This document shows positions 1-64,000 of a stretch of 64,000 nucleotides of DNA, one piece after another. The notes under the pieces were generated by a model, which did not search any database, was not told the origin of the DNA, and saw only the letters and a program-made list of their open reading frames with translations. Positions within the stretch are counted from its first letter, which is position 1; every line of letters begins with the position of its first letter. Both the position numbers and the translations under genes were made by a program. The DNA lies in assembly GCA_030524105.1 (NCBI GenBank), contig JAUNHE010000007.1:1-64000 (forward strand). The letters are read 5' to 3'. The stretch is from Rothia sp. (in: high G+C Gram-positive bacteria) (lineage in GTDB: Bacteria > Actinomycetota > Actinomycetes > Actinomycetales > Micrococcaceae).

Positions 1-17
1 ACAATAACCGGTTGAAC

Positions 18-62
18 TGGTTGGTTGACCGGCTGGTGATGGCTGGCTGGTTGGTTGGTTGT
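18..62. repeat. low-complexity GGTT/GGCT tract
   Basis: A run of short tandem units (GGTT, GGCT) lies just before the strong hairpin at 74-93. It is low-complexity sequence with no visible gene. It may be the 3' untranslated end of a gene outside the window. Confidence 0.5.
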
Positions 63-73
63 TGAGTGTGTGT

Positions 74-104
74 GGGGGCCCCGTGGGGCCCCCTTTCCTT
101 TTTG
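74..104 (+). terminator. rho-independent terminator
   Basis: Perfect GC inverted repeat GGGGGCCC-CGTG-GGGCCCCC (74-93), followed by a T-rich tail TTTCCTTTTTG. The T tail lies on the plus-strand side, so it should end a plus-strand transcript entering from the left and insulate guaB1. Confidence 0.8.
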
Positions 105-155
105 TTTAAAGGGAACAGCAAAACAAAGCCAAGAGAGCCTGTTTACTCAAGCTAC

Positions 156-161
156 TATACT
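156..161 (+). promoter_or_regulatory. -10 element of guaB1 (leaderless candidate)
   Basis: TATACT stands six bases before the ATG at 168, and no ribosome binding site precedes that ATG. The expected transcription start falls on or next to the start codon, so the mRNA is probably leaderless, a common arrangement in actinobacteria. No convincing -35 is visible. Confidence 0.45.
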
Positions 162-167
162 GTTTCT

Positions 168-1604
168 ATGAAGTTTCTTAATGGGGTAGCACCGCAGACC
201 GACTTGACCTACTCCGATGTTTTTATGGTTCCCTCCCGTTCAGCCGTTGGATCGCGTCAGGATGTTAATCTGGCCAGCTCAGATGGAAGCGGAACCACTA
301 TACCAATCGTTGTAGCTAACATGACTGCAGTAGCTGGTCGGCGTATGGCAGAGACAATAGCCCGCCGCGGTGGCATTGCCGTTATTCCACAGGATATTCC
401 CACAAATATAGTGCTAGAAACTATTAAGCAGGTAAAATCCTCTCACCTGATCTTTGATACCCCAATTACTGTAAAAGCCCACCATACTGCCGGATACACT
501 AAGCATCTTATGCCCAAGCGGGCACACGGGGCCGCAATAGTCATCGCAGATGATGCTAGTCCACTGGGTATCGTTACCAGCAAAGACTTACGTGGTTGCG
601 ACAATTTTGATCAGGTTGGCGGACTGATGTCCAGCGAATTGCTGGCCCTACCCCATACCGTTGATCCACAAACTGCCTTTGAAACACTGCACAATGCCTC
701 CCGCAAGCTAGCCCCTGTTATCGACTCCGCAGGCAAACTTGTTGGAATCATTACCCGCCGAGGAGCTCTCAGAGCCAGCCTCTACCAGCCGGCCCTTGAT
801 GCAGAAAATCGCTTAAGAGTAGGGGCAGCGATCGGCGTCAACGGCGACGTTCAGGCTCGGGCAGAAAGGCTGATAGAAGCCGGCGCCGACCTCCTTGTGG
901 TGGATACAGCACACGGTCATCAGGAAAGCATGATCCAGGCCCTGCGTAAAGTTGCCGCCCTTAAACCCGGCATCCCTATTGTTGCCGGAAACGTTGTGAC
1001 GGCAGCAGGAGTACGAGACCTAGCGGAGGCCGGTGCCAACATCATTAAAGTTGGGGTAGGGCCGGGTGCCATGTGCACCACACGTATGCAAACAGGGGTG
1101 GGGCGACCTCAATTTTCAGCTGTCCTAGAATGCGCTCAAGCTGCCCGGGAACTAGGCGTACACGTTTGGGCAGACGGCGGTGTTAAAGACCCTAGAGACG
1201 TAGCCCTAGCCTTGGCAGCAGGTGCCTCCAACGTCATGATAGGTTCCTGGTTTGCCGGGACCTATGAATCCCCCGGTGATATTCAGGAGGACTCAAATGG
1301 CCGAGAATACAAAGAATCGTTTGGCATGGCGTCACGACGGGCCGTGGAAAACCGGAACTCAAAAACAGCCGCCTTTGAAAAAGCCCGCCGCAGTATGTTT
1401 GAAGAAGGAATATCCAGTGCCCGGATCTACCTACCCGAGGGAAAGGGAGGGGTAGAAGATCAGCTAGATTCCATTATTGCCGGTGTGCGCTCTGCCTTTA
1501 CCTATGCTGGGGCCAGCAGTATCCAGGAGTTCTTTGACAAAGCAACCGTCGGGATACAGTCGGCGGCAGGGTATGCCGAAGGTCAACCGCGGGCAATACG
1601 GTAG
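168..1604 (+). CDS. guaB1: GuaB1-family IMPDH-like protein, probable GMP reductase
   Basis: 478-aa TIM-barrel protein of the IMP dehydrogenase/GMP reductase family with a CBS-like insert (about residues 90-220). The catalytic loop is present as [17 protein letters not shown] with the nucleophile Cys303. The residues after the Cys (TTR..TGVGRPQ) resemble GMP reductases more than classical IMPDH, and mycobacterial GuaB1 has been reported to be a GMP reductase. It would act in cytosolic purine salvage, turning GMP back to IMP with NADPH. An in-frame codon at 66 exists, but the family begins at the sequence MKFLNG, so ATG 168 is chosen; TATACT just upstream supports a leaderless start. Downstream lies convergent lysE, 17 bases away. 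The functional split between IMPDH and GMPR is from family knowledge and is not proven here. Confidence 0.9.
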
Positions 1605-1621
1605 AGACAGGCAGCTAGTCA

Positions 1622-2272
1622 TTAACCCAAGGCAATTTCATAGGCCAGGAAGAGCATAATAGCAGCGATCACTGCGTCCAAGATTCTCCAGGACTTCTCT
1701 TGGGCAAAAAGAGGCCGCAAGAGGCGGGAACCGTATCCTAAGGCAAGAAACCAGACCGTGGAGCCCAAAACCGTACCAAGGTAAAACCACCAGCGTCCGC
1801 TCTGACCGTAGGTATTGGCCAAGGTTCCCAAGAGAGCCATTGTATCTACATAGACATGAGGGTTGAGATAAGTAATGGCAAGCGTAATTGCTAAAGCCCG
1901 GCCCAGGCTCTGGGGCCCTTCCTGCTGGGTATCTACCTCAAGAGTTCCTGGGCGAAAAGCCCTCCGTAAAGCTAATAAGCCGTAGCAGAGGAGGAAAGCA
2001 GCGCCGGCCCAACGTAAAACCTCCAAGACCCAGGCGGCACTCTGGGCTAACTTACCCACCGAAAAAATACCGATACCGATCAGCAGGGCATCCGACAAGA
2101 TGCAGACCAGCACAATCGGGGTAATGAATCTACCGATAATGCCCTGCTTAAGGATAAAGGCATTCTGGGCACCAATTGCCACAATCAGGGAGAGGCCGGT
2201 ACCCATGCCAACTAAAATCAGCCAAAGAATATTGAAGGTCATGGTCAATAAGCCTAAAAGGAAAACAATCAT
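1622..2272 (-). CDS. lysE: LysE/ArgO-family basic amino acid exporter
   Basis: 216-aa integral membrane protein of the LysE superfamily. The N-terminal hallmark GLSLIVAIGAQNAFILKQGI is present, and about six hydrophobic segments follow. It would export L-lysine and/or L-arginine across the cytoplasmic membrane by proton exchange when these accumulate. The reading frame is open further upstream, but that extension overlaps the divergent regulator and has no membrane character; ATG 2272 (or 2242) gives the usual family length of 210-235 aa. It is divergent from a LysG/ArgP-type regulator with only 40 bases between starts, the classic exporter-regulator pair of corynebacteria, so lysine-responsive activation is likely. 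Substrate is by family inference. Confidence 0.9.
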   Translation of the reverse strand: MIVFLLGLLTMTFNILWLILVGMGTGLSLIVAIGAQNAFILKQGIIGRFITPIVLVCILSDALLIGIGIFSVGKLAQSAAWVLEVLRWAGAAFLLCYGLLALRRAFRPGTLEVDTQQEGPQSLGRALAITLAITYLNPHVYVDTMALLGTLANTYGQSGRWWFYLGTVLGSTVWFLALGYGSRLLRPLFAQEKSWRILDAVIAAIMLFLAYEIALG

Positions 2273-2298
2273 AAATCCAGCTAAAGATTCTAAGGATG

Positions 2299-2315
2299 CA
2301 TAAGCTATACTTATG
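2299..2315. promoter_or_regulatory. LysR-type operator between lysE and lysG
   Basis: CATAAG-CTATA-CTTATG is a perfect 6-5-6 dyad. Its core ATAAGCTATACTTAT fits the T-N11-A pattern of LysR-type boxes. It overlaps the lysG start codon, which fits autorepression of lysG and activation of lysE. On the minus strand TAGAAT (2292-2287) could be the lysE -10. Confidence 0.55.
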
Positions 2316-3233
2316 AGTCGTTTTAGTGTTGAACAGCTAAGAACCTTTGCCTGCGTCATGGAGTACGGAACCTTTGAAGCAGCTGCCGATATTTTGCAGG
2401 TGAGTCCCTCGGCAGTTTCACAAAGAATTAAGGCTATGGAACAGGCTGCTGGGCGCATCCTGGTTAAACGTACCAACCCGGTGGCCCCTACAGAGACCGG
2501 GCAGCTGGTTTTGCGAGTGGCCCGGCAGCAGGCCTACCTTAGCCAGGAACTTGAAGACCAACTTGGCTTTGGTGGTGCCGAGCGAACTATAGCGATAGCG
2601 GTTAATGCTGATTCTTTAGCTACCTGGTTTCTTGACGCTGTCGCGGTACTAGCAAAAGAAGACCGTATTTTTTGTGACCTACGTAGGGCGGGTGAACAGT
2701 ATTCCTCTGCCCTATTACGGACCGGCCAGGCTATGGCAGCTATTACTGCTAATCCAGAACCTATTGTTGGCTGCCGGGTTCAAAAGCTGGGGGTGGAGAA
2801 CTACTGGGTGGTCTGTTCTAGGGACTATGCTCACTACTATTTTCAGGATTGGCCCGGACGTATCACTTTAGAAGAATTAAATGCGGCCCCGGTGATTGAG
2901 TACGACCGCCAGGATGTAGGCCAGGATCTAGCACGATCGCTGATTCTTAAAAAATTTTTCTTGGATGACCACAAGGCTGGAGCTGCTCCCAGCATCTATG
3001 TGCCCTCCTCACCGGACTACGCCCGGGCTGTTGAACTGGGAGTTGGCTGGGGCATAGTACCCCAGCAGCAGTGTCAAGAAGGGCTGAACAAGGCAAGACT
3101 GGTTAAACTGGCCGACGAACCGGTGCAGATTCCGCTCTACTGGCAGCGCTGGCGGATAGCTTCTGAGGTTTTGGATCGGGTGACCTCCCGGGTCTATGAA
3201 GCCCTGGACAATAGCCGCCAGAAGCAAAGCTAG
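2313..3233 (+). CDS. lysG: LysR-family regulator, LysG/ArgP type
   Basis: 306-aa LysR-type transcription factor. The N-terminal winged helix-turn-helix spans about residues 4-62 (FSVEQLRTFACVMEYGTFEA, then SPSAVSQRIKAME). The rest is the effector-binding domain. Position and sequence match the LysG/ArgP group that senses lysine or arginine and activates the divergent exporter. ATG 2313 is the only start that keeps the complete HTH; it lies inside the palindromic operator, and TATACT one base upstream is too close to be its own -10. The stop codon is shared head-on with the convergent small gene at 3230. Confidence 0.9.
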   Translation: MSRFSVEQLRTFACVMEYGTFEAAADILQVSPSAVSQRIKAMEQAAGRILVKRTNPVAPTETGQLVLRVARQQAYLSQELEDQLGFGGAERTIAIAVNADSLATWFLDAVAVLAKEDRIFCDLRRAGEQYSSALLRTGQAMAAITANPEPIVGCRVQKLGVENYWVVCSRDYAHYYFQDWPGRITLEELNAAPVIEYDRQDVGQDLARSLILKKFFLDDHKAGAAPSIYVPSSPDYARAVELGVGWGIVPQQQCQEGLNKARLVKLADEPVQIPLYWQRWRIASEVLDRVTSRVYEALDNSRQKQS

Positions 3234-3475
3234 AGAGAGCCCAGCAGCTGGTATAGAGAATAGATCAGGGTTGTAAGAATGAGACCTAGGAGAGCCCAGC
3301 GCCTTAACCTGGTTCCCATTTTGGCAGCCTTGATATCCTGGCGCTGCTGCAGGCTCTCCTGGGGATCTACGGCTGCCAGATTTTTGGGATTAGTTACCTC
3401 TGGCTTGGAGGTTAGCCCCTGCTGCTGATCTTGGGGTTGCTGGCTTGACGGCTGGGGGCCGTTAGCAAAAGACAC
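3230..3475 (-). CDS. small single-pass membrane protein, unknown function
   Basis: 81-aa protein with a Gln/Pro-rich hydrophilic N-terminal half, a basic patch (KMGTRLRRW) and one C-terminal membrane helix (about residues 59-78). It follows crgA by 14 bases on the same strand and is probably co-transcribed with it. I do not recognise a family. The topology suggests a cytosolic N-terminus anchored at the membrane; a link to division is only suggested by the neighbour. Its stop codon overlaps the lysG stop inside the tetranucleotide CTAG (3230-3233). Confidence 0.7.
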   Translation of the reverse strand: MSFANGPQPSSQQPQDQQQGLTSKPEVTNPKNLAAVDPQESLQQRQDIKAAKMGTRLRRWALLGLILTTLIYSLYQLLGSL

Positions 3476-3489
3476 CTCAGTCCCTCAAA

Positions 3490-3786
3490 TCAACGCCAGC
3501 GTGTCATCATGACCATGCCGGCCATCATGAGCCCGACACCAATAACAATGTTCCAATTAGACAGCGAAGGAACAGGGTACTGATTCTGGGTGATATAAAA
3601 AACCATAATCCACAGGATGCCTAAAATGACGAGGCCAAACATGATGACCCGGTACCAGAGCGGGGTAGGAGAGGCAAACTCGTCCTTGGTCATTTCCTTA
3701 ACGGCTCGCCGAAACTGGGCTTCTTCAGCAGAAAATTCGCCCTCTTGTGCCTTGTCGTTACGGGTAGACTTTTTTGGTTTAGTCAC
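3490..3786 (-). CDS. crgA: cell division protein CrgA
   Basis: 98 aa, the usual length for CrgA. It has a charged N-terminus, then two membrane helices with the family signatures SPTPLWYRVIMFGLVILGIL and WNIVIGVGLMMAGMVMMTRW. CrgA recruits septal peptidoglycan proteins and interacts with FtsZ, FtsI and FtsQ at the septum in actinobacteria. GTG start at 3786 with GGAGG four bases upstream. Its placement beside the sortase/pabA/pknB block is conserved in actinobacteria (mycobacterial crgA sits in the same spot). Confidence 0.95.
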   Translation of the reverse strand: MTKPKKSTRNDKAQEGEFSAEEAQFRRAVKEMTKDEFASPTPLWYRVIMFGLVILGILWIMVFYITQNQYPVPSLSNWNIVIGVGLMMAGMVMMTRWR

Positions 3787-3947
3787 GTTTCCTCCAGCAC
3801 CCCAGAATCAGGGATAAGTCATGTACGGTTTAACTTTAGTGCATCCAATACGATGGTGAGTTCGGATAAATACTATCCTCTCATATACGCTGCAGGCCTA
3901 ACATTCAGCCCGAAGGGCTACTTTAACGGGGAAAAAGGACGGATCTA

Positions 3948-4685
3948 GTGCTGCAAGAACGTAGGAGGCGCCGCGCAAAAACACCTAAGCAGTGGATACT
4001 GCGGATTTTGGGCGAACTCTCTATAACCGCCGGTCTTGTGCTGCTGCTTTTTATTGGCTGGCAGCTTTACTGGACCAATTTTGAAGCTGATAAAAGCCAG
4101 CAGCAGGCGGTCAGTATGCTGGCAGAACAATTTAAGGCTGCTATAGATCAGCCTGCCGACAACACAGAGCAGTCCGGCGGGCAAGCAGGGGAAATTGAGC
4201 AGCCGGCGGATGGTCAAGCTTTTGCTATTGTCTATATACCGCGGCTGGGCGAGAACTACCAGCGACCGGTTGCAGAAGGCACGGCTAGTAAAGTACTGGA
4301 CAGCCTAGGCTTAGGGCACTATACCGGTAGCGCCCTGCCGGGGCAGCTAGGAAATTTTGCTCTGGCAGGGCACCGCCAAACAAACGGGGCAGTGCTTGAC
4401 CATGTTGATAGCATCCAGCTGGGCGATCGAGTCTATGTTCAAACGTCGGCCGGTTATTTTACCTACAGTGTCTATGAAACAAAAATTGTTAGGCCGACTG
4501 ACGTAGAAGTTATTGCTCCGGATCCAGCTAACCCAACAGGGCCGGCTCAAGAGCGGATTTTGACGCTTACAACCTGCCACCCACGTTTTGGAGACACAGA
4601 GCGATACATTGTGCATGCCAGGATGGAATCCTGGCAACCTTTGCAGGCCGGTGCGCCGAAAGAAATTGCAGCTTCGGCTGCCTGA
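3948..4685 (+). CDS. srtE: class E sortase
   Basis: 245-aa membrane-bound transpeptidase. The basic N-terminus is followed by one membrane helix (about 24-41), an extracellular linker and the sortase barrel. Catalytic residues are visible: His142 (LAGHRQTNG), Cys210 (LTLTTCHPRF) and Arg218. The sequence type and position next to crgA and pabA are those of class E sortases, which attach LAxTG proteins to peptidoglycan. A protein with LASTG is encoded at 24739-26151. GTG start with AAAGGA at about eight bases. It is the first gene of a probable operon with the 53-aa membrane protein and the amidotransferase. Confidence 0.92.
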   Translation: MLQERRRRRAKTPKQWILRILGELSITAGLVLLLFIGWQLYWTNFEADKSQQQAVSMLAEQFKAAIDQPADNTEQSGGQAGEIEQPADGQAFAIVYIPRLGENYQRPVAEGTASKVLDSLGLGHYTGSALPGQLGNFALAGHRQTNGAVLDHVDSIQLGDRVYVQTSAGYFTYSVYETKIVRPTDVEVIAPDPANPTGPAQERILTLTTCHPRFGDTERYIVHARMESWQPLQAGAPKEIAASAA

Positions 4686-4712
4686 CACAGAGAAAAGACA
4701 GTAAGGAAACTA

Positions 4713-4874
4713 ATGTACGGCTGGATCTTTAGAAAACTGCCCGGCCCCCTATGGCTGAGAATTATCTTGTGTCTAGCACTTATCCTGCTGGTAGTGTGGG
4801 CCCTGGTGGAGTACGCATTTCCGGCTTTTGTGGAGTATAGTCCACTTTATCGGGACGTTACCGTCACCCAATAG
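4713..4874 (+). CDS. 53-aa conserved small membrane protein
   Basis: Starts MYGWIFRKLPGPLWLRI and ends YRDVTVTQ, with one membrane helix at about residues 15-35. Short proteins beginning MYGWxxxxLPGP and ending with a VTV-type tail occur in the same place, between sortase and pabA-like genes, in many actinobacteria, so I regard this as a real gene. AAGGAA lies upstream at fitting distance. Function is unknown; co-expression with the sortase suggests a cell-envelope role. Confidence 0.75.
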   Translation: MYGWIFRKLPGPLWLRIILCLALILLVVWALVEYAFPAFVEYSPLYRDVTVTQ

Positions 4875-4893
4875 TCACTAGGGCGGGAGTGTT

Positions 4894-5532
4894 ATGACTG
4901 GAGTACTTGTCACAGATAATTACGATAGCTTTGTCTTTACCCTGGTGGGTTACCTGCAAGAGCTAGGTGCGAAGGTAGATGTCATTCGTAATGATGAGAT
5001 AAGTCTGGAGCAGGCCTGCCTGCTTGCAGAGAGCTACGATGGTCTTCTCCTCTCACCGGGGCCGGGGGCACCAGAGGAGGCAGGCTTTATTGTTGGGCTT
5101 ACCCGCTGGGCTGCTCAGGCTAAGAAACCGCTCTTGGGAATATGCCTGGGGCATCAGGCCATAGCCTGTGCTTTTGGTGCGCGGGTAAGCCATGCTCCAG
5201 AGCTGATGCACGGCAAGACCTCACAGGTCTTTCATGAGAAGGAATCTGTGTTAGCTGGTGTGCCCAGCCCCTTTACGGCCACCCGCTACCATTCACTTGC
5301 TGTTGAAGAACAGAGCCTGCCACCGGAACTTACGGTCACGGCCAGGACAGAAAACGGCATCATTATGGGTCTGCGCCACAGGCAGGCCCCCCTTGAAGGC
5401 TTGCAGTTCCATCCAGAATCAATTTTGACTCAGGCTGGACACCTTATGCTAGGAAACTGGCTGCAGACACTGGGCTTAAGCGGTGCCCAAGAGCTAGCTA
5501 AGCGGCTTAGCCCCTTAATGGCAGTAGACTAA
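4894..5532 (+). CDS. pabA: glutamine amidotransferase, anthranilate/aminodeoxychorismate synthase component II
   Basis: 212-aa class I glutamine amidotransferase. The triad is visible: Cys84 (LLGICLGHQ), His173 and Glu175 (QFHPES). LLLSPGPGAP forms the oxyanion-loop region. It hydrolyses glutamine and passes ammonia to a chorismate-utilising partner, giving aminodeoxychorismate for folate or anthranilate for tryptophan. No pabB or trpE lies in the window, so the partner is distant and PabA versus TrpG cannot be settled. The corresponding gene next to pknB in mycobacteria is annotated trpG/pabA. It converges on pknB with 17 bases between stops. Confidence 0.9.
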   Translation: MTGVLVTDNYDSFVFTLVGYLQELGAKVDVIRNDEISLEQACLLAESYDGLLLSPGPGAPEEAGFIVGLTRWAAQAKKPLLGICLGHQAIACAFGARVSHAPELMHGKTSQVFHEKESVLAGVPSPFTATRYHSLAVEEQSLPPELTVTARTENGIIMGLRHRQAPLEGLQFHPESILTQAGHLMLGNWLQTLGLSGAQELAKRLSPLMAVD

Positions 5533-5549
5533 GCCGCCCCTAGTCTGTC

Positions 5550-7508
5550 TTAGCGGCGTCCGGCTGAAGAACTGGCGCTGCTACTGGGGGAGGAGGAAGG
5601 GGAGGCATCCCCGCCGGGGAGCATGTCAAAGAGTCCGCCTCCTGAAGGAGACCGGGAGGGACTGGCCGAAGCGGAGGAAGTAGCCACCCGGATGGTGACG
5701 GTACTACCCTGCTCAATAGAAGTACCTCCCGCAGCGCTCTGCGAGATGACGGTTCCTGCCGGTTGACCGGTGGACTGTACCGTCTCGATATTGGTGCTGA
5801 GCATAACGTTGGGTGCCTGTAGCGCGGCAATAGCATCCTCGCGGCTCATCCCGGTAACGTTGGGGACTTCCACCTTGCCGGTAGAGAGAATAATGTCGAT
5901 AGTGGCCCCGGCGTCAACGCTTTCTCCTGTGCCGGGCTCCGTTGTGACCACCATGCCCGTCGGCACGGTGGGGCTGTTGACGGTGGAAGTACGTCCTGCA
6001 GTAAAGCCTGCTTCTTCAAGTACTGAGCGTACGTAAGACTCGGACTGCCCCTCTAAATTACCCGGGACACTCACCTTAGCGGGACCATCGGAGAGGGTAA
6101 TGGTTACGGTGCTGCCCTCATCAACCTCGGTTCCGGTAACCGGTGACGTTTTAATGACAGTATTTTTCTCTACCGTTTCTGAATATTCTTTTTCCCAAGC
6201 AACCGTGAGATTGAGATTGCGGATAGTGGTCTCGGCTTCATCTCGAGACATCCCCTGAATAGCTGGGACTTCGTGGGTGGGTACCCTGTTAAGCTCACTC
6301 TGGTAGTAGAGGACAATGCTGATTGAGAAGATAGCTAGTGCCGCAATGACCATGCCGGTGATCACCCTGGTCCAGGCCTGTTTACGTCGTTTTTTCTTGG
6401 CCAGCTCTTCGTTACGCTCGTAGGCGTAGAGTTCATCGTCTGTATATTCAGCTTGGGCGTTGTCAAAAAAACCTCCCAGGCCAGTTTCTTCCACGTTTTC
6501 ATGGGGTGCCAGCTGGGTGTAGGCAGCGGTGGCGGGCTGATCCTGGGTTTGGTCAAAGGCTGTGGTCACCGGTGCTGTCACCGGTGCTGTGGCCGGGGCC
6601 GTCAGCGCTGCTGCGCCTGACTCTTGGACGGCAGTGGCCAGGGAGGTGCGAAAGGCATCTGCGCTCTGATAACGTTCTGCCGGTTCTTTGCTTAAGGCCT
6701 TGAGTAGAACAGCATCAACAGCTTCTGGGATATGCTGATGGGCATAGCTACTGGGTGGTAGGGCGGTCTCGTTAAGATGCATGGCTGCTAGATCTATGTT
6801 GGAGTCTGCATCAAAGGGGGAGCGCCCGGCAAGCATCTCGTAGATTAGGCAGGCAGCAGAGTATATGTCGCTTCTAGAATCTACTTGCTGTCCGCGAGCC
6901 TGTTCAGGGGCGATGTAGCGGGCTGTGCCCATGACCGTGTTGGCTTGAGTGAGGGGCTCCCCAGATTCGGTGAGGGCGCTGGCAATCCCAAAGTCCATAA
7001 CCTTAATGCGGCCAGGCTGGTCTTGGGCTAGATCTTCATCGGTTTGAGGTAGCACCATGACGTTGGCAGGTTTGATGTCGCGGTGCACAATACCGCAGGA
7101 CCCGGCGTACTGCAGAGCCTCAAGAATTTGTGAAGCGTAGGAAAGAGCCTCCGGGATAGGCAGTTCACCGCGTTCGGTCAGAATAGCCCGTAAGGTTTTG
7201 CCTTTGATCAGTTCCATCACCATAAAGGGAACCTGAACCGGGGTATCTTTGTCTGAGACGGTAAAAGAACCGGTATCGTAGACGCTCACAACGCTTGGAT
7301 GATTAAGAGAGGCAACGGCTTCTGCCTCCCGTTGGAAACGAGCCCGGAAGGTCTCCTTGGCAGCTTGGTCGGGGCGAAGAATCTTGAGGGCAACCTGACG
7401 GCCCAGGCGAGTATCCTCAGCAGAATAGACACTAGCCATGGCACCCGAGCCAATTTTTTCTAAGACTCGGTAACGTGTATCAATCATCTCGGGAACTGTA
7501 AATTCCAT
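5550..7508 (-). CDS. pknB: Ser/Thr protein kinase PknB with three PASTA domains
   Basis: 652-aa transmembrane kinase. Kinase domain about residues 10-290: glycine loop GSGAMASVY, Lys42, HRDIKPANV with Asp144, DFG Asp172, and activation-loop Thr191/Thr195 before APEQ. One membrane helix spans about 381-402, then three extracellular PASTA repeats (about 412-477, 478-546, 547-613) and a Ser/Pro-rich tail. PASTA domains bind muropeptides or lipid II and couple wall status to phosphorylation of division proteins. ATG 7508 is chosen because it opens the kinase domain four bases after the pknA stop; the frame is open upstream but only inside pknA. It is the last gene of the fhaA-to-pknB operon. Confidence 0.93.
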   Translation of the reverse strand: MEFTVPEMIDTRYRVLEKIGSGAMASVYSAEDTRLGRQVALKILRPDQAAKETFRARFQREAEAVASLNHPSVVSVYDTGSFTVSDKDTPVQVPFMVMELIKGKTLRAILTERGELPIPEALSYASQILEALQYAGSCGIVHRDIKPANVMVLPQTDEDLAQDQPGRIKVMDFGIASALTESGEPLTQANTVMGTARYIAPEQARGQQVDSRSDIYSAACLIYEMLAGRSPFDADSNIDLAAMHLNETALPPSSYAHQHIPEAVDAVLLKALSKEPAERYQSADAFRTSLATAVQESGAAALTAPATAPVTAPVTTAFDQTQDQPATAAYTQLAPHENVEETGLGGFFDNAQAEYTDDELYAYERNEELAKKKRRKQAWTRVITGMVIAALAIFSISIVLYYQSELNRVPTHEVPAIQGMSRDEAETTIRNLNLTVAWEKEYSETVEKNTVIKTSPVTGTEVDEGSTVTITLSDGPAKVSVPGNLEGQSESYVRSVLEEAGFTAGRTSTVNSPTVPTGMVVTTEPGTGESVDAGATIDIILSTGKVEVPNVTGMSREDAIAALQAPNVMLSTNIETVQSTGQPAGTVISQSAAGGTSIEQGSTVTIRVATSSASASPSRSPSGGGLFDMLPGGDASPSSSPSSSASSSAGRR

Positions 7509-7512
7509 TATT

Positions 7513-9312
7513 TCACCCGCCATGTGCAGTATTAGTACCGGTAGGTTCACCCTGGGCTTGCGCATCTGAAGAGCTGCTTGCCTCAGCAGAAGCTGACGGC
7601 GTTGTCTGCGTCGTAGATGTTGCAGAGGGCTCAGCACTATCTGAATTATTTGAGTTAGCTGAAACAGCAACGTAAACATCTACGCTACTACCAATTTCAA
7701 CTGTAGAGCCGGAAGAAGGGTTAGTTCGTAGCACCGTGTTTGCTGCTGCGCTCGTTGACCTTTCGCGATGTACCCGAACGTTGACACCAAGGTTAGTAAT
7801 CTGACTAATGGCTTCGTCGGCGTTCATTCCTTCTAGATTATCGGGTAAACGCACGGACTGCGGACCGGTTGAGTAGGTCACGGTGATGGTACTACCGATT
7901 TCAACAAGTCCAGTGGGCGAAACAGACAAGACCTGGTTAACGCTCTGATCTGAGGAGACACCGTTGGTACTGGTTAAAAACCCCATTCCAGCCAGTTCGT
8001 TAACTACCTCATCGACCGGGCGGCCTTCAAAATTAGCCGAATTGATTTCAAGGGTTGTAGAGGTTTCGTGATCCTGGGCCGAAGATGAAACCTGCTGAGG
8101 TGTGGTACTGCGGGAGGTGCTAGAGGCACTGGAGTCAGCCGTGGGACTGGCGCTGGCTCCGGCGCTGTCCGAACTATTTTGACCGCTCAGGATAAACCAG
8201 ACGATCATTCCAACCATGATTAAGGCCAGCAGAAGAGAGACCCAACCCCAAGGTGCTTTTTTCTTCTTATCTTCCTGCTCATCCACGTACATACGGGAAG
8301 GCGCAACAGCGGGCATTTCAGCCGTACTGGGTTCTGGGTCAAAGTTGCTGTTACCTGAACCAAACTGAGGTCTGGCTGCAGCGCTCACGCTGGTGGGTGC
8401 CGTGGCAGCAGCCAGCATTTCGGTTGTTGGTGTATCAGCGTCCCCGGGTAAAAACTCTGCCAGTGCCGGCACTGCCTTGATAGCTGCTGCAATATCCTTG
8501 CGCCGGATGGCATCAATTGCGCTAGCTAGAGCTGTGGCATTGGTGGGTCGGTGGGCAGCGTTCTTGGAGAGCAGGCACATGATGAGCGCTGCTGCCGCTG
8601 CTGGCACATCGGCCGGTAAGGGGGGCGGTGGATCGTTGACTTGGGCTAGGGCGATAGCGATCTGAGACTCACCGGTAAAGGGGCGCTTACCGGCTAAACT
8701 TTCGTAGCCGATAATACCCAGGGAATACATGTCTGACGAGGGCGTAGCCTGCTGGCCGGTAGCTTGCTCAGGAGCTAAGTATTGGGCAGTTCCCATCACT
8801 TGACCGGTTGCCGTCAGCGGAACCTGGTCTGCTAGGCGGGCAATACCAAAATCGGTAACTTTAACCCTGTCATCCGGGGTGATCATGAGGTTACCGGGTT
8901 TGACGTCTCGGTGTACCAAACCCTGGGCGTGCGCTGCAGCTAGAGCCCGGGCTGCCTGGGCAATAATATTGAGGATACGGTCTGGGTCCAGCTTACGTTC
9001 ACGTTCAATAATGGCCGATAGGGGCTCACCGGGAACCAGCTCCATAACAAGGTAGGCTGAGCCCTCTTCTTCACCGTAGTCAAAGACGTTAGCCACGCCG
9101 GGGTGGTTAAGCAAGGCAGTGTGGCGGGCCTCGGCCCGGAAACGTTCTAAGAAGCCAGGATCCCCAGTATATTCCTCTTTGAGGATTTTAACTGCTACGA
9201 TGCGTCCAAGGACCTTATCGCGGGCTTTCCAGACTTCACCCATACCACCTATAGCAATGCGTTCAGTCAGGTCGTATCGGCCACCCAAAGTTGTGTTTGT
9301 TGAGGGTCTCAC
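7513..9312 (-). CDS. pknA: Ser/Thr protein kinase PknA with two PASTA domains
   Basis: 599-aa transmembrane kinase. Catalytic Lys42, HRDVKPGNL with Asp136, DFG Asp154 and APEQ are all present. A disordered juxtamembrane stretch leads to one helix (about 356-376) and two PASTA repeats (about 412-476 and 477-545), followed by a Ser/Thr-rich tail. Mycobacterial PknA lacks PASTA domains, so both kinases here could sense wall fragments. GTG start at 9312 overlaps the pbpA stop as GTGA, which indicates translational coupling. Likely targets, by family, are Wag31, FtsZ and peptidoglycan enzymes. Confidence 0.92.
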
Positions 9313-10754
9313 CTGTTCAACACCGCCTCAAAAATTTGCTGTGCCGCCGGAGCAGCCAGTGCTGCCCCTTCAGTGGCACCTACATCTTCGTATACAACTG
9401 CTAAGGCAATCTGCGGGTCATCGGCAGGAGCAAATCCGGTAAACCAGGCATTATTGAGGCCGGTTGTTCCGATTTCTGCGGTACCGGTCTTGCCGGCTAC
9501 CTTGTAGCCAGGGACGGCTGCACCGGAGGCGATACCGTTTTCCACACCGTTAACCATCCAATCATTAACCTGTTGGGCAATGTCTTCTGACGTTGACCTT
9601 CTTAGCTCCTCAGCGGAAAATTCGTAGAGTGAATTTAAGTTATGGGATTTGACAGAGCGAATCAGGTTGGGCTTCATTTGCACACCTTTATTGGCGATAG
9701 CGGCGGAGGTCATAGCCACCTGCAGGGGAGTTGTTCGCACGTCGTACTGGCCGACAGCAGCTTGAGCCAGCTGGCTAGCCTGCATATCGGCGGGAAAAAC
9801 AGACTCGGAAACTGCCAGCGGAATAGTTAGGTTAGCGTCACCGTAGCCAAAGTTTTTAGCAGTATCGGCCAGGGTGTTGTAACCGAGGTCAACAGCGATC
9901 TGGGCAAAGGGAGTGTTGCACGATTGTGCCAGTGCCCACTCAATACTGGCCTCAGTTCGGGAAGAACACTGACCATTAACATAGTTAGGCAAGCTGGCAT
10001 CTGTACCCGGCAGCGGATAAGACTGCGGGTTAGGAATAACTGAGTCCTTGTTGTATTTACCGGATTCCAGGGCCGCTACAGCATCAATAATTTTGAAGGT
10101 AGATCCGGGTGAGTAGGTGTTACCGGCAATAGCCCTGTTATAGAGGGGGTGCTCAGTATCGGCGTTCAGTTCCTGATATTTGGCAAGCACCGCTTCATCA
10201 TTATGGGCAGATAAATCGTTGGGATCGTAGGAGGGAGTACTGACCATGGCCAGCACTTCGCCGGTGCGCGGATTCAGCGCCACAATAGAGCCCTTGTGGC
10301 CGGAAAGAAGGTTATAGGCTAATTCCTGTAGCTGAGAATTAATGGTTAACTCAACCGTGGCTCCCTGAGCAGAACCACCGTTAAACATCTGGGCCAGGCG
10401 ATCATAAAACTGCCGATCGGAAGTGCCCGAGAGTTCCTCATTCATGGCTGATTCAATACCGGTGGTGCCATAGATAGAAGAGAAGTAGCCGGTCAGCGCG
10501 GCGTACTGTTGGGGGCTGGAATAAATCCGCTGGTAGTCGTAGCCGTCATTAGAGGGCACCGAGGAGGCTATCTCTTTACCATCGACTACGATAGCCCCGC
10601 GCTGCGACCCATAAATCTCATACATACCCCGAGAATTCCAGACGTTCTGCTCAAGATTCTTAGCCTCAAAAAATTGAATATAGGTTAAAGACGCAAGAAG
10701 GAGCACAAAGACGCAGGCAGAAGCAATCCAGGTTTTTCGAATAGCCTTATTCAC
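9309..10754 (-). CDS. pbpA: penicillin-binding protein PbpA (transpeptidase)
   Basis: 481-aa monofunctional class B PBP. N-terminal membrane helix (about 9-28), then the transpeptidase with SxxK Ser218/Lys221 (SPGSTFK), SxN Ser278 (SCN) and KTG Lys422 (AGKTGTAEI). It cross-links peptidoglycan outside the membrane together with the RodA partner encoded just upstream. GTG start at 10754, with GGAGG five bases before it inside the end of rodA (8-base overlap). The order rodA-pbpA-pknA-pknB is conserved in actinobacteria. Confidence 0.94.
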
Positions 10755-12189
10755 CTCTACCTCCTGACGCGTTACTATTACTAATTCTAGAGATCACACT
10801 GGTTGCACCTTCAGATTCGCTGCCCTCATAATCAATACTGTGTGGTGCATCATCGTAAGCTTCTACTACATGAGGAGCCCTGGCTGTATGGGAGATAGCT
10901 AGTAAAATAGCAGCAATTACCCAGTTGGCTAGCAAGGATGAGCCGCCAGCAGACATAAAAGGGGTGGTTAGGCCCGTTAGAGGAATCAGGCGGGTCACTC
11001 CACCGATCACAACAAAGAGCTGTAATACCATCACCGCAGATAAACCGCCAGCAAGCAGCTTACCAAAACTATCCCGGGTGCCTAGCGCAGCCCGGAAACC
11101 CCGAGTTACCAACACCAAAAACAGCATGAGGATAGCCCCCAGGCCAAGCAGGCCCAGCTCTTCACCCAAAGAAGAAATAATCATATCTGAGTTGGAGTAG
11201 GCCACCAGGTCTGGACGGCCATTGCCCCAGCCTTTACCAAAGAGGCCTCCGGCAGCTAAACCAAACAAACCCTGAATAATCTGCCCCGACCCACCGTAGG
11301 TCTGGTTATAGACCTCAGGATCAAAAGCGTGAATCCAGGCAAAAATACGGTAGTTGACGTGGCTAATAAAGTTATAGGCCAAAATACCGCCGACACCAAT
11401 AAAGCTTAAGCCTAGTATCACCCAGGTTTTACTGGCTGTTGCCAAGTAGAGCATAGCCATGAATAGACCGAAGAAAAGAATAGCTGAACCCAGATCACGT
11501 TGAAAAACCAGCACCCCAATACTCAGAAGCCAGGCCACAAACATGGGTGCCAGATCGCGAAAACGCGGCAGGCGAACCGGGCCAATTTTCTTACCGGCTA
11601 GCATGATCAAATCCCGGTGGGTTGACAAGTAGCCGGCAAAAAAAACTGCCAGCGTAATTTTGCCAATTTCACCGGGCTGAAAGGTGCGTCCGGCAATAGA
11701 AATCCAGATACGGGCGCCGTTGAGCTCCAAACCAATGAAGGGCAGCAGCGGGAGCAAGAGCAAAACTAAAGAGATTGCTAAAGAAATATAGGTGACCCGA
11801 CGCAGTACCCTGTGATCCTTGAGAAAAAAGACGGTTAAAGCTGCGGCAGCCATAGCCACACCGGTCCACACAATCTGCGTGGCACCGGCATTGGCAGTGG
11901 TAGTAAGGTCAATCCGGTAAATCATGGCCAAACCTAAGCTATTGAGGGCTACCACAATCGGCAGGATAAGAGGGTCGGCATAGGGGGCACGCAAATGCAG
12001 GATAAGGTGAATAGCCAGGCTACCAAAGGCAAGGACACCGCAGGCCAGCATCCAGGTGCTATCTGCGCTGTTGAAGGCATCCGCATCAATGAGCCACATG
12101 CTCAAGGGGCAGATGGCAACAGCGATGAGGGTAAGTATTAGCTCAGTAATACGCCGGGATTTAGGCGAGGTCTCAGCAATTTTACCCAT
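10747..12189 (-). CDS. rodA: RodA/FtsW-family peptidoglycan glycosyltransferase
   Basis: 480-aa SEDS-family protein with about ten or more membrane helices. Family sequences such as FQPGEIGKITLAVFFAGYL, FQRDLGSAILFFGLF and the C-terminal TTPFMSAGGSSLLANW are present. It polymerises lipid II into glycan strands and works with PbpA. ATG 12189 is chosen because GGAAGG precedes it by eight bases; an in-frame GTG at 12198 lacks a site at proper distance. The start overlaps the end of pstP. Confidence 0.93.
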   Translation of the reverse strand: MGKIAETSPKSRRITELILTLIAVAICPLSMWLIDADAFNSADSTWMLACGVLAFGSLAIHLILHLRAPYADPLILPIVVALNSLGLAMIYRIDLTTTANAGATQIVWTGVAMAAAALTVFFLKDHRVLRRVTYISLAISLVLLLLPLLPFIGLELNGARIWISIAGRTFQPGEIGKITLAVFFAGYLSTHRDLIMLAGKKIGPVRLPRFRDLAPMFVAWLLSIGVLVFQRDLGSAILFFGLFMAMLYLATASKTWVILGLSFIGVGGILAYNFISHVNYRIFAWIHAFDPEVYNQTYGGSGQIIQGLFGLAAGGLFGKGWGNGRPDLVAYSNSDMIISSLGEELGLLGLGAILMLFLVLVTRGFRAALGTRDSFGKLLAGGLSAVMVLQLFVVIGGVTRLIPLTGLTTPFMSAGGSSLLANWVIAAILLAISHTARAPHVVEAYDDAPHSIDYEGSESEGATSVISRISNSNASGGRGE

Positions 12190-13885
12190 GAGAAGCACCT
12201 TCCGACGGCTGCTGACTTTCTGAACTAGGCTCTGGCTCCACTGTCGTCACGGTTCCTGGGCTAGGAATAAAAGGTGAGGGCTGATGGGAGGTGGCGTCTT
12301 CGGAAGCTGCCGGTTGGGTAAGGGCAGCCTGGGCCTGAAGGTCCGTAAGAATACGCTGGGCGTCGCTGAGATCATCGGCAGGAATAGTACTGCGAATCAG
12401 GGACCGTGAATACTCTGGAAGTGACTCCACTTCTATATCTGTTTCCTCAACCATCTCGTAGAGTTTTAGCGGGCCAATTGATTCCGGTATACCGCTGTAG
12501 ACGGCAACCTTATTATTGCTACTACCAACATAGTAGCGATCTCCCACCCAGGAAAAGAAGGTACCTACGGCTGCAATAATAACGGCCAAGGTCACCACCA
12601 GCGTAAAAATTCTTAAGGGCCAGCGATTTTTACCGGCGCCTTCCTCCTCATCCAGTAAAGCCTGGATTTCTTCAGGAAGTTCTGCGGTATCTTCTTGCCG
12701 GGGGCTCGGGGCGGCAGGAATAACCATGGTGGCCCGCCGTTCCAGGGTGCGATCTGTCACTGCCGGAATCATGCCTGTGCTGGTGGCGGTAGCGGCAGCC
12801 CCTACGAGCTGATGCGGCCGTTCGTTGAGTTCGTGGCGCAGTACCGACGCGGAAGATTCTTCAGCTTGCTCCGGGGGCTCATCCATGCCCGAAGATTCGG
12901 TCATCATGTTAAAGACACCATCGGAGAAGGACTCGCCACGCCATTTGCCGTGCCTGAGGGCGTTACGTAATTTAGCTTCTTGGGGGAGACGGCGTGGCCA
13001 AGGAGCACGCTGGCCGGAGGGATCTGCACCGATGTCTTCCAGCGGCTGAGTTTGCTTATCGTCAGTGAGGTCTGGGGCAGAGCCTAGAGGCTGGCCATCT
13101 TCACCATATTGCCGAACTGGAATAATAGGCTGTTCTGCTGTAATAGAGGATGCTAAGGAGTTGTCATCGATGACGGCTAGGGTAAGCACGGTAACGTTGT
13201 CCGGTGCACCGCGCTCTAAGGTCAGATCAACGAGGGAGTCGGTGATCTGCTGTAGGTCAGTGGTGGAGCGCATAATGGCTTCAATCTCACCGACGGTAAC
13301 AACGGAGTCTAGCCCGTCTGAGCTGAGTACCCAGCGCTCGCCTATGTGAGCGTCTAGGATTTTAGTTTCTAGTTCCGGGGAGGCGTCTACATCACCCAGT
13401 ACTCGCATAATGACGTTGCGGTGCGGGTGGTGCTCAGCTTCTTCTGCGCTGATACGGCCTTCTTCAATGAGCCGCTGGACAAAGGTGTGGTCTGTGGTGA
13501 TTTGTTCAAAGGTGTCTCCTCGTAACCGGTAGGCCCGGGAGTCACCTATGTGGGCTAGGGCTATCTGATCGTTATCGATGAGGAGGGCCGTGCAGGTGGT
13601 ACCCATTCCCGCTAGCCGAGGGTTGAGATCCACCAGCTCGTTCATAATCATGTTGGCGGTGGTAATCTCGTCAGCCAGGTAGACCCCCGCGGAGCCATTA
13701 AAACCGGGGTGGTCCAGGGGTGTGAGGTCTAGCACGGTGGTTGCTGATGCTACGTCTCCACCAACGTGGCCACCCATGCCGTCTGCTACAACGGCAAGAT
13801 AGTGGCCAGCGTATCCTGAGTCATCATTTTTAGATCGCACGCAGCCCAGATCTGAGCGCGCGGCAAACCGGAAAGCAATACCCAT
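12182..13885 (-). CDS. pstP: PP2C-type Ser/Thr phosphatase PstP
   Basis: 567-aa membrane phosphatase. The N-terminal PP2C domain (about residues 5-235) has the metal motif VVADGMGGHVGG and the downstream SSDGL and DNVTV motifs. A long acidic, probably disordered linker, one membrane helix (about 428-448) and a small extracellular region follow. It removes phosphate from PknA, PknB and their targets, balancing the two kinases of the same operon. It is followed directly by rodA, and fhaB precedes it by three bases. Confidence 0.92.
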   Translation of the reverse strand: MGIAFRFAARSDLGCVRSKNDDSGYAGHYLAVVADGMGGHVGGDVASATTVLDLTPLDHPGFNGSAGVYLADEITTANMIMNELVDLNPRLAGMGTTCTALLIDNDQIALAHIGDSRAYRLRGDTFEQITTDHTFVQRLIEEGRISAEEAEHHPHRNVIMRVLGDVDASPELETKILDAHIGERWVLSSDGLDSVVTVGEIEAIMRSTTDLQQITDSLVDLTLERGAPDNVTVLTLAVIDDNSLASSITAEQPIIPVRQYGEDGQPLGSAPDLTDDKQTQPLEDIGADPSGQRAPWPRRLPQEAKLRNALRHGKWRGESFSDGVFNMMTESSGMDEPPEQAEESSASVLRHELNERPHQLVGAAATATSTGMIPAVTDRTLERRATMVIPAAPSPRQEDTAELPEEIQALLDEEEGAGKNRWPLRIFTLVVTLAVIIAAVGTFFSWVGDRYYVGSSNNKVAVYSGIPESIGPLKLYEMVEETDIEVESLPEYSRSLIRSTIPADDLSDAQRILTDLQAQAALTQPAASEDATSHQPSPFIPSPGTVTTVEPEPSSESQQPSEGASHG

Positions 13886-13888
13886 AGG

Positions 13889-14377
13889 CTAGGCCCTAAG
13901 TTGCATGACGGTGCGGCCTACTCGAAAATCGGTACCTGGCTCGATGGGGGTAGCTCTGGTTAGGCGGTTGTCTCCAACAAAGGTGCCGTTGGTGGAGCCA
14001 AGATCTTCTAAAAACCAGCGTGAGCCTTGGGGAAAGAGGCGGGCGTGGTGCCCGGAGGCGTAGTCATCTTGGAGGGAGACTTCAATATCGGTTGATCGTC
14101 CCATGGTGATGGGGTGGTCGCTCAGGCGCATGACGGATCCGGCCTGGACCCCGTCTACAATAACTAGCTGCGTTGGCCTGGCCGGTGGTGGCGGTGTTCC
14201 CGGGATGTACTTGGGGGAGCCGTCGCCTTGGGGGGAGGCAGCCAGGGCCCGGGCTGTGCGCAGATTTCTTCCTACGCCGAGATCTCGCCGGCTTGCGGCC
14301 AAGATCATAAAGACAAAGAGCCAGAGCAGAGCCAGGAAGGCAAAACGCAGAATAGTTACCGTTATTTCTGATGCCAC
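13889..14377 (-). CDS. fhaB: FHA-domain membrane protein FhaB/FipA
   Basis: 162 aa. One N-terminal membrane helix (about 8-27), a short linker and a C-terminal FHA domain (about 75-160) with the phosphothreonine-binding elements GRS, SGHHARL and LGSTNGTFV intact. In mycobacteria FhaB (FipA) binds phosphorylated partners of PknA/PknB and links division factors. GTG start directly abuts the fhaA stop (TAA then GTG), so the two are co-translated. Confidence 0.9.
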   Translation of the reverse strand: MASEITVTILRFAFLALLWLFVFMILAASRRDLGVGRNLRTARALAASPQGDGSPKYIPGTPPPPARPTQLVIVDGVQAGSVMRLSDHPITMGRSTDIEVSLQDDYASGHHARLFPQGSRWFLEDLGSTNGTFVGDNRLTRATPIEPGTDFRVGRTVMQLRA

Positions 14378-15274
14378 TTAGTGTTCACTCCTGGAAACCA
14401 TGAGGCGGAATACGATACGGGCACGGCCCATGGTAATGACGGAGCCGCTGTTGATAGCTCGGCGTCCCAATAATTTTTGACCGTTGAGGTAGCTGCCGTT
14501 GGTGGAGCCGAGGTCTACGGCCAGGTAGACACCGTCTTGTTCCATGATTTCTAGGTGGCGTCGGGAGACGCCGGTGTCTTCGACCGTGATATCTGCATTA
14601 GTGCCGCGACCCAGGACGACAGGTAGGGAGCGGATAGAGTAGCTTTGGCCGTTTATTTCTAGGATAACTTGAGGTTTAGGCCGGGGACGCTGCTGAATCT
14701 GGGGGCTAACCTGGGTGGGGGCGGCGGCATAGTTGTGTTGGGGGCGGGCCTGCTGGGCGGGTGGTTGCGGTGCAGGTCGTCCCACCCTATTGGGCATGCC
14801 GGCAGGATTGTTTGGGTGGGGGCTGTTGAGGGGGGCTTGTGTTCTGGCTGCCGGTGGGCGGGGCCGGCTCTGGTTCCTGTTTGCTGCTTGCTGGCCGGCC
14901 TGACCTACCTGTTCCTGGTTGGAGTCAACCTGGAAGTCTCCGGGCATGACGCTTTCTTCTACGGTGAAGGTAACCCGCACGGAGCCGCGCAGGGAATATC
15001 CTTGGGCGCGGGCGTGACGGATTGCCACGTCGCAGAGTTCTTCTGCCAGGGGTGCGCCCCAATCTTGGACGCGATGAAAGTCTTCGGGTGCAAAGTTGAT
15101 AGTAAAGATGTTGGGGGCAATGGTGCGGCCGGAAGAGATGGAGTATGCCTTGTTATCCATATCTGTACGAATACGGTTAGCTAGGTCAACTGGTTCAAAT
15201 TCGCTGCCGCCCTTGCTAAAGGTGCCGCGCACGGCTTTTTCTAGGCCCTGTTCAATTTTATTGATGAACCCCAT
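14378..15274 (-). CDS. fhaA: FhaA, DUF3662 plus FHA domain
   Basis: 298 aa. The N-terminal DUF3662 domain (about 1-115, MGFINKIEQGLEKAV onward) is followed by a Pro/Gln-rich linker and a C-terminal FHA domain (about 205-290) with GRG, SRRHLEI and LGSTNGSYLNG. FhaA binds phosphorylated MviN/MurJ in mycobacteria and so connects kinase signalling to lipid II flipping. A strong AGGAGG site precedes the ATG. It is the first gene of the seven-gene minus-strand operon ending at pknB. Confidence 0.93.
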   Translation of the reverse strand: MGFINKIEQGLEKAVRGTFSKGGSEFEPVDLANRIRTDMDNKAYSISSGRTIAPNIFTINFAPEDFHRVQDWGAPLAEELCDVAIRHARAQGYSLRGSVRVTFTVEESVMPGDFQVDSNQEQVGQAGQQAANRNQSRPRPPAARTQAPLNSPHPNNPAGMPNRVGRPAPQPPAQQARPQHNYAAAPTQVSPQIQQRPRPKPQVILEINGQSYSIRSLPVVLGRGTNADITVEDTGVSRRHLEIMEQDGVYLAVDLGSTNGSYLNGQKLLGRRAINSGSVITMGRARIVFRLMVSRSEH

Positions 15275-15679
15275 GATGGCCTCCTCTAGACTTCTGGGTG
15301 AGCTCTACTATGGCTAGGTTGAATAGCATAGCCGATACATGCTTATTCTGGTTGAGTGCTCCTTGAAACCCCCTATGATAAGGAAGAACCTTAAGCCAGG
15401 CAGCCAAGAGGCACACACTACACTCACAGTCTAGTGGATAACGGCCAGGATGCATGAAAAAAATTCTTTTCAGCGGCATTAAATATGGTGTGAAGTGACT
15501 GCACGGCTGTGCGGGTAGCTGGCAGGGTGCTGCTTTTTAGGCAGGTTTTTCCGGCCTTCGAGCTTCCAGACCCTTTAAAATAGTGTGATGAACTGCATGT
15601 AAATCTCAATTGGACGGGCTGCCGGGTGAGTGTGTATAGTTATTGCTCTGTAAGCCAACTGAAGGTTTGGCTGCAATGA
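15275..15679. promoter_or_regulatory. divergent intergenic region, fhaA operon and tRNA-Leu promoters
   Basis: No gene is visible here. Toward the right, TTGGAC (15610-15615) and TATAGT (15635-15640), 19 bases apart with a TGTG extension, form a likely promoter for tRNA-Leu. Toward the left the fhaA operon must start here, but I cannot pick one convincing -35/-10 pair. A single one-mismatch DnaA-box-like sequence, AGTGGATAA, lies near 15432. Confidence 0.4.
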
Positions 15680-15763
15680 GCGCAAGTGGCGGAATTGGCA
15701 GACGCGCTGGCTTCAGGTGCCAGTGATCGCAAGATCGTGGGGGTTCAAGTCCCCCCTTGCGCA
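15680..15763 (+). tRNA. tRNA-Leu (anticodon CAG)
   Basis: 84-nt class II tRNA. The acceptor stem GCGCAAG pairs with CTTGCGC (15756-15762) and the discriminator is A. The anticodon stem CTGGC/GCCAG encloses TTCAGGT, with anticodon CAG at 15714-15716, reading CUG. The long variable arm GATC-GCAA-GATC marks it as Leu, and the T-arm has GGTTCAAGTCC. No CCA is encoded. A tRNA-Leu at this place next to fhaA is also found in mycobacteria. Variable genes begin directly behind it. Confidence 0.97.
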
Positions 15764-15802
15764 CACAGGGCTTCAGAGCGAAAGTAGGCTAAAACTGAAG
15801 CG

Positions 15803-15838
15803 AAAGTCCTCAGGAATGTTTTCCTGAGGACTTTTTTA
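15803..15838 (+). terminator. rho-independent terminator after tRNA-Leu
   Basis: AGTCCTCAGGAA (15805-15816), loop TGTT, TTCCTGAGGACT (15821-15832), then a run of six T. A perfect 12-bp stem and a U tract make this a clear end of the tRNA transcript. Confidence 0.9.
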
Positions 15839-15878
15839 TGCCTGGTGAAGGTTTTTCGACCGGGGAGACCTTAAAAAA

Positions 15879-16683
15879 GTGCTTAGTAACGAAGAAATTT
15901 TGCTGTCTGGGCCATCGCTGGCTATTTTGGTGAGCTGCCGGTATATCACTTTTAGCCTACCTATTTACCGGAAATAGGAATTCTGCTGTCCCTCGTCCCT
16001 CGATGTCCTGGAAGACTGCGCTTTCGCTTAATGTCTTCACTGCGGGCGCATTCTGCCTATTTTATATCTCAGCAACCATGGTTCCCCCGGCAGCTGCAAG
16101 TGTGATTGAAACAGGGGTTGGCCCGCTGATTGTCGCCCTTATTCTGGTAAAAATGGCAAAGAATACTACTACTTTAAAGGCCTTATTTACACCTGTTCTA
16201 GTAATTCTCCTAGCCTTTATTTTCGTGGTGATTCAAGACATCCAATACGAGACCGTAACGGTTGTGGGTATTCTGTTGGCTGTTTTGGCGGGATCATCGG
16301 CGGTAGGAGTTCTCTATTCGTCTCGAGCTGCTGTGCGAGAAGGAGAAAATGTTCTACAGATAGCTGCTACACGTTTTCATCTTGCATGGGTGGTCAGCGG
16401 TATCATCATATTTTTCACTGCTCAGGATGCACTATTAGGTAGTGATTTCTTCCAAAATATTGGGTTATCTATCTTGTGTGTAACTTTGCCTATCTTGCTC
16501 CTTCAGTGGGGTATTACTATTGCTTCCCCCCTAGCTTCCTCTTTAGTTATAGCGTGGTTACCTGCCATTGTTTTAGGCACTGATGTACTTCTAGGAGCCA
16601 CGGTCACTTTTAGCCAGGTCGTAGTCCTTTTCTCGATTGTATGTGTCTCGATAGCGCCTGTTTTATTCTCAAAGAAAGTTTAG
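15879..16683 (+). pseudogene. broken DMT/EamA-family transporter
   Basis: The region 16003-16683 reads as 226 aa with about seven hydrophobic segments, resembling the middle and C-terminal part of a drug/metabolite (EamA) transporter. The normal N-terminus is missing. Upstream coding-like sequence continues in another frame (from 15879, SGPSLAILVSCRYITFSLP, to a TAG at 15975) and in the main frame only from 15934, so a frameshift appears to split the gene, and the first helix is absent altogether. No ribosome site precedes ATG 16003. I infer a decayed gene at the edge of a variable region. A shortened functional protein cannot be excluded. Confidence 0.5.
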
Positions 16684-16731
16684 ATATGAAAATTCTTTGA
16701 TTTCGGGAGAGCTTCACCGAAAGCCCTCAAA

Positions 16732-17419
16732 TGGGGGTGGGGTGGTTTGGATGCTGATCAGCGGGCGGCGTTGGTGCATAATGCTCCTGGCGTAGTGGGT
16801 AATTTGAATGGTGTGCCGTATGGGGTTCGTGATCAGGCTAATCGTGCGTTGATTGAAGATTTATTGGTGGACGATCAGGTTATGCAGAACACGAAGGATA
16901 CTTTAGAGAATGTTCGAAAGTCAGCCAGATTCCAAAAGGGTAGGGAAACCTCTAGGTTTATTGTTTCCCTTGATATCTCGAATGTCTCGGTAGATGATGG
17001 CTCTACCTAAGGAATAGACTTTGCCTGGCGCCACAGAATTCAGTTCGCGAGGTGGTTTCGATGCTTCTGGTAATTATCTTGAAGATGTCGATGAGCACGG
17101 ACTTTTTGAAAAGAATGATAAAGAGGGTGTGGAGGACTATAGTTTTTCGAGGCTTGCTGATGGGAATACGGATGGTTTCTTAAGTTCAGGTACCAGTAGT
17201 TTGTATTACGGTTCGCGTATTTCATTAGGGGATTATTCGGTAGTGGATAAAAAGTTGATTAGTCCTATGCTGCCAGGTAATCCGCGGGTTCCTGGGAGTG
17301 GTTCTTTCCCTTATGTGGATGTTGACGAGAAGGGGAAGCTCTCGGCTGAGGAAGTGCGTAGGTATGCTCAGGAGCAGGGGCTAGAAATGTCTGATCTTGT
17401 ACGTATCGAAGAAGAGTAG
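16732..17419 (+). pseudogene. decayed alpha/beta hydrolase (DUF1023), catalytic core deleted
   Basis: Two pieces match the intact 720-aa protein at 19068. The first (about 16732-17010, GGLDADQRAALVHNAPGVVG) matches its residues about 278-367. The second (17021-17419, FDASGNYLEDVDEHG) matches about 611-720. About 245 residues between them, holding the nucleophile Ser511 and the acid Asp569, are missing, as is the N-terminal T7SS signal and coiled coil. In the second piece the first of two candidate His positions is Asn. The remnant cannot be an active hydrolase. The lipoprotein gene 12 bases downstream is intact. Confidence 0.75.
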
Positions 17420-17430
17420 GTATCCGAAAG

Positions 17431-18003
17431 ATGAAGAAAGTAAGAATGAGCTGGTGGGGCCTTGCTGGTGTCTTTTTAATGGGGTCTATGGTTTTGGGAG
17501 GTTGTTCTATGAATAATGTGGAGGACTCGGGGTTAAAAACTGATCCCTCGTCTACGGCGTATGATCCTTCGTTTGATCTGAATGCTGATTATGAGAGTGC
17601 TGTTTTGGATGTGATTGAAGCGTCTGGGGTACCTGCTGAGTGGTGGAATTACGAAGGGGGAAACATATTTAGCGTCGAAGACTTTAAAAGTTATGTTCCT
17701 ACTGCTGGTTCGTATTGTGGCGACTCTGAGAACGACGAGGAGCTTTACACCAAATCCATCTTGATAGAGACTCAGCGCACCTACTCTTCTGAGGAGTACC
17801 TTCGTAAGAGTGATCAGATGTGGTCTCATTGGGAGTCTCAGGGGTTTAAGCCGTATGTGGTGGGTAGCGATGGGCGTTCCAACAAGATTGCTTATCGCAC
17901 CGCCGGTAATGTATTGATTCAGTTTCATGCTGGTGAAAACGGATTAGCGGTGTTTGCTGATACGGAGTGTTTGCCTAGTCCTAGTGCTTCTGCATCTGCG
18001 TGA
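17431..18003 (+). CDS. small lipoprotein A of the hydrolase-associated family
   Basis: 190-aa secreted lipoprotein: signal peptide with lipobox VLGGC (Cys at about residue 25), a Ser/Asp-rich spacer, and a globular domain of about 130 residues. It shares with the lipoproteins at 18423 and 21245 the pattern IEASG, a mid-protein Cys (YCG), W..WxSxG[FLW] and a last conserved Cys (TEC). The two Cys could form a disulfide. It follows the decayed hydrolase just as the 21245 lipoprotein follows the intact one. Family unknown to me; a role as partner or immunity protein for the hydrolase is inference. Confidence 0.8.
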   Translation: MKKVRMSWWGLAGVFLMGSMVLGGCSMNNVEDSGLKTDPSSTAYDPSFDLNADYESAVLDVIEASGVPAEWWNYEGGNIFSVEDFKSYVPTAGSYCGDSENDEELYTKSILIETQRTYSSEEYLRKSDQMWSHWESQGFKPYVVGSDGRSNKIAYRTAGNVLIQFHAGENGLAVFADTECLPSPSASASA

Positions 18004-18096
18004 TGGAGTCGGCGGGGATTTTACGACCGTATGGAAAACGGCGTAGCAAAATTCCTGGCCAGTATCTTGAAAGATAGTGAGCAATAATCCACACGA

Positions 18097-18134
18097 CATA
18101 AACCCCCGGTTACTTCGGTGACCGGGGGTTTATG
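18097..18134. terminator. strong hairpin terminator with TTCG loop
   Basis: A 17-bp stem (left arm 18097-18113, right arm 18118-18134) with one G-T wobble is closed by C(TTCG)G, an extra-stable tetraloop. It lies 94 bases after lipoprotein A and should end that transcript. The arms carry AAA/TTT at the base, so it could work on both strands. Confidence 0.8.
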
Positions 18135-18422
18135 TGCTTAGAGGCACTTCAGGGGAAGCCTTTTTGCATCTTTAGGTTTTATGTGGGTTTTCTTCTGGTT
18201 GGGGTCGAAACGCCGCTGCTACTTTTGGTGTTTTAGCAGGGGCTGCGGCTGATTTTAGAATGTCCTGTGTCAGGTTAGTAGAAGTCTTTTAGTTGGCTTC
18301 TGTTTGGGTGTTTTTGATGCTTTAAAGCTGCTGGTGGGAATCCTGCTGCCTGGGACAGCATCGTGGAGGTGCTGCTTGTTTTTGAGGCCGTGAGGTAACT
18401 GCTGAGCGAGGGGGTAGATAAG
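18135..18422. other. T/G-rich intergenic stretch, no gene seen
   Basis: Nearly 290 bases of plus-strand T and G-rich sequence with stops in all frames. The composition continues unchanged into the lipoprotein gene at 18423 and differs from the surrounding genes. I see no RNA gene or repeat. It may be decayed coding sequence or simply the promoter region of the hydrolase operon. Confidence 0.4.
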
Positions 18423-19064
18423 TTGACGGTCAGGTTGAGGGTGTTGGTGTTTTTGCTGTCTTTGGGTGTTTTTGTTTCTGGTTGTGGTGGGGGTCAGCGG
18501 GTGGAGGATTCTGATCGTTATATTAAGGCTTCTGTGCAGGAGGTTGTTGATGAGTGGATGTTGGCTCGTAATGGCACGATTGAGGCTAGTGGGGGTGGGC
18601 TTTTTTATTATGATTCGGAGGAGACTTCTGCTGTGGATGTAGCTAGTACTGATATTCGCTATGACCTTCCGGGGGAGGCATGTACTGCCGGCAAAGGTAA
18701 TGAATCGGCTTATATTTTTTTGAGTGTTGCTACGTCGGTGGTTGAGGCGCCTGGGACGGATCTTGATGCGGAGGTTGTTAAGGTTGCTGATTTTTGGAGG
18801 TCTCAGGGTTGGGGTGAGATTGGTCGTGGTGGGGAAGGTATTGGTGAGCGTCGTATTTTTGTGTATACGCCTTTGGGTACGCGGTTGACCTATGCGGTTG
18901 CTATGACGGATGGGCGTGTGATGAAGATTTTGCAGATGGAGTCCTTATGCGCCAGGGAATTCGATAATCTTTCTGCGAGTTATTTGGGTGATTTTGAGGA
19001 TCGGTTTTTGCCTTCGCCTAGCCCCTCGAGTGTTGAAAATATTTCGGCGGATTCTGAGGAATAA
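18423..19064 (+). CDS. small lipoprotein B of the hydrolase-associated family
   Basis: 213 aa. Signal peptide with lipobox FVSGC (Cys at about residue 21), then a domain sharing NGTIEASGG, a mid Cys (GEACTAG), the FWRSQGW motif and a C-terminal Cys (ESLC) with lipoproteins A and C. The C-terminus is acidic and Ser-rich. TTG start preceded by GAGGGGG at eight bases. It ends three bases before the hydrolase ATG, so the two are one operon. Codon use is strongly shifted to T/G endings (GTT, TTG, GGT), unlike the chromosome around it, which suggests horizontal acquisition. Confidence 0.82.
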   Translation: MTVRLRVLVFLLSLGVFVSGCGGGQRVEDSDRYIKASVQEVVDEWMLARNGTIEASGGGLFYYDSEETSAVDVASTDIRYDLPGEACTAGKGNESAYIFLSVATSVVEAPGTDLDAEVVKVADFWRSQGWGEIGRGGEGIGERRIFVYTPLGTRLTYAVAMTDGRVMKILQMESLCAREFDNLSASYLGDFEDRFLPSPSPSSVENISADSEE

Positions 19065-19067
19065 AAC

Positions 19068-21230
19068 ATGATTACTCGTCCTTCTGATTGGTCGCCCTTA
19101 ACCGGTGGAGATCCCTGCCCGGGAAACCCGGCCGCCTGGGATGCTGTCGTTTACTTTTGGGAACGACGTCAAAGTGATATCGAAAGTTACCAGCAAAAGC
19201 TCAGCCAGCATACTGTTATCGATGCTGATGGTAAAACCTTCGGTAGGTTAGAAACGGTATTTAGTGAGGGGGCAACGATGATTTCCTTGATCGCTACTGA
19301 ATATCGTAAGGCTAAAGAGAGTGCTCAGTCCTGGCGGGATCGACTGGATGACATGCAGTCTCGTGCTTCCAAAGCATACCGCAAAGCTAAAGCTGCAGAG
19401 GCAAGGTTAGATGAAGCCCAGCGAAAAATTGCTGGGCTTAAGGAAGAGGCGGCCAAGGATAAATCGTCGGATCCAATTATCGATCTTCGGCTGCACGGTA
19501 TATTCGGTAGCGGCGGTCTTGAAGGGGAAGCGGCTGATGCACAGGCTGACATTGATGCGGCCCAGAAGACGGTAGATGATATTCGGGATGAGTATTCTCG
19601 GGAGTCTGCTACTGCTATTGGTGAGTATAGGTTGGCGTCGGTACAGGGAATCTATCAGAGCACCCCACGAGGCAATCCTTTTAGTAAGCCTATGGAAATA
19701 GCGGGTTCACTAGGAATAGAAACCGCTGAGTATCTAACGTTGTTAGAATCTCAAGCCGGCCAGAGCCCGGCAGCGCTAAAGAAATATCTGGATGCCCTGA
19801 GCGATCTAGAACCTGCTGACCTAAACGAATACTTTGTGACTCACCCTGATGCGGCAAAATATCCGCTTCAAGTCTCTGATGAGACGGTTGCTAACGCTGT
19901 AGTGGTCAAAGAATGGTGGGCTAGTCTTGATAAAGACCGGGCTGCTGCTTTGATTGATGCTGCGCCAGGGATAATCGGAAACCTCAATGGTATTCCCTAT
20001 AGAGATAGGGACAAAGCGAATCGATGGTTAGGGCAAAAAATAGCTGCCGATCCAAATACAGATCCAGACACTTTAGCCATGATCGAAAGCCTTTTTAAAG
20101 CAGCCACTTCTCAACCAGATGAGCCGAGGCGCTATATAACTAGCTTAGATCTTTCTAATCTTAAAGAAGAGAACGAAGATAACTATAGCTACAACAATGT
20201 ACTTGCTTCTATATCTCTGGGATCGTTGGATGATGCGGATAAGGTTTCCATCGTTGTTCCTGGTATGGCTAATAATGTTTCAAACTTAGAAGAGCTCACC
20301 CGAGCTGGAATGAATATATACAAAGAACAAGAAAATGCCCACAAAATCCATGGTGAATCTAACCAGCAGATTGCCGTGAACCTGTGGGTTGGATACGAAT
20401 CTCCGCCCGAATTAGGAGCTCAAATCCAACATCTAGATAAGCTGGTTACCGGTATGAATCTGTCCCGTAGGGGTGGGCAGAAACTTGCGGATTACATCGA
20501 TGGCCTGAACGTCACAAAATCTACTTCCCCAGAAAATAGCCGCGTATGCGCTGCACCGGATAGGTTCAACGATCCTTTTATCTCAGTTATAGCCCATTCT
20601 TACGGAACTACTACTGTTGGTGAAGCAATGAAAGTTGCTGAAACCAGGGTTAATAACGTTGTTTTATACGGTTCCGCAGGTATCGGGACAGGTTCTGTTG
20701 TCAATTCTAATCGGGGTGCTGGCTGGAAAGTCGATCGGAATCAGGAAGGTAAGCAGCAAATTTTCTATACGGATTCCCTAGAAGATTGGACAGCGCCGGG
20801 CGGGTACATCCCCGGATGGCTTCGTCATAGTATTAGCCCGAAGGGTGCTCAGGAGCCTCGTGTTACCCCTGAATTTATGGCTGATGCGCAACGTTTTCAA
20901 TCCACAGAAGGTATTAGCGCCGACGGTCACTATTACGAAGATGTGGACACGCATTCTTTTGAGGGTCAATCGAATGAACAAGGTTTTGTACATGCTGATA
21001 CCACGAGTCTTGTCTACGGGGCACGAGCCTCAATGGGATACTCCGAAGACCTCCAGAAGAAGTTCTATCAGCCCTGGTACTTTGAGTGGGATATCAGGGG
21101 ATGCCCCGTCTTAAAACACGTAACTGCCAATGATTTAGAGAACGGAAAAGTTCCCGCAGATTTAATGGAGAAAATCAAAGCATCACAAGATATTGCGCAA
21201 TCAGATTTAATCAAGGTAGAAATTAATTAA
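19068..21230 (+). CDS. putative T7SS-secreted alpha/beta hydrolase (DUF1023)
   Basis: 720 aa, no classical signal peptide. The N-terminus RPSDWSPLTGGDPCPG matches the short putative T7SS signal of actinobacterial secreted toxins and enzymes. Helical coiled coil about 70-190. The DUF1023 linker motif WWASLDKDRAAALIDAAPG and GNLNGIPYRDRDKANR spans about 280-320. The hydrolase core about 385-635 has nucleophile Ser511 (AHSYG, with Ala where most relatives have Gly), likely acid Asp569 and His621 or His629. Substrate is unknown; lipids or esters in wall or competitor envelopes are possible. Lipoprotein genes lie 3 bases before and 14 bases after. Export by the type VII-like locus at 28.4-37.4 kb is inferred. 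Confidence 0.82.
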   Translation: MITRPSDWSPLTGGDPCPGNPAAWDAVVYFWERRQSDIESYQQKLSQHTVIDADGKTFGRLETVFSEGATMISLIATEYRKAKESAQSWRDRLDDMQSRASKAYRKAKAAEARLDEAQRKIAGLKEEAAKDKSSDPIIDLRLHGIFGSGGLEGEAADAQADIDAAQKTVDDIRDEYSRESATAIGEYRLASVQGIYQSTPRGNPFSKPMEIAGSLGIETAEYLTLLESQAGQSPAALKKYLDALSDLEPADLNEYFVTHPDAAKYPLQVSDETVANAVVVKEWWASLDKDRAAALIDAAPGIIGNLNGIPYRDRDKANRWLGQKIAADPNTDPDTLAMIESLFKAATSQPDEPRRYITSLDLSNLKEENEDNYSYNNVLASISLGSLDDADKVSIVVPGMANNVSNLEELTRAGMNIYKEQENAHKIHGESNQQIAVNLWVGYESPPELGAQIQHLDKLVTGMNLSRRGGQKLADYIDGLNVTKSTSPENSRVCAAPDRFNDPFISVIAHSYGTTTVGEAMKVAETRVNNVVLYGSAGIGTGSVVNSNRGAGWKVDRNQEGKQQIFYTDSLEDWTAPGGYIPGWLRHSISPKGAQEPRVTPEFMADAQRFQSTEGISADGHYYEDVDTHSFEGQSNEQGFVHADTTSLVYGARASMGYSEDLQKKFYQPWYFEWDIRGCPVLKHVTANDLENGKVPADLMEKIKASQDIAQSDLIKVEIN

Positions 21231-21244
21231 GGTAGGAATAGTCA

Positions 21245-21814
21245 GTGAAAAGGAATCTATCCTTTTTGAATATAGCAGTGCTGGGGCTGGTTAGTACGAG
21301 TTTATTATCAGGATGTAGTGACCTCGGGATCGATAAAATCTCGAGCTCTGCTAGTAGTTCAACAGCAACTGGTAGTGAGATGGAACAGGAGTTTCGGGAT
21401 ATTACTAAAGGCACCATCGAGGCTGCTGGTACCGATCCGTCAACTTTTCGCTTCGGCGATAATTCCAGTTTTTCCCTGGAAAAGTTTGATGCGATGGAGC
21501 CGGTAGGGTATTGCGGTCAAGATGATGCAGGTGAAGATCAGGGTAGCTACGGGGTAATGCTTGAAAATGACGTAAAGTACTCTGCATCGGAATATGAGAA
21601 AAAGACAGACGCAGTATGGAGCTACTGGGAATCTTTAGGATTAGAACCTAGTAACTTTGGTTCAGAAGGTAGCGCACGAACTATTAAGGTTCAGACTGCT
21701 TTAGGTGGGAGAGTAACATACCTGGCTTCTGCCAACGGTGAGTATATTACCGTTGATTCTGCCTGCTCAGTCAAAAACACTGTACCTAATCATGGAGAAT
21801 GGTGGCAAAACTAA
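21245..21814 (+). CDS. small lipoprotein C of the hydrolase-associated family
   Basis: 189 aa. Signal peptide with lipobox LLSGC (Cys at about residue 24), a Ser-rich spacer, then the family domain with IEAAG, a mid Cys (GYCGQ), VWSYWESLGLE, TALGGRVTY and a C-terminal Cys (DSAC). GTG start with a purine-rich AGGTAGGAA upstream. It follows the intact hydrolase by 14 bases in one transcription unit, and is clearly a paralogue of lipoproteins A and B. The protein would sit on the outer face of the membrane. A protective or chaperone role toward the hydrolase is inference. Confidence 0.82.
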   Translation: MKRNLSFLNIAVLGLVSTSLLSGCSDLGIDKISSSASSSTATGSEMEQEFRDITKGTIEAAGTDPSTFRFGDNSSFSLEKFDAMEPVGYCGQDDAGEDQGSYGVMLENDVKYSASEYEKKTDAVWSYWESLGLEPSNFGSEGSARTIKVQTALGGRVTYLASANGEYITVDSACSVKNTVPNHGEWWQN

Positions 21815-21906
21815 TACCGGCACCGGTGGTGTTGTGATCTAGCACTGGCCTTTAATTCTATTTACAAAACCTAGAACTTTATAGCAGCCTCCTCGGATAT
21901 TTTTAG

Positions 21907-22101
21907 CTGAGGGGCTGGGCTCTAGAATGCAGTGCCTTACCGGGACAGCTGAGCATTGTTTTTTATGAGGGATTTCTGTGGCGGATCAGAGAGGTCTCTG
22001 CTGCCGATCCCGGCCAGCTAGAACTAGACCTGGAGTCTGAAGACACCCTCTTTTTTAACATGATGATTCATTACCTGTGGAGCCGGTACATCCGTGACTG
22101 A
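21907..22101 (+). pseudogene. possible C-terminal gene remnant
   Basis: An open stretch of 64 codons without a start codon reads like real protein (PGQLSIVFYEGFLWRIREVS, then a charged segment and MMIHYLWSRYIRD before TGA). It lies in the otherwise empty interval between lipoprotein C and the convergent gene at 22131. I read it as the tail of a gene whose front was lost. No family is recognised and it could be chance. Confidence 0.3.
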
Positions 22102-22130
22102 AGCGGATGCGCCAGCTAGCCCTAGCCCGG

Positions 22131-22598
22131 TTAAAACCTTAACCCCCGTCTTCCATCGGGGCCAGGCACCAGAAAAGACCCGTGCTCAGTCTGCTGGTTA
22201 GTCTCTTTAAAAGGGTCCCGGTCCGCCGGCAGATCGGCCGGGCTTTCCTGGACGGTCCTGGCCTGGTTCAGGGAAGCTGCCTCGGAAGATACCTGCCCCT
22301 GCTGCTGCCGCTCAGATCCGGCAAGATCAGCCTGCCGGTGCTTCTTCTCTGCCCCAGCCCGTATTAACCAGGCCAGCGGCCCAAAGATAGGAAGGCACAG
22401 AGCCAGCAGCAGCCAGCCCACTTTCTGAACCTCATTAAAATAGGGGTTACGGTAAATAGTAAAAATACAGTACAAAACCAAGCCGGTGGCACAGCCCAAG
22501 AGCAGCAGGAGCAGCCAGGCTAAAAAATCAGTCGTTTGCTCCGTAGCCTGAACAGCTCCAAGAACAAAACCGGGTGAAGTGGCAATAGCAAGGCACAT
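22131..22598 (-). CDS. PLDc_N-domain membrane protein
   Basis: 155 aa with two membrane helices (about 24-47 and 60-81). The second has the PLDc_N consensus NEVQKVGWLLLALCLPIFGPLAWLI, found at the N-terminus of cardiolipin synthases and, alone, in many small actinobacterial membrane proteins. The C-terminal half is hydrophilic and Gln/Glu-rich, probably disordered. There is no HKD catalytic motif, so it is not a phospholipase itself. It follows the nucleotidase gene on the same strand with 39 bases between. Confidence 0.75.
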   Translation of the reverse strand: MCLAIATSPGFVLGAVQATEQTTDFLAWLLLLLLGCATGLVLYCIFTIYRNPYFNEVQKVGWLLLALCLPIFGPLAWLIRAGAEKKHRQADLAGSERQQQGQVSSEAASLNQARTVQESPADLPADRDPFKETNQQTEHGSFLVPGPDGRRGLRF

Positions 22599-22637
22599 AA
22601 AACCAGCTTACAGCCCTACCGGTAGGCGGCAGCCAGC

Positions 22638-24623
22638 TTAAGGAGCGGCGCCGGCAGAGGAAGCCAAAAACCTTGCCTTTAACCGCACTACAGTACCGGT
22701 TTTACCGCTGGTATCGGTCAGAAGAATCTCCTGCTCGCCAGCAGGAATACCCTTACCGCTTAAAGGAAGATTAACCACTGCAACACCCTGGTCCAGCTCA
22801 ACCTGGCCCAGCCTTATCCCGGCAACAGAAACCTCTAAGGAGGTAAGATCTGGAACCTCAAAACTGCGAGTCTGCAGATCGGTCAGAAGAAAATTAAGCA
22901 TGCCACCTAAGGAATAACTGGAGCTGACCTGCTCGGCTCGGACAGCTTGTTTTCCATAACGGGCAGAGACCTCACCCATGTTCTTTAGGTAGGCTATAAA
23001 AGCCTCTGAATCAACCAGGGCGGTATCCTGGTTATTCTTTCCTTCTGCCAGAGTTCTAAAATTATCTCCCCCTCCCAGTAAAAAGGAGGGCAGAGCAACC
23101 CTGAAGACATCCGAATCCTGAACCAGCTTGCCATTAACAAAAATCTGCTGGATATGCTGGCCTCGCTCATCGTATCCGGCAGCCCCAGTTTCCCCACGGT
23201 AGGTGTAGCTAACGTTCTCTGATAAACCTAATTGCAGGTAGGGTCTTGTAGCGGGCAAACCGTTGGCATCCTGCTGCCACTGCTCTTCTAAAACCTGCTT
23301 CAGCTGGGCACCGGTCAAGTCGGTTGTCCACAAGTTATTGGCAAAGGGGGCAACAGAAATAACATCACTCACTTTAAGACTGGTCGTGGCTGTCTGTAAT
23401 GAGCTACGCAAGCCGGAGGGAAACTCATCTCTGAGACCACCGGGGTTAACAATGCCAATATCTGCGGAGGTTCTACCGGTAGAGTTAGCGGCCCAAAGGT
23501 ACATATCTGCCAGCAGATGGCCCATGGTGGACTCTAGATCCCGCTGATCAAACCCACCCCGGTTATTAATCTGGCTTTCATCCCAACCGGTCGTAATTTT
23601 TCCCTTTAAAGAAGCCACCTCCTGACTGCCTTGCTCCTGGGCATAGTCCTCTGCAGCTGTCAAAATTTCCTGGGTTCTCTGCAGAAGGGGATCGGCTGCT
23701 ACCTCAGCAGGACTGGGCTGGGCTGCCCGGGGGCGTAAACTACTGCTGTAACTAAGAAGTTCATTATGCTGGTCCAGGGTGAGAGTTACCACACCCAGAT
23801 TATCTCCATAATTACCGGTTTGTAGCACAGGCCGAGTCTTACCCGGTTGCCCAGGCAAAGGGGTATCTAGCAGATACTCTTGGTGGGTATGGCCAGTAAA
23901 AATAACATCGACAGCAGGATCAGTGCCGCTGACGATAGGATCGCTATCCGGATGACTAGCATCCACACCTTCATGGTATTCAGCAATAATAAGGTCTGCC
24001 TCGCCATTGGCCCGATCGCCATCGCTCAGCTGCCGGGCATAGGTGTTAGTAGCCTGAACAGGATCTATAAAGTCAACCGAAGCCACTAAGGCCGGGTTAA
24101 TCATGCTGGGGGTATCTTGAGAGACTGTTCCGATAACAGCAACAGAGATTCCCTGCTTCGTTTCTAGGATGGTATAAGGCTCCATAGCCGGCTGGCCGCT
24201 TGCCCGGTCTATAACGTTAGCCGCTAGATAAGGAAAATTAGCCCGATCCTGCACCCTGGTTTGGAGGTCACGAAGGCCACGGTCAAACTCATGGTTGCCT
24301 ACCGCAGAGGCCTGCAAACCTAAGGCATTAAGGTAATCCAGGGTAGGGGTATCTTCCTGGACGCTGGAGACAAAGAGTGAGGCAGAAATATTATCCCCAG
24401 CAGAAAGAAAGAGGCTATCCGAACTTTGAGCCCGCTGGTCTTGAATTGTTTTTGCCAAGCCCATACCAATATCTGAGCTGATTCGGCCGTGAAAATCATT
24501 GATGTTAAGCAGCTCTAGGGTCTTGGTTTGCTGAGCAAAAGCCGGGCCCCAGCTAAGCGGGCTAGCGGCCAGACAAAAAACAAGAAAACAGGACAGAGCC
24601 CCACGGGTTATGCGTCGAGTCAA
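22638..24623 (-). CDS. secreted 5'-nucleotidase / 2',3'-cyclic phosphodiesterase
   Basis: 661-aa exported metallophosphoesterase. Metal motifs NINDFHGR, AVGNHEFDRG and GHTHQEY are present, followed by the C-terminal 5'-nucleotidase domain (NNRGGFDQRD, GGLRDEFPSG, GGGDNFRTL). It would release phosphate and nucleosides from extracellular nucleotides. I choose TTG 24623, since AAGGA lies seven bases upstream and the product then begins directly with a signal peptide (RRITRGALSCFLVFCLAA, cleavage after AFA). An ATG at 24674 adds 17 polar residues that would spoil the signal. A palindrome lies just upstream (24642-24657). Confidence 0.9.
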   Translation of the reverse strand: MTRRITRGALSCFLVFCLAASPLSWGPAFAQQTKTLELLNINDFHGRISSDIGMGLAKTIQDQRAQSSDSLFLSAGDNISASLFVSSVQEDTPTLDYLNALGLQASAVGNHEFDRGLRDLQTRVQDRANFPYLAANVIDRASGQPAMEPYTILETKQGISVAVIGTVSQDTPSMINPALVASVDFIDPVQATNTYARQLSDGDRANGEADLIIAEYHEGVDASHPDSDPIVSGTDPAVDVIFTGHTHQEYLLDTPLPGQPGKTRPVLQTGNYGDNLGVVTLTLDQHNELLSYSSSLRPRAAQPSPAEVAADPLLQRTQEILTAAEDYAQEQGSQEVASLKGKITTGWDESQINNRGGFDQRDLESTMGHLLADMYLWAANSTGRTSADIGIVNPGGLRDEFPSGLRSSLQTATTSLKVSDVISVAPFANNLWTTDLTGAQLKQVLEEQWQQDANGLPATRPYLQLGLSENVSYTYRGETGAAGYDERGQHIQQIFVNGKLVQDSDVFRVALPSFLLGGGDNFRTLAEGKNNQDTALVDSEAFIAYLKNMGEVSARYGKQAVRAEQVSSSYSLGGMLNFLLTDLQTRSFEVPDLTSLEVSVAGIRLGQVELDQGVAVVNLPLSGKGIPAGEQEILLTDTSGKTGTVVRLKARFLASSAGAAP

Positions 24624-24641
24624 GAGAAGATCCTTATCGGG

Positions 24642-24657
24642 TAAACATAAATGTTTA
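24642..24657. promoter_or_regulatory. palindromic operator candidate before the nucleotidase
   Basis: TAAACAT-AA-ATGTTTA is a perfect 7-2-7 inverted repeat, 19 bases before the preferred TTG start. It looks like a binding site for a dimeric regulator. The regulator is unknown; phosphate or nucleotide control would fit the gene. Confidence 0.45.
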
Positions 24658-24738
24658 TCATCTTGACGTAGCATAACCCGCAGGGCTAGCTCTTGTCTTA
24701 TAAATTAGGCCTTGTCCGACCAAAATTCACCGGGAATT

Positions 24739-26151
24739 TTAGTTCCTAGAATGGCGAGGCTGATACCGCTCGGACCAGTAGAGAAGCCCCAGTCCTGCAA
24801 CAAGCAGGGCTGCTGCTCCGCCAATGACCCAGGAGGAGAGACCGGTAGAGGCTAAGGACTTCTGGTCGGCAGCTGCAGCCTGTGCCTCGGGCATCTTGTC
24901 GTGATGATCAGGCAGGCTAACAGAGGTGTCGACCTCTGACTCATCGGTGGATTTTACGTCTTCATTCATTGCAGGAAGAATAACGTAATCCGGTGCCCCA
25001 GTGGAGGAATCTGCCGCCTGTGCTGGGTCTGCCGTGGGCTGCTGAACAGCGTCCTCTGCCCCAGTCGAATCGGAAGATTCGGAGCTGGATTCTTCCGTCG
25101 GTTTGATGATCATATTGGTGTCAGGGTCTACGGGAGCAGGTGCAATAGGAGGTAGGTCTGCTGGGTCAAGACTAGGAGCAGCATCGGTCGGTTCGGTAAC
25201 CGGCTGGTCAGTACTGGAATCACCATCGTCAGGTGCAGTGGTTTCGGTAGGCTGCTCGCTTGGGACTGACTCTGACGGGGTTTCACTCGGAGTGTCCTGC
25301 AGGTTCCAGTAGCGGAAGTAGTCTACAGAGATAGTCTGCCTATCGGCAGTCTCCCCGTTGGCCTTGCCCCAGTACTTATTACCGGCTTGTGCCGAGAAAA
25401 TAGTGTACATGCTTGTGCCGGAGCCAAAGCTTTCGGCGTAACCGGGCGTTGAAGAAGGTACCTGCATGTAGGCGACGCCGTTAAGGTAAAGAGTAATTCC
25501 CTCTGGAGTTTTGAGAGCCCCATAGGTTTGCCAGTCGTTACCTACCGTATTCCAGGCCTTAATGGATTTGCCGTTAGACTCAGGAGTGAAATGTACTGAG
25601 GAAGAGACCTTGCTATCGATGGTGAACTTTGGCTCGGTAGATTCTGGGGTGTCCGAACCGAAGGATTCGGCCATGTCTATTTCGCCGCCCTTGCCGTCAG
25701 TATTATTCAGCCAGGCCCCACCCCAGGTTCCCTGGGTATCGCTACCAGCGGTAGGAAGTTTAACCCGCATTTCCCAGTAGCCAAACTCCTGGTTCGTGGA
25801 GTCCATCTGTTCTACCCGGGCTGAGCCCCAGGTGCGGTGGACACCATCGCTAGTGGTGAGATTGGTTTGGTTGCGAACAATAGATAGATTGAGTGAGCCA
25901 TTGGAAACGTTTACGTTTTCGTCCTTGATGTAACCGTAGTCATTAGAGAGGTAGGTTTCGTCAAGAACGCGCCAGCGGCTGGTGTCTAGGCTTGATCCGT
26001 TGAATTCATCAACGATATCAGCGCAACCGTAGTAGGCATTGTAAACAGTCGAGCACTGTTGAGCTTCGGGATTGCCTTGAGCGCCTACCACTGTGATGGT
26101 GCCAGCACTCAGTAGCACCGAAGCAATGGCAATTGCCGATACTTTCTTCAT
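24739..26151 (-). CDS. LAxTG-anchored GH16 beta-glucanase
   Basis: 470 aa. Signal peptide (about 1-25), GH16 domain (about 40-300) with the catalytic motif GGEIDMAES (Glu157, Asp159, Glu162), then a long Pro/Thr/Glu-rich spacer. The C-terminus has LASTG (433-437), a membrane helix and a basic tail, a complete sorting signal of the LAxTG type used by class E sortases. The enzyme would cleave or remodel beta-1,3(-1,4)-glucans or related galactans at the cell surface. ATG 26151 is chosen for the signal peptide and a GGGGGA site upstream. Confidence 0.92.
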   Translation of the reverse strand: MKKVSAIAIASVLLSAGTITVVGAQGNPEAQQCSTVYNAYYGCADIVDEFNGSSLDTSRWRVLDETYLSNDYGYIKDENVNVSNGSLNLSIVRNQTNLTTSDGVHRTWGSARVEQMDSTNQEFGYWEMRVKLPTAGSDTQGTWGGAWLNNTDGKGGEIDMAESFGSDTPESTEPKFTIDSKVSSSVHFTPESNGKSIKAWNTVGNDWQTYGALKTPEGITLYLNGVAYMQVPSSTPGYAESFGSGTSMYTIFSAQAGNKYWGKANGETADRQTISVDYFRYWNLQDTPSETPSESVPSEQPTETTAPDDGDSSTDQPVTEPTDAAPSLDPADLPPIAPAPVDPDTNMIIKPTEESSSESSDSTGAEDAVQQPTADPAQAADSSTGAPDYVILPAMNEDVKSTDESEVDTSVSLPDHHDKMPEAQAAAADQKSLASTGLSSWVIGGAAALLVAGLGLLYWSERYQPRHSRN

Positions 26152-26271
26152 TAAGATATCCCCCGGTAATAAAGATTGTGTGTTCGATAGCCACCGTTCT
26201 GGTAGAGCAGACTTCTTGTGGTTCCGCCTACACGGGTAAATGGTGGTTAACTTTGCCCCACCCTCTAACAT

Positions 26272-26574
26272 ACGTGGCGTGAATCCTGCCCGCGACGTCT
26301 ACCTTGTAGCCATTTATGCGGCTTTAGTAGCTGCTTTAGGGGGCTATTACCCAGGGTTTGCCGGTCGTTTAAGAGGGTATAAGTACTAGTAAAATAAGGG
26401 TTTTAGCGCTTCCACCGGAAGGGTGAGCAAGCTTAAAGCCGGCTTATCTGTTTTAATCTGCCCTTAAGGGTCAGCCAGCAGCTATATTGGATCGTTTGAA
26501 GTACCCAAAGCCTGGTCTCTGCTAGCCAGCCCTAGGCTTTGGTTAGCCAACTATCCCCCAGCCCTAGTGTAGAC
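26272..26574. promoter_or_regulatory. divergent intergenic region GH16/GH25
   Basis: About 300 bases (420 between the chosen starts) without a supported gene. It must carry both promoters. TAAAAT near 26391 is an AT-rich -10-like element toward the right, but no confident -35 is seen. No RNA gene or repeat noticed. Confidence 0.35.
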
Positions 26575-28056
26575 ATGAAAAAAAGCAATAAGTTCTCCTC
26601 CAAATTCCTCAAAATCTTAACGATTCCCCTGAGTCTGGCCCTGCTCCTGTCTGCCCTTGCAGTCCCGGCCTACTCTGAGCAGGCAGACTCACCTGCCACT
26701 ACCTTTACTCAAGAATCTGATGGCAGATTGCTGGACCCACCGCAGGCTGGGTCAGAGGAGCCCGGGGCAAGCCTAGGCCAGGGTATCGAGCCCTTGGCGC
26801 AAACCAGCTCCCTCAACATGCAGGCTAGTGCCGTGAGCCCCACCGGTTCGGGAGTTCTAGGTATGGATGTTTCTGGCTGGCAGACAACGGTGGACTGGGC
26901 GGCAGAGTACGCCCGAGGCGCTCGCTTTGCCTACGTGAAAGCCACGGAAGGTAAAAGCTATAAGTCTGCTCGATTTGCCAGTCAGTATGCCGGGGCTGGC
27001 GGGGTAGGAATGAAACGCGGTGCCTACCATTTTGCCCTGCCCTCTGTATCCAGCGGAGCAGACCAGGCCAGATTCTTTGTGGCTAGTGGAGGTGGCTGGA
27101 CCGCTGATGGTCGCACCCTGCCCGGACTCTTGGACATTGAATATAACCCTTACTCCTCCTTGGGCGACAGCTGTTTTAATATGTCGGCAGGGCAAATTAA
27201 CGACTGGATCAGCAGTTTTATTACCACGTACAGGTCCCTAACCGGCAGATACCCAGCCATCTATACGGCCAGTTCTTGGTGGGCCCAGTGCACCGGTAAT
27301 ACAAGCCAGTTCAATTTTTTGCCCCTCCACATAGCTCGTTATGCAGCTAGCCCCGGAACCCTCCCTGCAGGGTACACTACCTACGATATGTGGCAGTACT
27401 CTGCGTCAGGGCCCTTTGCTGGAGATTCCAATGTTTTTAACGGCAGTCTTGCTGCCTTGGACAATTTTGCCCTTAACCCCAGCTATCGTCCCCTTGGCGG
27501 GGCTAACGATGCGGGGCCGGTGACGGTTAATGGGTTTACCCTTAAAGGCGCCATTAAAGCCCGCTACTTTGCTGGCGGTGGCAGCGAAAAATGTGGCTTT
27601 CCAACTAGCAATGAGTTTGCCCTCCGTCTGAACGGCGTTGCCCAAATCTTTTCTAACTCTTGCACAATCTATTGGACGGCGCAGACCGGGGCTCATATTG
27701 TCAGTTGGAAGGGCGATATTGGCGCCAAATTTGCTCAGGCCGGTTACGAAGCCGGCTGGGGGTACCCCCTGACCGAGGAGCTAACTTTCTGGCACGGCGC
27801 TAAGCAGCACTTTCGCAATGCTGATGCATCGACGGTGGCCTACTGGTCCGCTGCAACGGGCACCCACACTTTAAATGGCCGAGGTGCTATTTTTGCCCGG
27901 TGGGCCAGGGATGGAGACGTAAAAACCTATGGGTTTCCTATTAGCGATGAGCGGCGTATGCCCGATTCCAGCTATCGGGTAGATTTTGAGAATGGGACCA
28001 GTATTAACTGGTCTGCTGCCCGCGGGACCTGGGTCTCCTCTTCCTCGACTTCCTAG
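26575..28056 (+). CDS. secreted GH25 lysozyme with LGFP-like repeats
   Basis: 493 aa. Signal peptide (about 1-37, cleavage near AYS), a low-complexity linker, then a GH25 domain (about 97-300) with GMDVSGWQ (Asp98) and LLDIEYNP (Asp187, Glu189). The C-terminal region (about 310-490) has repeated units such as IKARYFAGGGSEKCGFPTS, IGAKFAQAGYEAGWGYPLT and IFARWARDGDVKTYGFPIS, typical LGFP repeats that bind the cell wall. It would cut peptidoglycan between MurNAc and GlcNAc. ATG 26575 is chosen to give a clean signal peptide; the ribosome site is weak. Confidence 0.92.
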   Translation: MKKSNKFSSKFLKILTIPLSLALLLSALAVPAYSEQADSPATTFTQESDGRLLDPPQAGSEEPGASLGQGIEPLAQTSSLNMQASAVSPTGSGVLGMDVSGWQTTVDWAAEYARGARFAYVKATEGKSYKSARFASQYAGAGGVGMKRGAYHFALPSVSSGADQARFFVASGGGWTADGRTLPGLLDIEYNPYSSLGDSCFNMSAGQINDWISSFITTYRSLTGRYPAIYTASSWWAQCTGNTSQFNFLPLHIARYAASPGTLPAGYTTYDMWQYSASGPFAGDSNVFNGSLAALDNFALNPSYRPLGGANDAGPVTVNGFTLKGAIKARYFAGGGSEKCGFPTSNEFALRLNGVAQIFSNSCTIYWTAQTGAHIVSWKGDIGAKFAQAGYEAGWGYPLTEELTFWHGAKQHFRNADASTVAYWSAATGTHTLNGRGAIFARWARDGDVKTYGFPISDERRMPDSSYRVDFENGTSINWSAARGTWVSSSSTS

Positions 28057-28088
28057 GTACGCTTCTTCCTTAGCTCTGCCGAAAAGAT

Positions 28089-28126
28089 AAGGCCGGTTGA
28101 CTCCCTGCTGGGGGTTAGCCGGCCTT
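28089..28126 (+). terminator. hairpin terminator after GH25 gene
   Basis: AAGGCCGG (28089-28096) pairs with CCGGCCTT (28119-28126), extended by imperfect pairing inward. It lies 33 bases after the lysozyme stop. The T tail is short (TTTAAG). Confidence 0.6.
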
Positions 28127-28406
28127 TAAGATAGACGGCAGAATATGGGCAGATTGTTGTTTTAGTTTCTTGCGGCCCTATTTGTGACCCTGCCATTCAG
28201 CTCGGCGGCAAAGGCCAGCTACCCTGGGCAGATGCCCGCTCTTTAGCCGCAAAACCCCGGAAAAACGGCCCTCACGGTCAGAAAAAAATCCGGAATTCCA
28301 CTGGCCTGAAAAAATTTTGCTAGCCTCATGAATGGGTTACATCAAGTCGATACAACCCAACAAAAATTACTTGTTTTAGGAGCAGACAAAGGAGAATGAG
28401 CTCACC
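28127..28406. promoter_or_regulatory. upstream region of the type VII-like locus
   Basis: About 280 bases with no gene. It ends in an A/T-rich stretch and AAAGGAGA eleven bases before the WXG100 start. GGGTT...AACCC (about 28333-28358) is a loose inverted repeat. The promoter of the secretion locus is presumably here, but I cannot choose a firm -35/-10 pair. Confidence 0.35.
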
Positions 28407-28685
28407 ATGCCCATCCAGATAGACTACGCAGCTATGGAAAGCGAAGCGGCTAACCTGCAGGCGGCAGCCTCTGAATTTGAAGCATCGTTGAACAACCTAC
28501 TCAACCGGATTAATACTCTTACGTCAGCTAATGGCGGCTTCTCAACAGAGGTTTCGAGCGGTGTCTTTGGCAGCAACTACCAAGAGTTTGACAGCAAAGC
28601 AAAACAGTTGATCCCAGCCTTGCAAGCCTTCCAGGCTGATCTAAAGAACGCCATCGAGCGCTTCAAGGCCGCTGACGGTGCATAG
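28407..28685 (+). CDS. WXG100-family protein lacking the W-x-G motif
   Basis: 92 aa, the normal length for EsxA-like proteins. Two predicted helices are separated by a short turn (ANGGFSTEVSSG) where W-x-G normally stands, but no Trp occurs in the protein. The C-terminus has FKAAD, a weak version of YxxxD/E. It is the first gene of a locus with an EssC-like ATPase, which supports a role as exported helical-hairpin substrate or chaperone-like component. A 15-bp hairpin follows the gene. Confidence 0.82.
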   Translation: MPIQIDYAAMESEAANLQAAASEFEASLNNLLNRINTLTSANGGFSTEVSSGVFGSNYQEFDSKAKQLIPALQAFQADLKNAIERFKAADGA

Positions 28686-28708
28686 ATAAAACATAAGCCA
28701 CCCAGTAG

Positions 28709-28753
28709 AGGTTTATTCGTAAGGGCAAGCAAGCAGGACTTACGAATAGGCCT
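28709..28753 (+). promoter_or_regulatory. 15-bp mRNA hairpin behind the WXG100 gene
   Basis: Arms 28709-28723 and 28739-28753 pair over 15 bp (two G-T wobbles) around a 15-base loop; the inner 10 bp, TATTCGTAAG/CTTACGAATA, are perfect. No T run follows, so it is more likely an attenuating or 3'-stabilising element that keeps WXG100 mRNA above that of the downstream genes. Confidence 0.6.
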
Positions 28754-28793
28754 CACTTTAGTCCGTAAAACCCAGAAAGAACACACCACCCCC

Positions 28794-30608
28794 ATGAGCA
28801 AATACACGGTAGCCAAGCCGGTTAAGCGTAGCGCCGCCTACGCTATCGATGCTGCCATACTGCTCGTACCCCTTAGCCTATCCGTGGCCTGGAACCTTTC
28901 CCACAATTTTTCACCCACACCCCTCTACGGTTGGATCAGCCTCGCCGGCAACCTGCTGGTGGTTATCTTGGTCAGCATCATCTACGCCCTACAAAATAGC
29001 AGCAGCGGTCAGACTTTAGGTAAAAGACTCGTCGGGTTACGTGTGCTCAGGGCAGAATCCTTGCAACAAGCAGACTTTATTGACTCCTATGCCCGAGGCT
29101 TCTCCTATCTTTTAGGTCTGCTGGGCTTAGGGATAGCCCCGCTGTATATGGTGAGCAAGAACAGGAAGCAAGCGGAGTGGGAGAGCTGGCCTCACAAAGC
29201 CGGCAATACGAGAGTGATAGATATCCGCCGCGGCTCGGACCCCTTTGATAAGCAGCCACCCTTCTACCCGCTTTATCCGGAGGAATGGACCAATAATAGT
29301 CCGGCCCAACTTTTAGAGACCTACCCGCCACTCGCTCGGGAAATGGACAAAAAAGAGCCCAGCCTAGCCCAGATCATGACTGCAGTGCCACGCATCACCC
29401 CAGACATTAGCCAGCAGCAAAAACGCAGGGAAAAAACCCGTCATCGGCTCACCAGCCTGGGGCTTAGCTTCACCAGTCTGACCGGCATTACTCTGCTCTT
29501 GCTAGCCTTCAGCTATGCCGGTTATGCCCTGCAACCGGCACCTGCCACACCGGCTGACCCAAAAGAAGTACTAGCCAGCAGTCTAACCAGCCCGCTTCCC
29601 GTTAACGGTTACTCGGGCAGTGGCTTTCCCGGCTACGCTACTAGTCCCAGCTGGAGTCAAAAAATCTCGGCTAAGGCGCAGGTGCTAGCCAACTCAAACA
29701 CTATCTACACATTAGAAAATCGCACCCTGGCCAGCTACTCGGTGCAAACAGGGCAAAAAATACAAGAATTTACCGTCAGCGATAAGGTCGATATTGTTGC
29801 TGCCACCCAGTATAAAAATGAAAAGCCGGGAATTTACTGGTCTATTGGCAACAAGGCCTACGGTTGGGCCCCAGAACTTGGCCTGGCAGAACCGGTCAGC
29901 GCAGAAATACCGGCTGGAGCTAAACCTTACGCTGCCGGAGCCCAGCTCCTTTTTGTAGCCGATGCAGATAAAGAAGGTAACTACCGGGCCTGGCAGTTTA
30001 CCGTCAATGGCTTTAAAGAACTTAAGGTGCCCGAGGGTTACGTACCCGGAACCATCGCCGGAGCCAACCTGATTAGCTCTAACGCGGGTGGGGATATTCG
30101 CATCACCAGTGCTGATGGGCAAGAGATATCTAGCTATCCGCTGAGTCCACCCAAAGAAGGCCAGTCCCTAGCAGCTATTAGTGCTATAGGCTACAACCGG
30201 ATTGTGGCCCTTTGGTCTCCTTACCCGGAAAGTACTGCAGCAAACAACCCCATGATTATCAGCAGTTACCAGGCTTCTGATGGACAATTACTTTCTTACT
30301 TGGCCAGCACCCGTGAGCGCATCCTAGAAAACCAAGAAGTGGTCTGGGGTAGCGACGGACAGCGCGCCAGCTTTGCCTCCTACACCTTTGACGTAGCCAG
30401 TGGGCGAGCCGTGCAAGATCTTAAAGCTAACGGAGTAAAACCTAGCAGGGTGCTTGCCCAGGCCGTCCTCGGTGAAAGCGATCGCGGCAGAGTTTATGTT
30501 ACCGATCAAGCTATTAACTCTATTTCTGGAATCACGCCGCTAGCGGTTACCGACAGCTACGCAATCATCAAAACCAGTGATCAAACTATTGAAAAATACA
30601 GCAAATAA
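28794..30608 (+). CDS. RDD-family membrane protein with extracellular propeller-like domain
   Basis: 604 aa. The N-terminal RDD domain (about 1-140) starts VKRSAAYAIDAAILLVPL and has the SGQTLGKRLVGLRV motif. A cytosolic linker precedes a further membrane helix (about 223-245). The C-terminal 350 residues look like beta-propeller repeats (short W/Y-containing strands, VTDQAINSI). RDD proteins are regular companions of WXG100/EssC loci in Gram-positive bacteria. A structural role in the export complex is inferred. Confidence 0.78.
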   Translation: MSKYTVAKPVKRSAAYAIDAAILLVPLSLSVAWNLSHNFSPTPLYGWISLAGNLLVVILVSIIYALQNSSSGQTLGKRLVGLRVLRAESLQQADFIDSYARGFSYLLGLLGLGIAPLYMVSKNRKQAEWESWPHKAGNTRVIDIRRGSDPFDKQPPFYPLYPEEWTNNSPAQLLETYPPLAREMDKKEPSLAQIMTAVPRITPDISQQQKRREKTRHRLTSLGLSFTSLTGITLLLLAFSYAGYALQPAPATPADPKEVLASSLTSPLPVNGYSGSGFPGYATSPSWSQKISAKAQVLANSNTIYTLENRTLASYSVQTGQKIQEFTVSDKVDIVAATQYKNEKPGIYWSIGNKAYGWAPELGLAEPVSAEIPAGAKPYAAGAQLLFVADADKEGNYRAWQFTVNGFKELKVPEGYVPGTIAGANLISSNAGGDIRITSADGQEISSYPLSPPKEGQSLAAISAIGYNRIVALWSPYPESTAANNPMIISSYQASDGQLLSYLASTRERILENQEVVWGSDGQRASFASYTFDVASGRAVQDLKANGVKPSRVLAQAVLGESDRGRVYVTDQAINSISGITPLAVTDSYAIIKTSDQTIEKYSK

Positions 30609-30644
30609 GAAGACCGGCTGAGGGTACTTTGAAAGGGGAAACAA

Positions 30645-32225
30645 ATGCCACAGCAAGCACTTGCCCAGCTGAGAGCTGGCAGCGTCTTAGTTTTAGGCGT
30701 CTTATTGAGCGCCGGGGTTAGCCCAAGCCATGCTCAACCGGCTAGTCCAGAGAACCCGGCTCATCAGGTGGCCCTGGCTCAGGCAGCGCAGCCGGTAGCC
30801 GGTCCCAGCATCAGCGCGCACTACCCGGTTAGCGCAGCCGGAATGACGCTGCACCTTGAGGGGAAGGGGTTTGCAGCCGGCGCGGAAGTAGAACTTTATG
30901 CGCCAGCTGAGCAAGGCCAACGCTCTGACGTCTACTTTGTTCCAGGATTGGATCAGCTAGAGACAGAACAGAATCGCCTCACTGTTCGGGCGGATGAAAG
31001 CGGAAAAATTAGCGCCTACGCCAGCTTCAGCCCCTACATGTCTACAAGCGTCATAGAGGTTGTGGCAAGCAGTCCGGCTGATCAGCTGGAAGCAAGGACT
31101 GAAATTACTCTTCTGGGCAACTCGATAGCCCAGCTGAAACTCTCCCAAAACAGTATTGAAGCGGGTAATCTGCACCAGCTACACCTGCTAGCCAATCGCT
31201 TTGCCCCTTACCATAAGGACTACCCGGTGCAGCTACGCATCGTTAAAGCTGACGATCCAGAAAGCCGGTCGATCAGTGATAAAACCGTCATGGTAGAAAC
31301 AGACCAGACTGGCCAGGAGCCTTGGGGCAAAATTAAGGACGTCACCCTTAAGATTCCGGCAGAAGTGGCTAGCGGTAGTTACCTGGTACAAGCTGTAGTT
31401 CCAGCAGATCTAGCTCAACCGGCTGGGCCGGCTGGGCGGGTGCTGGCAAGTACTCAGCTAGAAATTACCCCGGCCCAGAAAGCTGTGGATCCAAGGCCGG
31501 AGCCGGTAGAACCCAGTCCCACGGCAGAGCCAAGTCCGTCAGCAGAGGCTCCCGAGCAGACAGCTTCCCCCAGCCAGGCTGGAGAAGCTAGCCAGCCGGA
31601 GACCAGCCAGCCTTCTGAAAGCTCAGCAGAGACCGTAGAACCCGGTCAGGCTGAGGAGCCTAGCCCAGCTATTGAACCGGCTCAGCCAACAGAAGAGACC
31701 AATAGTAGCCCGGAGCAAGAGCCGGCAAAAGCAGGTGAAAGCAGCCAGGCCGGCACAGAATCCGGCCAGCTAGCAGAAGCCAGCCCAGCCTTGGAAGATC
31801 AAGAGCCGCAGCAGCAGCTTCCGCTAGCTAAGCCTGTGCCGGAATTTGAGCAGGAGCCCAGCAAAAAAACCGGAAACGATGAGCAGGAAGAGATTAAACA
31901 AGAGCCGGTTTGGCTGCAGTCTAGCTCGGTCTCACCTCAGGATCCCAGACTTCAAGGGGAAAGCGACAGCGAACTCCGTAGCTCTGTGCTTAACTCTTTG
32001 GGGGCTAAGCAAGTGGAATCTAGCGGCCTAGTTTCTCCCAGCCTTCTAGGAAACCTGGGCAAAGATGAGGCAGCAGCAGAAAACCAGGAAGACCAAGCTG
32101 TTCTGCTGGCAGCCGCAGAAGGTGGACTGCCGCTTATGCCTATTGCCTTGCTTACCTTGGCAGCCCTGGCTATTGGCGGAGTAACCGGGGTGCTTATCGC
32201 CCATACAAAACCCAAGAAACACTAG
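30645..32225 (+). CDS. Pro/Glu/Ser-rich surface protein of the type VII-like locus
   Basis: 526 aa. Signal peptide (about 1-31, ending SHAQ), a beta-rich extracellular domain of about 250 residues, then a long low-complexity PxPS/SQPSE-type spacer (about 275-470) and a C-terminal helix (about 497-520) with a KPKKH tail. There is no LPxTG or LAxTG before the helix, so it should stay membrane-anchored. I do not know the family. The spacer could reach through the wall, which fits a role outside the EssC-like channel. Confidence 0.75.
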   Translation: MPQQALAQLRAGSVLVLGVLLSAGVSPSHAQPASPENPAHQVALAQAAQPVAGPSISAHYPVSAAGMTLHLEGKGFAAGAEVELYAPAEQGQRSDVYFVPGLDQLETEQNRLTVRADESGKISAYASFSPYMSTSVIEVVASSPADQLEARTEITLLGNSIAQLKLSQNSIEAGNLHQLHLLANRFAPYHKDYPVQLRIVKADDPESRSISDKTVMVETDQTGQEPWGKIKDVTLKIPAEVASGSYLVQAVVPADLAQPAGPAGRVLASTQLEITPAQKAVDPRPEPVEPSPTAEPSPSAEAPEQTASPSQAGEASQPETSQPSESSAETVEPGQAEEPSPAIEPAQPTEETNSSPEQEPAKAGESSQAGTESGQLAEASPALEDQEPQQQLPLAKPVPEFEQEPSKKTGNDEQEEIKQEPVWLQSSSVSPQDPRLQGESDSELRSSVLNSLGAKQVESSGLVSPSLLGNLGKDEAAAENQEDQAVLLAAAEGGLPLMPIALLTLAALAIGGVTGVLIAHTKPKKH

Positions 32226-32260
32226 AAAACTCTGAGAGTTTGTAAAGGTAGCGCAAGAGT

Positions 32261-35200
32261 ATGCAAAGCCAGTTTTCTGTGGCTCGTCCCGATGGCAGCC
32301 TGAGCCATCTGGTGGTTAAGGCAGAAGAAAACCTGCCAGCCAGCAAGGTTAACCAGCTCATTGCCCACACCATTAACCAAAACTATCAGCCTCTGAACTA
32401 CGGAATTGGTCGGCAGGCTCGCTGGGCTACGCTTAAAACCAGGCAGGGAGCCATCTACCGTTTCCAGAATGATAGCTACCAGCCTCTTGTCCGGCAGGAG
32501 GCCGGTATCAAAGCCGGCCAGGGCCGGGTCTATATTAAACAGGTGAGCGGCCAAGGGGCGGGAACCTTCTATTGTTTTGGTCCGGGTAAGGTAAGCCTGG
32601 GGGCGGACCCGCAAGCAGCCATCCAAATTCCCGACCACACCATTGCCCGAACAGCGGCCCTGGTTAACATTGACGATGAGGGCCGCTGCACGGTTGAAAA
32701 GACAAGCTCATCCTGCACGGTTTACCTGGACGGTAAAGAACTGGAGGGGCGGCAAACCTGGGAGCCGGGCAGTCTTTTGCGTATAGGGGACTACCTGTAT
32801 GAGGTAGACAGCTCCCAGCAGGTGCTGGCCTCTCTAAGACCGGCTCAGCTACCCGGTTTTCTGGACTATAATCGGCCACCTCGGCTGCTACCGGGCCGGC
32901 GCAGCAACGATTTTAAGTACCCAAACCCTCCAGAGGCAGCGGGGCGCACTTCTTTACCCTTGCTCGCTATGCTGCTTCCGCTTCTACTGGCCATCGTGAT
33001 GGCAACAAGCTTTAAACAGCCTCACTTTTTATTGTTTGGCATTATGTCACCGGTGATGATGCTGGCCAGTACCATCAATAATAGAAAAACTGGCAAGGTA
33101 ACCTTTCGGGAGAAAAAAGCTAAATACCGTAAAACCGTGGCCATGATCGACCAAGATCTTGAACAAGCCATCGTAGATTTTGCCAGCGAAAAACGGATGC
33201 TCAGCCCGGACCCGGCCAGTATTGGTATGCTAGCTAACCTGCCTTCTGCCCGGCTCTGGGAGCGACGCAGAACGGACCCAGACCACCTTGCCGTGCGGGT
33301 AGGCCTTTTTGAAGCGGTCACAGATATTAAACTCTTTGACCCAGAAGAAGTAGACCACCGCAGAACAAAATATCCCAGTGCAGCTGATGTGCCGGCAACC
33401 CTCTCCCTACCCGAATACGGGGTGATAGGTATCTGCGGGCCGGACCTTAACGTTCACCGTAGCGCTGCCTGGATGCTCACCCAACTGGCCGTCCTGCAAA
33501 GCCCCAGGGATCTTTCTCTGGTCCTTCTTACTGAAGGCAGCAGAGAAAAAGAATGGCACTGGAGCCGCTGGCTACCCCACATGAAAAATCATCGGGGAGC
33601 AGTAGCAAATATAGGCAATAGCACGGCCAGTATTGGCCAAAGGATTAGTGAAATTCTTGCCCTGATGGACAGCCGTCAGGCAGAAAATGAGGGAAAACCT
33701 CTGCCGGCTCATGAAGTAACTGCCACGGTTGTTATCTTTGATGGCATCAGAAAACTTAGGCAGTGGCCGGGGGTCTGCCGCATTCTCAGTGAAGGGCCGG
33801 CCCTGGGAATCTACAGTATCTGCATTGACAGCGAAGGAAGATTACTTCCGGAAGAATCACGGGCTATTATCCTAGCCCAAGAGCAGGCCTGGACTATTCA
33901 GAGAGACCGACAGAAAACGCTGGAAAATATTACACCAGATTTGCCCGATTGGCCTTGGTTTGAATGGGTTTGCCGGGCCCTAGCTCCTCTTCGGGACGTC
34001 AGCGAGGAGGCCGGCTCTGCTATCCCGGCTAGTTCTCGCTACCTGAGTCTTGTTAACTTGGTTGACCCCGACGCAGACCTGGTTCTTAAAGGCTGGCGCA
34101 GTAACCCGCGCAGCACCAAAGCCATCCTGGGCGAAACTTTTGATGGGCCCCTGAGCATTGATATTCGTCAAGATGGTCCACACGCGCTGATTGCTGGAAC
34201 TACCGGTTCGGGAAAATCTGAATTGCTCCAGACCCTGATTGCCTCTTTGGCCCTCAATAACAGGCCGGATGAATTGAATTTTGTGCTGATTGACTACAAG
34301 GGTGGGGCTGCCTTTAAAGACTTTGTTAACTTACCGCATACGGTGGGGAATGTTACCGACTTGGACGGCCACCTGGTAGAGCGAGCCATGCAATCTTTGA
34401 GTGCAGAGCTGCGCCGCCGCGAGCAGCTGCTAGCCAGCGTGGGAGCAAAAGATATTGAAGATTTTACCGCGGCACGTGAACGCGGCCAGACTCGACAACT
34501 GCTGCCTCGGCTGCTGCTGGTGGTCGATGAATTTGCTGCCCTCAAGGCTGAACTGCCCGAGTTTGTCAGCGGCATTGTTGGCATTGCTCAACGCGGCCGT
34601 TCTTTAGGCATTCATCTGGTTTTAGCAACCCAGCGGCCCCAGGGGTCTATTACTGCTGATATCTTGGCTAACACCAACCTGCGTATTGCCCTGCGGATGG
34701 CTGACGCCAATGAAAGCAGAGACGTTATTGCTAGCCAGGATGCTGCCGAGATTTCTAGTTCTACGCCAGGACGGGCCTACGTTCGTTCTGGCTCAAACGC
34801 CCTACTGCCTTTTCAGACGGCACGTATTGGTGGTTTGCGCCCCGATACTGCGAACCAGGCTGATCTGCCCGAGCCAGAAGTTTATGAGGTCCCCTGGCAG
34901 GAGCTAGGGGAGAACCTGCCCGTAGCAGAAAAGCGGGAAGAGGAGCAGGCGAGTGCCCTGACAGACTTGCAGGTGCTGGTTGAGGCTATTGCCGCTGCCG
35001 CTGACAAGGGCAAAATCCAAAGACAACCTAGCCCCTGGCTGGATGCCTTAAGGACACATCTACTGCTGGATGACTGTAGTAAGCCAGCAGAGGTTAGTCA
35101 GGATGGCGCCTTAGCTCCGGTGACTTTTGGGATGCAGGATTATCCGGAGGAACAAGCTCAAAAACCTCTGCTCATTGATTTTTCGCATTTTAGTCACCTC

Positions 35201-36616
35201 TACCTGGTGGGCGCGCCACGATCTGGGCGGACGCAGGCCTTGCGCACTATTGCTGGTGCTCTCTGCAAGCAGATGGGCAGTAATGCTGCCCATCTTTACG
35301 GTATAGATTTTGGCAGTGGTGGGCTGCGGGCCCTGGAGCAGCTACCCCAATGTGGCTGTGTGATTAGCCGTTCTCAGGGGGCTCTCTTAGCGCGTTTTGT
35401 TAAAAGGATGGAGGCTGAGCTTGCTAGCCGCCGTACTATCCTGGGTCAGTCCGGCTTTTTGTCTGTGGATGAGCAGCGCCTTAACAGTCGACCGGAAGAT
35501 AGGCTGCCGCACATTTTTATCCTTTTTGATCAGTGGGAGGGCTTTATCCACGGTGAGGGTGAAGACCTTCAAAATCCGGTTTTTTTGGGTCTGCTGACTC
35601 TACTGAGAGAGGGAGCCTCTGTTGGTATTCACCTGATTATTGCCGGTGACCGCAGTTTGCTGGCTAGTCGAACCAATAATCTGGTGGAGAGGAAGCTGGT
35701 TATGCGCCTTGCTGACCGCAGCGATTACATTAGTGCCGGCCTTAATCCCCGGCAGCTGCCTAGTCGGATTCCAGCGGGACGGGTTTTTGAATCTGACACG
35801 GGACGGGAGGGGCAGATTGCCCTGCTTGCCAAGGACAACAGCAGTCAAGGACAGCTTGCTGCCCTGGAGGTTATTGCCCAGTGGGCTAAGGTTTTGGATG
35901 CAACAGCACCGAGCTACTCTAGACCCTTGGTCTTCCATGACTTGCCCACATCCTTAACCTTCCAGGACTTGGCTGGACTGGGTCAGCACACTGATCCCTG
36001 GCGTCCAGTGCTGGGTGTCGGTGGTGATCAGGTAGGGCCGATTGCGCTAGATCTTCGGCAGATTTCCACCTTCTTGGTGGGTGGTCCGTCACGGTGCGGT
36101 AAATCTAATCTGCTGCTGACCTTAGCACGCTCAATGCTAGCTGCTGGCGGACAGGTAGTTTTGCTGACTCCGGCTCGTTCGCCTTTGCGTCAGCTGGCCG
36201 GTCAGCAAGGTGTGCTGGCCTCCTATCGGGGCAGTGAGATTACTGCGGAAGTTATTCGGGAGGTTTGCGCCCTCGAAGGGGTAACCGTTGTCATTGATGA
36301 TGCTTCGGCACTGACGGACTTTGCCGTTCTGGATGCTCTCAAAGGGTTAAATGTGGCGGCGGAGCGGGAGAATTTTGCGGTCATTGTTGCCGACGGGCTC
36401 GAAGAGCTGGAACGGGTTGGCCCAGCTTCTTGGCTCAATATCCTGGCTAAAAACCGGCACGGGGCGGTCTTTAATCCGACCAGCACTTTTAGCGGCAGAC
36501 CCTTTGGCCTCAACTTTACCCGGCAGACCCTGAGCCAGAGCTACCCCGTGGGGCGGGCTTTACTCAACAGGGGGGACGGGCAGATTGTCCCGGTGCAAAT
36601 TCCTTATGATGCGTGA
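32261..36616 (+). CDS. EssC/EccC-type FtsK/SpoIIIE ATPase with FHA-like N-terminus
   Basis: 1451 aa, the motor of type VII-like secretion. The N-terminal FHA-like fold (about 85-185) lacks the usual phosphothreonine-binding GR, SxxH and N residues. Two membrane helices span about 231-270. Three ATPase domains follow: D1 with a perfect Walker A AGTTGSGKSE (Lys652) and LLVVDEFAA; D2 with GAPRSGRTQ, where Lys is replaced by Arg990; D3 with GGPSRCGKSN (Lys1281). One chain carrying all domains with N-terminal FHA is the EssC layout of Bacillota rather than split mycobacterial EccCa/EccCb. It would be membrane-bound and drive WXG100-dependent export. Confidence 0.92.
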   Translation: MQSQFSVARPDGSLSHLVVKAEENLPASKVNQLIAHTINQNYQPLNYGIGRQARWATLKTRQGAIYRFQNDSYQPLVRQEAGIKAGQGRVYIKQVSGQGAGTFYCFGPGKVSLGADPQAAIQIPDHTIARTAALVNIDDEGRCTVEKTSSSCTVYLDGKELEGRQTWEPGSLLRIGDYLYEVDSSQQVLASLRPAQLPGFLDYNRPPRLLPGRRSNDFKYPNPPEAAGRTSLPLLAMLLPLLLAIVMATSFKQPHFLLFGIMSPVMMLASTINNRKTGKVTFREKKAKYRKTVAMIDQDLEQAIVDFASEKRMLSPDPASIGMLANLPSARLWERRRTDPDHLAVRVGLFEAVTDIKLFDPEEVDHRRTKYPSAADVPATLSLPEYGVIGICGPDLNVHRSAAWMLTQLAVLQSPRDLSLVLLTEGSREKEWHWSRWLPHMKNHRGAVANIGNSTASIGQRISEILALMDSRQAENEGKPLPAHEVTATVVIFDGIRKLRQWPGVCRILSEGPALGIYSICIDSEGRLLPEESRAIILAQEQAWTIQRDRQKTLENITPDLPDWPWFEWVCRALAPLRDVSEEAGSAIPASSRYLSLVNLVDPDADLVLKGWRSNPRSTKAILGETFDGPLSIDIRQDGPHALIAGTTGSGKSELLQTLIASLALNNRPDELNFVLIDYKGGAAFKDFVNLPHTVGNVTDLDGHLVERAMQSLSAELRRREQLLASVGAKDIEDFTAARERGQTRQLLPRLLLVVDEFAALKAELPEFVSGIVGIAQRGRSLGIHLVLATQRPQGSITADILANTNLRIALRMADANESRDVIASQDAAEISSSTPGRAYVRSGSNALLPFQTARIGGLRPDTANQADLPEPEVYEVPWQELGENLPVAEKREEEQASALTDLQVLVEAIAAAADKGKIQRQPSPWLDALRTHLLLDDCSKPAEVSQDGALAPVTFGMQDYPEEQAQKPLLIDFSHFSHLYLVGAPRSGRTQALRTIAGALCKQMGSNAAHLYGIDFGSGGLRALEQLPQCGCVISRSQGALLARFVKRMEAELASRRTILGQSGFLSVDEQRLNSRPEDRLPHIFILFDQWEGFIHGEGEDLQNPVFLGLLTLLREGASVGIHLIIAGDRSLLASRTNNLVERKLVMRLADRSDYISAGLNPRQLPSRIPAGRVFESDTGREGQIALLAKDNSSQGQLAALEVIAQWAKVLDATAPSYSRPLVFHDLPTSLTFQDLAGLGQHTDPWRPVLGVGGDQVGPIALDLRQISTFLVGGPSRCGKSNLLLTLARSMLAAGGQVVLLTPARSPLRQLAGQQGVLASYRGSEITAEVIREVCALEGVTVVIDDASALTDFAVLDALKGLNVAAERENFAVIVADGLEELERVGPASWLNILAKNRHGAVFNPTSTFSGRPFGLNFTRQTLSQSYPVGRALLNRGDGQIVPVQIPYDA

Positions 36617-36631
36617 TAAGAAAGGGCAGGT

Positions 36632-37435
36632 ATGTTAAAGAAATTAAGTGCTGTCGTAGCTGTGGGATTGGTTTTGGCCTCTTCTGCCTGTTCGGCTTCC
36701 AACAGTCAGCGGGTGGATATGCTTGCGGTTGAAGAAGCTGCGGCACAGGCTGCGGAAGTTAAGGACGGGGTTAAGCCGGCAGTAGATTGTGCCGGTGATT
36801 CTGTTGAGGTTGGCTCGGATAAGACACTTCACTGTGATATCACCTACCCGGGGGATGCCTCGCCGCGGTTAGGGGAAATCTCTCTTGGTTCTGCTTCTGA
36901 AGCTGGTTATGAGGTGACTGTTCAGTCCCTGCCAGCCTACCTACCTGCTGCCCAGGAGCAAAGTAGCCTAACAGTTGAGCAGGCAGCTCAGTTGGTTCGC
37001 CAGCAACTTAGCCGGCAACTGGACGCGGAGCCGCAGCAGGTGCAGTGTTTTGGGGAACTGCCGCTAGCTCCGGCCAGTTCTGTGGGCTGTTCAGTCGAGT
37101 TTGCCAACGATCAGCAGTCACGTGCCGTTAACCTGTCGGTAGGTGCTGGCGCCCGCGTCTCGGATGTGACGGTTAAGCTTAGTCCGGACAGCAAGGAGCG
37201 CCCCTTGCGGGAAAAGTCGGCAGATTTTGCTGCCGTGCTGGCCGGTTCGCTGGAGGATCAATTGGGTCTGCTGCCGCAGGTTACTTGTGCAGGTGACTTT
37301 GTTGATCTAAGTGCTGACCAGCAGGTATCTTGCACTTTGCTTGATCCTAAGACCGGTAAAGACCGTGCGGTGACGGCTACTTTACAGGAGGTTGCTGGCT
37401 TCTCTTACCGGGTGCAGGTTAGTGTGGCTGGCTAA
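36632..37435 (+). CDS. lipoprotein-like protein with three DUF4333-like repeats
   Basis: 267 aa. The signal peptide ends at SSAC (Cys at about 20; the lipobox is weak, with Ser at -3). Three repeats follow (about 50-100, 110-180, 200-267), each with two Cys 11-14 residues apart in the pattern V-x-C...C-x-[VIL], as in DUF4333. The ATG is 16 bases after the EssC-like gene with AAAGGGCAGG before it, so it belongs to the secretion operon. It probably works at the outer membrane face; the exact role is unknown. Confidence 0.75.
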   Translation: MLKKLSAVVAVGLVLASSACSASNSQRVDMLAVEEAAAQAAEVKDGVKPAVDCAGDSVEVGSDKTLHCDITYPGDASPRLGEISLGSASEAGYEVTVQSLPAYLPAAQEQSSLTVEQAAQLVRQQLSRQLDAEPQQVQCFGELPLAPASSVGCSVEFANDQQSRAVNLSVGAGARVSDVTVKLSPDSKERPLREKSADFAAVLAGSLEDQLGLLPQVTCAGDFVDLSADQQVSCTLLDPKTGKDRAVTATLQEVAGFSYRVQVSVAG

Positions 37436-37602
37436 AAATGCTGGCAGGATTTAGGCCTTAGACCGGGAATTATGCCCACTTATATGCCTACGTTGGCCGG
37501 CTGGCTCCGCCCCTTTTGTAGCTCTGATATACAGGGCAGCTATCGTTGTAGCCTAGCTAAGGCAGCCTAGAATCACTTTTGACCTAAAGGAAGAAACCTC
37601 AT

Positions 37603-38388
37603 ATGAATAGCTCGCATACATCACGCCTGACGGCCATGACATCTCTTGCTGTCCTAACGATTGGTCTTTTGAGCGGTTGCAGCTGCGATTGCAAGGATTC
37701 TCAGGAAAATCAGGGTGGGGCAGCGGTCTCAGCTCCGGCTTCAGAGCAGCCGAGCCAGGCCAGCGAGCAAGCTAACGTGGAGCCGGCCCAGAGCGAAACA
37801 CCGGCTCCACCTCAAGAGCAGCAGCCGGCTCCTGCGGCAGTAGTCCCGGAGGGGTACCAGAGCGTTACCGCTGCTAAAAACCGACTATCTTTTGCCGTTC
37901 CTCAGGGATGGGTTCCGGTAGGGGCAGATATCTTTGACGGTGGTGAAGAAGGAGCCCGGGCATACCTGCAAGGAGTTTCCGAGCAGGTTGGTGTGGATGC
38001 TGAGGCCCTGCTGCAGCAGATGCAAAAACTAGACCTCATGGTTTTAGCAGGAGCACCGGATGAGAACGGCTTCTCCAACAATATTAATGTTGCCGCCGAG
38101 ACCGCCCAGGCAGAGACGCTACCCTCCGAGGAGGTTATGCGGCAGATGACTGAACGCTTTGGTGCTATTCCCGGTGCCTACAGGACGCTACAGACGCCCT
38201 TAGGTGAGGCTGCCGAGATGACCTATACCCAGGAGTCTGAAGGACCCACTGCCCACGGCACCTTCATTATTGTTCCTGCAGCTGATGCTGGAGGCTTTAC
38301 GGCCATCACCGTTTCTGCCGGTACACCGGAGGCTTCGGCAGAATACGCCAAAGTTATTGAGGAATCTATCAGCCTTGTAGCTGAGTAA
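37603..38388 (+). CDS. secreted lipoprotein, LpqN/Mog1-like fold suspected
   Basis: 261 aa. Signal peptide with lipobox LLSGC, followed by a second Cys pair (SCDCK), a Gln/Pro/Ala-rich linker and a C-terminal domain (about 85-261) starting NRLSFAVPQGWVPV. The FAVPxGW opening and length resemble the Mog1/PsbP-like lipoproteins (LpqN type) of actinobacteria. AAAGGAAG precedes the start. It lies 168 bases after the secretion operon; membership in that operon is uncertain. Confidence 0.7.
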   Translation: MNSSHTSRLTAMTSLAVLTIGLLSGCSCDCKDSQENQGGAAVSAPASEQPSQASEQANVEPAQSETPAPPQEQQPAPAAVVPEGYQSVTAAKNRLSFAVPQGWVPVGADIFDGGEEGARAYLQGVSEQVGVDAEALLQQMQKLDLMVLAGAPDENGFSNNINVAAETAQAETLPSEEVMRQMTERFGAIPGAYRTLQTPLGEAAEMTYTQESEGPTAHGTFIIVPAADAGGFTAITVSAGTPEASAEYAKVIEESISLVAE

Positions 38389-38412
38389 GGCCGGTCTTTT
38401 TAAACCGGATTA

Positions 38413-39951
38413 CTAGTCCTTGGCTTTGCTGGCCTTTGCTGAGGCAGCTTGTTCCTCCCAAAATTGCCGGCTACAGACTTGGTCGCTGCCGTCCCAGGCT
38501 GCCAGGTTTTTGATTTCTGGCATGTCAGAAGCCTTAAAAATGGGCTCTAAGCCGGCCTTGCGCTGTACCTCATAGTTTCGTAAGAGTTTAAGCACCTGGG
38601 GCATGAGGAGCGAGACTGCAAACAGGTTAACAACCACCATGCCGGCATTGAGTAGGTCTGCCAGGTTCCAGACCAGGTCGAGGGAAGCAATGGCGCCAAG
38701 AAAGACAAAGGCTAAAACCGTGCAGCGGAAAATAAACATAGTGAGTTTATTTTCCGATACAAAACGCACATTAGACTCCCCGTAGTAGTAGTTACCCACG
38801 ATGGAGGAGAAGGCAAACAGTGCGATGGCAACCGTCAAGAAGTGAATAGACCAGCCACCTAGCTGCTGTGAAAGAGCAGACTGGGTTAGTGAGGCTCCTT
38901 GGGCTTCTTCACCAAAGCTAGGGTTAGAGAGCAGGACAATAAAGGCAGTAATGGAGCAGACCAACCAGGTGTCAAAGTAGACGCCAAGAGCCTGCACAAA
39001 ACCCTGCTTAGCCGGGTGGGAGATGGTAGCCGTAGCTCCAGCGTTGGGGGCAGTGCCGATACCGGCTTCGTTAGAAAGCAAACCGCGGCGCATACCCCAG
39101 GACAGGGCCGCTCCCATGCCACCAGAGACAAACTCTTCGATGCCAAAGGCACCTTTGACAATCATGGCAAACATGTGCGGGATCTGGTCTAGATTGAGGG
39201 CAACCACCAGCACACCCAAGAAAAGATAGATCAGGGCCATAACAGGAACCATTAGCTCGGTAACCGAGGAAATAACCCGAATGCCTCCAAAAATGATCAG
39301 ACCTGTTAGTAGCATAACCACAAGGCCAATAAGAATCCGGGTCCCCATGCCCTCACCCGCGCTGATGCTGATACCCAGAGAGTTTGTTGTGGCGTCCACA
39401 ATAGAATTTGTTTGAACCGCGACGAAAACAAAAGCGTAGGTGACAACAATAAAAACAACAAATATTAAACCTAGCCAGCGGGCGTTAAGGCCGCGTTGCA
39501 TGTAGTAGGCTGGCCCGCCGATGTAGGAATCTTTACCCTTTTGTTTATAAAGCTGGCCCAGCAGGGACTCTGCAAAAGCTGAGGCGGCTCCGAGACCGGC
39601 AATAAACCACATCCAAAAAACGGCTCCCGGACCGCCCATGCTAATAGCCAAGGAAACACCGGCGATATTGCCGGTTCCTACTCGGGAGGCAGCCGAAACG
39701 GTAAAGGCCCTAAAAGAAGAGATGCCTTTACGGCCGTCAGCTTCTTGGCCAGAGGGCTCAACAATGGCTCGGAACATCTCTTTGATGAGGCGGAACTGAA
39801 CACCGCGTGTCAAAACTGTGATGATTAGGCCGACGGCCACTAAGAGATAAAAAAGCCAAGACCAGACCGCGTTAGAGGTAGCGAGCACTAGCTCCGCTAA
39901 GACTGCGGTAGATTCATTGATGCTGTTTACAGCATTAATAAAAGCATCCAT
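38413..39951 (-). CDS. AGCS-family alanine/glycine:cation symporter
   Basis: 512 aa with about ten membrane helices. The family signatures FTVSAASRVGTGNIAGVSLA and GGPGAVFWMWFIAGLGAAS are clear. It would take up alanine or glycine with sodium. ATG 39951 is preceded by AAGGAGC. The C-terminal tail (EEQAASAKASKAKD) is charged. It stands alone, convergent with the lipoprotein gene at 37603 with 24 bases between. Confidence 0.93.
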   Translation of the reverse strand: MDAFINAVNSINESTAVLAELVLATSNAVWSWLFYLLVAVGLIITVLTRGVQFRLIKEMFRAIVEPSGQEADGRKGISSFRAFTVSAASRVGTGNIAGVSLAISMGGPGAVFWMWFIAGLGAASAFAESLLGQLYKQKGKDSYIGGPAYYMQRGLNARWLGLIFVVFIVVTYAFVFVAVQTNSIVDATTNSLGISISAGEGMGTRILIGLVVMLLTGLIIFGGIRVISSVTELMVPVMALIYLFLGVLVVALNLDQIPHMFAMIVKGAFGIEEFVSGGMGAALSWGMRRGLLSNEAGIGTAPNAGATATISHPAKQGFVQALGVYFDTWLVCSITAFIVLLSNPSFGEEAQGASLTQSALSQQLGGWSIHFLTVAIALFAFSSIVGNYYYGESNVRFVSENKLTMFIFRCTVLAFVFLGAIASLDLVWNLADLLNAGMVVVNLFAVSLLMPQVLKLLRNYEVQRKAGLEPIFKASDMPEIKNLAAWDGSDQVCSRQFWEEQAASAKASKAKD

Positions 39952-40095
39952 TCTGCTCCTTACAATATAAAAGAGCAGGGACCACCCCTGGAACTCTTTA
40001 TAGTGGTTTTCTGTGGGGGAGTAGCGCCGTCAAGCTCTGTAAAGAAGCCTAAACCCAAAAGGTTTCCAGTCTGTAAACAGACACGCGGGAGCAAA

Positions 40096-41268
40096 CTAGG
40101 TTCCGGCAGCTAGGGGGGCAAAAAATTTTAGGTCGCGCCCCAAATGGTCTAGGCCACGTCCCAAACCTAGTGTCCATACCGAGGAGCGGTGACCGCCCAC
40201 CGCTATGGTTTCTAGCAGCAAAGAGGTTGGCTGGCGCACCTGACGAGAGAAAGTTTCTGTATCTTCCATAGCCAGAGGGTCATCCCTGCTGGCATAAAAA
40301 TAGATGTTGACCTCTGGCAGGTCAGCAGCTACCCGCTGGTCCAGCAGGTAGCGGGCATCCTGCTGGTCATTCCACTGCTGACCGCTAGAATAGTGGGGCC
40401 TAAAATAACCGGACTGATTAAGGGCCGCCCCAAAAAAGTGTGGGTGGCGCACCGTAATCATGCTGGCACACCAGCCCCCGGCAGAAAAACCGCTGGTTGC
40501 CCAGGCCTGCCGGTTGTTGATAGTCCTGAGGTTTTGCTTAAGCCAGGGGAGTAGATCCTGAATAAGATAGGTTTCTGTTTTGGGCGGCTTAGCTCCTAGG
40601 CTGCCGTCGACGCATTCGCTGTCCCTGTTGCCCGGTAGCACATCAGCAACAGCCACAATGGCTTCTTGCATGCGGCCGGCAGCTACCCGCTCACGGATCT
40701 TGCCACCGATGTCTAACTCCTGCTTATAGGACTGTATACTGCCCGGAAAGCCGGTGAAGGCAAGGATTACCGGGAAAAAACGATCTTTTTCCGTAAAATA
40801 AGCTGGTGGTAACCAGAGCAAAACCTGATGATCTTCTGCGCTCTTTTGGCCGCTTACATCGACGGTGAGGTAAGCACCCCGAGACTTATCCCCCGGCAAC
40901 TGCGAGCTCAACTCGGGGGTAGAGAGCAGCTGCTCCTGAAGCTCAGAAGCCTGGTGACGCTGGGCCTGCACCGATTCCCCAGACCAGAACGATAACTGGC
41001 GATCCCCGTAAACCTCGCTCGTTAAACTCTGCTCCTGCGGGTCACTTAAGAGGGCGTCCCAAGAGGGGTACCAATGATTCTGGGCATTCAGTACGGCAGC
41101 AACGGCCAGCAAACTTAAGACTAGGGTCAGCACTAGGGCCAGCGCCTGCAAGACGTACTTACTGACCCCTCGCTTCCACAGGCGTGGCACAAGCAGAACA
41201 GTGAGGAGAAAACACAAAACAGCCAGCGTGATCGTAAGAGTCAAAAAACTGGCACTCGTGGGATTCAC
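40096..41268 (-). CDS. membrane-anchored esterase of the esterase D/antigen 85 type
   Basis: 390 aa. Two membrane helices (about 7-27 and 38-60) precede an extracellular alpha/beta hydrolase (about 115-385). Nucleophile Ser in GFSAGGWC, Asp in YASRDDPL and His in GGHRSSVW form the likely triad; the fold resembles PF00756, which includes mycolyltransferases and esterase D. The substrate is unknown. The GTG start at 41268 is divergent from lysX with about 90 bases between, so a shared control region for two envelope-modifying genes is possible. Confidence 0.82.
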   Translation of the reverse strand: MNPTSASFLTLTITLAVLCFLLTVLLVPRLWKRGVSKYVLQALALVLTLVLSLLAVAAVLNAQNHWYPSWDALLSDPQEQSLTSEVYGDRQLSFWSGESVQAQRHQASELQEQLLSTPELSSQLPGDKSRGAYLTVDVSGQKSAEDHQVLLWLPPAYFTEKDRFFPVILAFTGFPGSIQSYKQELDIGGKIRERVAAGRMQEAIVAVADVLPGNRDSECVDGSLGAKPPKTETYLIQDLLPWLKQNLRTINNRQAWATSGFSAGGWCASMITVRHPHFFGAALNQSGYFRPHYSSGQQWNDQQDARYLLDQRVAADLPEVNIYFYASRDDPLAMEDTETFSRQVRQPTSLLLETIAVGGHRSSVWTLGLGRGLDHLGRDLKFFAPLAAGT

Positions 41269-41365
41269 ATCAAGAACTTTCTAGCAGTAGTCTAAGCATA
41301 GGATAAACAGTCACAACCCAGAAAATATATACGGTAAAACAGTTATATCTTAGGAAGAAGTGGAT

Positions 41366-44300
41366 GTGAAGAAAAGAACAGGCAAGGCTACAAAGTTGGT
41401 TGCGGCAATAAAATCACAGGAAGACCGTATAGCCCGCTGGGTCGTTGGCATCTACTGTATTGGCTTTTTCATGGCGCTCTGTGCCTGGATCCTGGCCCCC
41501 TTCCGCAAAGGCCGCAGCCACACCTGGTGGGAACTAACCTTCAGCTATCTTAATGTACCGGTCAACCACTCCCTGGTCTCGGTTATTATTATGGCCGTCA
41601 TCAGCTCGGCCCTGCTCAGACGCCGCCGCATCGGCCTGTACGCCGTCATATTCTTCGAAGGCGCAGGCCTGCTGCTGAGCCTACCCCCGCTGGCACAAAT
41701 CTTTCTGGTACAGGATCAAAAGATATTTGCCCACCTCTACAACCCCGCCATAGATATCCTGTCCGTCATCCTTGCCCTATGCGCCATTCCCCTTCTGATC
41801 AGCATCCGCCAGGCCTTCCCCGCCCGCATGGTCCGTACCCAGTTCAAGAGCCTAAGCCTGAGCCTGGGGCTGGGCCTCCTGATATCGCTTGCCCTAGCAT
41901 TTGCCTTTGGTTTTATCCATACCGGCCAAGAAAGCAGCCAGGCCTGGACTCAAGGGCTGGCCTACGCCTTAGCCGGGTTAGGAATCCACCTCCCCCAGCT
42001 GGCAGGCAGCGGCCGGCTGATCCCGCCCTTTCAAGCGATGGTGGACCTAGCCTACGCAGCAACCCTTTTAGCCACCCTCTTCTTTATCCTTCGGGCACCT
42101 AAAAACAAAAACCAGTGGAGCCCAGAGGCTGAACTAGAACTGCGCCAACTCATCCAACAGTACGGGCAAGAAGATTCCCTGGCCTATTTTGCTACCCGAC
42201 GTGAAAAATCAGTCATCTACTCAGACGACCGTAGAGCAGCCGTAACTTTTAGGGTTGTCAACTCTGTCAGCCTGGCTTCTGCAGACCCCATCGGCGACAG
42301 ATCTTCCTGGCCTTCAGCCATCAAAAACTGGAAAGAACAGGCCAGAACCTACGGCTGGAATATCGGTGCCATCAGCATGAGTGAAGCCGGCGCTAAAGCC
42401 TTTGCTGCGGCCGGTCTATCCATTATCTACATGGGTGAAGAAGCAACCCTGGTAACAGATCACTTTAGCCTCAATAATACGTCGATCAGTAGTGTGCGTC
42501 ACGCCAAAACAAAACTCAGCAAAGAAGGATACCGCCTAGTTCTTCATCGTCAGAAAGAGCTCAGCCCTGACCAGCTTAAAGAACTGAGTCAGGCTGCCCA
42601 AGACTGGCGGCAGGGCCAGGTGGAACGTGGTTTTAGCATGGCTCTTAATCGCCAGCTAGATCCGGCAGACGGAAACATTCTCTTGGCCTCTGCCTATAAT
42701 CCGACAGGTCAGCTGGTAGGTTTGCTCTCCTTTGTGCCCTGGGGCAAAAGCGGTATCTCGCTGGATCTCATGCGGCGCTCGCCGCAGGCTCCCAACGGCA
42801 CCGTTGAGTTTATGATTGCCAGCCTGATGGAGCAGGCCCAAGAATGGGGGATCAAAAAGGTGTCCCTCAACTTTGCTATGTTCCGCAGAACTTTTGTGGA
42901 GGCGGATCACTTTGGAGCAAGCCCCTGGACCAAGCTTGCTGCCTCCACCTTGGGCTTCTTTGATCGCTATTTGCAGTTAGAGCGGCTCTACCGCTTTAAC
43001 CAAAAGTTTGATCCGCTCTGGACTCCCCGTTACCTGGCGGCAGAATCTATTTTTACTCTGGCCCAAGTGGCTCTGGCCGGCGGTGTTGCAGAGGGTTTCT
43101 TGCCCGACTGGCCCTTTAAAAAAGAAGAAGTGCCCGGGCAGATCGGCTGGGAGATGCTGGAGAAAATAGAAGAGCTGGAGCGTAAGGGGGAAGAAGTTCG
43201 GCTCGATTACGCCTATAGCGACCAAACTCGCCACCGTATCCGCCACCTTAAGCTGCTGCGGCAGGCCGGCATGGACCCTTATCCGCCTGGCTTATCGGCC
43301 CAGTACACGACCGGGCAGTTAGCTCAATTCTTAGCGGGAGAGCAAACTGTAGCCTCCGACGAGCAGCTGACCGTTTGGGGGCGGGTACGCAGTATTCGCA
43401 GGCATGGGTCGGTCATATTTTTGGATTTGCTGGATGCTGGAGACCGGGCTCAGGTGATCTTTGAACGTTCTGCTTTCGCAGGGCAGCAGGAAGCTTTTGA
43501 CCTGCTGGATCAGGCAGTTGATAGCGCAGATATCCTGGTGGTTACTGGCCGCCTGGGTTACTCCCGCACAGGAACTGCCTCCCTGCTAGCTAGTGGTTGG
43601 AGCATGGCTGCAAAATCTTTGCAAGCCTTGCCCTTTGAGCGTTTTACCGATCCTGAAGCCAGGTTAAGGCGTCGTTCAACGGACTTGATTGTTAATCCCA
43701 AGCAGCGTGACTACCTCAGTATTCGAACAGATATTGTAGGCTCCTTGCGCAGAACCCTAGCCGGTGAAGGGTTTACTGAGGTTGAGACCCCTATTCTTAA
43801 TCCCATTCACGGTGGCGCAAGTGCTAGACCCTTTAAAACCTTTATTAATGCTTATGGGGCCGATCTTTACCTGAGGATAGCGCCCGAGCTTTACCTCAAA
43901 AGGCTGGTTATTGGGGGTATGGGGGCCGTTTATGAGCTGGGGAGAAACTTTCGTAATGAAGGTGCGGATGCAACCCATAATCCGGAGTTTACGGTGCTGG
44001 AAGCCTATCAACCTTTTGCCGACTATCACAGCATGCGCCAGTTGACCGAGCGTCTTATCAAAGATGCGGCTCGGCAGGTTTTTGGGGCAGAGCAGTTGCC
44101 CTTGCGAAAGAAGAATTCTGACCGGGGGCAGCTGCAGAGTATTAGCGGTCCTTGGCCTGTCAAGACGGTTTCTGCTGCCTTAAGTGAGGCCTTGGGCCAG
44201 CAGGTGAGCCTGCAAACTGATTTTGAAACCTTGCTTTACCTGGCTCGCCAGCAGGGAATTCATGTGCGTGACGACATGGGCCCGGGCGCCATTTTAGAGG

Positions 44301-44695
44301 AACTCTACAGTGAATTAGTTGAGGAAAAAACTATTTTTCCCACCTTCTATACGGATTTTCCTGTTGAAACGTCGCCTTTAGCTGCCCCACATCGGTCGGT
44401 CCCGGGCCTTGCTGAACGCTGGGATCTGGTCATTAACGGCATGGAGGTGGGCACAGCCTACTCTGAGATGGCAGATCCATTGGAACAGCGGCGTCGTTTA
44501 ACGGAGCAGTCGCTTAAGGCTGCTGCCGGGGATCCAGAGGCCATGGAACTAGACCAAGACTTTCTTTATGCCCTGGAGACCGGTCTTCCGCCGACAGGTG
44601 GCTTGGGTATTGGTATTGATAGGCTGGTCATGCTGATGACGGGCAGCCAGATTCGCAGTGTTTTAACCTTTCCCTTTGTTAAGCCCAGCTCCTAG
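41366..44695 (+). CDS. lysX: LysX: lysyl-phosphatidylglycerol synthase fused to lysyl-tRNA synthetase
   Basis: About 1109 aa. N-terminal membrane region with about seven helices (30-260), then the cytosolic MprF-type lysyltransferase domain (DUF2156, about 265-570). The C-terminal class II lysyl-tRNA synthetase (about 610-1109) has an OB-fold (VWGRVRSIRRHGSVIFLDL) and the catalytic motifs FTEVETPILNPIHGGA, RNFRNEGADATHNPEFT and GGLGIGIDRLVML. It charges tRNA-Lys and adds lysine to phosphatidylglycerol, lowering surface charge and giving resistance to cationic peptides. The AGGA at 41352 fits GTG 41366 better than GTG 41360. Its stop overlaps convergent nhaA inside CTAG. Confidence 0.94.
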   Translation: MKKRTGKATKLVAAIKSQEDRIARWVVGIYCIGFFMALCAWILAPFRKGRSHTWWELTFSYLNVPVNHSLVSVIIMAVISSALLRRRRIGLYAVIFFEGAGLLLSLPPLAQIFLVQDQKIFAHLYNPAIDILSVILALCAIPLLISIRQAFPARMVRTQFKSLSLSLGLGLLISLALAFAFGFIHTGQESSQAWTQGLAYALAGLGIHLPQLAGSGRLIPPFQAMVDLAYAATLLATLFFILRAPKNKNQWSPEAELELRQLIQQYGQEDSLAYFATRREKSVIYSDDRRAAVTFRVVNSVSLASADPIGDRSSWPSAIKNWKEQARTYGWNIGAISMSEAGAKAFAAAGLSIIYMGEEATLVTDHFSLNNTSISSVRHAKTKLSKEGYRLVLHRQKELSPDQLKELSQAAQDWRQGQVERGFSMALNRQLDPADGNILLASAYNPTGQLVGLLSFVPWGKSGISLDLMRRSPQAPNGTVEFMIASLMEQAQEWGIKKVSLNFAMFRRTFVEADHFGASPWTKLAASTLGFFDRYLQLERLYRFNQKFDPLWTPRYLAAESIFTLAQVALAGGVAEGFLPDWPFKKEEVPGQIGWEMLEKIEELERKGEEVRLDYAYSDQTRHRIRHLKLLRQAGMDPYPPGLSAQYTTGQLAQFLAGEQTVASDEQLTVWGRVRSIRRHGSVIFLDLLDAGDRAQVIFERSAFAGQQEAFDLLDQAVDSADILVVTGRLGYSRTGTASLLASGWSMAAKSLQALPFERFTDPEARLRRRSTDLIVNPKQRDYLSIRTDIVGSLRRTLAGEGFTEVETPILNPIHGGASARPFKTFINAYGADLYLRIAPELYLKRLVIGGMGAVYELGRNFRNEGADATHNPEFTVLEAYQPFADYHSMRQLTERLIKDAARQVFGAEQLPLRKKNSDRGQLQSISGPWPVKTVSAALSEALGQQVSLQTDFETLLYLARQQGIHVRDDMGPGAILEELYSELVEEKTIFPTFYTDFPVETSPLAAPHRSVPGLAERWDLVINGMEVGTAYSEMADPLEQRRRLTEQSLKAAAGDPEAMELDQDFLYALETGLPPTGGLGIGIDRLVMLMTGSQIRSVLTFPFVKPSS

Positions 44696-46074
44696 ATATT
44701 CCATTCAGGGTCTGGGGCTTTACCGGAGTCGTCGCTGAAGACGTCTGGGATGCCGTCTGCGTTAGCATCCAGCTGCTCTTTAACCCTAATGTTTTTATAG
44801 TGTTTATTGCGCAGGGTTAGCAGGACTGCTCCGATGCTGGCAGAGAGAATAGACCCAAGAAGAATAGCGATCTTGGCGTCTTCGGTGTGGGCTGAACCCG
44901 AGCTAAAAGACAGCTCGGCGACCAGCAGGGAGACCGTGAAGCCGATACCGCCGGTTACGGCCATAGAGATAACGTCTACCCATTTAATATCTGGGTCTAG
45001 GTTGGCCTGGCGTAGGCGAGTAATCAGCCAGGTGGTTAAGGTGATGCCCAGGGTCTTACCAAGAACCAGGCCAAAGATGATTCCCAGGGCAACGGAGTCT
45101 GCTAAGGCGCGACTTAGCCCCTGCCAGCCGCCCAGGTAGACCCCGGCAGAGAAGAAGGCAAAAATAGGAACGCAGATCCAGGTTGAGAGCGGGCGTAGGC
45201 GGTGTTCCAGGACCTCCGCTAAGCCGGCAGCAGCGTCTGCCGCCCGGGATCTCTTGGTGTAACGAACCGGTACACAGAAGCCAAGAATAACGCCGGAAAT
45301 GGTGGCGTGGATACCTGATTCAAGGAAAAGAGCCCAGGTGATGATTCCCAGCGGGAGCAGAATAAGCCAGGCCGCCCATTTTTTGAGGTGAAAGAAGGTT
45401 TCGTAGCGGTGGCTAATCCATAAGAAAGCCAGAATGGGTAGGGCAGAAAGGATCAGGTAGGTGGGTTTAAAGCCGCTGGTGTAAAAAAAGGCAATAATAA
45501 AGATGGCGATGAGGTCATCGACAACGGCTAGGGTCAGCAGGAAGGTGCGTAGTGCTGAGGGCAGGTAGGGGCCAACCGCGGTAATAACGGCCACTGCAAA
45601 GGCAATATCGGTGGCAGTGGGAATAGCCCAACCATGGACAGCTGTTGGGCTAGAAAAATTGAAGGCATAAAAAATGATAGCTGGCATAGCGACCCCGCCA
45701 AAGGCCGCGGCGACGGGCACAATGGCCCGGCTGGGGTCGCGGAGGTCTCCGATCACAAATTCTTTTTTAAGTTCTAGGCCTGTGAGAAAGAAAAATACGA
45801 CCAGGAGGCCATCGGCTGCCCACTCGTTGACCGGCATCAGTAAGTGGTGAAAGGCTGCTAGCTCAAAACCTAGCTGGCTGTCCCGGACAGAGAAATAGAG
45901 ATCTGAAGCAGCCGTGTTAGAGAGCAGAATAGCCAGTAGGGTTGCAGCAAGCAGAATAAAGCCACCCAGGGATTCCTTGCGCAGTATCTCTGAGATCCGG
46001 CTTGACTCTGCATAGCTGCCGCGGGATAGAACAGTATTTTCTGGCTCGGTATGGGGCTTGTGAAGCTCGGGCAC
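44692..46074 (-). CDS. nhaA: NhaA Na+/H+ antiporter with calcium-loop-like tail (copy 1)
   Basis: 460 aa, NhaA family with about twelve membrane helices. [21 protein letters not shown] and the paired acidic residues in LAVVDDLIAIF (the cation site) are present. The C-terminal extension carries [14 protein letters not shown], a D-x-N-x-D-G-x-x-D calcium-binding-type loop, after the last helix. It exports sodium in exchange for protons. GTG start with GGAGG seven bases upstream. It lies 96 bases behind a second nhaA with the same tail. The two are clear duplicates that have since diverged. Confidence 0.93.
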   Translation of the reverse strand: MPELHKPHTEPENTVLSRGSYAESSRISEILRKESLGGFILLAATLLAILLSNTAASDLYFSVRDSQLGFELAAFHHLLMPVNEWAADGLLVVFFFLTGLELKKEFVIGDLRDPSRAIVPVAAAFGGVAMPAIIFYAFNFSSPTAVHGWAIPTATDIAFAVAVITAVGPYLPSALRTFLLTLAVVDDLIAIFIIAFFYTSGFKPTYLILSALPILAFLWISHRYETFFHLKKWAAWLILLPLGIITWALFLESGIHATISGVILGFCVPVRYTKRSRAADAAAGLAEVLEHRLRPLSTWICVPIFAFFSAGVYLGGWQGLSRALADSVALGIIFGLVLGKTLGITLTTWLITRLRQANLDPDIKWVDVISMAVTGGIGFTVSLLVAELSFSSGSAHTEDAKIAILLGSILSASIGAVLLTLRNKHYKNIRVKEQLDANADGIPDVFSDDSGKAPDPEWNI

Positions 46075-46170
46075 GCTGGATCCTCCCGACGTTGGTCTAA
46101 GTACTTCTTGCTGTAGCAGTAGTCGAATAGGAGCAAGTATACTCCCTTGGGCCGGCCTCTTAAGTTTGGG

Positions 46171-47544
46171 TTAGTTTGTGACGGACGGGCCAATCCCATC
46201 CTGACTTTGGGTTTTTTCTTTGTCGTCGCTAAAGACGTCGGGAATACCGTCGGCATTTGTGTCGAGGCTTTCTTTCTGGGCCAGCTCCTTGTAGTGCCTG
46301 TTGCGCGAGCCCAGGATTCCTGCCCCCAGCAGAGCTGCTAGGAGGGATGCAGTCAGGATGGCAATCTTGGCGTAGTCGTTGTTGTGGGATCCAAGGCCAA
46401 AGGAGAGCTCGGCGATTAAGAGGGAGACGGTAAAGCCGATACCGCCCAGGCTGGCCAAACCTAGGATGTCTGTCCAGCTAATATCTGGGTCCAGCTTGGC
46501 TCCCTTTCGTCGAGTCAGCAGCCAGGTGGCCCCAAATATTCCTAGGATCTTGCCCAGGACTAGGGCGCAGATAATGCCCAGAGTAATAGGTTCTTTTATG
46601 GCCTGGCTTAAGCCCTGCCAGCCGCCCAGCTCTACCCCGGCAGAGAAGAAGGCAAAGACAGGCACACAAAAACCGGCAGAGAAGGGGCGCACTAGGTGCT
46701 CCAGATGTTCAGCTAGGCCCTGATCTGCTCCGGCAGCCCGGGTGCGGCTGGTGTGTTTGACTGGAATCATAAAGGCTAGGACAACACCGGCAACGGTGGC
46801 ATGAATACCCGAGTTAAGAAAAAGAGCCCAGACTACTGTCCCAAGGGGTAGCAGAATAAGCCAGGAGGCGCTGGCTTTAAGCTGGAAAAGAGTTTCACCT
46901 TTTCTAGCTAAGAGAGCGTAGATGAGGATGGGGATAAGTGAGATGGCAAGGTAGCCGATCTTAAGATCTGAGGTGTAGAAGAGGGCAATGATCATAATAG
47001 CTAAGAGATCATCGACAACGGCTAGGGTGAGCAGAAAGGTGCGTAAGGCTGCAGGCAGGTGGGTGCCAATAACAGCCAGAACAGCCAGAGCAAAGGCTAT
47101 ATCCGTTGCTGCGGGGATAGCCCAGCCTTTGAGGGCTTCTGCGCCGGAATTGAGGTTAATGAGGACGTAGATCAGGGCGGGTGTGGCCACGCCTGCAACC
47201 GCGGCAAGAACGGGCACTAACGCTTTGCCGGGTTTGCTCAGATCACCGATAACAAACTCTTTTTTGAGTTCAAGGCCGGCTAAGAAAAAGAAGACTGCCA
47301 GGAGTCCGTCTGCAGCCCAGTGGCCCAGGCTTAGTTGCAGGTGAAAGTTGGCGATGTCCCTGCCTAGGTAGCTATCGCGTAGGCCAAAGTAGAAGTCTGA
47401 GGCTGCGGTATTGGCCAGGATGAGCGCTAGGAGGCTGGCGCCCAGCAGAATACATCCGCCAATGGATTCCCGACGCAGAATATGGGATATTCGCTGTAAT
47501 TCCCGGTAGCTACCGCGGGAGAATCCGATGTTCTGACTAGACAT
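46171..47544 (-). CDS. nhaA: NhaA Na+/H+ antiporter with calcium-loop-like tail (copy 2)
   Basis: 457 aa, colinear with the downstream copy over its full length: N-terminal [20 protein letters not shown], central [21 protein letters not shown] and [11 protein letters not shown] with the paired Asp. The tail [14 protein letters not shown] repeats the calcium-binding-type loop. ATG 47544 with AAGGGGTG upstream. Probably the first gene of a two-gene unit. Two diverged antiporters side by side suggest different pH or ion optima; this is inference. Confidence 0.93.
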
Positions 47545-48038
47545 AAGGCACCCCTTGAGATTGCTGAAAGTTTTACCCTGCCCATATTTATTGGGGAATT
47601 TTAACCAGACTTCTTAGCGTGTCCTTGCTGTCTGCTGATCATCTGGGATGGGTGTAAGCTTTCTGCCAGGCTACCATAAGTGTGGCTTAGTAGTTATTGA
47701 GTCTTGATTAGATCTGGCATCTTTGAAGGCGTATGATTTCACTTGGAACCTTTTTGGGCGATTACTGGTTTTTATAATGCGGGGGGCTCTAGCTTTTCTT
47801 GAAAGGCTGGTGCGGCAGTATTGTTCCAGAGCGCACATCTGGTTCTTGTATTCAATCGTTTACATAGGGAAAGTAGCTTTTAAATTCACTTTAATTGGCC
47901 GGACTAGGGGCAACAGTTGAGGTTCTTACCTCAGCATTCTATTAAAAATCGCTTCCTAGAACCCGGTTGAGATTAGACCGGTGCAGGCGAAAGCTATCTA
48001 CAGTTATAGGGGAATAACGGTGAGGAACGGAGAGAAGC
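47545..48038. promoter_or_regulatory. intergenic region between nhaA and marR
   Basis: Nearly 500 bases without a gene I can support. CCGGT (47963-47967) and ACCGG (47977-47981), nine bases apart, form a small dyad about 57 bases before marR and might be its operator. A 65-codon open frame at 47723-47920 is judged unconvincing. Confidence 0.35.
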
Positions 48039-48575
48039 ATGGCTGCAAAAGTTCAAAGTAACAGCGCAGATGCTGTGGAGGAGACTCCTTGGCTAAATGA
48101 GGAAGAGCGCGAGGGTTGGTTATTTCTTGCTTCGGTCTTCTTTAGTTTGCCGGGTCAACTTGAGAATCAGTTGCAGCGCGATGCAGGCTTAAGCTTTGTG
48201 GAGTATATGGTTTTGGCCATGCTTTCTGAAGCCCCTGAGCACTCGTTAACCATGACCGAACTAGCGCATCAAACAAATACGCTCTTGCCTAGGTTGTCTC
48301 GGGTGGTAACTCGGCTAGAAAAAAGCGGTTATGTTGAGCGTTCGGTGTGGTCGCGTGATCGGCGGGTTTCCATCTGCCATCTACGAGATGAAGGTTTTAA
48401 GAAGGTTCAGGAAGCCGCTCCGGGCCATGTGCTTGAGGTGCGGCGGCAGATCTTTAACCGGCTGGGGCCTCGTCAGGTGAAGCAGCTAGCCCGAATTGGG
48501 GAGTCGGTTTTGGGCGCCAAACCCTCGGAGGTTATCAACCTTTCGAGCGTAACCATATTCGACGGCACAGATTAG
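48039..48575 (+). CDS. MarR-family transcriptional regulator
   Basis: 178 aa. The winged-helix DNA-binding domain (about 55-125) shows the MarR pattern: LTMTELAHQTNTLLPRLSR (recognition helix), VTRLEKSGYVERS and the wing SRDRRVSICHL. Ligands of such regulators are usually phenolic compounds or oxidants. It is followed by a DoxX-type membrane gene, a common target of MarR regulators that sense quinones. GGAGAG precedes the ATG. Confidence 0.9.
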   Translation: MAAKVQSNSADAVEETPWLNEEEREGWLFLASVFFSLPGQLENQLQRDAGLSFVEYMVLAMLSEAPEHSLTMTELAHQTNTLLPRLSRVVTRLEKSGYVERSVWSRDRRVSICHLRDEGFKKVQEAAPGHVLEVRRQIFNRLGPRQVKQLARIGESVLGAKPSEVINLSSVTIFDGTD

Positions 48576-48597
48576 TGCGATATTGCTTTACATTATT

Positions 48598-48642
48598 AAG
48601 TACCGCTGTTTTTCTTCGGAATCGGTGGTACTTACGTTTTTA
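48598..48642 (+). terminator. weak hairpin terminator after marR
   Basis: AAGTACC (48598-48604) pairs with GGTACTT (48627-48633) with extra partial pairing inward, followed by ACGTTTTT. It probably ends the marR transcript. Confidence 0.5.
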
Positions 48643-48690
48643 AGGATCCTGCGAATTTGATCAGAATAGTATAGCAGTAGGATTTGTTGG

Positions 48691-48722
48691 TTGACAGGTA
48701 AAATAAGTATTGAGAGTGTAAT
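48691..48722 (+). promoter_or_regulatory. possible doxX promoter
   Basis: A perfect -35 TTGACA (48691-48696) is followed after 20 bases by TGTAAT (48717-48722), only three bases before the ATG. The spacing is long, so the -10 assignment is uncertain. No clear ribosome site precedes the ATG; a leaderless transcript is possible. Confidence 0.3.
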
Positions 48723-48725
48723 CCT

Positions 48726-49145
48726 ATGAGATTGAACCAAACATCACCCCTTTCGCTAGGTCTTTTGATTTTGCGTGCTGGTATTGGACTTGTATTTTTT
48801 ATACACGGATGGCAAAAATTTAATGAATCAACCATAGTCGGAACCACCGCTACTTTTATTGAAATGGGTATCCCTATGGCCGATATCGCTGCACCGTTTA
48901 CTGTCTACTCGGAAATGGTGGGCGGGGGGCTCATGCTGCTGGGCCTGCTGACACGGCTTGTTGCTTTGATTTACGTGTTTATTATGGCTGCAGCTATTCT
49001 CTTTGTGCACTACTCAGCCGGTTTTTATGCCTCGCAGGGCGGCTATGAATACCCGCTGCTGCTGGGTTTGGTTTCTTTAGCCTTGGTTTTGACCGGGGCC
49101 GGCAGATATTCGCTTGATGGTTTACTGCTAGCTGCGCGAAAGTAA
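48726..49145 (+). CDS. DoxX-family membrane protein
   Basis: 139 aa with four membrane helices. The DoxX signature LLILRAGIGLVFFIHGWQKF stands at the N-terminus, followed by a second helix pair and LVLTGAGRYSLDGL at the end. DoxX proteins act in thiol/quinone and oxidative stress responses at the membrane. The marR gene 150 bases upstream and the quinol monooxygenase-like gene at 56487 fit a redox theme. Confidence 0.88.
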   Translation: MRLNQTSPLSLGLLILRAGIGLVFFIHGWQKFNESTIVGTTATFIEMGIPMADIAAPFTVYSEMVGGGLMLLGLLTRLVALIYVFIMAAAILFVHYSAGFYASQGGYEYPLLLGLVSLALVLTGAGRYSLDGLLLAARK

Positions 49146-49279
49146 TCTTAATCTTCGGTTGTATGTATCTTTTGTGGCTCGCATCCTTGTAATGTAAAGA
49201 GTAGGGCTTCTTCTTCATCAGAAACCTACCACGGCTTCTTTAGGTGGTTGAAAGTAAAGCGGATCACGGGAGATCGATC

Positions 49280-50548
49280 ATGGGGTCGCATAAAAAACTT
49301 GGCCTTTTACTGACTGCTGTTCTATTAGCAGTATCTGCTTGTTCTGCCCAACCGGTGCAGGATGCTGACCAAGAAAATGCTGCATATATAAAATCCGGTA
49401 GTCAGGACCAGCAGTTGGATCAAGATCAGCGCCTTGCTCAGGCCCAGCGGCTGGGTGCTAGCTACGATTATCAGGCAGCTCTGGATCTTCTTCAGGGTGT
49501 GCCCGGTAGCGAGGCCGAGCGGCTTCGGTCAGAGCTTGAGCAGGCTAAGCAAGAGGCCCTTGTTTGGCAGCATCCCGAAAAAATACCGCATCTTTTTGTG
49601 CACTCCTTGATTGTTGATACAGAGCGAGCTTTTGACGGAGATCAGGATGCTCAGGGTTACGCAGACTACATGGTAACCGTGCGGGAGTTTAAAGAGATAC
49701 TTAAGCAGCTCTACCAGCGCGATTATGTCTTGGTTAACCCTGAGTACGTAGCCAACAAGGGCTCGGGCACGATGGAATATCAAAAAATCCTGCTCCCTCA
49801 AGGTAAAAAGCCGCTGGTGCTCTCGCAAGATGACACTAACTATTACGAGTATATGGAAGGGGACGGTTTTGCTAAAAACCTGACCCTTGATGCCCAGGGT
49901 AAGGTCGTTAACACCTATCTTGATGCCGCTGGTCGGGAGCATCTGGGCGCTTACGACATGGTGCCCTTGGTGGACGAGTTTGTGGCCGAGCATCCGGATT
50001 TTTCTTACCGCGGCTCTAAAGGAATTATTGCCCTAACGGGATATAACGGTGTTCTGGGTTATCGGACCTCCGCCCTGATCTACCCGGATTCAGCTAGCCG
50101 GGAGCAGGACACGCAGCAGGCCCGTCGGGTGGCTGACGCCATGAAAAGCAATGGCTGGGTCTTTGCCTCCCACTCCTGGGGGCACATTAACTATGGTCAG
50201 CTTTCGGCCGGGGCTGTGGCTGCCGATGCCGATAAATGGGATCGGGAAGTTAAGCCTATTGTGGGAGGCAGCCAGCTCCTTATTTACCCTTTCGGTGCGG
50301 ATATTTCTGATGTTAGGCCTTATGGCGGCCAAAAGTATCGGGATCTTTCTTCGCGCGGATTCAGTAGCTTTTTTAATGTTGATGCTTCTGTGCCGGCCTG
50401 GCAGCAGCTTGGCCAGGGCTACTGGCGCCAGGCCCGTATTAATGTGGATGGCCTACGGTTTGCTTACGCTAAAAGCCAGGGCGAACAGATTTTACAGCCC
50501 TTTTTTGACCTGGACCAAGTTATTGATCCGGCCCGGCCGTCTTCCTAA
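49280..50548 (+). CDS. lipoprotein polysaccharide deacetylase-like (NodB) protein
   Basis: 422 aa. Signal peptide with a VSAC lipobox (Cys at about 21), a helical Gln-rich spacer, then a NodB-type domain. The metal-binding motifs appear as LVLSQDDTNYYEYM (Asp-Asp) and ASHSWGHINY (H-x3-H), and LLIYPFGADI is the third motif. It would remove acetyl groups from peptidoglycan or another surface glycan. ATG 49280 is chosen because GGGAGA lies at the right distance and the signal peptide then starts MGSHKKLGLLL. The DnaA-box cluster begins right behind its stop. Confidence 0.85.
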   Translation: MGSHKKLGLLLTAVLLAVSACSAQPVQDADQENAAYIKSGSQDQQLDQDQRLAQAQRLGASYDYQAALDLLQGVPGSEAERLRSELEQAKQEALVWQHPEKIPHLFVHSLIVDTERAFDGDQDAQGYADYMVTVREFKEILKQLYQRDYVLVNPEYVANKGSGTMEYQKILLPQGKKPLVLSQDDTNYYEYMEGDGFAKNLTLDAQGKVVNTYLDAAGREHLGAYDMVPLVDEFVAEHPDFSYRGSKGIIALTGYNGVLGYRTSALIYPDSASREQDTQQARRVADAMKSNGWVFASHSWGHINYGQLSAGAVAADADKWDREVKPIVGGSQLLIYPFGADISDVRPYGGQKYRDLSSRGFSSFFNVDASVPAWQQLGQGYWRQARINVDGLRFAYAKSQGEQILQPFFDLDQVIDPARPSS

Positions 50549-50571
50549 TTTTTCTGTTATATCCACAGGAC

Positions 50572-50597
50572 TTATCCACACCGTGGAAAACTTACAG
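50572..50597 (+). repeat. 26-bp direct repeat, copy 1
   Basis: A 26-base unit beginning with a DnaA box (TTATCCACACCGTGG) and ending AACTTACAG. It is identical to 50883-50908, and partial similarity continues for about ten more bases. The duplication contains the DnaA box, so it probably belongs to the DnaA-binding array. Confidence 0.85.
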
Positions 50598-50882
50598 ATC
50601 TGTTATTACAGACCTGTTAGCTAGGTGTATGGGATAGTCAGCTTAGGTCTATAGCTGCTTATTGCCCGGAATCTAGCCTCGGACAGCTGCTGTCCTTGGC
50701 CAGGTTTATTGTCTATCTTGGATCCTACCTCTCTGGGACCCAAGAGAAATCCACAGCTGTGGATAACTCTGTGAACAATATCCACTTAAGGTTGATTTTT
50801 ACCCAAGTGAAGATGGATTTTTGCTGAGATAGACCTTAAATAAGCTTAAAATAAGCGCAGGGGATGGCTTTATCCACAGAGT

Positions 50883-50908
50883 TTATCCACACCGTGGAAA
50901 ACTTACAG
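50883..50908 (+). repeat. 26-bp direct repeat, copy 2
   Basis: Identical to 50572-50597. It lies directly left of the AT-rich TTCGA block, and another perfect DnaA box sits just 13 bases further upstream (50870-50878). Confidence 0.85.
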
Positions 50909-50918
50909 TCCTGTGATT

Positions 50919-50955
50919 TTCGAACAGTTTTCGATAATGTTCGAATTTTTTTCGA
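50919..50955 (+). repeat. helically phased TTCGA motifs
   Basis: TTCGA begins at 50919, 50930, 50940 and 50951, that is at steps of 11, 10 and 11 bases, matching one DNA turn. The sequence between is A/T-rich. The phasing puts all four motifs on one face of the helix, which fits cooperative protein binding or an origin unwinding element. Confidence 0.7.
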
Positions 50956-51252
50956 GAATTTTAGCTTGCCGGACAGGAGATTCTCAGCTGATCTAACCTG
51001 TGGGGTGTAAACGTATTCGATCTACCCACAGCTTTATCCACTGACTGTGGATAACTTTTTTACACAGTGCACACAGCATGTGGATAAGTTGACGGGAGCT
51101 AAGCCGGGCTGCCTCCCTGGGGTGCACGCCTGGCAAGAGCATAACCCGCTCTGAGCTGCGAAACAGTTGGTTAGCAACCGTGCAATCACCTTCGATAGTG
51201 CGTAGACTGAAGGACTGAAACTGTTTCTGAGGAAAAGAAAGGTGACTTCCCG

Positions 51253-51885
51253 ATGGCTGAGAAGTACGTTCTACCCGAACTACCCTACGATTATGCTGCT
51301 TTAGAGCCGCATATTTCTGCCCGTATCATGGAGCTGCACCACGATAAGCACCACGCAACCTATGTTGCTGGGGCCAATACAGCCCTAGAAAAAATGGAAG
51401 AAGCCCGGGCTAAAGGGGACTATGCCAATATTGGCAAGCTCTCTAAGGATCTGGCCTTTAACCTCGGCGGTCATACCAACCATTCAATCTTCTGGACCAA
51501 CCTTTCCCCTGAGGGTGGCGACAAGCCCACCGGTGAGCTGGCCGCTGCCTTGGACGATAACTTTGGCTCCTTTGATGCCTTCCGGGATCATTTTGCTAAT
51601 GTTGCCCTAACCCTGCAGGGCTCTGGCTGGGCAATTCTGGCCTGGGATACGGTGGGCAAGCGTCTTGTCATTGAGCAGCTTTACGATCAGCAAGGCAATA
51701 TTTCTGTGGCTCTGATCCCTGTGCTGCAGCTAGATATGTGGGAACATGCTTTCTATCTGGATTACCAGAACGTCAAGGCAGACTATGTCAAAGCCTTTTG
51801 GAACATCGTTAACTGGGCTGATGTACAAGCTCGTTTTGATCGTGCTGTTTCACAGACCAAGGGCTTGATCATTCCTGAAGCCTAG
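51253..51885 (+). CDS. sodA: Fe/Mn superoxide dismutase
   Basis: 210 aa, usual SOD length. Metal ligands are His29 (ELHHDKHH), His77 (NHSIFW), Asp161 and His165 (LDMWEHAFY). It converts superoxide to hydrogen peroxide and oxygen in the cytosol. AAAGGTGA precedes the ATG. Fe versus Mn cannot be decided safely, though [10 protein letters not shown] and the LQGS motif before it are common in Mn or cambialistic enzymes. Confidence 0.96.
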
Positions 51886-51908
51886 GCCGGCTAGCTAGTG
51901 TATTGGAT

Positions 51909-51945
51909 CTGCCGTCTCCTGGTGAGGGGGCGGCAGACTTCCTTA
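51909..51945 (+). terminator. hairpin terminator after sodA
   Basis: CTGCCG (51909-51914) pairs with CGGCAG (51931-51936), with C/G pairs continuing inward, then ACTTCCTT. It stands 24 bases after the sodA stop. Confidence 0.65.
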
Positions 51946-52116
51946 AAGAGGGAGCTGGAGTAGGGCCAAAAAATTTAATCTTGTAAACATTTTGGTGGGA
52001 TCCCTTTCCAAAATAAGAGCAAATGGTTTAGTTTGTAATGCAGGTCATAAGACTGATGCTGCGGGCATCATAAGTAAACCGGCTGAACCGGCAGCCCACG
52101 ACGAACGGAGTCTGGC

Positions 52117-53547
52117 TTGGCAACAACCCTTCAAAGGTTATTAAGCCGCAAACCTATCAGCGAAGACCTGGGCATTGATGATCCCCACGGCAAGACTGGG
52201 CTTGTTCGCAATATCGGCCTACCGCAGCTTGTGTCCTTAGGTGTAGGGGCAACTATCGGCACCGGTATCTTTTTTATTCTTTCGGAAACCGTGCCCCTAG
52301 CCGGTCCGGCCGTCATCATTTCCTTTGTTATCGCCGGCATTGTAGCTGGCTTAACTGCCCTCTGCTATGCAGAGATGGCCGGGGCGGTTCCTGTTGCCGG
52401 TTCTTCCTACTCCTACGCCTATGCAACTATGGGTGAAGGTGTTGCTGTCCTCATCGGTGCCTGTCTCCTGCTGGAGTACGGGGTATCGGCGGCAGCGGTG
52501 GCGGTGGGCTGGTCCCAGTACATCAATGAGCTTTCCAGTAGCCTCTTTCAGGTCAGCCTGCCTCAGGCTCTTTCCTATTCTCCCGAAGAAGGCGGGCTGA
52601 TCAACCTACCGGCAGTTATTCTTGTTCTGGGGTGCGCCCTGCTACTCTCCCGGGGGGCCCGGGAATCCACCACCATGAATACCATTATGGTGGCTATCAA
52701 ACTCCTGGTGCTGCTGCTTTTTATAGGTGTGGGCCTGCAAGGCTGGCATACAGATCACTTTGCCGGTTTCTGGGATGCAGGCGCCGGTGGGATCTTGGGG
52801 GCGGCCGGAATGGTCTTCTTTACCTTTGTTGGTTTAGATGCAGTATCAACGGCAGGGGCCGAAGCTAAAAATCCCCGCCGCAATATGCCGCTGGCAATTA
52901 TCATCTCTTTACTTATTGTTACCGACTTCTACGTGGTGCTAGCCACCGTAGCCGTAGCGGCCCAGCCAGCGGCTGATTTTGCCGGGCAGAAGGCAGGCCT
53001 TGCCGCTATTCTCACTAAGATTACCGGAACCCCTATTTTCTCCAGCATTCTAGCTAGCGGGGCTATTATCTCCATTATTTCGGTAACATTGGTGGTGCTG
53101 TACGGCCAAACACGAATTCTTTATTCCATGTCGGTGGACGGCTTAATTCCACCTATTTTTAAAAAGGTTAATCCCCGGTCCAAGACCCCGGTGGCCAATA
53201 CCTGGATTGTTTGCGGCAGCGTTGCTCTTCTTGCCGGAGTCATTCCCATCAACTTTTTAGCTGAGATGACCTCCATTGGCACCTTGCTGGCCTTCCTGGT
53301 GGTATCGATCGGGGTCATGGTGCTACGGAGAACTCACCCACAGCTGCCCAGATCCTTTAAGGTTCCCCTTTACCCGCTGGTTCCTATCCTGTCCGTGCTG
53401 GGTTGCCTGATCATCATCAGCCGCCTGCAAAATATTACTATTCTGGTATGTGGCTTGTGGGTTATACTTTTTTATATCTATTACGCCTGTTACGGTTACC
53501 GGCACTCGGAGCTGGGTAAACAGCTTACACAAGCAAGAAAGAAGTAG
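52117..53547 (+). CDS. APC-family amino acid permease
   Basis: 476 aa with about twelve membrane helices. The APC signature GLPQLVSLGVGATIGTGIFF and the segment VFFTFVGLDAVSTAGAEAKN place it with the cationic amino acid transporter (YfnA/CAT) group. TTG start with CGGAG upstream. The aminotransferase gene follows after two bases, so uptake and transamination of the same amino acid is a reasonable guess. Exact substrate unknown. Confidence 0.9.
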   Translation: MATTLQRLLSRKPISEDLGIDDPHGKTGLVRNIGLPQLVSLGVGATIGTGIFFILSETVPLAGPAVIISFVIAGIVAGLTALCYAEMAGAVPVAGSSYSYAYATMGEGVAVLIGACLLLEYGVSAAAVAVGWSQYINELSSSLFQVSLPQALSYSPEEGGLINLPAVILVLGCALLLSRGARESTTMNTIMVAIKLLVLLLFIGVGLQGWHTDHFAGFWDAGAGGILGAAGMVFFTFVGLDAVSTAGAEAKNPRRNMPLAIIISLLIVTDFYVVLATVAVAAQPAADFAGQKAGLAAILTKITGTPIFSSILASGAIISIISVTLVVLYGQTRILYSMSVDGLIPPIFKKVNPRSKTPVANTWIVCGSVALLAGVIPINFLAEMTSIGTLLAFLVVSIGVMVLRRTHPQLPRSFKVPLYPLVPILSVLGCLIIISRLQNITILVCGLWVILFYIYYACYGYRHSELGKQLTQARKK

Positions 53548-53549
53548 CT

Positions 53550-54674
53550 ATGAAGATAGAAAGCTTTGCTGTAGAAGAGTGGCTTACCCGTTACGAGCAG
53601 CAGGCAGAGATTAATCTGGCCGAAACGTCTGTATCTGCCCTGAGCCTGCAGGAGCTCCTAGACTTAACCGCTAGCGGAGAGGAGTTCATGCAGCAGCTGC
53701 TGGCAACGCGGCTTAGTTATGGGCAGATTCCCGGTAGCCTTAGGTTACGCAAAGCTGTGGCTGCTACCTACCAGACGGTCTCAGCCGAGCAGGTGACCAT
53801 TACCCACGGAACCATTGGTGCCAACCATCTTGTGCACTTAAGCTTGGTCAACCCAGAGGACCACGTAATCACCTTTGCTCCTTCCTACCAGCAGCATCAG
53901 GCTCTTGCTGAGTCCATTGGGGCCCAGGTAACGGTATTAACGCTCAAGGAGCAGAATAGGTTTTTGCCAGATCCGGCAGATATTCAGGCAGCTATTAGGC
54001 CTAACACTAAACTGATTTGCTTAACAAACCCCAATAATCCCAGCTGCACACTCATGGGCCGCCAGCTCCTTCAAGAGGTATGTGAGCAGGCCCGGCAGGT
54101 AGGTGCCTATATTCTCAGCGATGAAGTTTACCGGGGGGCCGAAGCGGACGGGGTGGAAGCGGCTCCTGCCATCGTGGATCTTTATGAAAAAGGCATCTCT
54201 ACCGGCGGTGTTTCTAAGGCTTTGTCCCTACCGGGTCTGCGCCTAGGTTGGATCGCGGCTCCCCAGAAGCTGCTGGCAGATATTAACAAGCAGCGGGATT
54301 ATTCCATTATTTCTGTGGGGGCCATTGATGATCTTCTGGCAGCTTTGGCTCTAGAAAACAGGGAGATCCTGCTGGAGAGATCTCGAAGGATCCTCAGTGG
54401 CAATCGAGAGATCATTCAAGCCTGGCTTGCCCAGGAAGACAGGGTGAGCTGGTGCGCTCCCGATGCTGGGTCTTCAGCCCTGCTGAAGATCCCCAGCCAG
54501 TTACCGGATCAAGATTTTGCCTTAGGCCTGCTTAAGACCCGCGGGGTGCTGCTCGTGCCTGGGTCCTGTTTTGATATTCCCGGCTACTACCGCCTGGGTT
54601 ACACGAGCTCGCAAGAAACTTTAAGGCGGGGCTTAGCAGAAATTAGTGCCTACCTTACGGAGCTGGAGAACTAG
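53550..54674 (+). CDS. PLP-dependent aminotransferase, class I/II
   Basis: 374-aa fold type I aminotransferase. LSYGQIPGSLRLRKAV, TNPNNPSCTLM (substrate-carboxylate and PLP region), SDEVYRG and the Schiff-base lysine in GGVSKALSLPGLRLGW are present. It resembles the MalY/capreomycidine-synthase-like branch rather than classical aspartate aminotransferase. It is co-transcribed with the permease; its amino donor is unknown. The last 20 bases overlap the convergent lipoprotein gene. Confidence 0.88.
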   Translation: MKIESFAVEEWLTRYEQQAEINLAETSVSALSLQELLDLTASGEEFMQQLLATRLSYGQIPGSLRLRKAVAATYQTVSAEQVTITHGTIGANHLVHLSLVNPEDHVITFAPSYQQHQALAESIGAQVTVLTLKEQNRFLPDPADIQAAIRPNTKLICLTNPNNPSCTLMGRQLLQEVCEQARQVGAYILSDEVYRGAEADGVEAAPAIVDLYEKGISTGGVSKALSLPGLRLGWIAAPQKLLADINKQRDYSIISVGAIDDLLAALALENREILLERSRRILSGNREIIQAWLAQEDRVSWCAPDAGSSALLKIPSQLPDQDFALGLLKTRGVLLVPGSCFDIPGYYRLGYTSSQETLRRGLAEISAYLTELEN

Positions 54675-55512
54675 TCTCTGCTTTCTGGGTCTGGTCGGGC
54701 CTACCTGAAGGGCTGGCGCTGGCCTGTTGGGACAGAGAGCGGCCATCTGCGTCGTAGTAGTTCATGCCCAAGAGCTCGCGTAACTCTTTGAGTTGCTCAG
54801 ATACAGCATCGAGGCTGACAATGGAACCCACCCAAGCCGCGGTGGCATCTCGCTCTTCATAAAACTCGTTGTAGACCGTAGAGGCGTCCTCATAGATTTT
54901 TTCTTTGGCAGTATCATCGGCCGCGGAATCGATGGCTTTAACGGCATCCAGGGCCTGTTTAATTCGGTGGGGGATGGAACATTCGGTTTGCGGTGAGTAA
55001 AGGCCAAGCCCCTCTTGAGCAGCCTCTTGCTGGGCTTGTGAAACTTGAGGATAGTATTCGTCCTGTTGCGTGGTGTAGGTGATGTTAGCTAAGCCGGCTC
55101 GAACAATAGCGGTATTCAGCAGTGTTTCTCCGCTATAGACGGCTGCGTCAAGGTAACCCGATGAACCAATTTGAGATTTATCAAAGTTGAGGCTGACCTT
55201 ACTACCGAGAGGAAGTTTCTGCTCCAAAAAGTCTAGCGACTGGTCGATGAGGCAATTGCCGGAGTAGGCGTTGTTATTCTCTGTGGGGGCAACGACGTTG
55301 AGTAGCCGTACTTGCCGTTGGGCGCCGTTAATATCGACGGTAATGGTATTGCCGCTATCGACCGATTTTACCTCTGCCTGTGTTCCGTTCTGGTAGCTTG
55401 CTCGGTTAAGGGGTGTAACTGAGGTGCTGGACTGGTTAGGAGTATCCGTAGCGCAGCTGGCAAGTAGCAGGGGCAGGCAGGCAAGAGCTATAAGGGTTGA
55501 GGCTGATTTCAT
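54655..55512 (-). CDS. lipoprotein with degenerate staphylococcal-nuclease fold
   Basis: 285 aa. Signal peptide with lipobox LLASC, then an SNase-like domain (about 45-180): VKSVDSGNTITVDI, RQVRLLNVVAPTEN and LLNTAIVRAGLANI align with thermonucleases. The position of the third catalytic residue, usually Y-G-R, reads SSGY, so that Arg is missing and nuclease activity is doubtful. A helical C-terminal part and a Ser/Pro tail follow. GAGGAT precedes the ATG. Confidence 0.75.
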   Translation of the reverse strand: MKSASTLIALACLPLLLASCATDTPNQSSTSVTPLNRASYQNGTQAEVKSVDSGNTITVDINGAQRQVRLLNVVAPTENNNAYSGNCLIDQSLDFLEQKLPLGSKVSLNFDKSQIGSSGYLDAAVYSGETLLNTAIVRAGLANITYTTQQDEYYPQVSQAQQEAAQEGLGLYSPQTECSIPHRIKQALDAVKAIDSAADDTAKEKIYEDASTVYNEFYEERDATAAWVGSIVSLDAVSEQLKELRELLGMNYYDADGRSLSQQASASPSGRPDQTQKAETSSPAP

Positions 55513-55539
55513 GGGGGATCCTCACAGTAGGGGGTGGGC

Positions 55540-56364
55540 TTATTGAGTTTGTGCCGCCTGCTCAGCTGCCCGATACATGCCCAGTGGCCCCTGGTCTGCA
55601 AAGGCTAAAGAGTGGTCGTAACGGTAGAGTCGCGGCGGGCGATGACGAGTACCTTCTACCCGTTTTCCGGTGTCAATGATTGACTTAGAAGCAGCTATTT
55701 GCCTACGAAAGTTAGCCGGGTCTAAGGGGCGGCCCAAGATGGCTTCGTAGACCTCGCGTAACTGGGCTAAGGTGAACTCTTCACCCAAAAAGGAATGGGC
55801 AATACGCGAATACTCTACCTTATTCTGTAGTCGATACAGGGCGTATTCAATGATCTCGTTATGGTCAAAGGCAAGAACGGGTAGCTCATCGGCTGGGAAC
55901 CAGCGGATATTTTCGTGCACCCGGGTTCGGTTGACTTCGGTAGCAGGAATAGAAGCCCAGTAGACCACCGATACGGTGCGCCCTGCCGGGTCCTCGGGGG
56001 GATGGGGTGGGCGGTTGCCTTCGCGGCGCAGGTGGTGATCGGGGGTGCGCAGTACGTCGCCAAAGGCGTAGAGCTGTTCTAGATAGCCGGGCACCAGGCC
56101 CGTTGCCCGCTGCAGGGTAGATGCCGCAGCCTGCTCTAAGGAAAGGTGCGGTGAGAGGGGGCCGCCCGGCAGGGCCCACTGTCCCTTGTAAGGCTGGCGT
56201 AACCGGCGTACCAGAGGGAGCCAGAGCGAATGCTGGGCTTGCCCTTCTTTTTTCCGGAGGGCAAGGATCACCGTAGAAACTGCAAGAGTAACGGCACCTG
56301 AATGCGGTTCGTCAAGTTCGTGCGGTTCGGCTGAAATTCGAGGCTGATGGGGTGGGTTCACCAT
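55540..56364 (-). CDS. NrtR-like NUDIX-domain transcriptional regulator
   Basis: 274 aa. The N-terminal NUDIX domain (about 20-165) contains QWALPGGPL, but the Nudix box is degenerate (TLQRAT in place of REUXEE), as in regulators that bind but do not cleave ADP-ribose compounds. The C-terminal winged helix (about 180-270) has FTLAQLREVYEAILGRPLD and NFRRQI, typical of NrtR. Such proteins control NAD synthesis or salvage; no nad or pnc genes lie in this window. Target genes are therefore unknown. Confidence 0.82.
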   Translation of the reverse strand: MVNPPHQPRISAEPHELDEPHSGAVTLAVSTVILALRKKEGQAQHSLWLPLVRRLRQPYKGQWALPGGPLSPHLSLEQAAASTLQRATGLVPGYLEQLYAFGDVLRTPDHHLRREGNRPPHPPEDPAGRTVSVVYWASIPATEVNRTRVHENIRWFPADELPVLAFDHNEIIEYALYRLQNKVEYSRIAHSFLGEEFTLAQLREVYEAILGRPLDPANFRRQIAASKSIIDTGKRVEGTRHRPPRLYRYDHSLAFADQGPLGMYRAAEQAAQTQ

Positions 56365-56396
56365 TCCTGTGTTTCTCCTGCATTGTGTCCATAAGG

Positions 56397-56436
56397 CTGG
56401 CTTAAACTGGCATTTTCTATTCTAGTTAAAAGCCAG
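56397..56436 (-). promoter_or_regulatory. inverted repeat upstream of the NrtR-like gene
   Basis: CTGGCTT (56397-56403) and AAGCCAG (56430-56436) form an inverted repeat 26 bases apart. It could end the monooxygenase transcript at 56487 or serve as an operator for the NrtR-like gene at 56364. I cannot decide. Confidence 0.3.
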
Positions 56437-56486
56437 TCTGATAGCTAAACCTCGTAACAGAAAAAGCAGTAATAACTGGAGACGGC

Positions 56487-56807
56487 TTAGTTAATTTTTA
56501 GTTCTCCCATTTCATCCCAGTCATCGCCGGCAATAGTGCGGGAAATAATTTTAGGGGTAGCTTGGAGTAGAGGGCGCATAGTCTCCAGACCGCGTGCAAA
56601 GTGTTCTGAATTAACGTGGGCGGCAGCAGCATCGTCTTCAAAGGCTTCTACTAGAACAAACTCGTTGGGATTGGCTACAGAGCGGGACCAGTCAAACCAC
56701 TTATTGCCCGGTTCCGCCCGGGTAGCTTTGGTAAACTCGCTGGTTTGCTCAATAAAGGTTTCTGCGGCTTCGGGCTTAACCAGGTACTTGACTACAATAA
56801 AAATCAT
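56487..56807 (-). CDS. ABM-domain (YgiN-like) quinol monooxygenase family protein
   Basis: 106 aa, one antibiotic-biosynthesis-monooxygenase ferredoxin-like domain: IFIVVKYLVKPEAAETF, then NKWFDWSRSVANPNEFVLVEAF and the helix AAAAHVNSEHFA. Small cofactor-free members act on quinols or are of unknown function. It may support redox stress defence with doxX; they are not adjacent. GGAG precedes the ATG. Confidence 0.85.
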   Translation of the reverse strand: MIFIVVKYLVKPEAAETFIEQTSEFTKATRAEPGNKWFDWSRSVANPNEFVLVEAFEDDAAAAHVNSEHFARGLETMRPLLQATPKIISRTIAGDDWDEMGELKIN

Positions 56808-56954
56808 TTTTTCTCCAAGGTTTAATGGGGAGCTTATCCGCTAGCTTTTTTAGCTTCTTTTGGGTTTCTGGCTAGCTTCTCTATACCTATTTTGTCATAA
56901 ACAGGCCGGTGGCCGTAGCCTGGATTAGGCGGTCTACGGGCTAGGATAAGTTTT

Positions 56955-57446
56955 ATGACAGATAGCCAGTTACGTTTTATTGATCAGGGCCCCTGGGTTA
57001 TTAGTGCAGAGATTGATCTGAGCGCCTCTGCCGATCAGGTTTATGCACTGGTGGCCAACCCTAGTCGTCATGCTGACCTAGACGGTGGGGGTAGCATTCT
57101 GGGCTTGGATCGAGGTAGAGATGGGCTTTTGCAGCTAGGCGAGACCTTTAGCCAGAAGATGCGTCTGGGTCCTTTTCCTTATACGTTGACCATGACCGTT
57201 ACTGAGGCGCAGGAAAACCGGGCTATCACCTGGCTGCATCCGGGCGGGCATAGCTGGCGCTGGCAGATTTTTGATCAAGGATCCGGTCTTCTTACTGTGC
57301 GGGAAACCTTTGATGCCCGTCAGGCGGTGCGGGCTGGTATACCCCTGTATCGGCTCTACCGGTGGACGGGTAGTTTTGCCCTTAATCGTAAAAATATTGC
57401 GCTTTCTTTGGTGCGCTTACGCAGACTTTTATCCCAGCAGGACTAA
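56955..57446 (+). CDS. SRPBCC (START-like) domain protein
   Basis: 163 aa, polyketide cyclase/SRPBCC fold: an opening strand IDLSASADQVYALVANPSRH, then GETFSQKMRL, ITWLHPGGHSWRW and LTVRETFDA. These proteins form a hydrophobic pocket for small ligands; the ligand is unknown. AGGAT lies at good distance from the ATG. The stop codon overlaps the convergent tetR stop (57443-57446). Confidence 0.82.
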   Translation: MTDSQLRFIDQGPWVISAEIDLSASADQVYALVANPSRHADLDGGGSILGLDRGRDGLLQLGETFSQKMRLGPFPYTLTMTVTEAQENRAITWLHPGGHSWRWQIFDQGSGLLTVRETFDARQAVRAGIPLYRLYRWTGSFALNRKNIALSLVRLRRLLSQQD

Positions 57447-57988
57447 GCTTTTTTGGCCGTGAGTATGGCAGTAACCTGCCGAAGAATCTGCCGGTCCTTG
57501 TTGTCGCGTTCTTGCTGGAGTGCGGGATCTGCTAGCCTCATGAAGGCTGCGTTGTAGTAGCTGCCGTCTCCCATGAGGACAATAGCTCGTGCTATATTTT
57601 TGTCTCCGATTTGGCTGGTAATAAGCTGCTGCCAGCCGTCTTGAATACGGATCATGGCTGCGGAGGCTAGCTGGTTAGCTTCTTGGGCTAGCCGGCTGCT
57701 GGCCAGGAGGGCGCGGTCAAATTCGGTGTTTTTAAAAAGCGACCCTTCAAGATAGTAATTTACCGGTCCTTCTGGGGCTGCTGCCATAGCTGCCAGGTCT
57801 TGTTCTGCCAGGCGCAAGGTGCGCTCTACTAGGCCCGTGGCCAGGGCCTCTTTGGAGGGAAAGTGGTAAAGTAAACCGCCTTTGGAAACCTGGGCTGCCT
57901 TGGCCACGGCGTCCAGGCTGGCAGCTTTTTCTCCCTGGTGGATCAGGATATCTTCGTAGGCAAGAAGGATTTTTTCTTTAGCGCTCAT
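57443..57988 (-). CDS. TetR-family repressor, probable control of the adjacent MFS pump
   Basis: 181 aa. N-terminal HTH (about 5-55): ILLAYEDILIHQGEKAASLD, then VAKAAQVSKGGLLYHFPSKEAL, the TetR recognition pattern. The C-terminal ligand domain is variable. ATG 57988 is preferred to an upstream TTG (57997), which would lie only four bases after AGGAG. It is divergent from an MFS drug exporter with two dyads between, the standard repressor/pump arrangement. Confidence 0.9.
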   Translation of the reverse strand: MSAKEKILLAYEDILIHQGEKAASLDAVAKAAQVSKGGLLYHFPSKEALATGLVERTLRLAEQDLAAMAAAPEGPVNYYLEGSLFKNTEFDRALLASSRLAQEANQLASAAMIRIQDGWQQLITSQIGDKNIARAIVLMGDGSYYNAAFMRLADPALQQERDNKDRQILRQVTAILTAKKA

Positions 57989-58013
57989 GCTGACCAATTT
58001 ACTCCTAGAAAAG

Positions 58014-58033
58014 TATACCGTCTAGTTGGTATA
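58014..58033. promoter_or_regulatory. TetR operator candidate 1
   Basis: TATACC-N8-GGTATA, a perfect 6-8-6 dyad 25 bases in front of the tetR start and 50 before the MFS start. It overlaps TATA-like -10 sequences on both strands, so occupancy would block both promoters. Confidence 0.5.
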
Positions 58034-58047
58034 GTATTGTAAGAAAA

Positions 58048-58061
58048 ACCGACCAATCGGT
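58048..58061. promoter_or_regulatory. TetR operator candidate 2
   Basis: ACCGA-CCAA-TCGGT, a perfect 5-4-5 dyad between the first dyad and the MFS gene. It shares the ACC/GGT half-site theme with candidate 1. Confidence 0.45.
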
Positions 58062-58083
58062 ACAGTAGAAAGGTGCCTCTGCT

Positions 58084-59649
58084 ATGACAGCTCCGGTTCC
58101 AATTGTCAATCCACAGGCGGACGGGATGGCAGGGAAAACTAATATTAGTCGACGACAGCGCTGGAGTGCCCTGGCTGTTTTGATGCTGCCGGTGCTCTTG
58201 GTTTCGGTTGATAACACCGTGCTTTCTTTTGCCGTTCCTAAAATTTCCCAGGCCTTGCAGCCCACTGGCTTAGAACAGCTGTGGATTATTGACGCCTATT
58301 CTTTGGTCTTAGCGGGTTTGCTGGTTCCTATGGGAACCCTGGGGGATAGGATTGGCCGCAAGAAACTGCTGATTATTGGTTCGACCGGATTTACCCTGGT
58401 TTCTGTTGCAGCCGTTTTTGCTCCTTCGGGCCAGTGGCTTATTGTAGCCAGAGCCGCCCTAGGGTTTTTTGGGGCTATGCTTATGCCCTCAACACTTTCA
58501 CTGATTCGCAATATCTTTCCCCATCCGCAGGAGCGCCGTAAGGCCCTGGCTATTTGGGCTGCTGCCTTCTCTAGCGGAGCAGCCCTGGGGCCTGTGGTGG
58601 GTGGTTTTATCTTGGAGCACTTTGACTGGGGGGCTGTTTTTATGCTGGCCTTGCCGGTACTGCTGCCTTTTCTGCTGCTAGCTCCCTTTCTGGTGCCAGA
58701 ATCTAGGGATCCGCGTCCGGGGCCCTTGGATCTGCTCTCAATTGTGCTGATCATGATAGGCATGACTGCTATCACCTATACCATTAAGCACTTTGCTAAG
58801 GAGGGGTTGGACCTTCAGGTGGTTTTAACTCTGGTTCTTGGGCTGCTAACCCTTTGGTTGTTTGTTTACCGGCAGCTGCGCCGCCCCATTCCTATGTTGG
58901 ATGTAGGGCTTTTTAAGAACCGGGTTTTTTCTGGAGCTATTGGTAGTAACCTGCTGGCCATGATTTCGATGGTTGGTTTTCTCTACTTTGTATCCCAGCA
59001 CCTGCAACTGGTTAGTGGGCTGACACCTTTGCAGTCGGGGCTTTTTCTGGTTCCCGGGGCTCTGGTGACTATGGTTTCTGGCTTGTTGGCGGTACGCCTG
59101 GTGCCCCGGGTGCACCCGGCTAGCCTGGTGGCCTTGGGTCTGGGCTGCATCAGCCTGTCTTTTGCTCTGGTCCTGGTTCTGGGTGGCCATAACGATGCGG
59201 TGCTGATGCTGGCCTTTTTGCTGATGGGTTTGGGCTCTGGTGCTGCTGAGACTCTTGCCAATGATTTGATGCTTTCTGCGGTTCCGGCTAATAAGGCCGG
59301 TGGGGCGGCAGCAATTTCTGAGACTTCCTACGAGCTGGGGGCTGTGCTGGGAACCGCTTTGCTGGGTGGGATTCTTACGGCGGTCTATAGCTCTCATATT
59401 AAGCTTCCGCAGGGTCTTACAGCCGAGCAGGCCCATGCTGCCCAGGAAACTTTGGGCGGTGCCAGCCGGGTGGCTGAGCAGCTAAATAGCGGTTTGGGTG
59501 CCGACCTACTTGCCGCTGCCCAAGAGGCCTTTGATGCTGGGGTGGTGTGGACGGCCGGTATTAGTGTACTGCTCATGCTGGGGGCGGCCCTTCTTTCTTA
59601 CTTCACTCTGCGCGGGGCTGATCCTAACGCCCAGGTCGCGGAAAGCTAG
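58084..59649 (+). CDS. MFS multidrug exporter, DHA2/QacA type
   Basis: 521 aa, about fourteen membrane helices. Motif A GTLGDRIGRKKLL, motif D1-like LLVSVDNTVLSFAVPKIS and antiporter motif C GAALGPVVGGFI are present. It would expel cationic or lipophilic drugs using the proton gradient. The TetR gene on the other side of a 95-base region is the likely regulator. AAAGGTG precedes the ATG. Confidence 0.92.
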   Translation: MTAPVPIVNPQADGMAGKTNISRRQRWSALAVLMLPVLLVSVDNTVLSFAVPKISQALQPTGLEQLWIIDAYSLVLAGLLVPMGTLGDRIGRKKLLIIGSTGFTLVSVAAVFAPSGQWLIVARAALGFFGAMLMPSTLSLIRNIFPHPQERRKALAIWAAAFSSGAALGPVVGGFILEHFDWGAVFMLALPVLLPFLLLAPFLVPESRDPRPGPLDLLSIVLIMIGMTAITYTIKHFAKEGLDLQVVLTLVLGLLTLWLFVYRQLRRPIPMLDVGLFKNRVFSGAIGSNLLAMISMVGFLYFVSQHLQLVSGLTPLQSGLFLVPGALVTMVSGLLAVRLVPRVHPASLVALGLGCISLSFALVLVLGGHNDAVLMLAFLLMGLGSGAAETLANDLMLSAVPANKAGGAAAISETSYELGAVLGTALLGGILTAVYSSHIKLPQGLTAEQAHAAQETLGGASRVAEQLNSGLGADLLAAAQEAFDAGVVWTAGISVLLMLGAALLSYFTLRGADPNAQVAES

Positions 59650-59872
59650 ACCTTTAAATAAACTGCACTTTTGTTTTATGTGTTGTTTTAGTAGCACATA
59701 TATTCAATGTGATGATTTATCTCTTAATTTTTACTAGATATAAAACAGGCTCTGACAAGTAAAAACTCTAAAAATGCCAGACTGTCCTGGGACTTTGTTT
59801 AAAAAGCCGATAAATTGTTATGTGGTTAGTTAAACCAGTACAGAAATTTATTTTTTAGAGTGTGGGGGTAGG

Positions 59873-60133
59873 ATGTCCGAGGCAAGATTTTCGCGGGTCT
59901 TTGCCCTCCTTGTTTTTGTGGTCACCGCGCTAGCGACTTCATATATGGCTTTTAGGGGTGGGGCCGGCGCTGCTTCCAGGCTGGATCTAGTGGTTACCTC
60001 TGTTTTTGTCTTAATAATTTCTACGGTGCTGGCTTTGGGGGCCCATTCTTTTACGGTTTATGCTTTTGCGGTAACAGCTCCGGAGCAGGAGGACGTGGAC
60101 CAGCAGGAGCAGCTGCTGGACGAGGCCAGCTGA
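59873..60133 (+). CDS. small two-helix membrane protein, unknown
   Basis: 86 aa with two membrane helices (about 8-27 and 38-70) and an acidic Glu/Gln-rich C-terminus. GGGGG precedes the ATG at five bases, and a terminator follows its stop, so it looks like an independent gene. Family not recognised. The 220 bases before it are A/T-rich and empty. Confidence 0.65.
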   Translation: MSEARFSRVFALLVFVVTALATSYMAFRGGAGAASRLDLVVTSVFVLIISTVLALGAHSFTVYAFAVTAPEQEDVDQQEQLLDEAS

Positions 60134-60149
60134 TACTGCCTATCGGATA

Positions 60150-60200
60150 AGGCGCCCCAACCCCAGCCTGCTCTTGGGTGAAGACTGGGCTGGGGCGCCT
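60150..60200. terminator. hairpin between convergent genes
   Basis: AGGCGCCCCA (60150-60159) with CCC beyond pairs with GGGC-TGGGGCGCCT (ending 60200), with one bulged base, around a loop of about 25 bases. It separates the convergent small membrane gene and pepO and could serve both. Confidence 0.55.
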
Positions 60201-60225
60201 GCGCTGAAAACTGTGCTGAGCTTAG

Positions 60226-62214
60226 CTACAGCCAGATCTTAACCCTTTGCTCGGGGGGTAGGTAGAGGCGGTGCTGCTCGGTCACCTCAAAAGCTGAGTA
60301 AAAATCATCCATATTTCGTATCACTCCGTTTACCCTAAACTCGTCGGGTGAGTGCGGGTCAACAGAGAGCATCATGGCTTCGTGTTCTGGCCGGGATTTT
60401 GTCCGCCAGCTCTGGGCCCAGGCAATAAAGAAACGTTGCAGGGCGCTCAAGCCGTCTATGATGGGCTCCTGCTGCAAGGAACTGCCCTTAGCCTGCAAAG
60501 AAATTTTGTATGCCCGTAGAGCAATAGAGAGTCCGCCGAGGTCACCAATGTTTTCACCCAGGGTGAGTTCCCCGTTGACCCGGTACTGAGCCGGGTCGAG
60601 GGCGGCGGGGGTGTAGTGATTATACTGGTCCACGAGCAGGGCGGTGCGTCGGGTAAATTCTTGCCGGTCTTGGTCGGTCCACCAATTATTGAGAGCGCCG
60701 CTACCGTCATATTTAGAGCCCTGGTCGTCAAAGCCGTGCCCAATTTCATGGCCAATAACTGCGCCAATGCCGCCGTAGTTTGCGGCATCGTCTGCATCGG
60801 GGTCAAAGAAGGGCGGCTGCAAAATAGCGGCAGGAAAAACAATCTCATTGGCCGGGGGCATATAGTAGGCGTTAACTGTTTGGGGCGTCATCAGCCATTC
60901 TGACTTATCGATGGGTTGACCTATCCGGCTGAGCTGGAACTCATGTTCAAATAGGTTGGCCCGGCGCAGGTTCTCTAGCAGATCTCCCTCAAGTAAGTGC
61001 AGCCCTGAATAGTCTCGCCACCGGTCGGGGTAGCCTATTTTTGTGGTGAACTGTTCTAGTTTTTCTAAAGCCCGATGGCGGGTGGCTTCAGTCATCCAGT
61101 CCAGGTTACTAATAGCCTGCCGGTAGGCTTGCAAGAGGTTGGCAACCAGGGTTAACATTTTTTCTTTATGCGCGGGCGGAAAATGAACCGCCACATATTC
61201 TTTGCCCAGTTCCTGGCCGATGGTGCTTTCTAGAAGGGAGATGCCCCGCTTCCAGCGCTCGCGTAACTGTTCCGTGCCGGAGAGGGTTCGCCCGTAAAAG
61301 TCAAAATTAGCCTGGACGATCTTGTCCGTTAGGTAGGGGGCCTGGGATGAGATGGTGTTCCACACCATATAGAGCTTCCATTGCTCTAGGTCCTCCTCCT
61401 GCCAGATTTGTGAAAAGGCCTCAAAGTAGGAGGGCTGGTTGACAACAACTCTGCCAAATTTCTGCACGGAAGAACCGAGGCCTTCAATCCAGCTGGTGTA
61501 GTCGAAACCGGGGAAGGCCTCATTAAGCTGGTCGGCATTGTAGGGGTTGTAGCGCTTATTGGCGTCGCGCATGCTGACCTTGTCCCAATGGTGTTTGGCT
61601 AGTTTGGTTTCAAAGTCCATGATGCTGGCAGCAGCGGTTTGAGCTGTCATGCCAAAGGGGTTGGCTAAACCGGTGAGTTCAAACATGCTGGCCAGATGCT
61701 CACGGTAGGCTTGGCGGATCTGGGCAAATTTTTGTTCCCGGTAGTAGCTTTCGTCTGGTAGGCCTAAACCAGCCTGGGTCAGGTAAACCGTGTAAAACTC
61801 GGGGTTTTTAGCGTCAATACTGGTGAACCAGCCCAGGGGGGAGCCAATTCCGGCCCGGTCTGCCTGGGCAAGTAATTGCACAAGCTCCCCCTTATCCTTA
61901 GCTTGGATGAGGGGCTGCACTTGGTTAAGAAGGGGTTTAAGCCCGGCGGCCTCAATAGCCTCTACATCCATGTATGAATTGTAGAGAGCTCCAATACGGG
62001 AGTCCGGTTGCTGGGAGGCAATCTTTTCAACAATGTGCCGGATATCTGCTTCGGCTTGATCTCGTAGAGCAAAAAGGCCGCCGTCTTTGGGCCGGTCGGC
62101 TGGGATCTGGTGGTTGGCTAGCCAGGTGCCGTTAACATGGCGAAAGAAGTCGTCACCGGCAGCGATACTGGTATCCATAGAGTCAGTTGTGAGTCCAGAA
62201 GATTTATGGGTCAT
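60226..62214 (-). CDS. pepO: M13-family metalloendopeptidase PepO
   Basis: 662 aa, usual length for bacterial M13 peptidases. The zinc motif GHEIGHGFDD has His489, Glu490 and His493; ENIGDLGGL supplies the third ligand Glu and the conserved Asp; NAYYMPPANEI is the substrate-binding N-A-Y motif. There is no signal peptide, so the enzyme is probably cytosolic and degrades oligopeptides. The ribosome site before the ATG is weak. Confidence 0.94.
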   Translation of the reverse strand: MTHKSSGLTTDSMDTSIAAGDDFFRHVNGTWLANHQIPADRPKDGGLFALRDQAEADIRHIVEKIASQQPDSRIGALYNSYMDVEAIEAAGLKPLLNQVQPLIQAKDKGELVQLLAQADRAGIGSPLGWFTSIDAKNPEFYTVYLTQAGLGLPDESYYREQKFAQIRQAYREHLASMFELTGLANPFGMTAQTAAASIMDFETKLAKHHWDKVSMRDANKRYNPYNADQLNEAFPGFDYTSWIEGLGSSVQKFGRVVVNQPSYFEAFSQIWQEEDLEQWKLYMVWNTISSQAPYLTDKIVQANFDFYGRTLSGTEQLRERWKRGISLLESTIGQELGKEYVAVHFPPAHKEKMLTLVANLLQAYRQAISNLDWMTEATRHRALEKLEQFTTKIGYPDRWRDYSGLHLLEGDLLENLRRANLFEHEFQLSRIGQPIDKSEWLMTPQTVNAYYMPPANEIVFPAAILQPPFFDPDADDAANYGGIGAVIGHEIGHGFDDQGSKYDGSGALNNWWTDQDRQEFTRRTALLVDQYNHYTPAALDPAQYRVNGELTLGENIGDLGGLSIALRAYKISLQAKGSSLQQEPIIDGLSALQRFFIAWAQSWRTKSRPEHEAMMLSVDPHSPDEFRVNGVIRNMDDFYSAFEVTEQHRLYLPPEQRVKIWL

Positions 62215-62406
62215 GCCCTAAGTCTAGAACTATGATCCCGCCCACTGCCAGATCAGTATGGCCTTTATGCCAGGGGAGAAGTCCTAAGGGCTAGAGCTGG
62301 GCTTGGGGGATGCTGGTCTTCTAGCTGAGCGACCCTGGCCCGTGTGAGTAAAAACAGTTGCCAGCTGGCTGTCTCTTATATAAAAAGGGAGCTAGTCTAA
62401 AAGATT

Positions 62407-63912
62407 ATGAACAATAGCGAGCAAGGGCCCTCGGCCTCCCCCCATAAAAACCGGCCGACACAGGGACAAGAGGCAGCCTCTGCCCTAGAGCGGTCAGACT
62501 TTCTGCTGCTGGCTGTTATGGTGATTTCTGCCTTCATCCTTATTCTTAACGAGACCCTACTGGGCGTAGCCCTCCCCTCGCTGATTCAACATTTCCAGAT
62601 CAGCCCCGCAACAGCTCAGTGGTCCAGCGCCGGCTTTATGCTCACCATGGCCGTGGTTACCCCCGCTTCGGGCTTTATCATCTCCCGCTTTAGCGTCCGC
62701 ACCGTCTTTACCGCCGCCATGACAGTCTTCTCCCTAGGCTCTTTACTGGCCGGCTTAGCACCAGCCTTTGGGGTGTTAATGATAGGGCGGATTCTGCAGG
62801 CTTCGGGCACCGGCGTTATCATGCCGCTACTCATGACCACCATGATGCGCCTGGTTCCACCAGCCAAAATTGGCCGGGCTATGGGCCTCATTGGCATGGT
62901 TATCTCTGCCGCCCCAGCCCTAGGCCCAACAACCTCAGGGCTTATCCTAGGCATTGCCAGCTGGCACTGGCTCTTTCTATCCGTACTGCCCATTGGCCTT
63001 CTTGCCCTTATTATCGGCTCCTTTTTTGCCCCCACAACCCTCCCAGAAGGTGGCGCCAACCAAAAGCTGGACATCTACTCCGTCATTCTTTCCACCCTGG
63101 GCTTTGGCGGCCTGGTCATGGGCCTAAGCAGCTTAGGAGGCGGATCCGAGCACGGGGCAGGCTCCCTGCCCATCAGCCCCTGGCTAGTCATAGCACTGGC
63201 CGTGCTAGTTTTAGCGGTCTTCATGTGGCGGCAACTAAACCTGCAAAGACAAGACAGATCACCCTTCATGGACCTGCGCGTCTTTAAGTTCCGTCCCTTC
63301 ATTCTGACCGTGCTCATGAGCTCTGTTGCCATGGGGGTACTGCTAGGTTCCTCGGTGCTGCTACCCCTATACACTTCCAGGGTGCTAGGAATGGACGCCC
63401 TCCACACCGGCCTGATGCTCCTACCGGGCGGAATACTCTCTGCCCTGCTCAGCCCACTAGTAGGTAACCTTTCAGACCGGCTAGGCCCCCGAGCCCTAGT
63501 GATCCCAGGCGCCCTGGCTTTCTCTGGATCTATCTGGCTCATGACCTTCTTTGGCCAAGAAACCTCCCCAACCTACATCGTCCTCACCTACCTACTACTG
63601 AGCACCTCCGTGCCCTTCCTCAACACACCTATGATGGGGCTAGGCTTAGGGTCACTGCCCAAACACCTCTACTCCTACGGCTCCTCCGCCCTTACCACTA
63701 TCCAGCAGGTAGCCTCGGCCGCGGCAACGGCGGTTTTTGTTGCCCTCATGGCTATTGGCTCAGCAGCCTCTGGCCAGCAAGGCCCACCAGCCCAGGCCGC
63801 CGGTGTACACCTGGCTCTACTGCTAGCGGCCTTTCTTTCCTTAGGGGCAGTACTTCTAGCCTTCATTTTACCCAAAAGTAAAAAACTGCTAACAGAAGCT
63901 TCCAGCGGGTAA
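62407..63912 (+). CDS. MFS multidrug exporter, DHA2/EmrB-LmrB type
   Basis: 501 aa, about fourteen membrane helices after a polar N-terminus. LNETLLGVALPSL, motif A in its degenerate form SGFIISRFSVRTV, and antiporter motif C APALGPTTSGLIL are visible. It belongs to the EmrB/LmrB branch; the drug spectrum is unknown. GGGAG lies 14 bases upstream and TATATAAA further left may be its -10. Synonymous codons favour C strongly, unlike the G/T-rich pump at 58084, so the two MFS genes are not recent duplicates. Confidence 0.9.
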   Translation: MNNSEQGPSASPHKNRPTQGQEAASALERSDFLLLAVMVISAFILILNETLLGVALPSLIQHFQISPATAQWSSAGFMLTMAVVTPASGFIISRFSVRTVFTAAMTVFSLGSLLAGLAPAFGVLMIGRILQASGTGVIMPLLMTTMMRLVPPAKIGRAMGLIGMVISAAPALGPTTSGLILGIASWHWLFLSVLPIGLLALIIGSFFAPTTLPEGGANQKLDIYSVILSTLGFGGLVMGLSSLGGGSEHGAGSLPISPWLVIALAVLVLAVFMWRQLNLQRQDRSPFMDLRVFKFRPFILTVLMSSVAMGVLLGSSVLLPLYTSRVLGMDALHTGLMLLPGGILSALLSPLVGNLSDRLGPRALVIPGALAFSGSIWLMTFFGQETSPTYIVLTYLLLSTSVPFLNTPMMGLGLGSLPKHLYSYGSSALTTIQQVASAAATAVFVALMAIGSAASGQQGPPAQAAGVHLALLLAAFLSLGAVLLAFILPKSKKLLTEASSG

Positions 63913-64000
63913 CCTAGGAGGAACCCATCCTGACCTGGAGATTTGCTGAAAAGCTACTCTTATAGGTAAGGGGAGAATGGCTATTCTAAACTAATTGTTA
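63913..64000. other. terminal intergenic sequence
   Basis: No gene visible in the last 88 bases; an ATG near 63977 reaches a stop after five codons. Confidence 0.5.

Follow-up and report, generated by a model that had tools for sequence, protein, structure and literature searches.

A conserved origin-proximal cluster of DnaA boxes and dyads in Rothia is a likely DnaA-control element

We describe a cluster of six exact TTATCCACA DnaA boxes, within positions 50572–51087 of a 64-kb window of a Rothia genome, that is probably an origin-proximal DnaA-control element of the same kind as Escherichia coli datA and the Bacillus subtilis DnaA-box clusters (DBCs). The window, the whole stretch of DNA that was analyzed, is C5:1-64000 of an 11-contig, 2.19-Mb assembly. 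The element consists of spaced modules, is conserved in most of the genus and in several other genera, lies near the chromosomal origin in most genomes and occurs independently of any one neighboring gene. From these observations we infer that it binds DnaA and that a putative partner protein, recognizing dyads that abut the boxes, participates in an effect on initiation. The analogy of datA and a Streptomyces DnaA-box cluster makes a negative effect the most likely.

The exact boxes lie at 50572 (+), 50758 (−), 50870 (+), 50883 (+), 51046 (−) and 51079 (−), and no other exact copy occurs in the window. When up to one mismatch is allowed, ATATCCACA at 50559 and TTATCCACT at 51034 (+) are added, and a weaker box, TTGTTCACA, is found at 50770. 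In 100 shuffles of the window, exact boxes numbered 0.36 on average and three at most, and no shuffle reached six. The whole genome (2.19 Mb) contains 49 exact boxes, compared with 10 matches to the reversed pattern. With the 33 boxes outside clusters as background, 0.008 exact boxes are expected in 516 bp, and the probability of at least six is ~3e-16 per window of that size. The cluster is the densest in the genome, with six exact boxes versus four in the dnaA-dnaN gap, three upstream of dnaA and three at C3:148.4 kb; strong boxes are clustered here outside oriC, as at datA-type sites. The box search and shuffles thus bear out the first-pass annotation, which had placed six perfect and two one-mismatch boxes in gene-free DNA bounded by the end of a deacetylase-like gene at 50548 and the start of sodA at 51253. 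There is no convincing gene in this DNA; an open reading frame of 157 amino acids, in another frame of the deacetylase gene, extends to 50624.

The element is built of four modules in the order A-B-A′-B′, that is, two kinds of module, each present twice. Module A (50559–50607, + strand) combines DnaA boxes with a dyad of the form TTACA-N4-TGT(G)ATT: two direct boxes 13 bp apart (a one-mismatch box at 50559 and an exact box at 50572) are followed by an inverted weak box (50582–50590) and the dyad TTACA-GATC-TGTTATT (50592–50607), and a composite pattern describing this junction matches at 50583–50605. Module B (50750–50791, + strand) reads TCCACAGC-TGTGGATAA, TGTGAACAA, ATATCCACT and TTAA, with an exact inverted box at 50758–50766 and TGTGAACAA at 50770–50778. 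Module A′ (50870–50918, + strand) has exact direct boxes at 50870 and 50883, again 13 bp apart, an inverted weak box at 50893–50901 and the dyad TTACAGTCCTGTGATT at 50903–50918; an AT-rich stretch, in which TTTTCGA is repeated and GC content is 26% over 50 bp, occupies 50914–50963. In module B′ (51034–51054), TTATCCACT on the plus strand faces the exact TTATCCACA at 51046 on the minus strand, and the sixth exact box (51079–51087, − strand) falls outside the conserved modules. In general form, an A module is a box, 4 bp, a second box, 1–2 bp, an inverted box and then TTACA-N4-TGT(G/T)ATT, and a B module is a box-like sequence followed by TGTGGATAACTCTGTGAACAATATCCACTTAA. Both A copies are kept in some species, though not in all.

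In an alignment of six species that have both A copies ~311 bp apart, 20-column blocks within modules are 0.65–0.98 identical, versus 0.28–0.42 in spacers, 0.48–0.54 at module boundaries and at most 0.38 in the outer flanks. Module B is the best conserved, with a mean pairwise identity of 0.98 in its best block. The distance from A to B, measured in 12 genomes, is 172–176 bp in six and 184–186 bp in six; that from B to A′, in 25 genomes, is 136–138 bp in 15, 127 bp in four and 170–268 bp in six. Conserved modules alternate with spacers that vary in sequence but keep a nearly fixed length; the cluster looks like a selected element, and the regular spacing suggests a complex of DnaA with a partner on the dyads. 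Spacing by whole helical turns is suggestive only: at 10.5 bp per turn, eight hand-picked length classes gave a Rayleigh p of 0.025 and a V-test p of 0.005, p rose to 0.10 when only multi-turn classes were used, and one class, of 131 bp, does not fit the phase.

Conservation across Rothia was assessed in 35 genomes, the source and 34 others. In the loci chosen, at least seven boxes (up to one mismatch) fall within 700 bp in 27 of the 35, most with a MarR-family gene and/or sodA in view. The exact composite, GTGGANNASTNACANNNNTGTNA, occurs at 38 sites in 29 of the 35 genomes, at one locus per genome, with no match to the reversed pattern; near variants are present in G027, G031 and G033. Among the eight genomes below this box count, five (G010, G012, G023, G025 and G026) carry the exact composite 9–24 kb from sodA, and a cluster related to the element, its dyad degenerate, is present in G009; there is no such cluster in the stretches examined of G011 and G022. 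Two other arrangements of boxes were seen. Dispersed inverted pairs, TGTGGATAA-N(19–42)-TTATCCACA, occur at single places on three Rothia chromosomes among the matches listed (complete for G001, G003 and G005); having looked at eight (L342–L349), we judged these pairs, 19–42 bp apart, to be different from the element. An extra contig of R. nasimurium (G005:C3, L259) carries three exact boxes among iteron-like repeats, the trio appearing twice, 21.5 kb apart, and was judged unrelated.

In the Micrococcaceae as a whole, the composite matches in 64 of 395 genomes (29 Rothia and 35 others) and in 12 of 32 genera, and the reversed control in none; the remaining 331 genomes lack a match to this strict pattern. 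Loci of 26 of the 35 non-Rothia genomes were viewed, and 22 of these have at least four boxes within 700 bp. Two of the four sparse loci (L268 and L288, in two other genera) are apparently upstream of nrdH, a name given by eye; with three and no boxes nearby, we took them to be false positives. Two matches in g14 (L286 and L287) are weak, with two and three boxes; one is at a distance of 139 kb from dnaA, and the other lies across the start of its record. In 13 loci of the genera g7, g10 and g11, the element is near a homologue (26%–44% identity) of a rhomboid gene that in Rothia adjoins a second box cluster. The place beside the rhomboid gene is therefore probably ancestral, and the sod-linked cluster probably an additional or moved copy in Rothia.

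As the first-pass annotation had stated, dnaA and dnaN are outside the window: both are single and adjacent on contig C3 (dnaA at 163.8 kb and dnaN at 161.7 kb, each on the minus strand), and the cluster is at C5:50.6 kb. The complete R. nasimurium chromosome, which has dnaA at 0.5 kb and the cluster ~85 kb away at 2.359 of 2.443 Mb, is collinear with the end of C3 and the beginning of C5. By this collinearity, and ignoring the unseen gap between contigs, the cluster of the source genome is ~83 kb from dnaA, confirming the earlier suspicion that the origin could be close. Eleven Rothia genomes have the element and dnaA on the same contig; the distance is 54–85 kb in seven (G001, G005, G006, G014, G015, G027 and G029) and greater in four: 115 kb in G007, on the opposite side of dnaA, 133 kb in G003, 152 kb in G012 and 243 kb in G025 (for G003, G005, G025, G027 and G029, the value presupposes circular closure of the contig). 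Among 24 non-Rothia genomes searched for dnaA, 23 have it on the contig of the element, which in 20 is 13–62 kb away, downstream in the direction of dnaA; of the rest, G245 requires circular closure, G076 has a distance of 139 kb and in G152 the element is across the start of the record. Like the DBCs, then, the element is conserved, outside oriC and origin proximal, with four of the 11 Rothia lying farther out, at 115–243 kb.

Positions 3948–15274 of the window contain sortase, glutamine amidotransferase (pabA-like), PASTA-kinase and pbpA/rodA/pstP/fha-like genes, named partly by eye. This block is across dnaA from the rhomboid gene (C3:148.6 kb), a split common to R. nasimurium. In other actinobacteria, the sortase-to-fha-type block and the rhomboid gene are origin neighbors on one side.

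How might such an element act? DnaA would bind the strong boxes as oligomers at the four spaced modules, and a partner protein, on the dyads abutting the A and A′ boxes, would help or gate DnaA. Because the element is ~83 kb from dnaA, it would be duplicated soon after initiation, and the doubled sites would postpone the next initiation by removing free or ATP-bound DnaA, through titration or stimulated hydrolysis.

This proposal draws on systems in other bacteria. In E. coli, datA, a negative regulator of initiation (PMC5295017), lies outside oriC and has several strong DnaA boxes within ~1 kb; a second protein has its site between boxes, and the spacing matters, according to excerpts of two accounts (PMC4585315, PMC5295017). 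Whereas that site in datA is for IHF and lies between boxes at fixed spacing, the Rothia element has a different dyad that abuts its boxes, its modules are duplicated and it is nearer the origin (~83 kb). We know of no partner dyad at the B. subtilis DBCs. These clusters (Okumura 2012) are likewise outside but near oriC, and removal of six advances initiation, although excerpts of one review rate their role as minor (PMC5295017). Repression of untimely initiation is ascribed, in excerpted text, to clusters in both B. subtilis and S. coelicolor (PMC5295017, PMC5742627), and the reviews, in the parts drawn on here, disagree on how much the B. subtilis clusters matter. The Streptomyces cluster (Smulczyk-Krawczyszyn 2006) resembles the Rothia element in being actinobacterial and is described as repressing untimely initiation (PMC5742627); the strong Streptomyces box is given as TTGTCCACA (PMC4285127) versus TTATCCACA in Rothia.

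The first-pass annotation had offered a datA/DARS-like control site as one of two readings. As to kind, this stands, supported by conservation, origin proximity and gene-independence; titration, ATP hydrolysis and ADP release are not separable by sequence. The main alternative within the same kind is an activating effect, with the element, like DARS, promoting release of ADP from DnaA and so stimulating initiation. Excerpts of PMC4585315 describe E. coli DARS1 and DARS2 as having three-box cores, DARS2 with IHF and Fis sites, and the compact, conserved three-box groups of the Rothia element, beside the presumed site of a second protein, recall these cores, in a comparison that extends to the presence of such groups and not to the box-by-box layout of DARS. 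E. coli oriC is at about 84 min. DARS1 and DARS2, at 17.5 and 64 min (PMC5295017), are far from it, whereas the Rothia element is close to the origin, and we consider a DARS-like role unlikely.

Could the boxes instead serve a neighboring gene? The element is flanked upstream by the polysaccharide-deacetylase-like gene (49244–50548, + strand), which varies among species and scores 22.1 bits against Pfam PF01522, slightly below the 23.1 cut-off, and by a MarR-family regulator gene (48039–48575, + strand) that is often near the element in Rothia. Downstream is sodA (51253–51885, + strand), whose product is 90% identical to SodA of R. nasimurium and R. nasisuis. As DnaA acts as a transcription factor at some sites (excerpts of PMC4447404) and the element is upstream of sodA in most Rothia loci seen, at a distance of a few hundred bases, it could be a promoter or operator region through which DnaA controls sodA, marR or the deacetylase gene. 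However, sodA is ~12 kb from the element in R. nasisuis (L214), where the cluster is still beside MarR, and 2.4–4.8 kb away in G002, G007, G027 and G031, and in the three other genera described above the element is beside the rhomboid gene. We therefore rejected a sodA promoter, and regulation of any of the three genes is improbable. The sodA, MarR, DoxX and deacetylase genes are variably present around Rothia clusters, and the element is independent of any one of them. In a scan of sodA loci covering 80 named loci among the matches listed, clusters appeared in R. nasimurium and Kocuria massiliensis, with a weak one in K. polaris; the R. nasisuis locus showed none in that scan, since its cluster is beyond the locus.

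Elsewhere in the window are two tandem Na+/H+ antiporter genes (PF06965; 44692–47544, minus strand) and a region of lower GC content (0.48; 16001–24000), perhaps a variable cassette for secreted proteins, in which small lipoprotein-like genes are repeated and an alpha/beta-hydrolase (Abhydrolase_8) gene is found.

It has also to be asked whether the element functions mainly in segregation, anchoring or nucleoid architecture, with the DnaA boxes as structural sites. Regularly spaced modules together with the dyad of a second protein would fit an architectural complex. The enrichment, however, is of strong DnaA boxes, and the 64-kb window contains no match, with up to three mismatches, to the parS consensus TGTTTCACGTGAAACA; we give such a function little credence. 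Finally, the other original reading, a relocated chromosomal oriC, or a second active origin, is very improbable: although strong boxes adjoin a 50-mer of 26% GC, close to that of the dnaA-dnaN gap (24%), just two of 27 species (the source genome and G003) have their lowest-GC 50-mer at this position, dnaA and the element are 13 kb or more apart wherever both were placed on one contig, and dnaA and dnaN are intact elsewhere with their own exact boxes (four in the gap and three upstream of dnaA). The relocated oriC was rejected on this placement and on GC skew, which flips near C3:160 kb, at dnaA-dnaN, and which along 164 kb of C5, divided into 21 windows (8 kb each, the last 4 kb), is positive in 18, including both sides of the cluster, so that the C5 scan detected no sign change there; skew in R. 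nasimurium was too noisy for use.

If the cluster is a DnaA-control element with a partner, the dyad may point to that partner. Seven Rothia genomes contain 24 copies of the dyad YTACANNNNTGTRATT, compared with one match to the reversed control. Eight occurrences are rhomboid linked (three assigned by distance from dnaA only), four sod linked, five at whiB-family promoters, two upstream of dnaA and five at other sites (two each in G003 and G005 and one in G027). The source genome has three, at 50903 in the element, at C3:148449 and at C10:12039.

The dyad at C3:148449 belongs to a second, paralogous cluster (C3:148415-148564), which has three exact boxes, is ~15 kb from dnaA and is beside the rhomboid gene (Pfam PF01694). 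In several Rothia, this cluster resembles the element: a pair of direct boxes, the dyad CTACA-N4-TGTAATT and a pair similar to module B lie 14–19 kb from dnaA; the copy in the source genome has one exact box before the dyad and a pair after it. It differs from the element in having fewer exact boxes and no exact composite match, and in several species the inverted box is replaced by TGTTAATAA.

The dyad at C10:12039, of the AATTACACGCGTGTAAT type, overlaps the inferred −10 (TTGACG-17/18-TGTAAT, by eye) of a WhiB-family gene (Pfam PF02467), which we take to be of the whiB2/whmD type. In five of the seven genomes, a dyad is at a whiB-family promoter, and in all five WhiB homologues (70%–100% identical) are just downstream. 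Upstream of dnaA, the exact dyad is present at seven of 30 Rothia dnaA loci, all in a divergent clade, and also in G025, the eighth genome of that clade; it is absent from the other 22 Rothia loci, three of which are cut short upstream by the start of the record (the count leaves out G013, G014 and G015). None of 24 non-Rothia dnaA loci has the exact dyad, and two g5 genomes have AACTACA-N4-TGTAGTT.

One candidate for the protein that binds the dyad is MtrA. Excerpts of two papers report that MtrA binds oriC, dnaA and wblE/whiB1 in other actinobacteria, targets that overlap the dyad sites, through motifs that are GTCACAgcg or 7-bp boxes and not dyads (PMC5487470, PMC2945938). As the target named there is wblE/whiB1, versus the presumed whiB2/whmD here, and its motifs are not dyads, we regard MtrA as a lead. 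It is possible, and we suggest it tentatively, that the Micrococcaceae element fuses DnaA boxes to the operator of a single regulator, an operator that also overlaps the −10 of a septation-type whiB-family gene and that some clades have upstream of dnaA; one protein would then tie the availability of DnaA to the division program.

DnaA-box control loci are a known kind of site. As far as our searches reach, what is new is a composite module combining boxes with a dyad, the spaced duplication of this module, the fact that it is conserved in a genus and in several others of the family, and the connection with whiB; among open-licence PMC papers, we found no report of such an element in Rothia or the Micrococcaceae. 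How actinobacteria prevent re-initiation is poorly understood, and to our knowledge they have no known SeqA- or Hda-type systems. With a compact, deletable element that carries a conserved, presumed site for a partner, and with its paralogue ~15 kb from dnaA, both DnaA titration and the coupling of replication to division become directly testable in easily grown Micrococcaceae. The protein that recognizes the dyad, if found, may be a cell-cycle regulator of both the DnaA sites and whiB.
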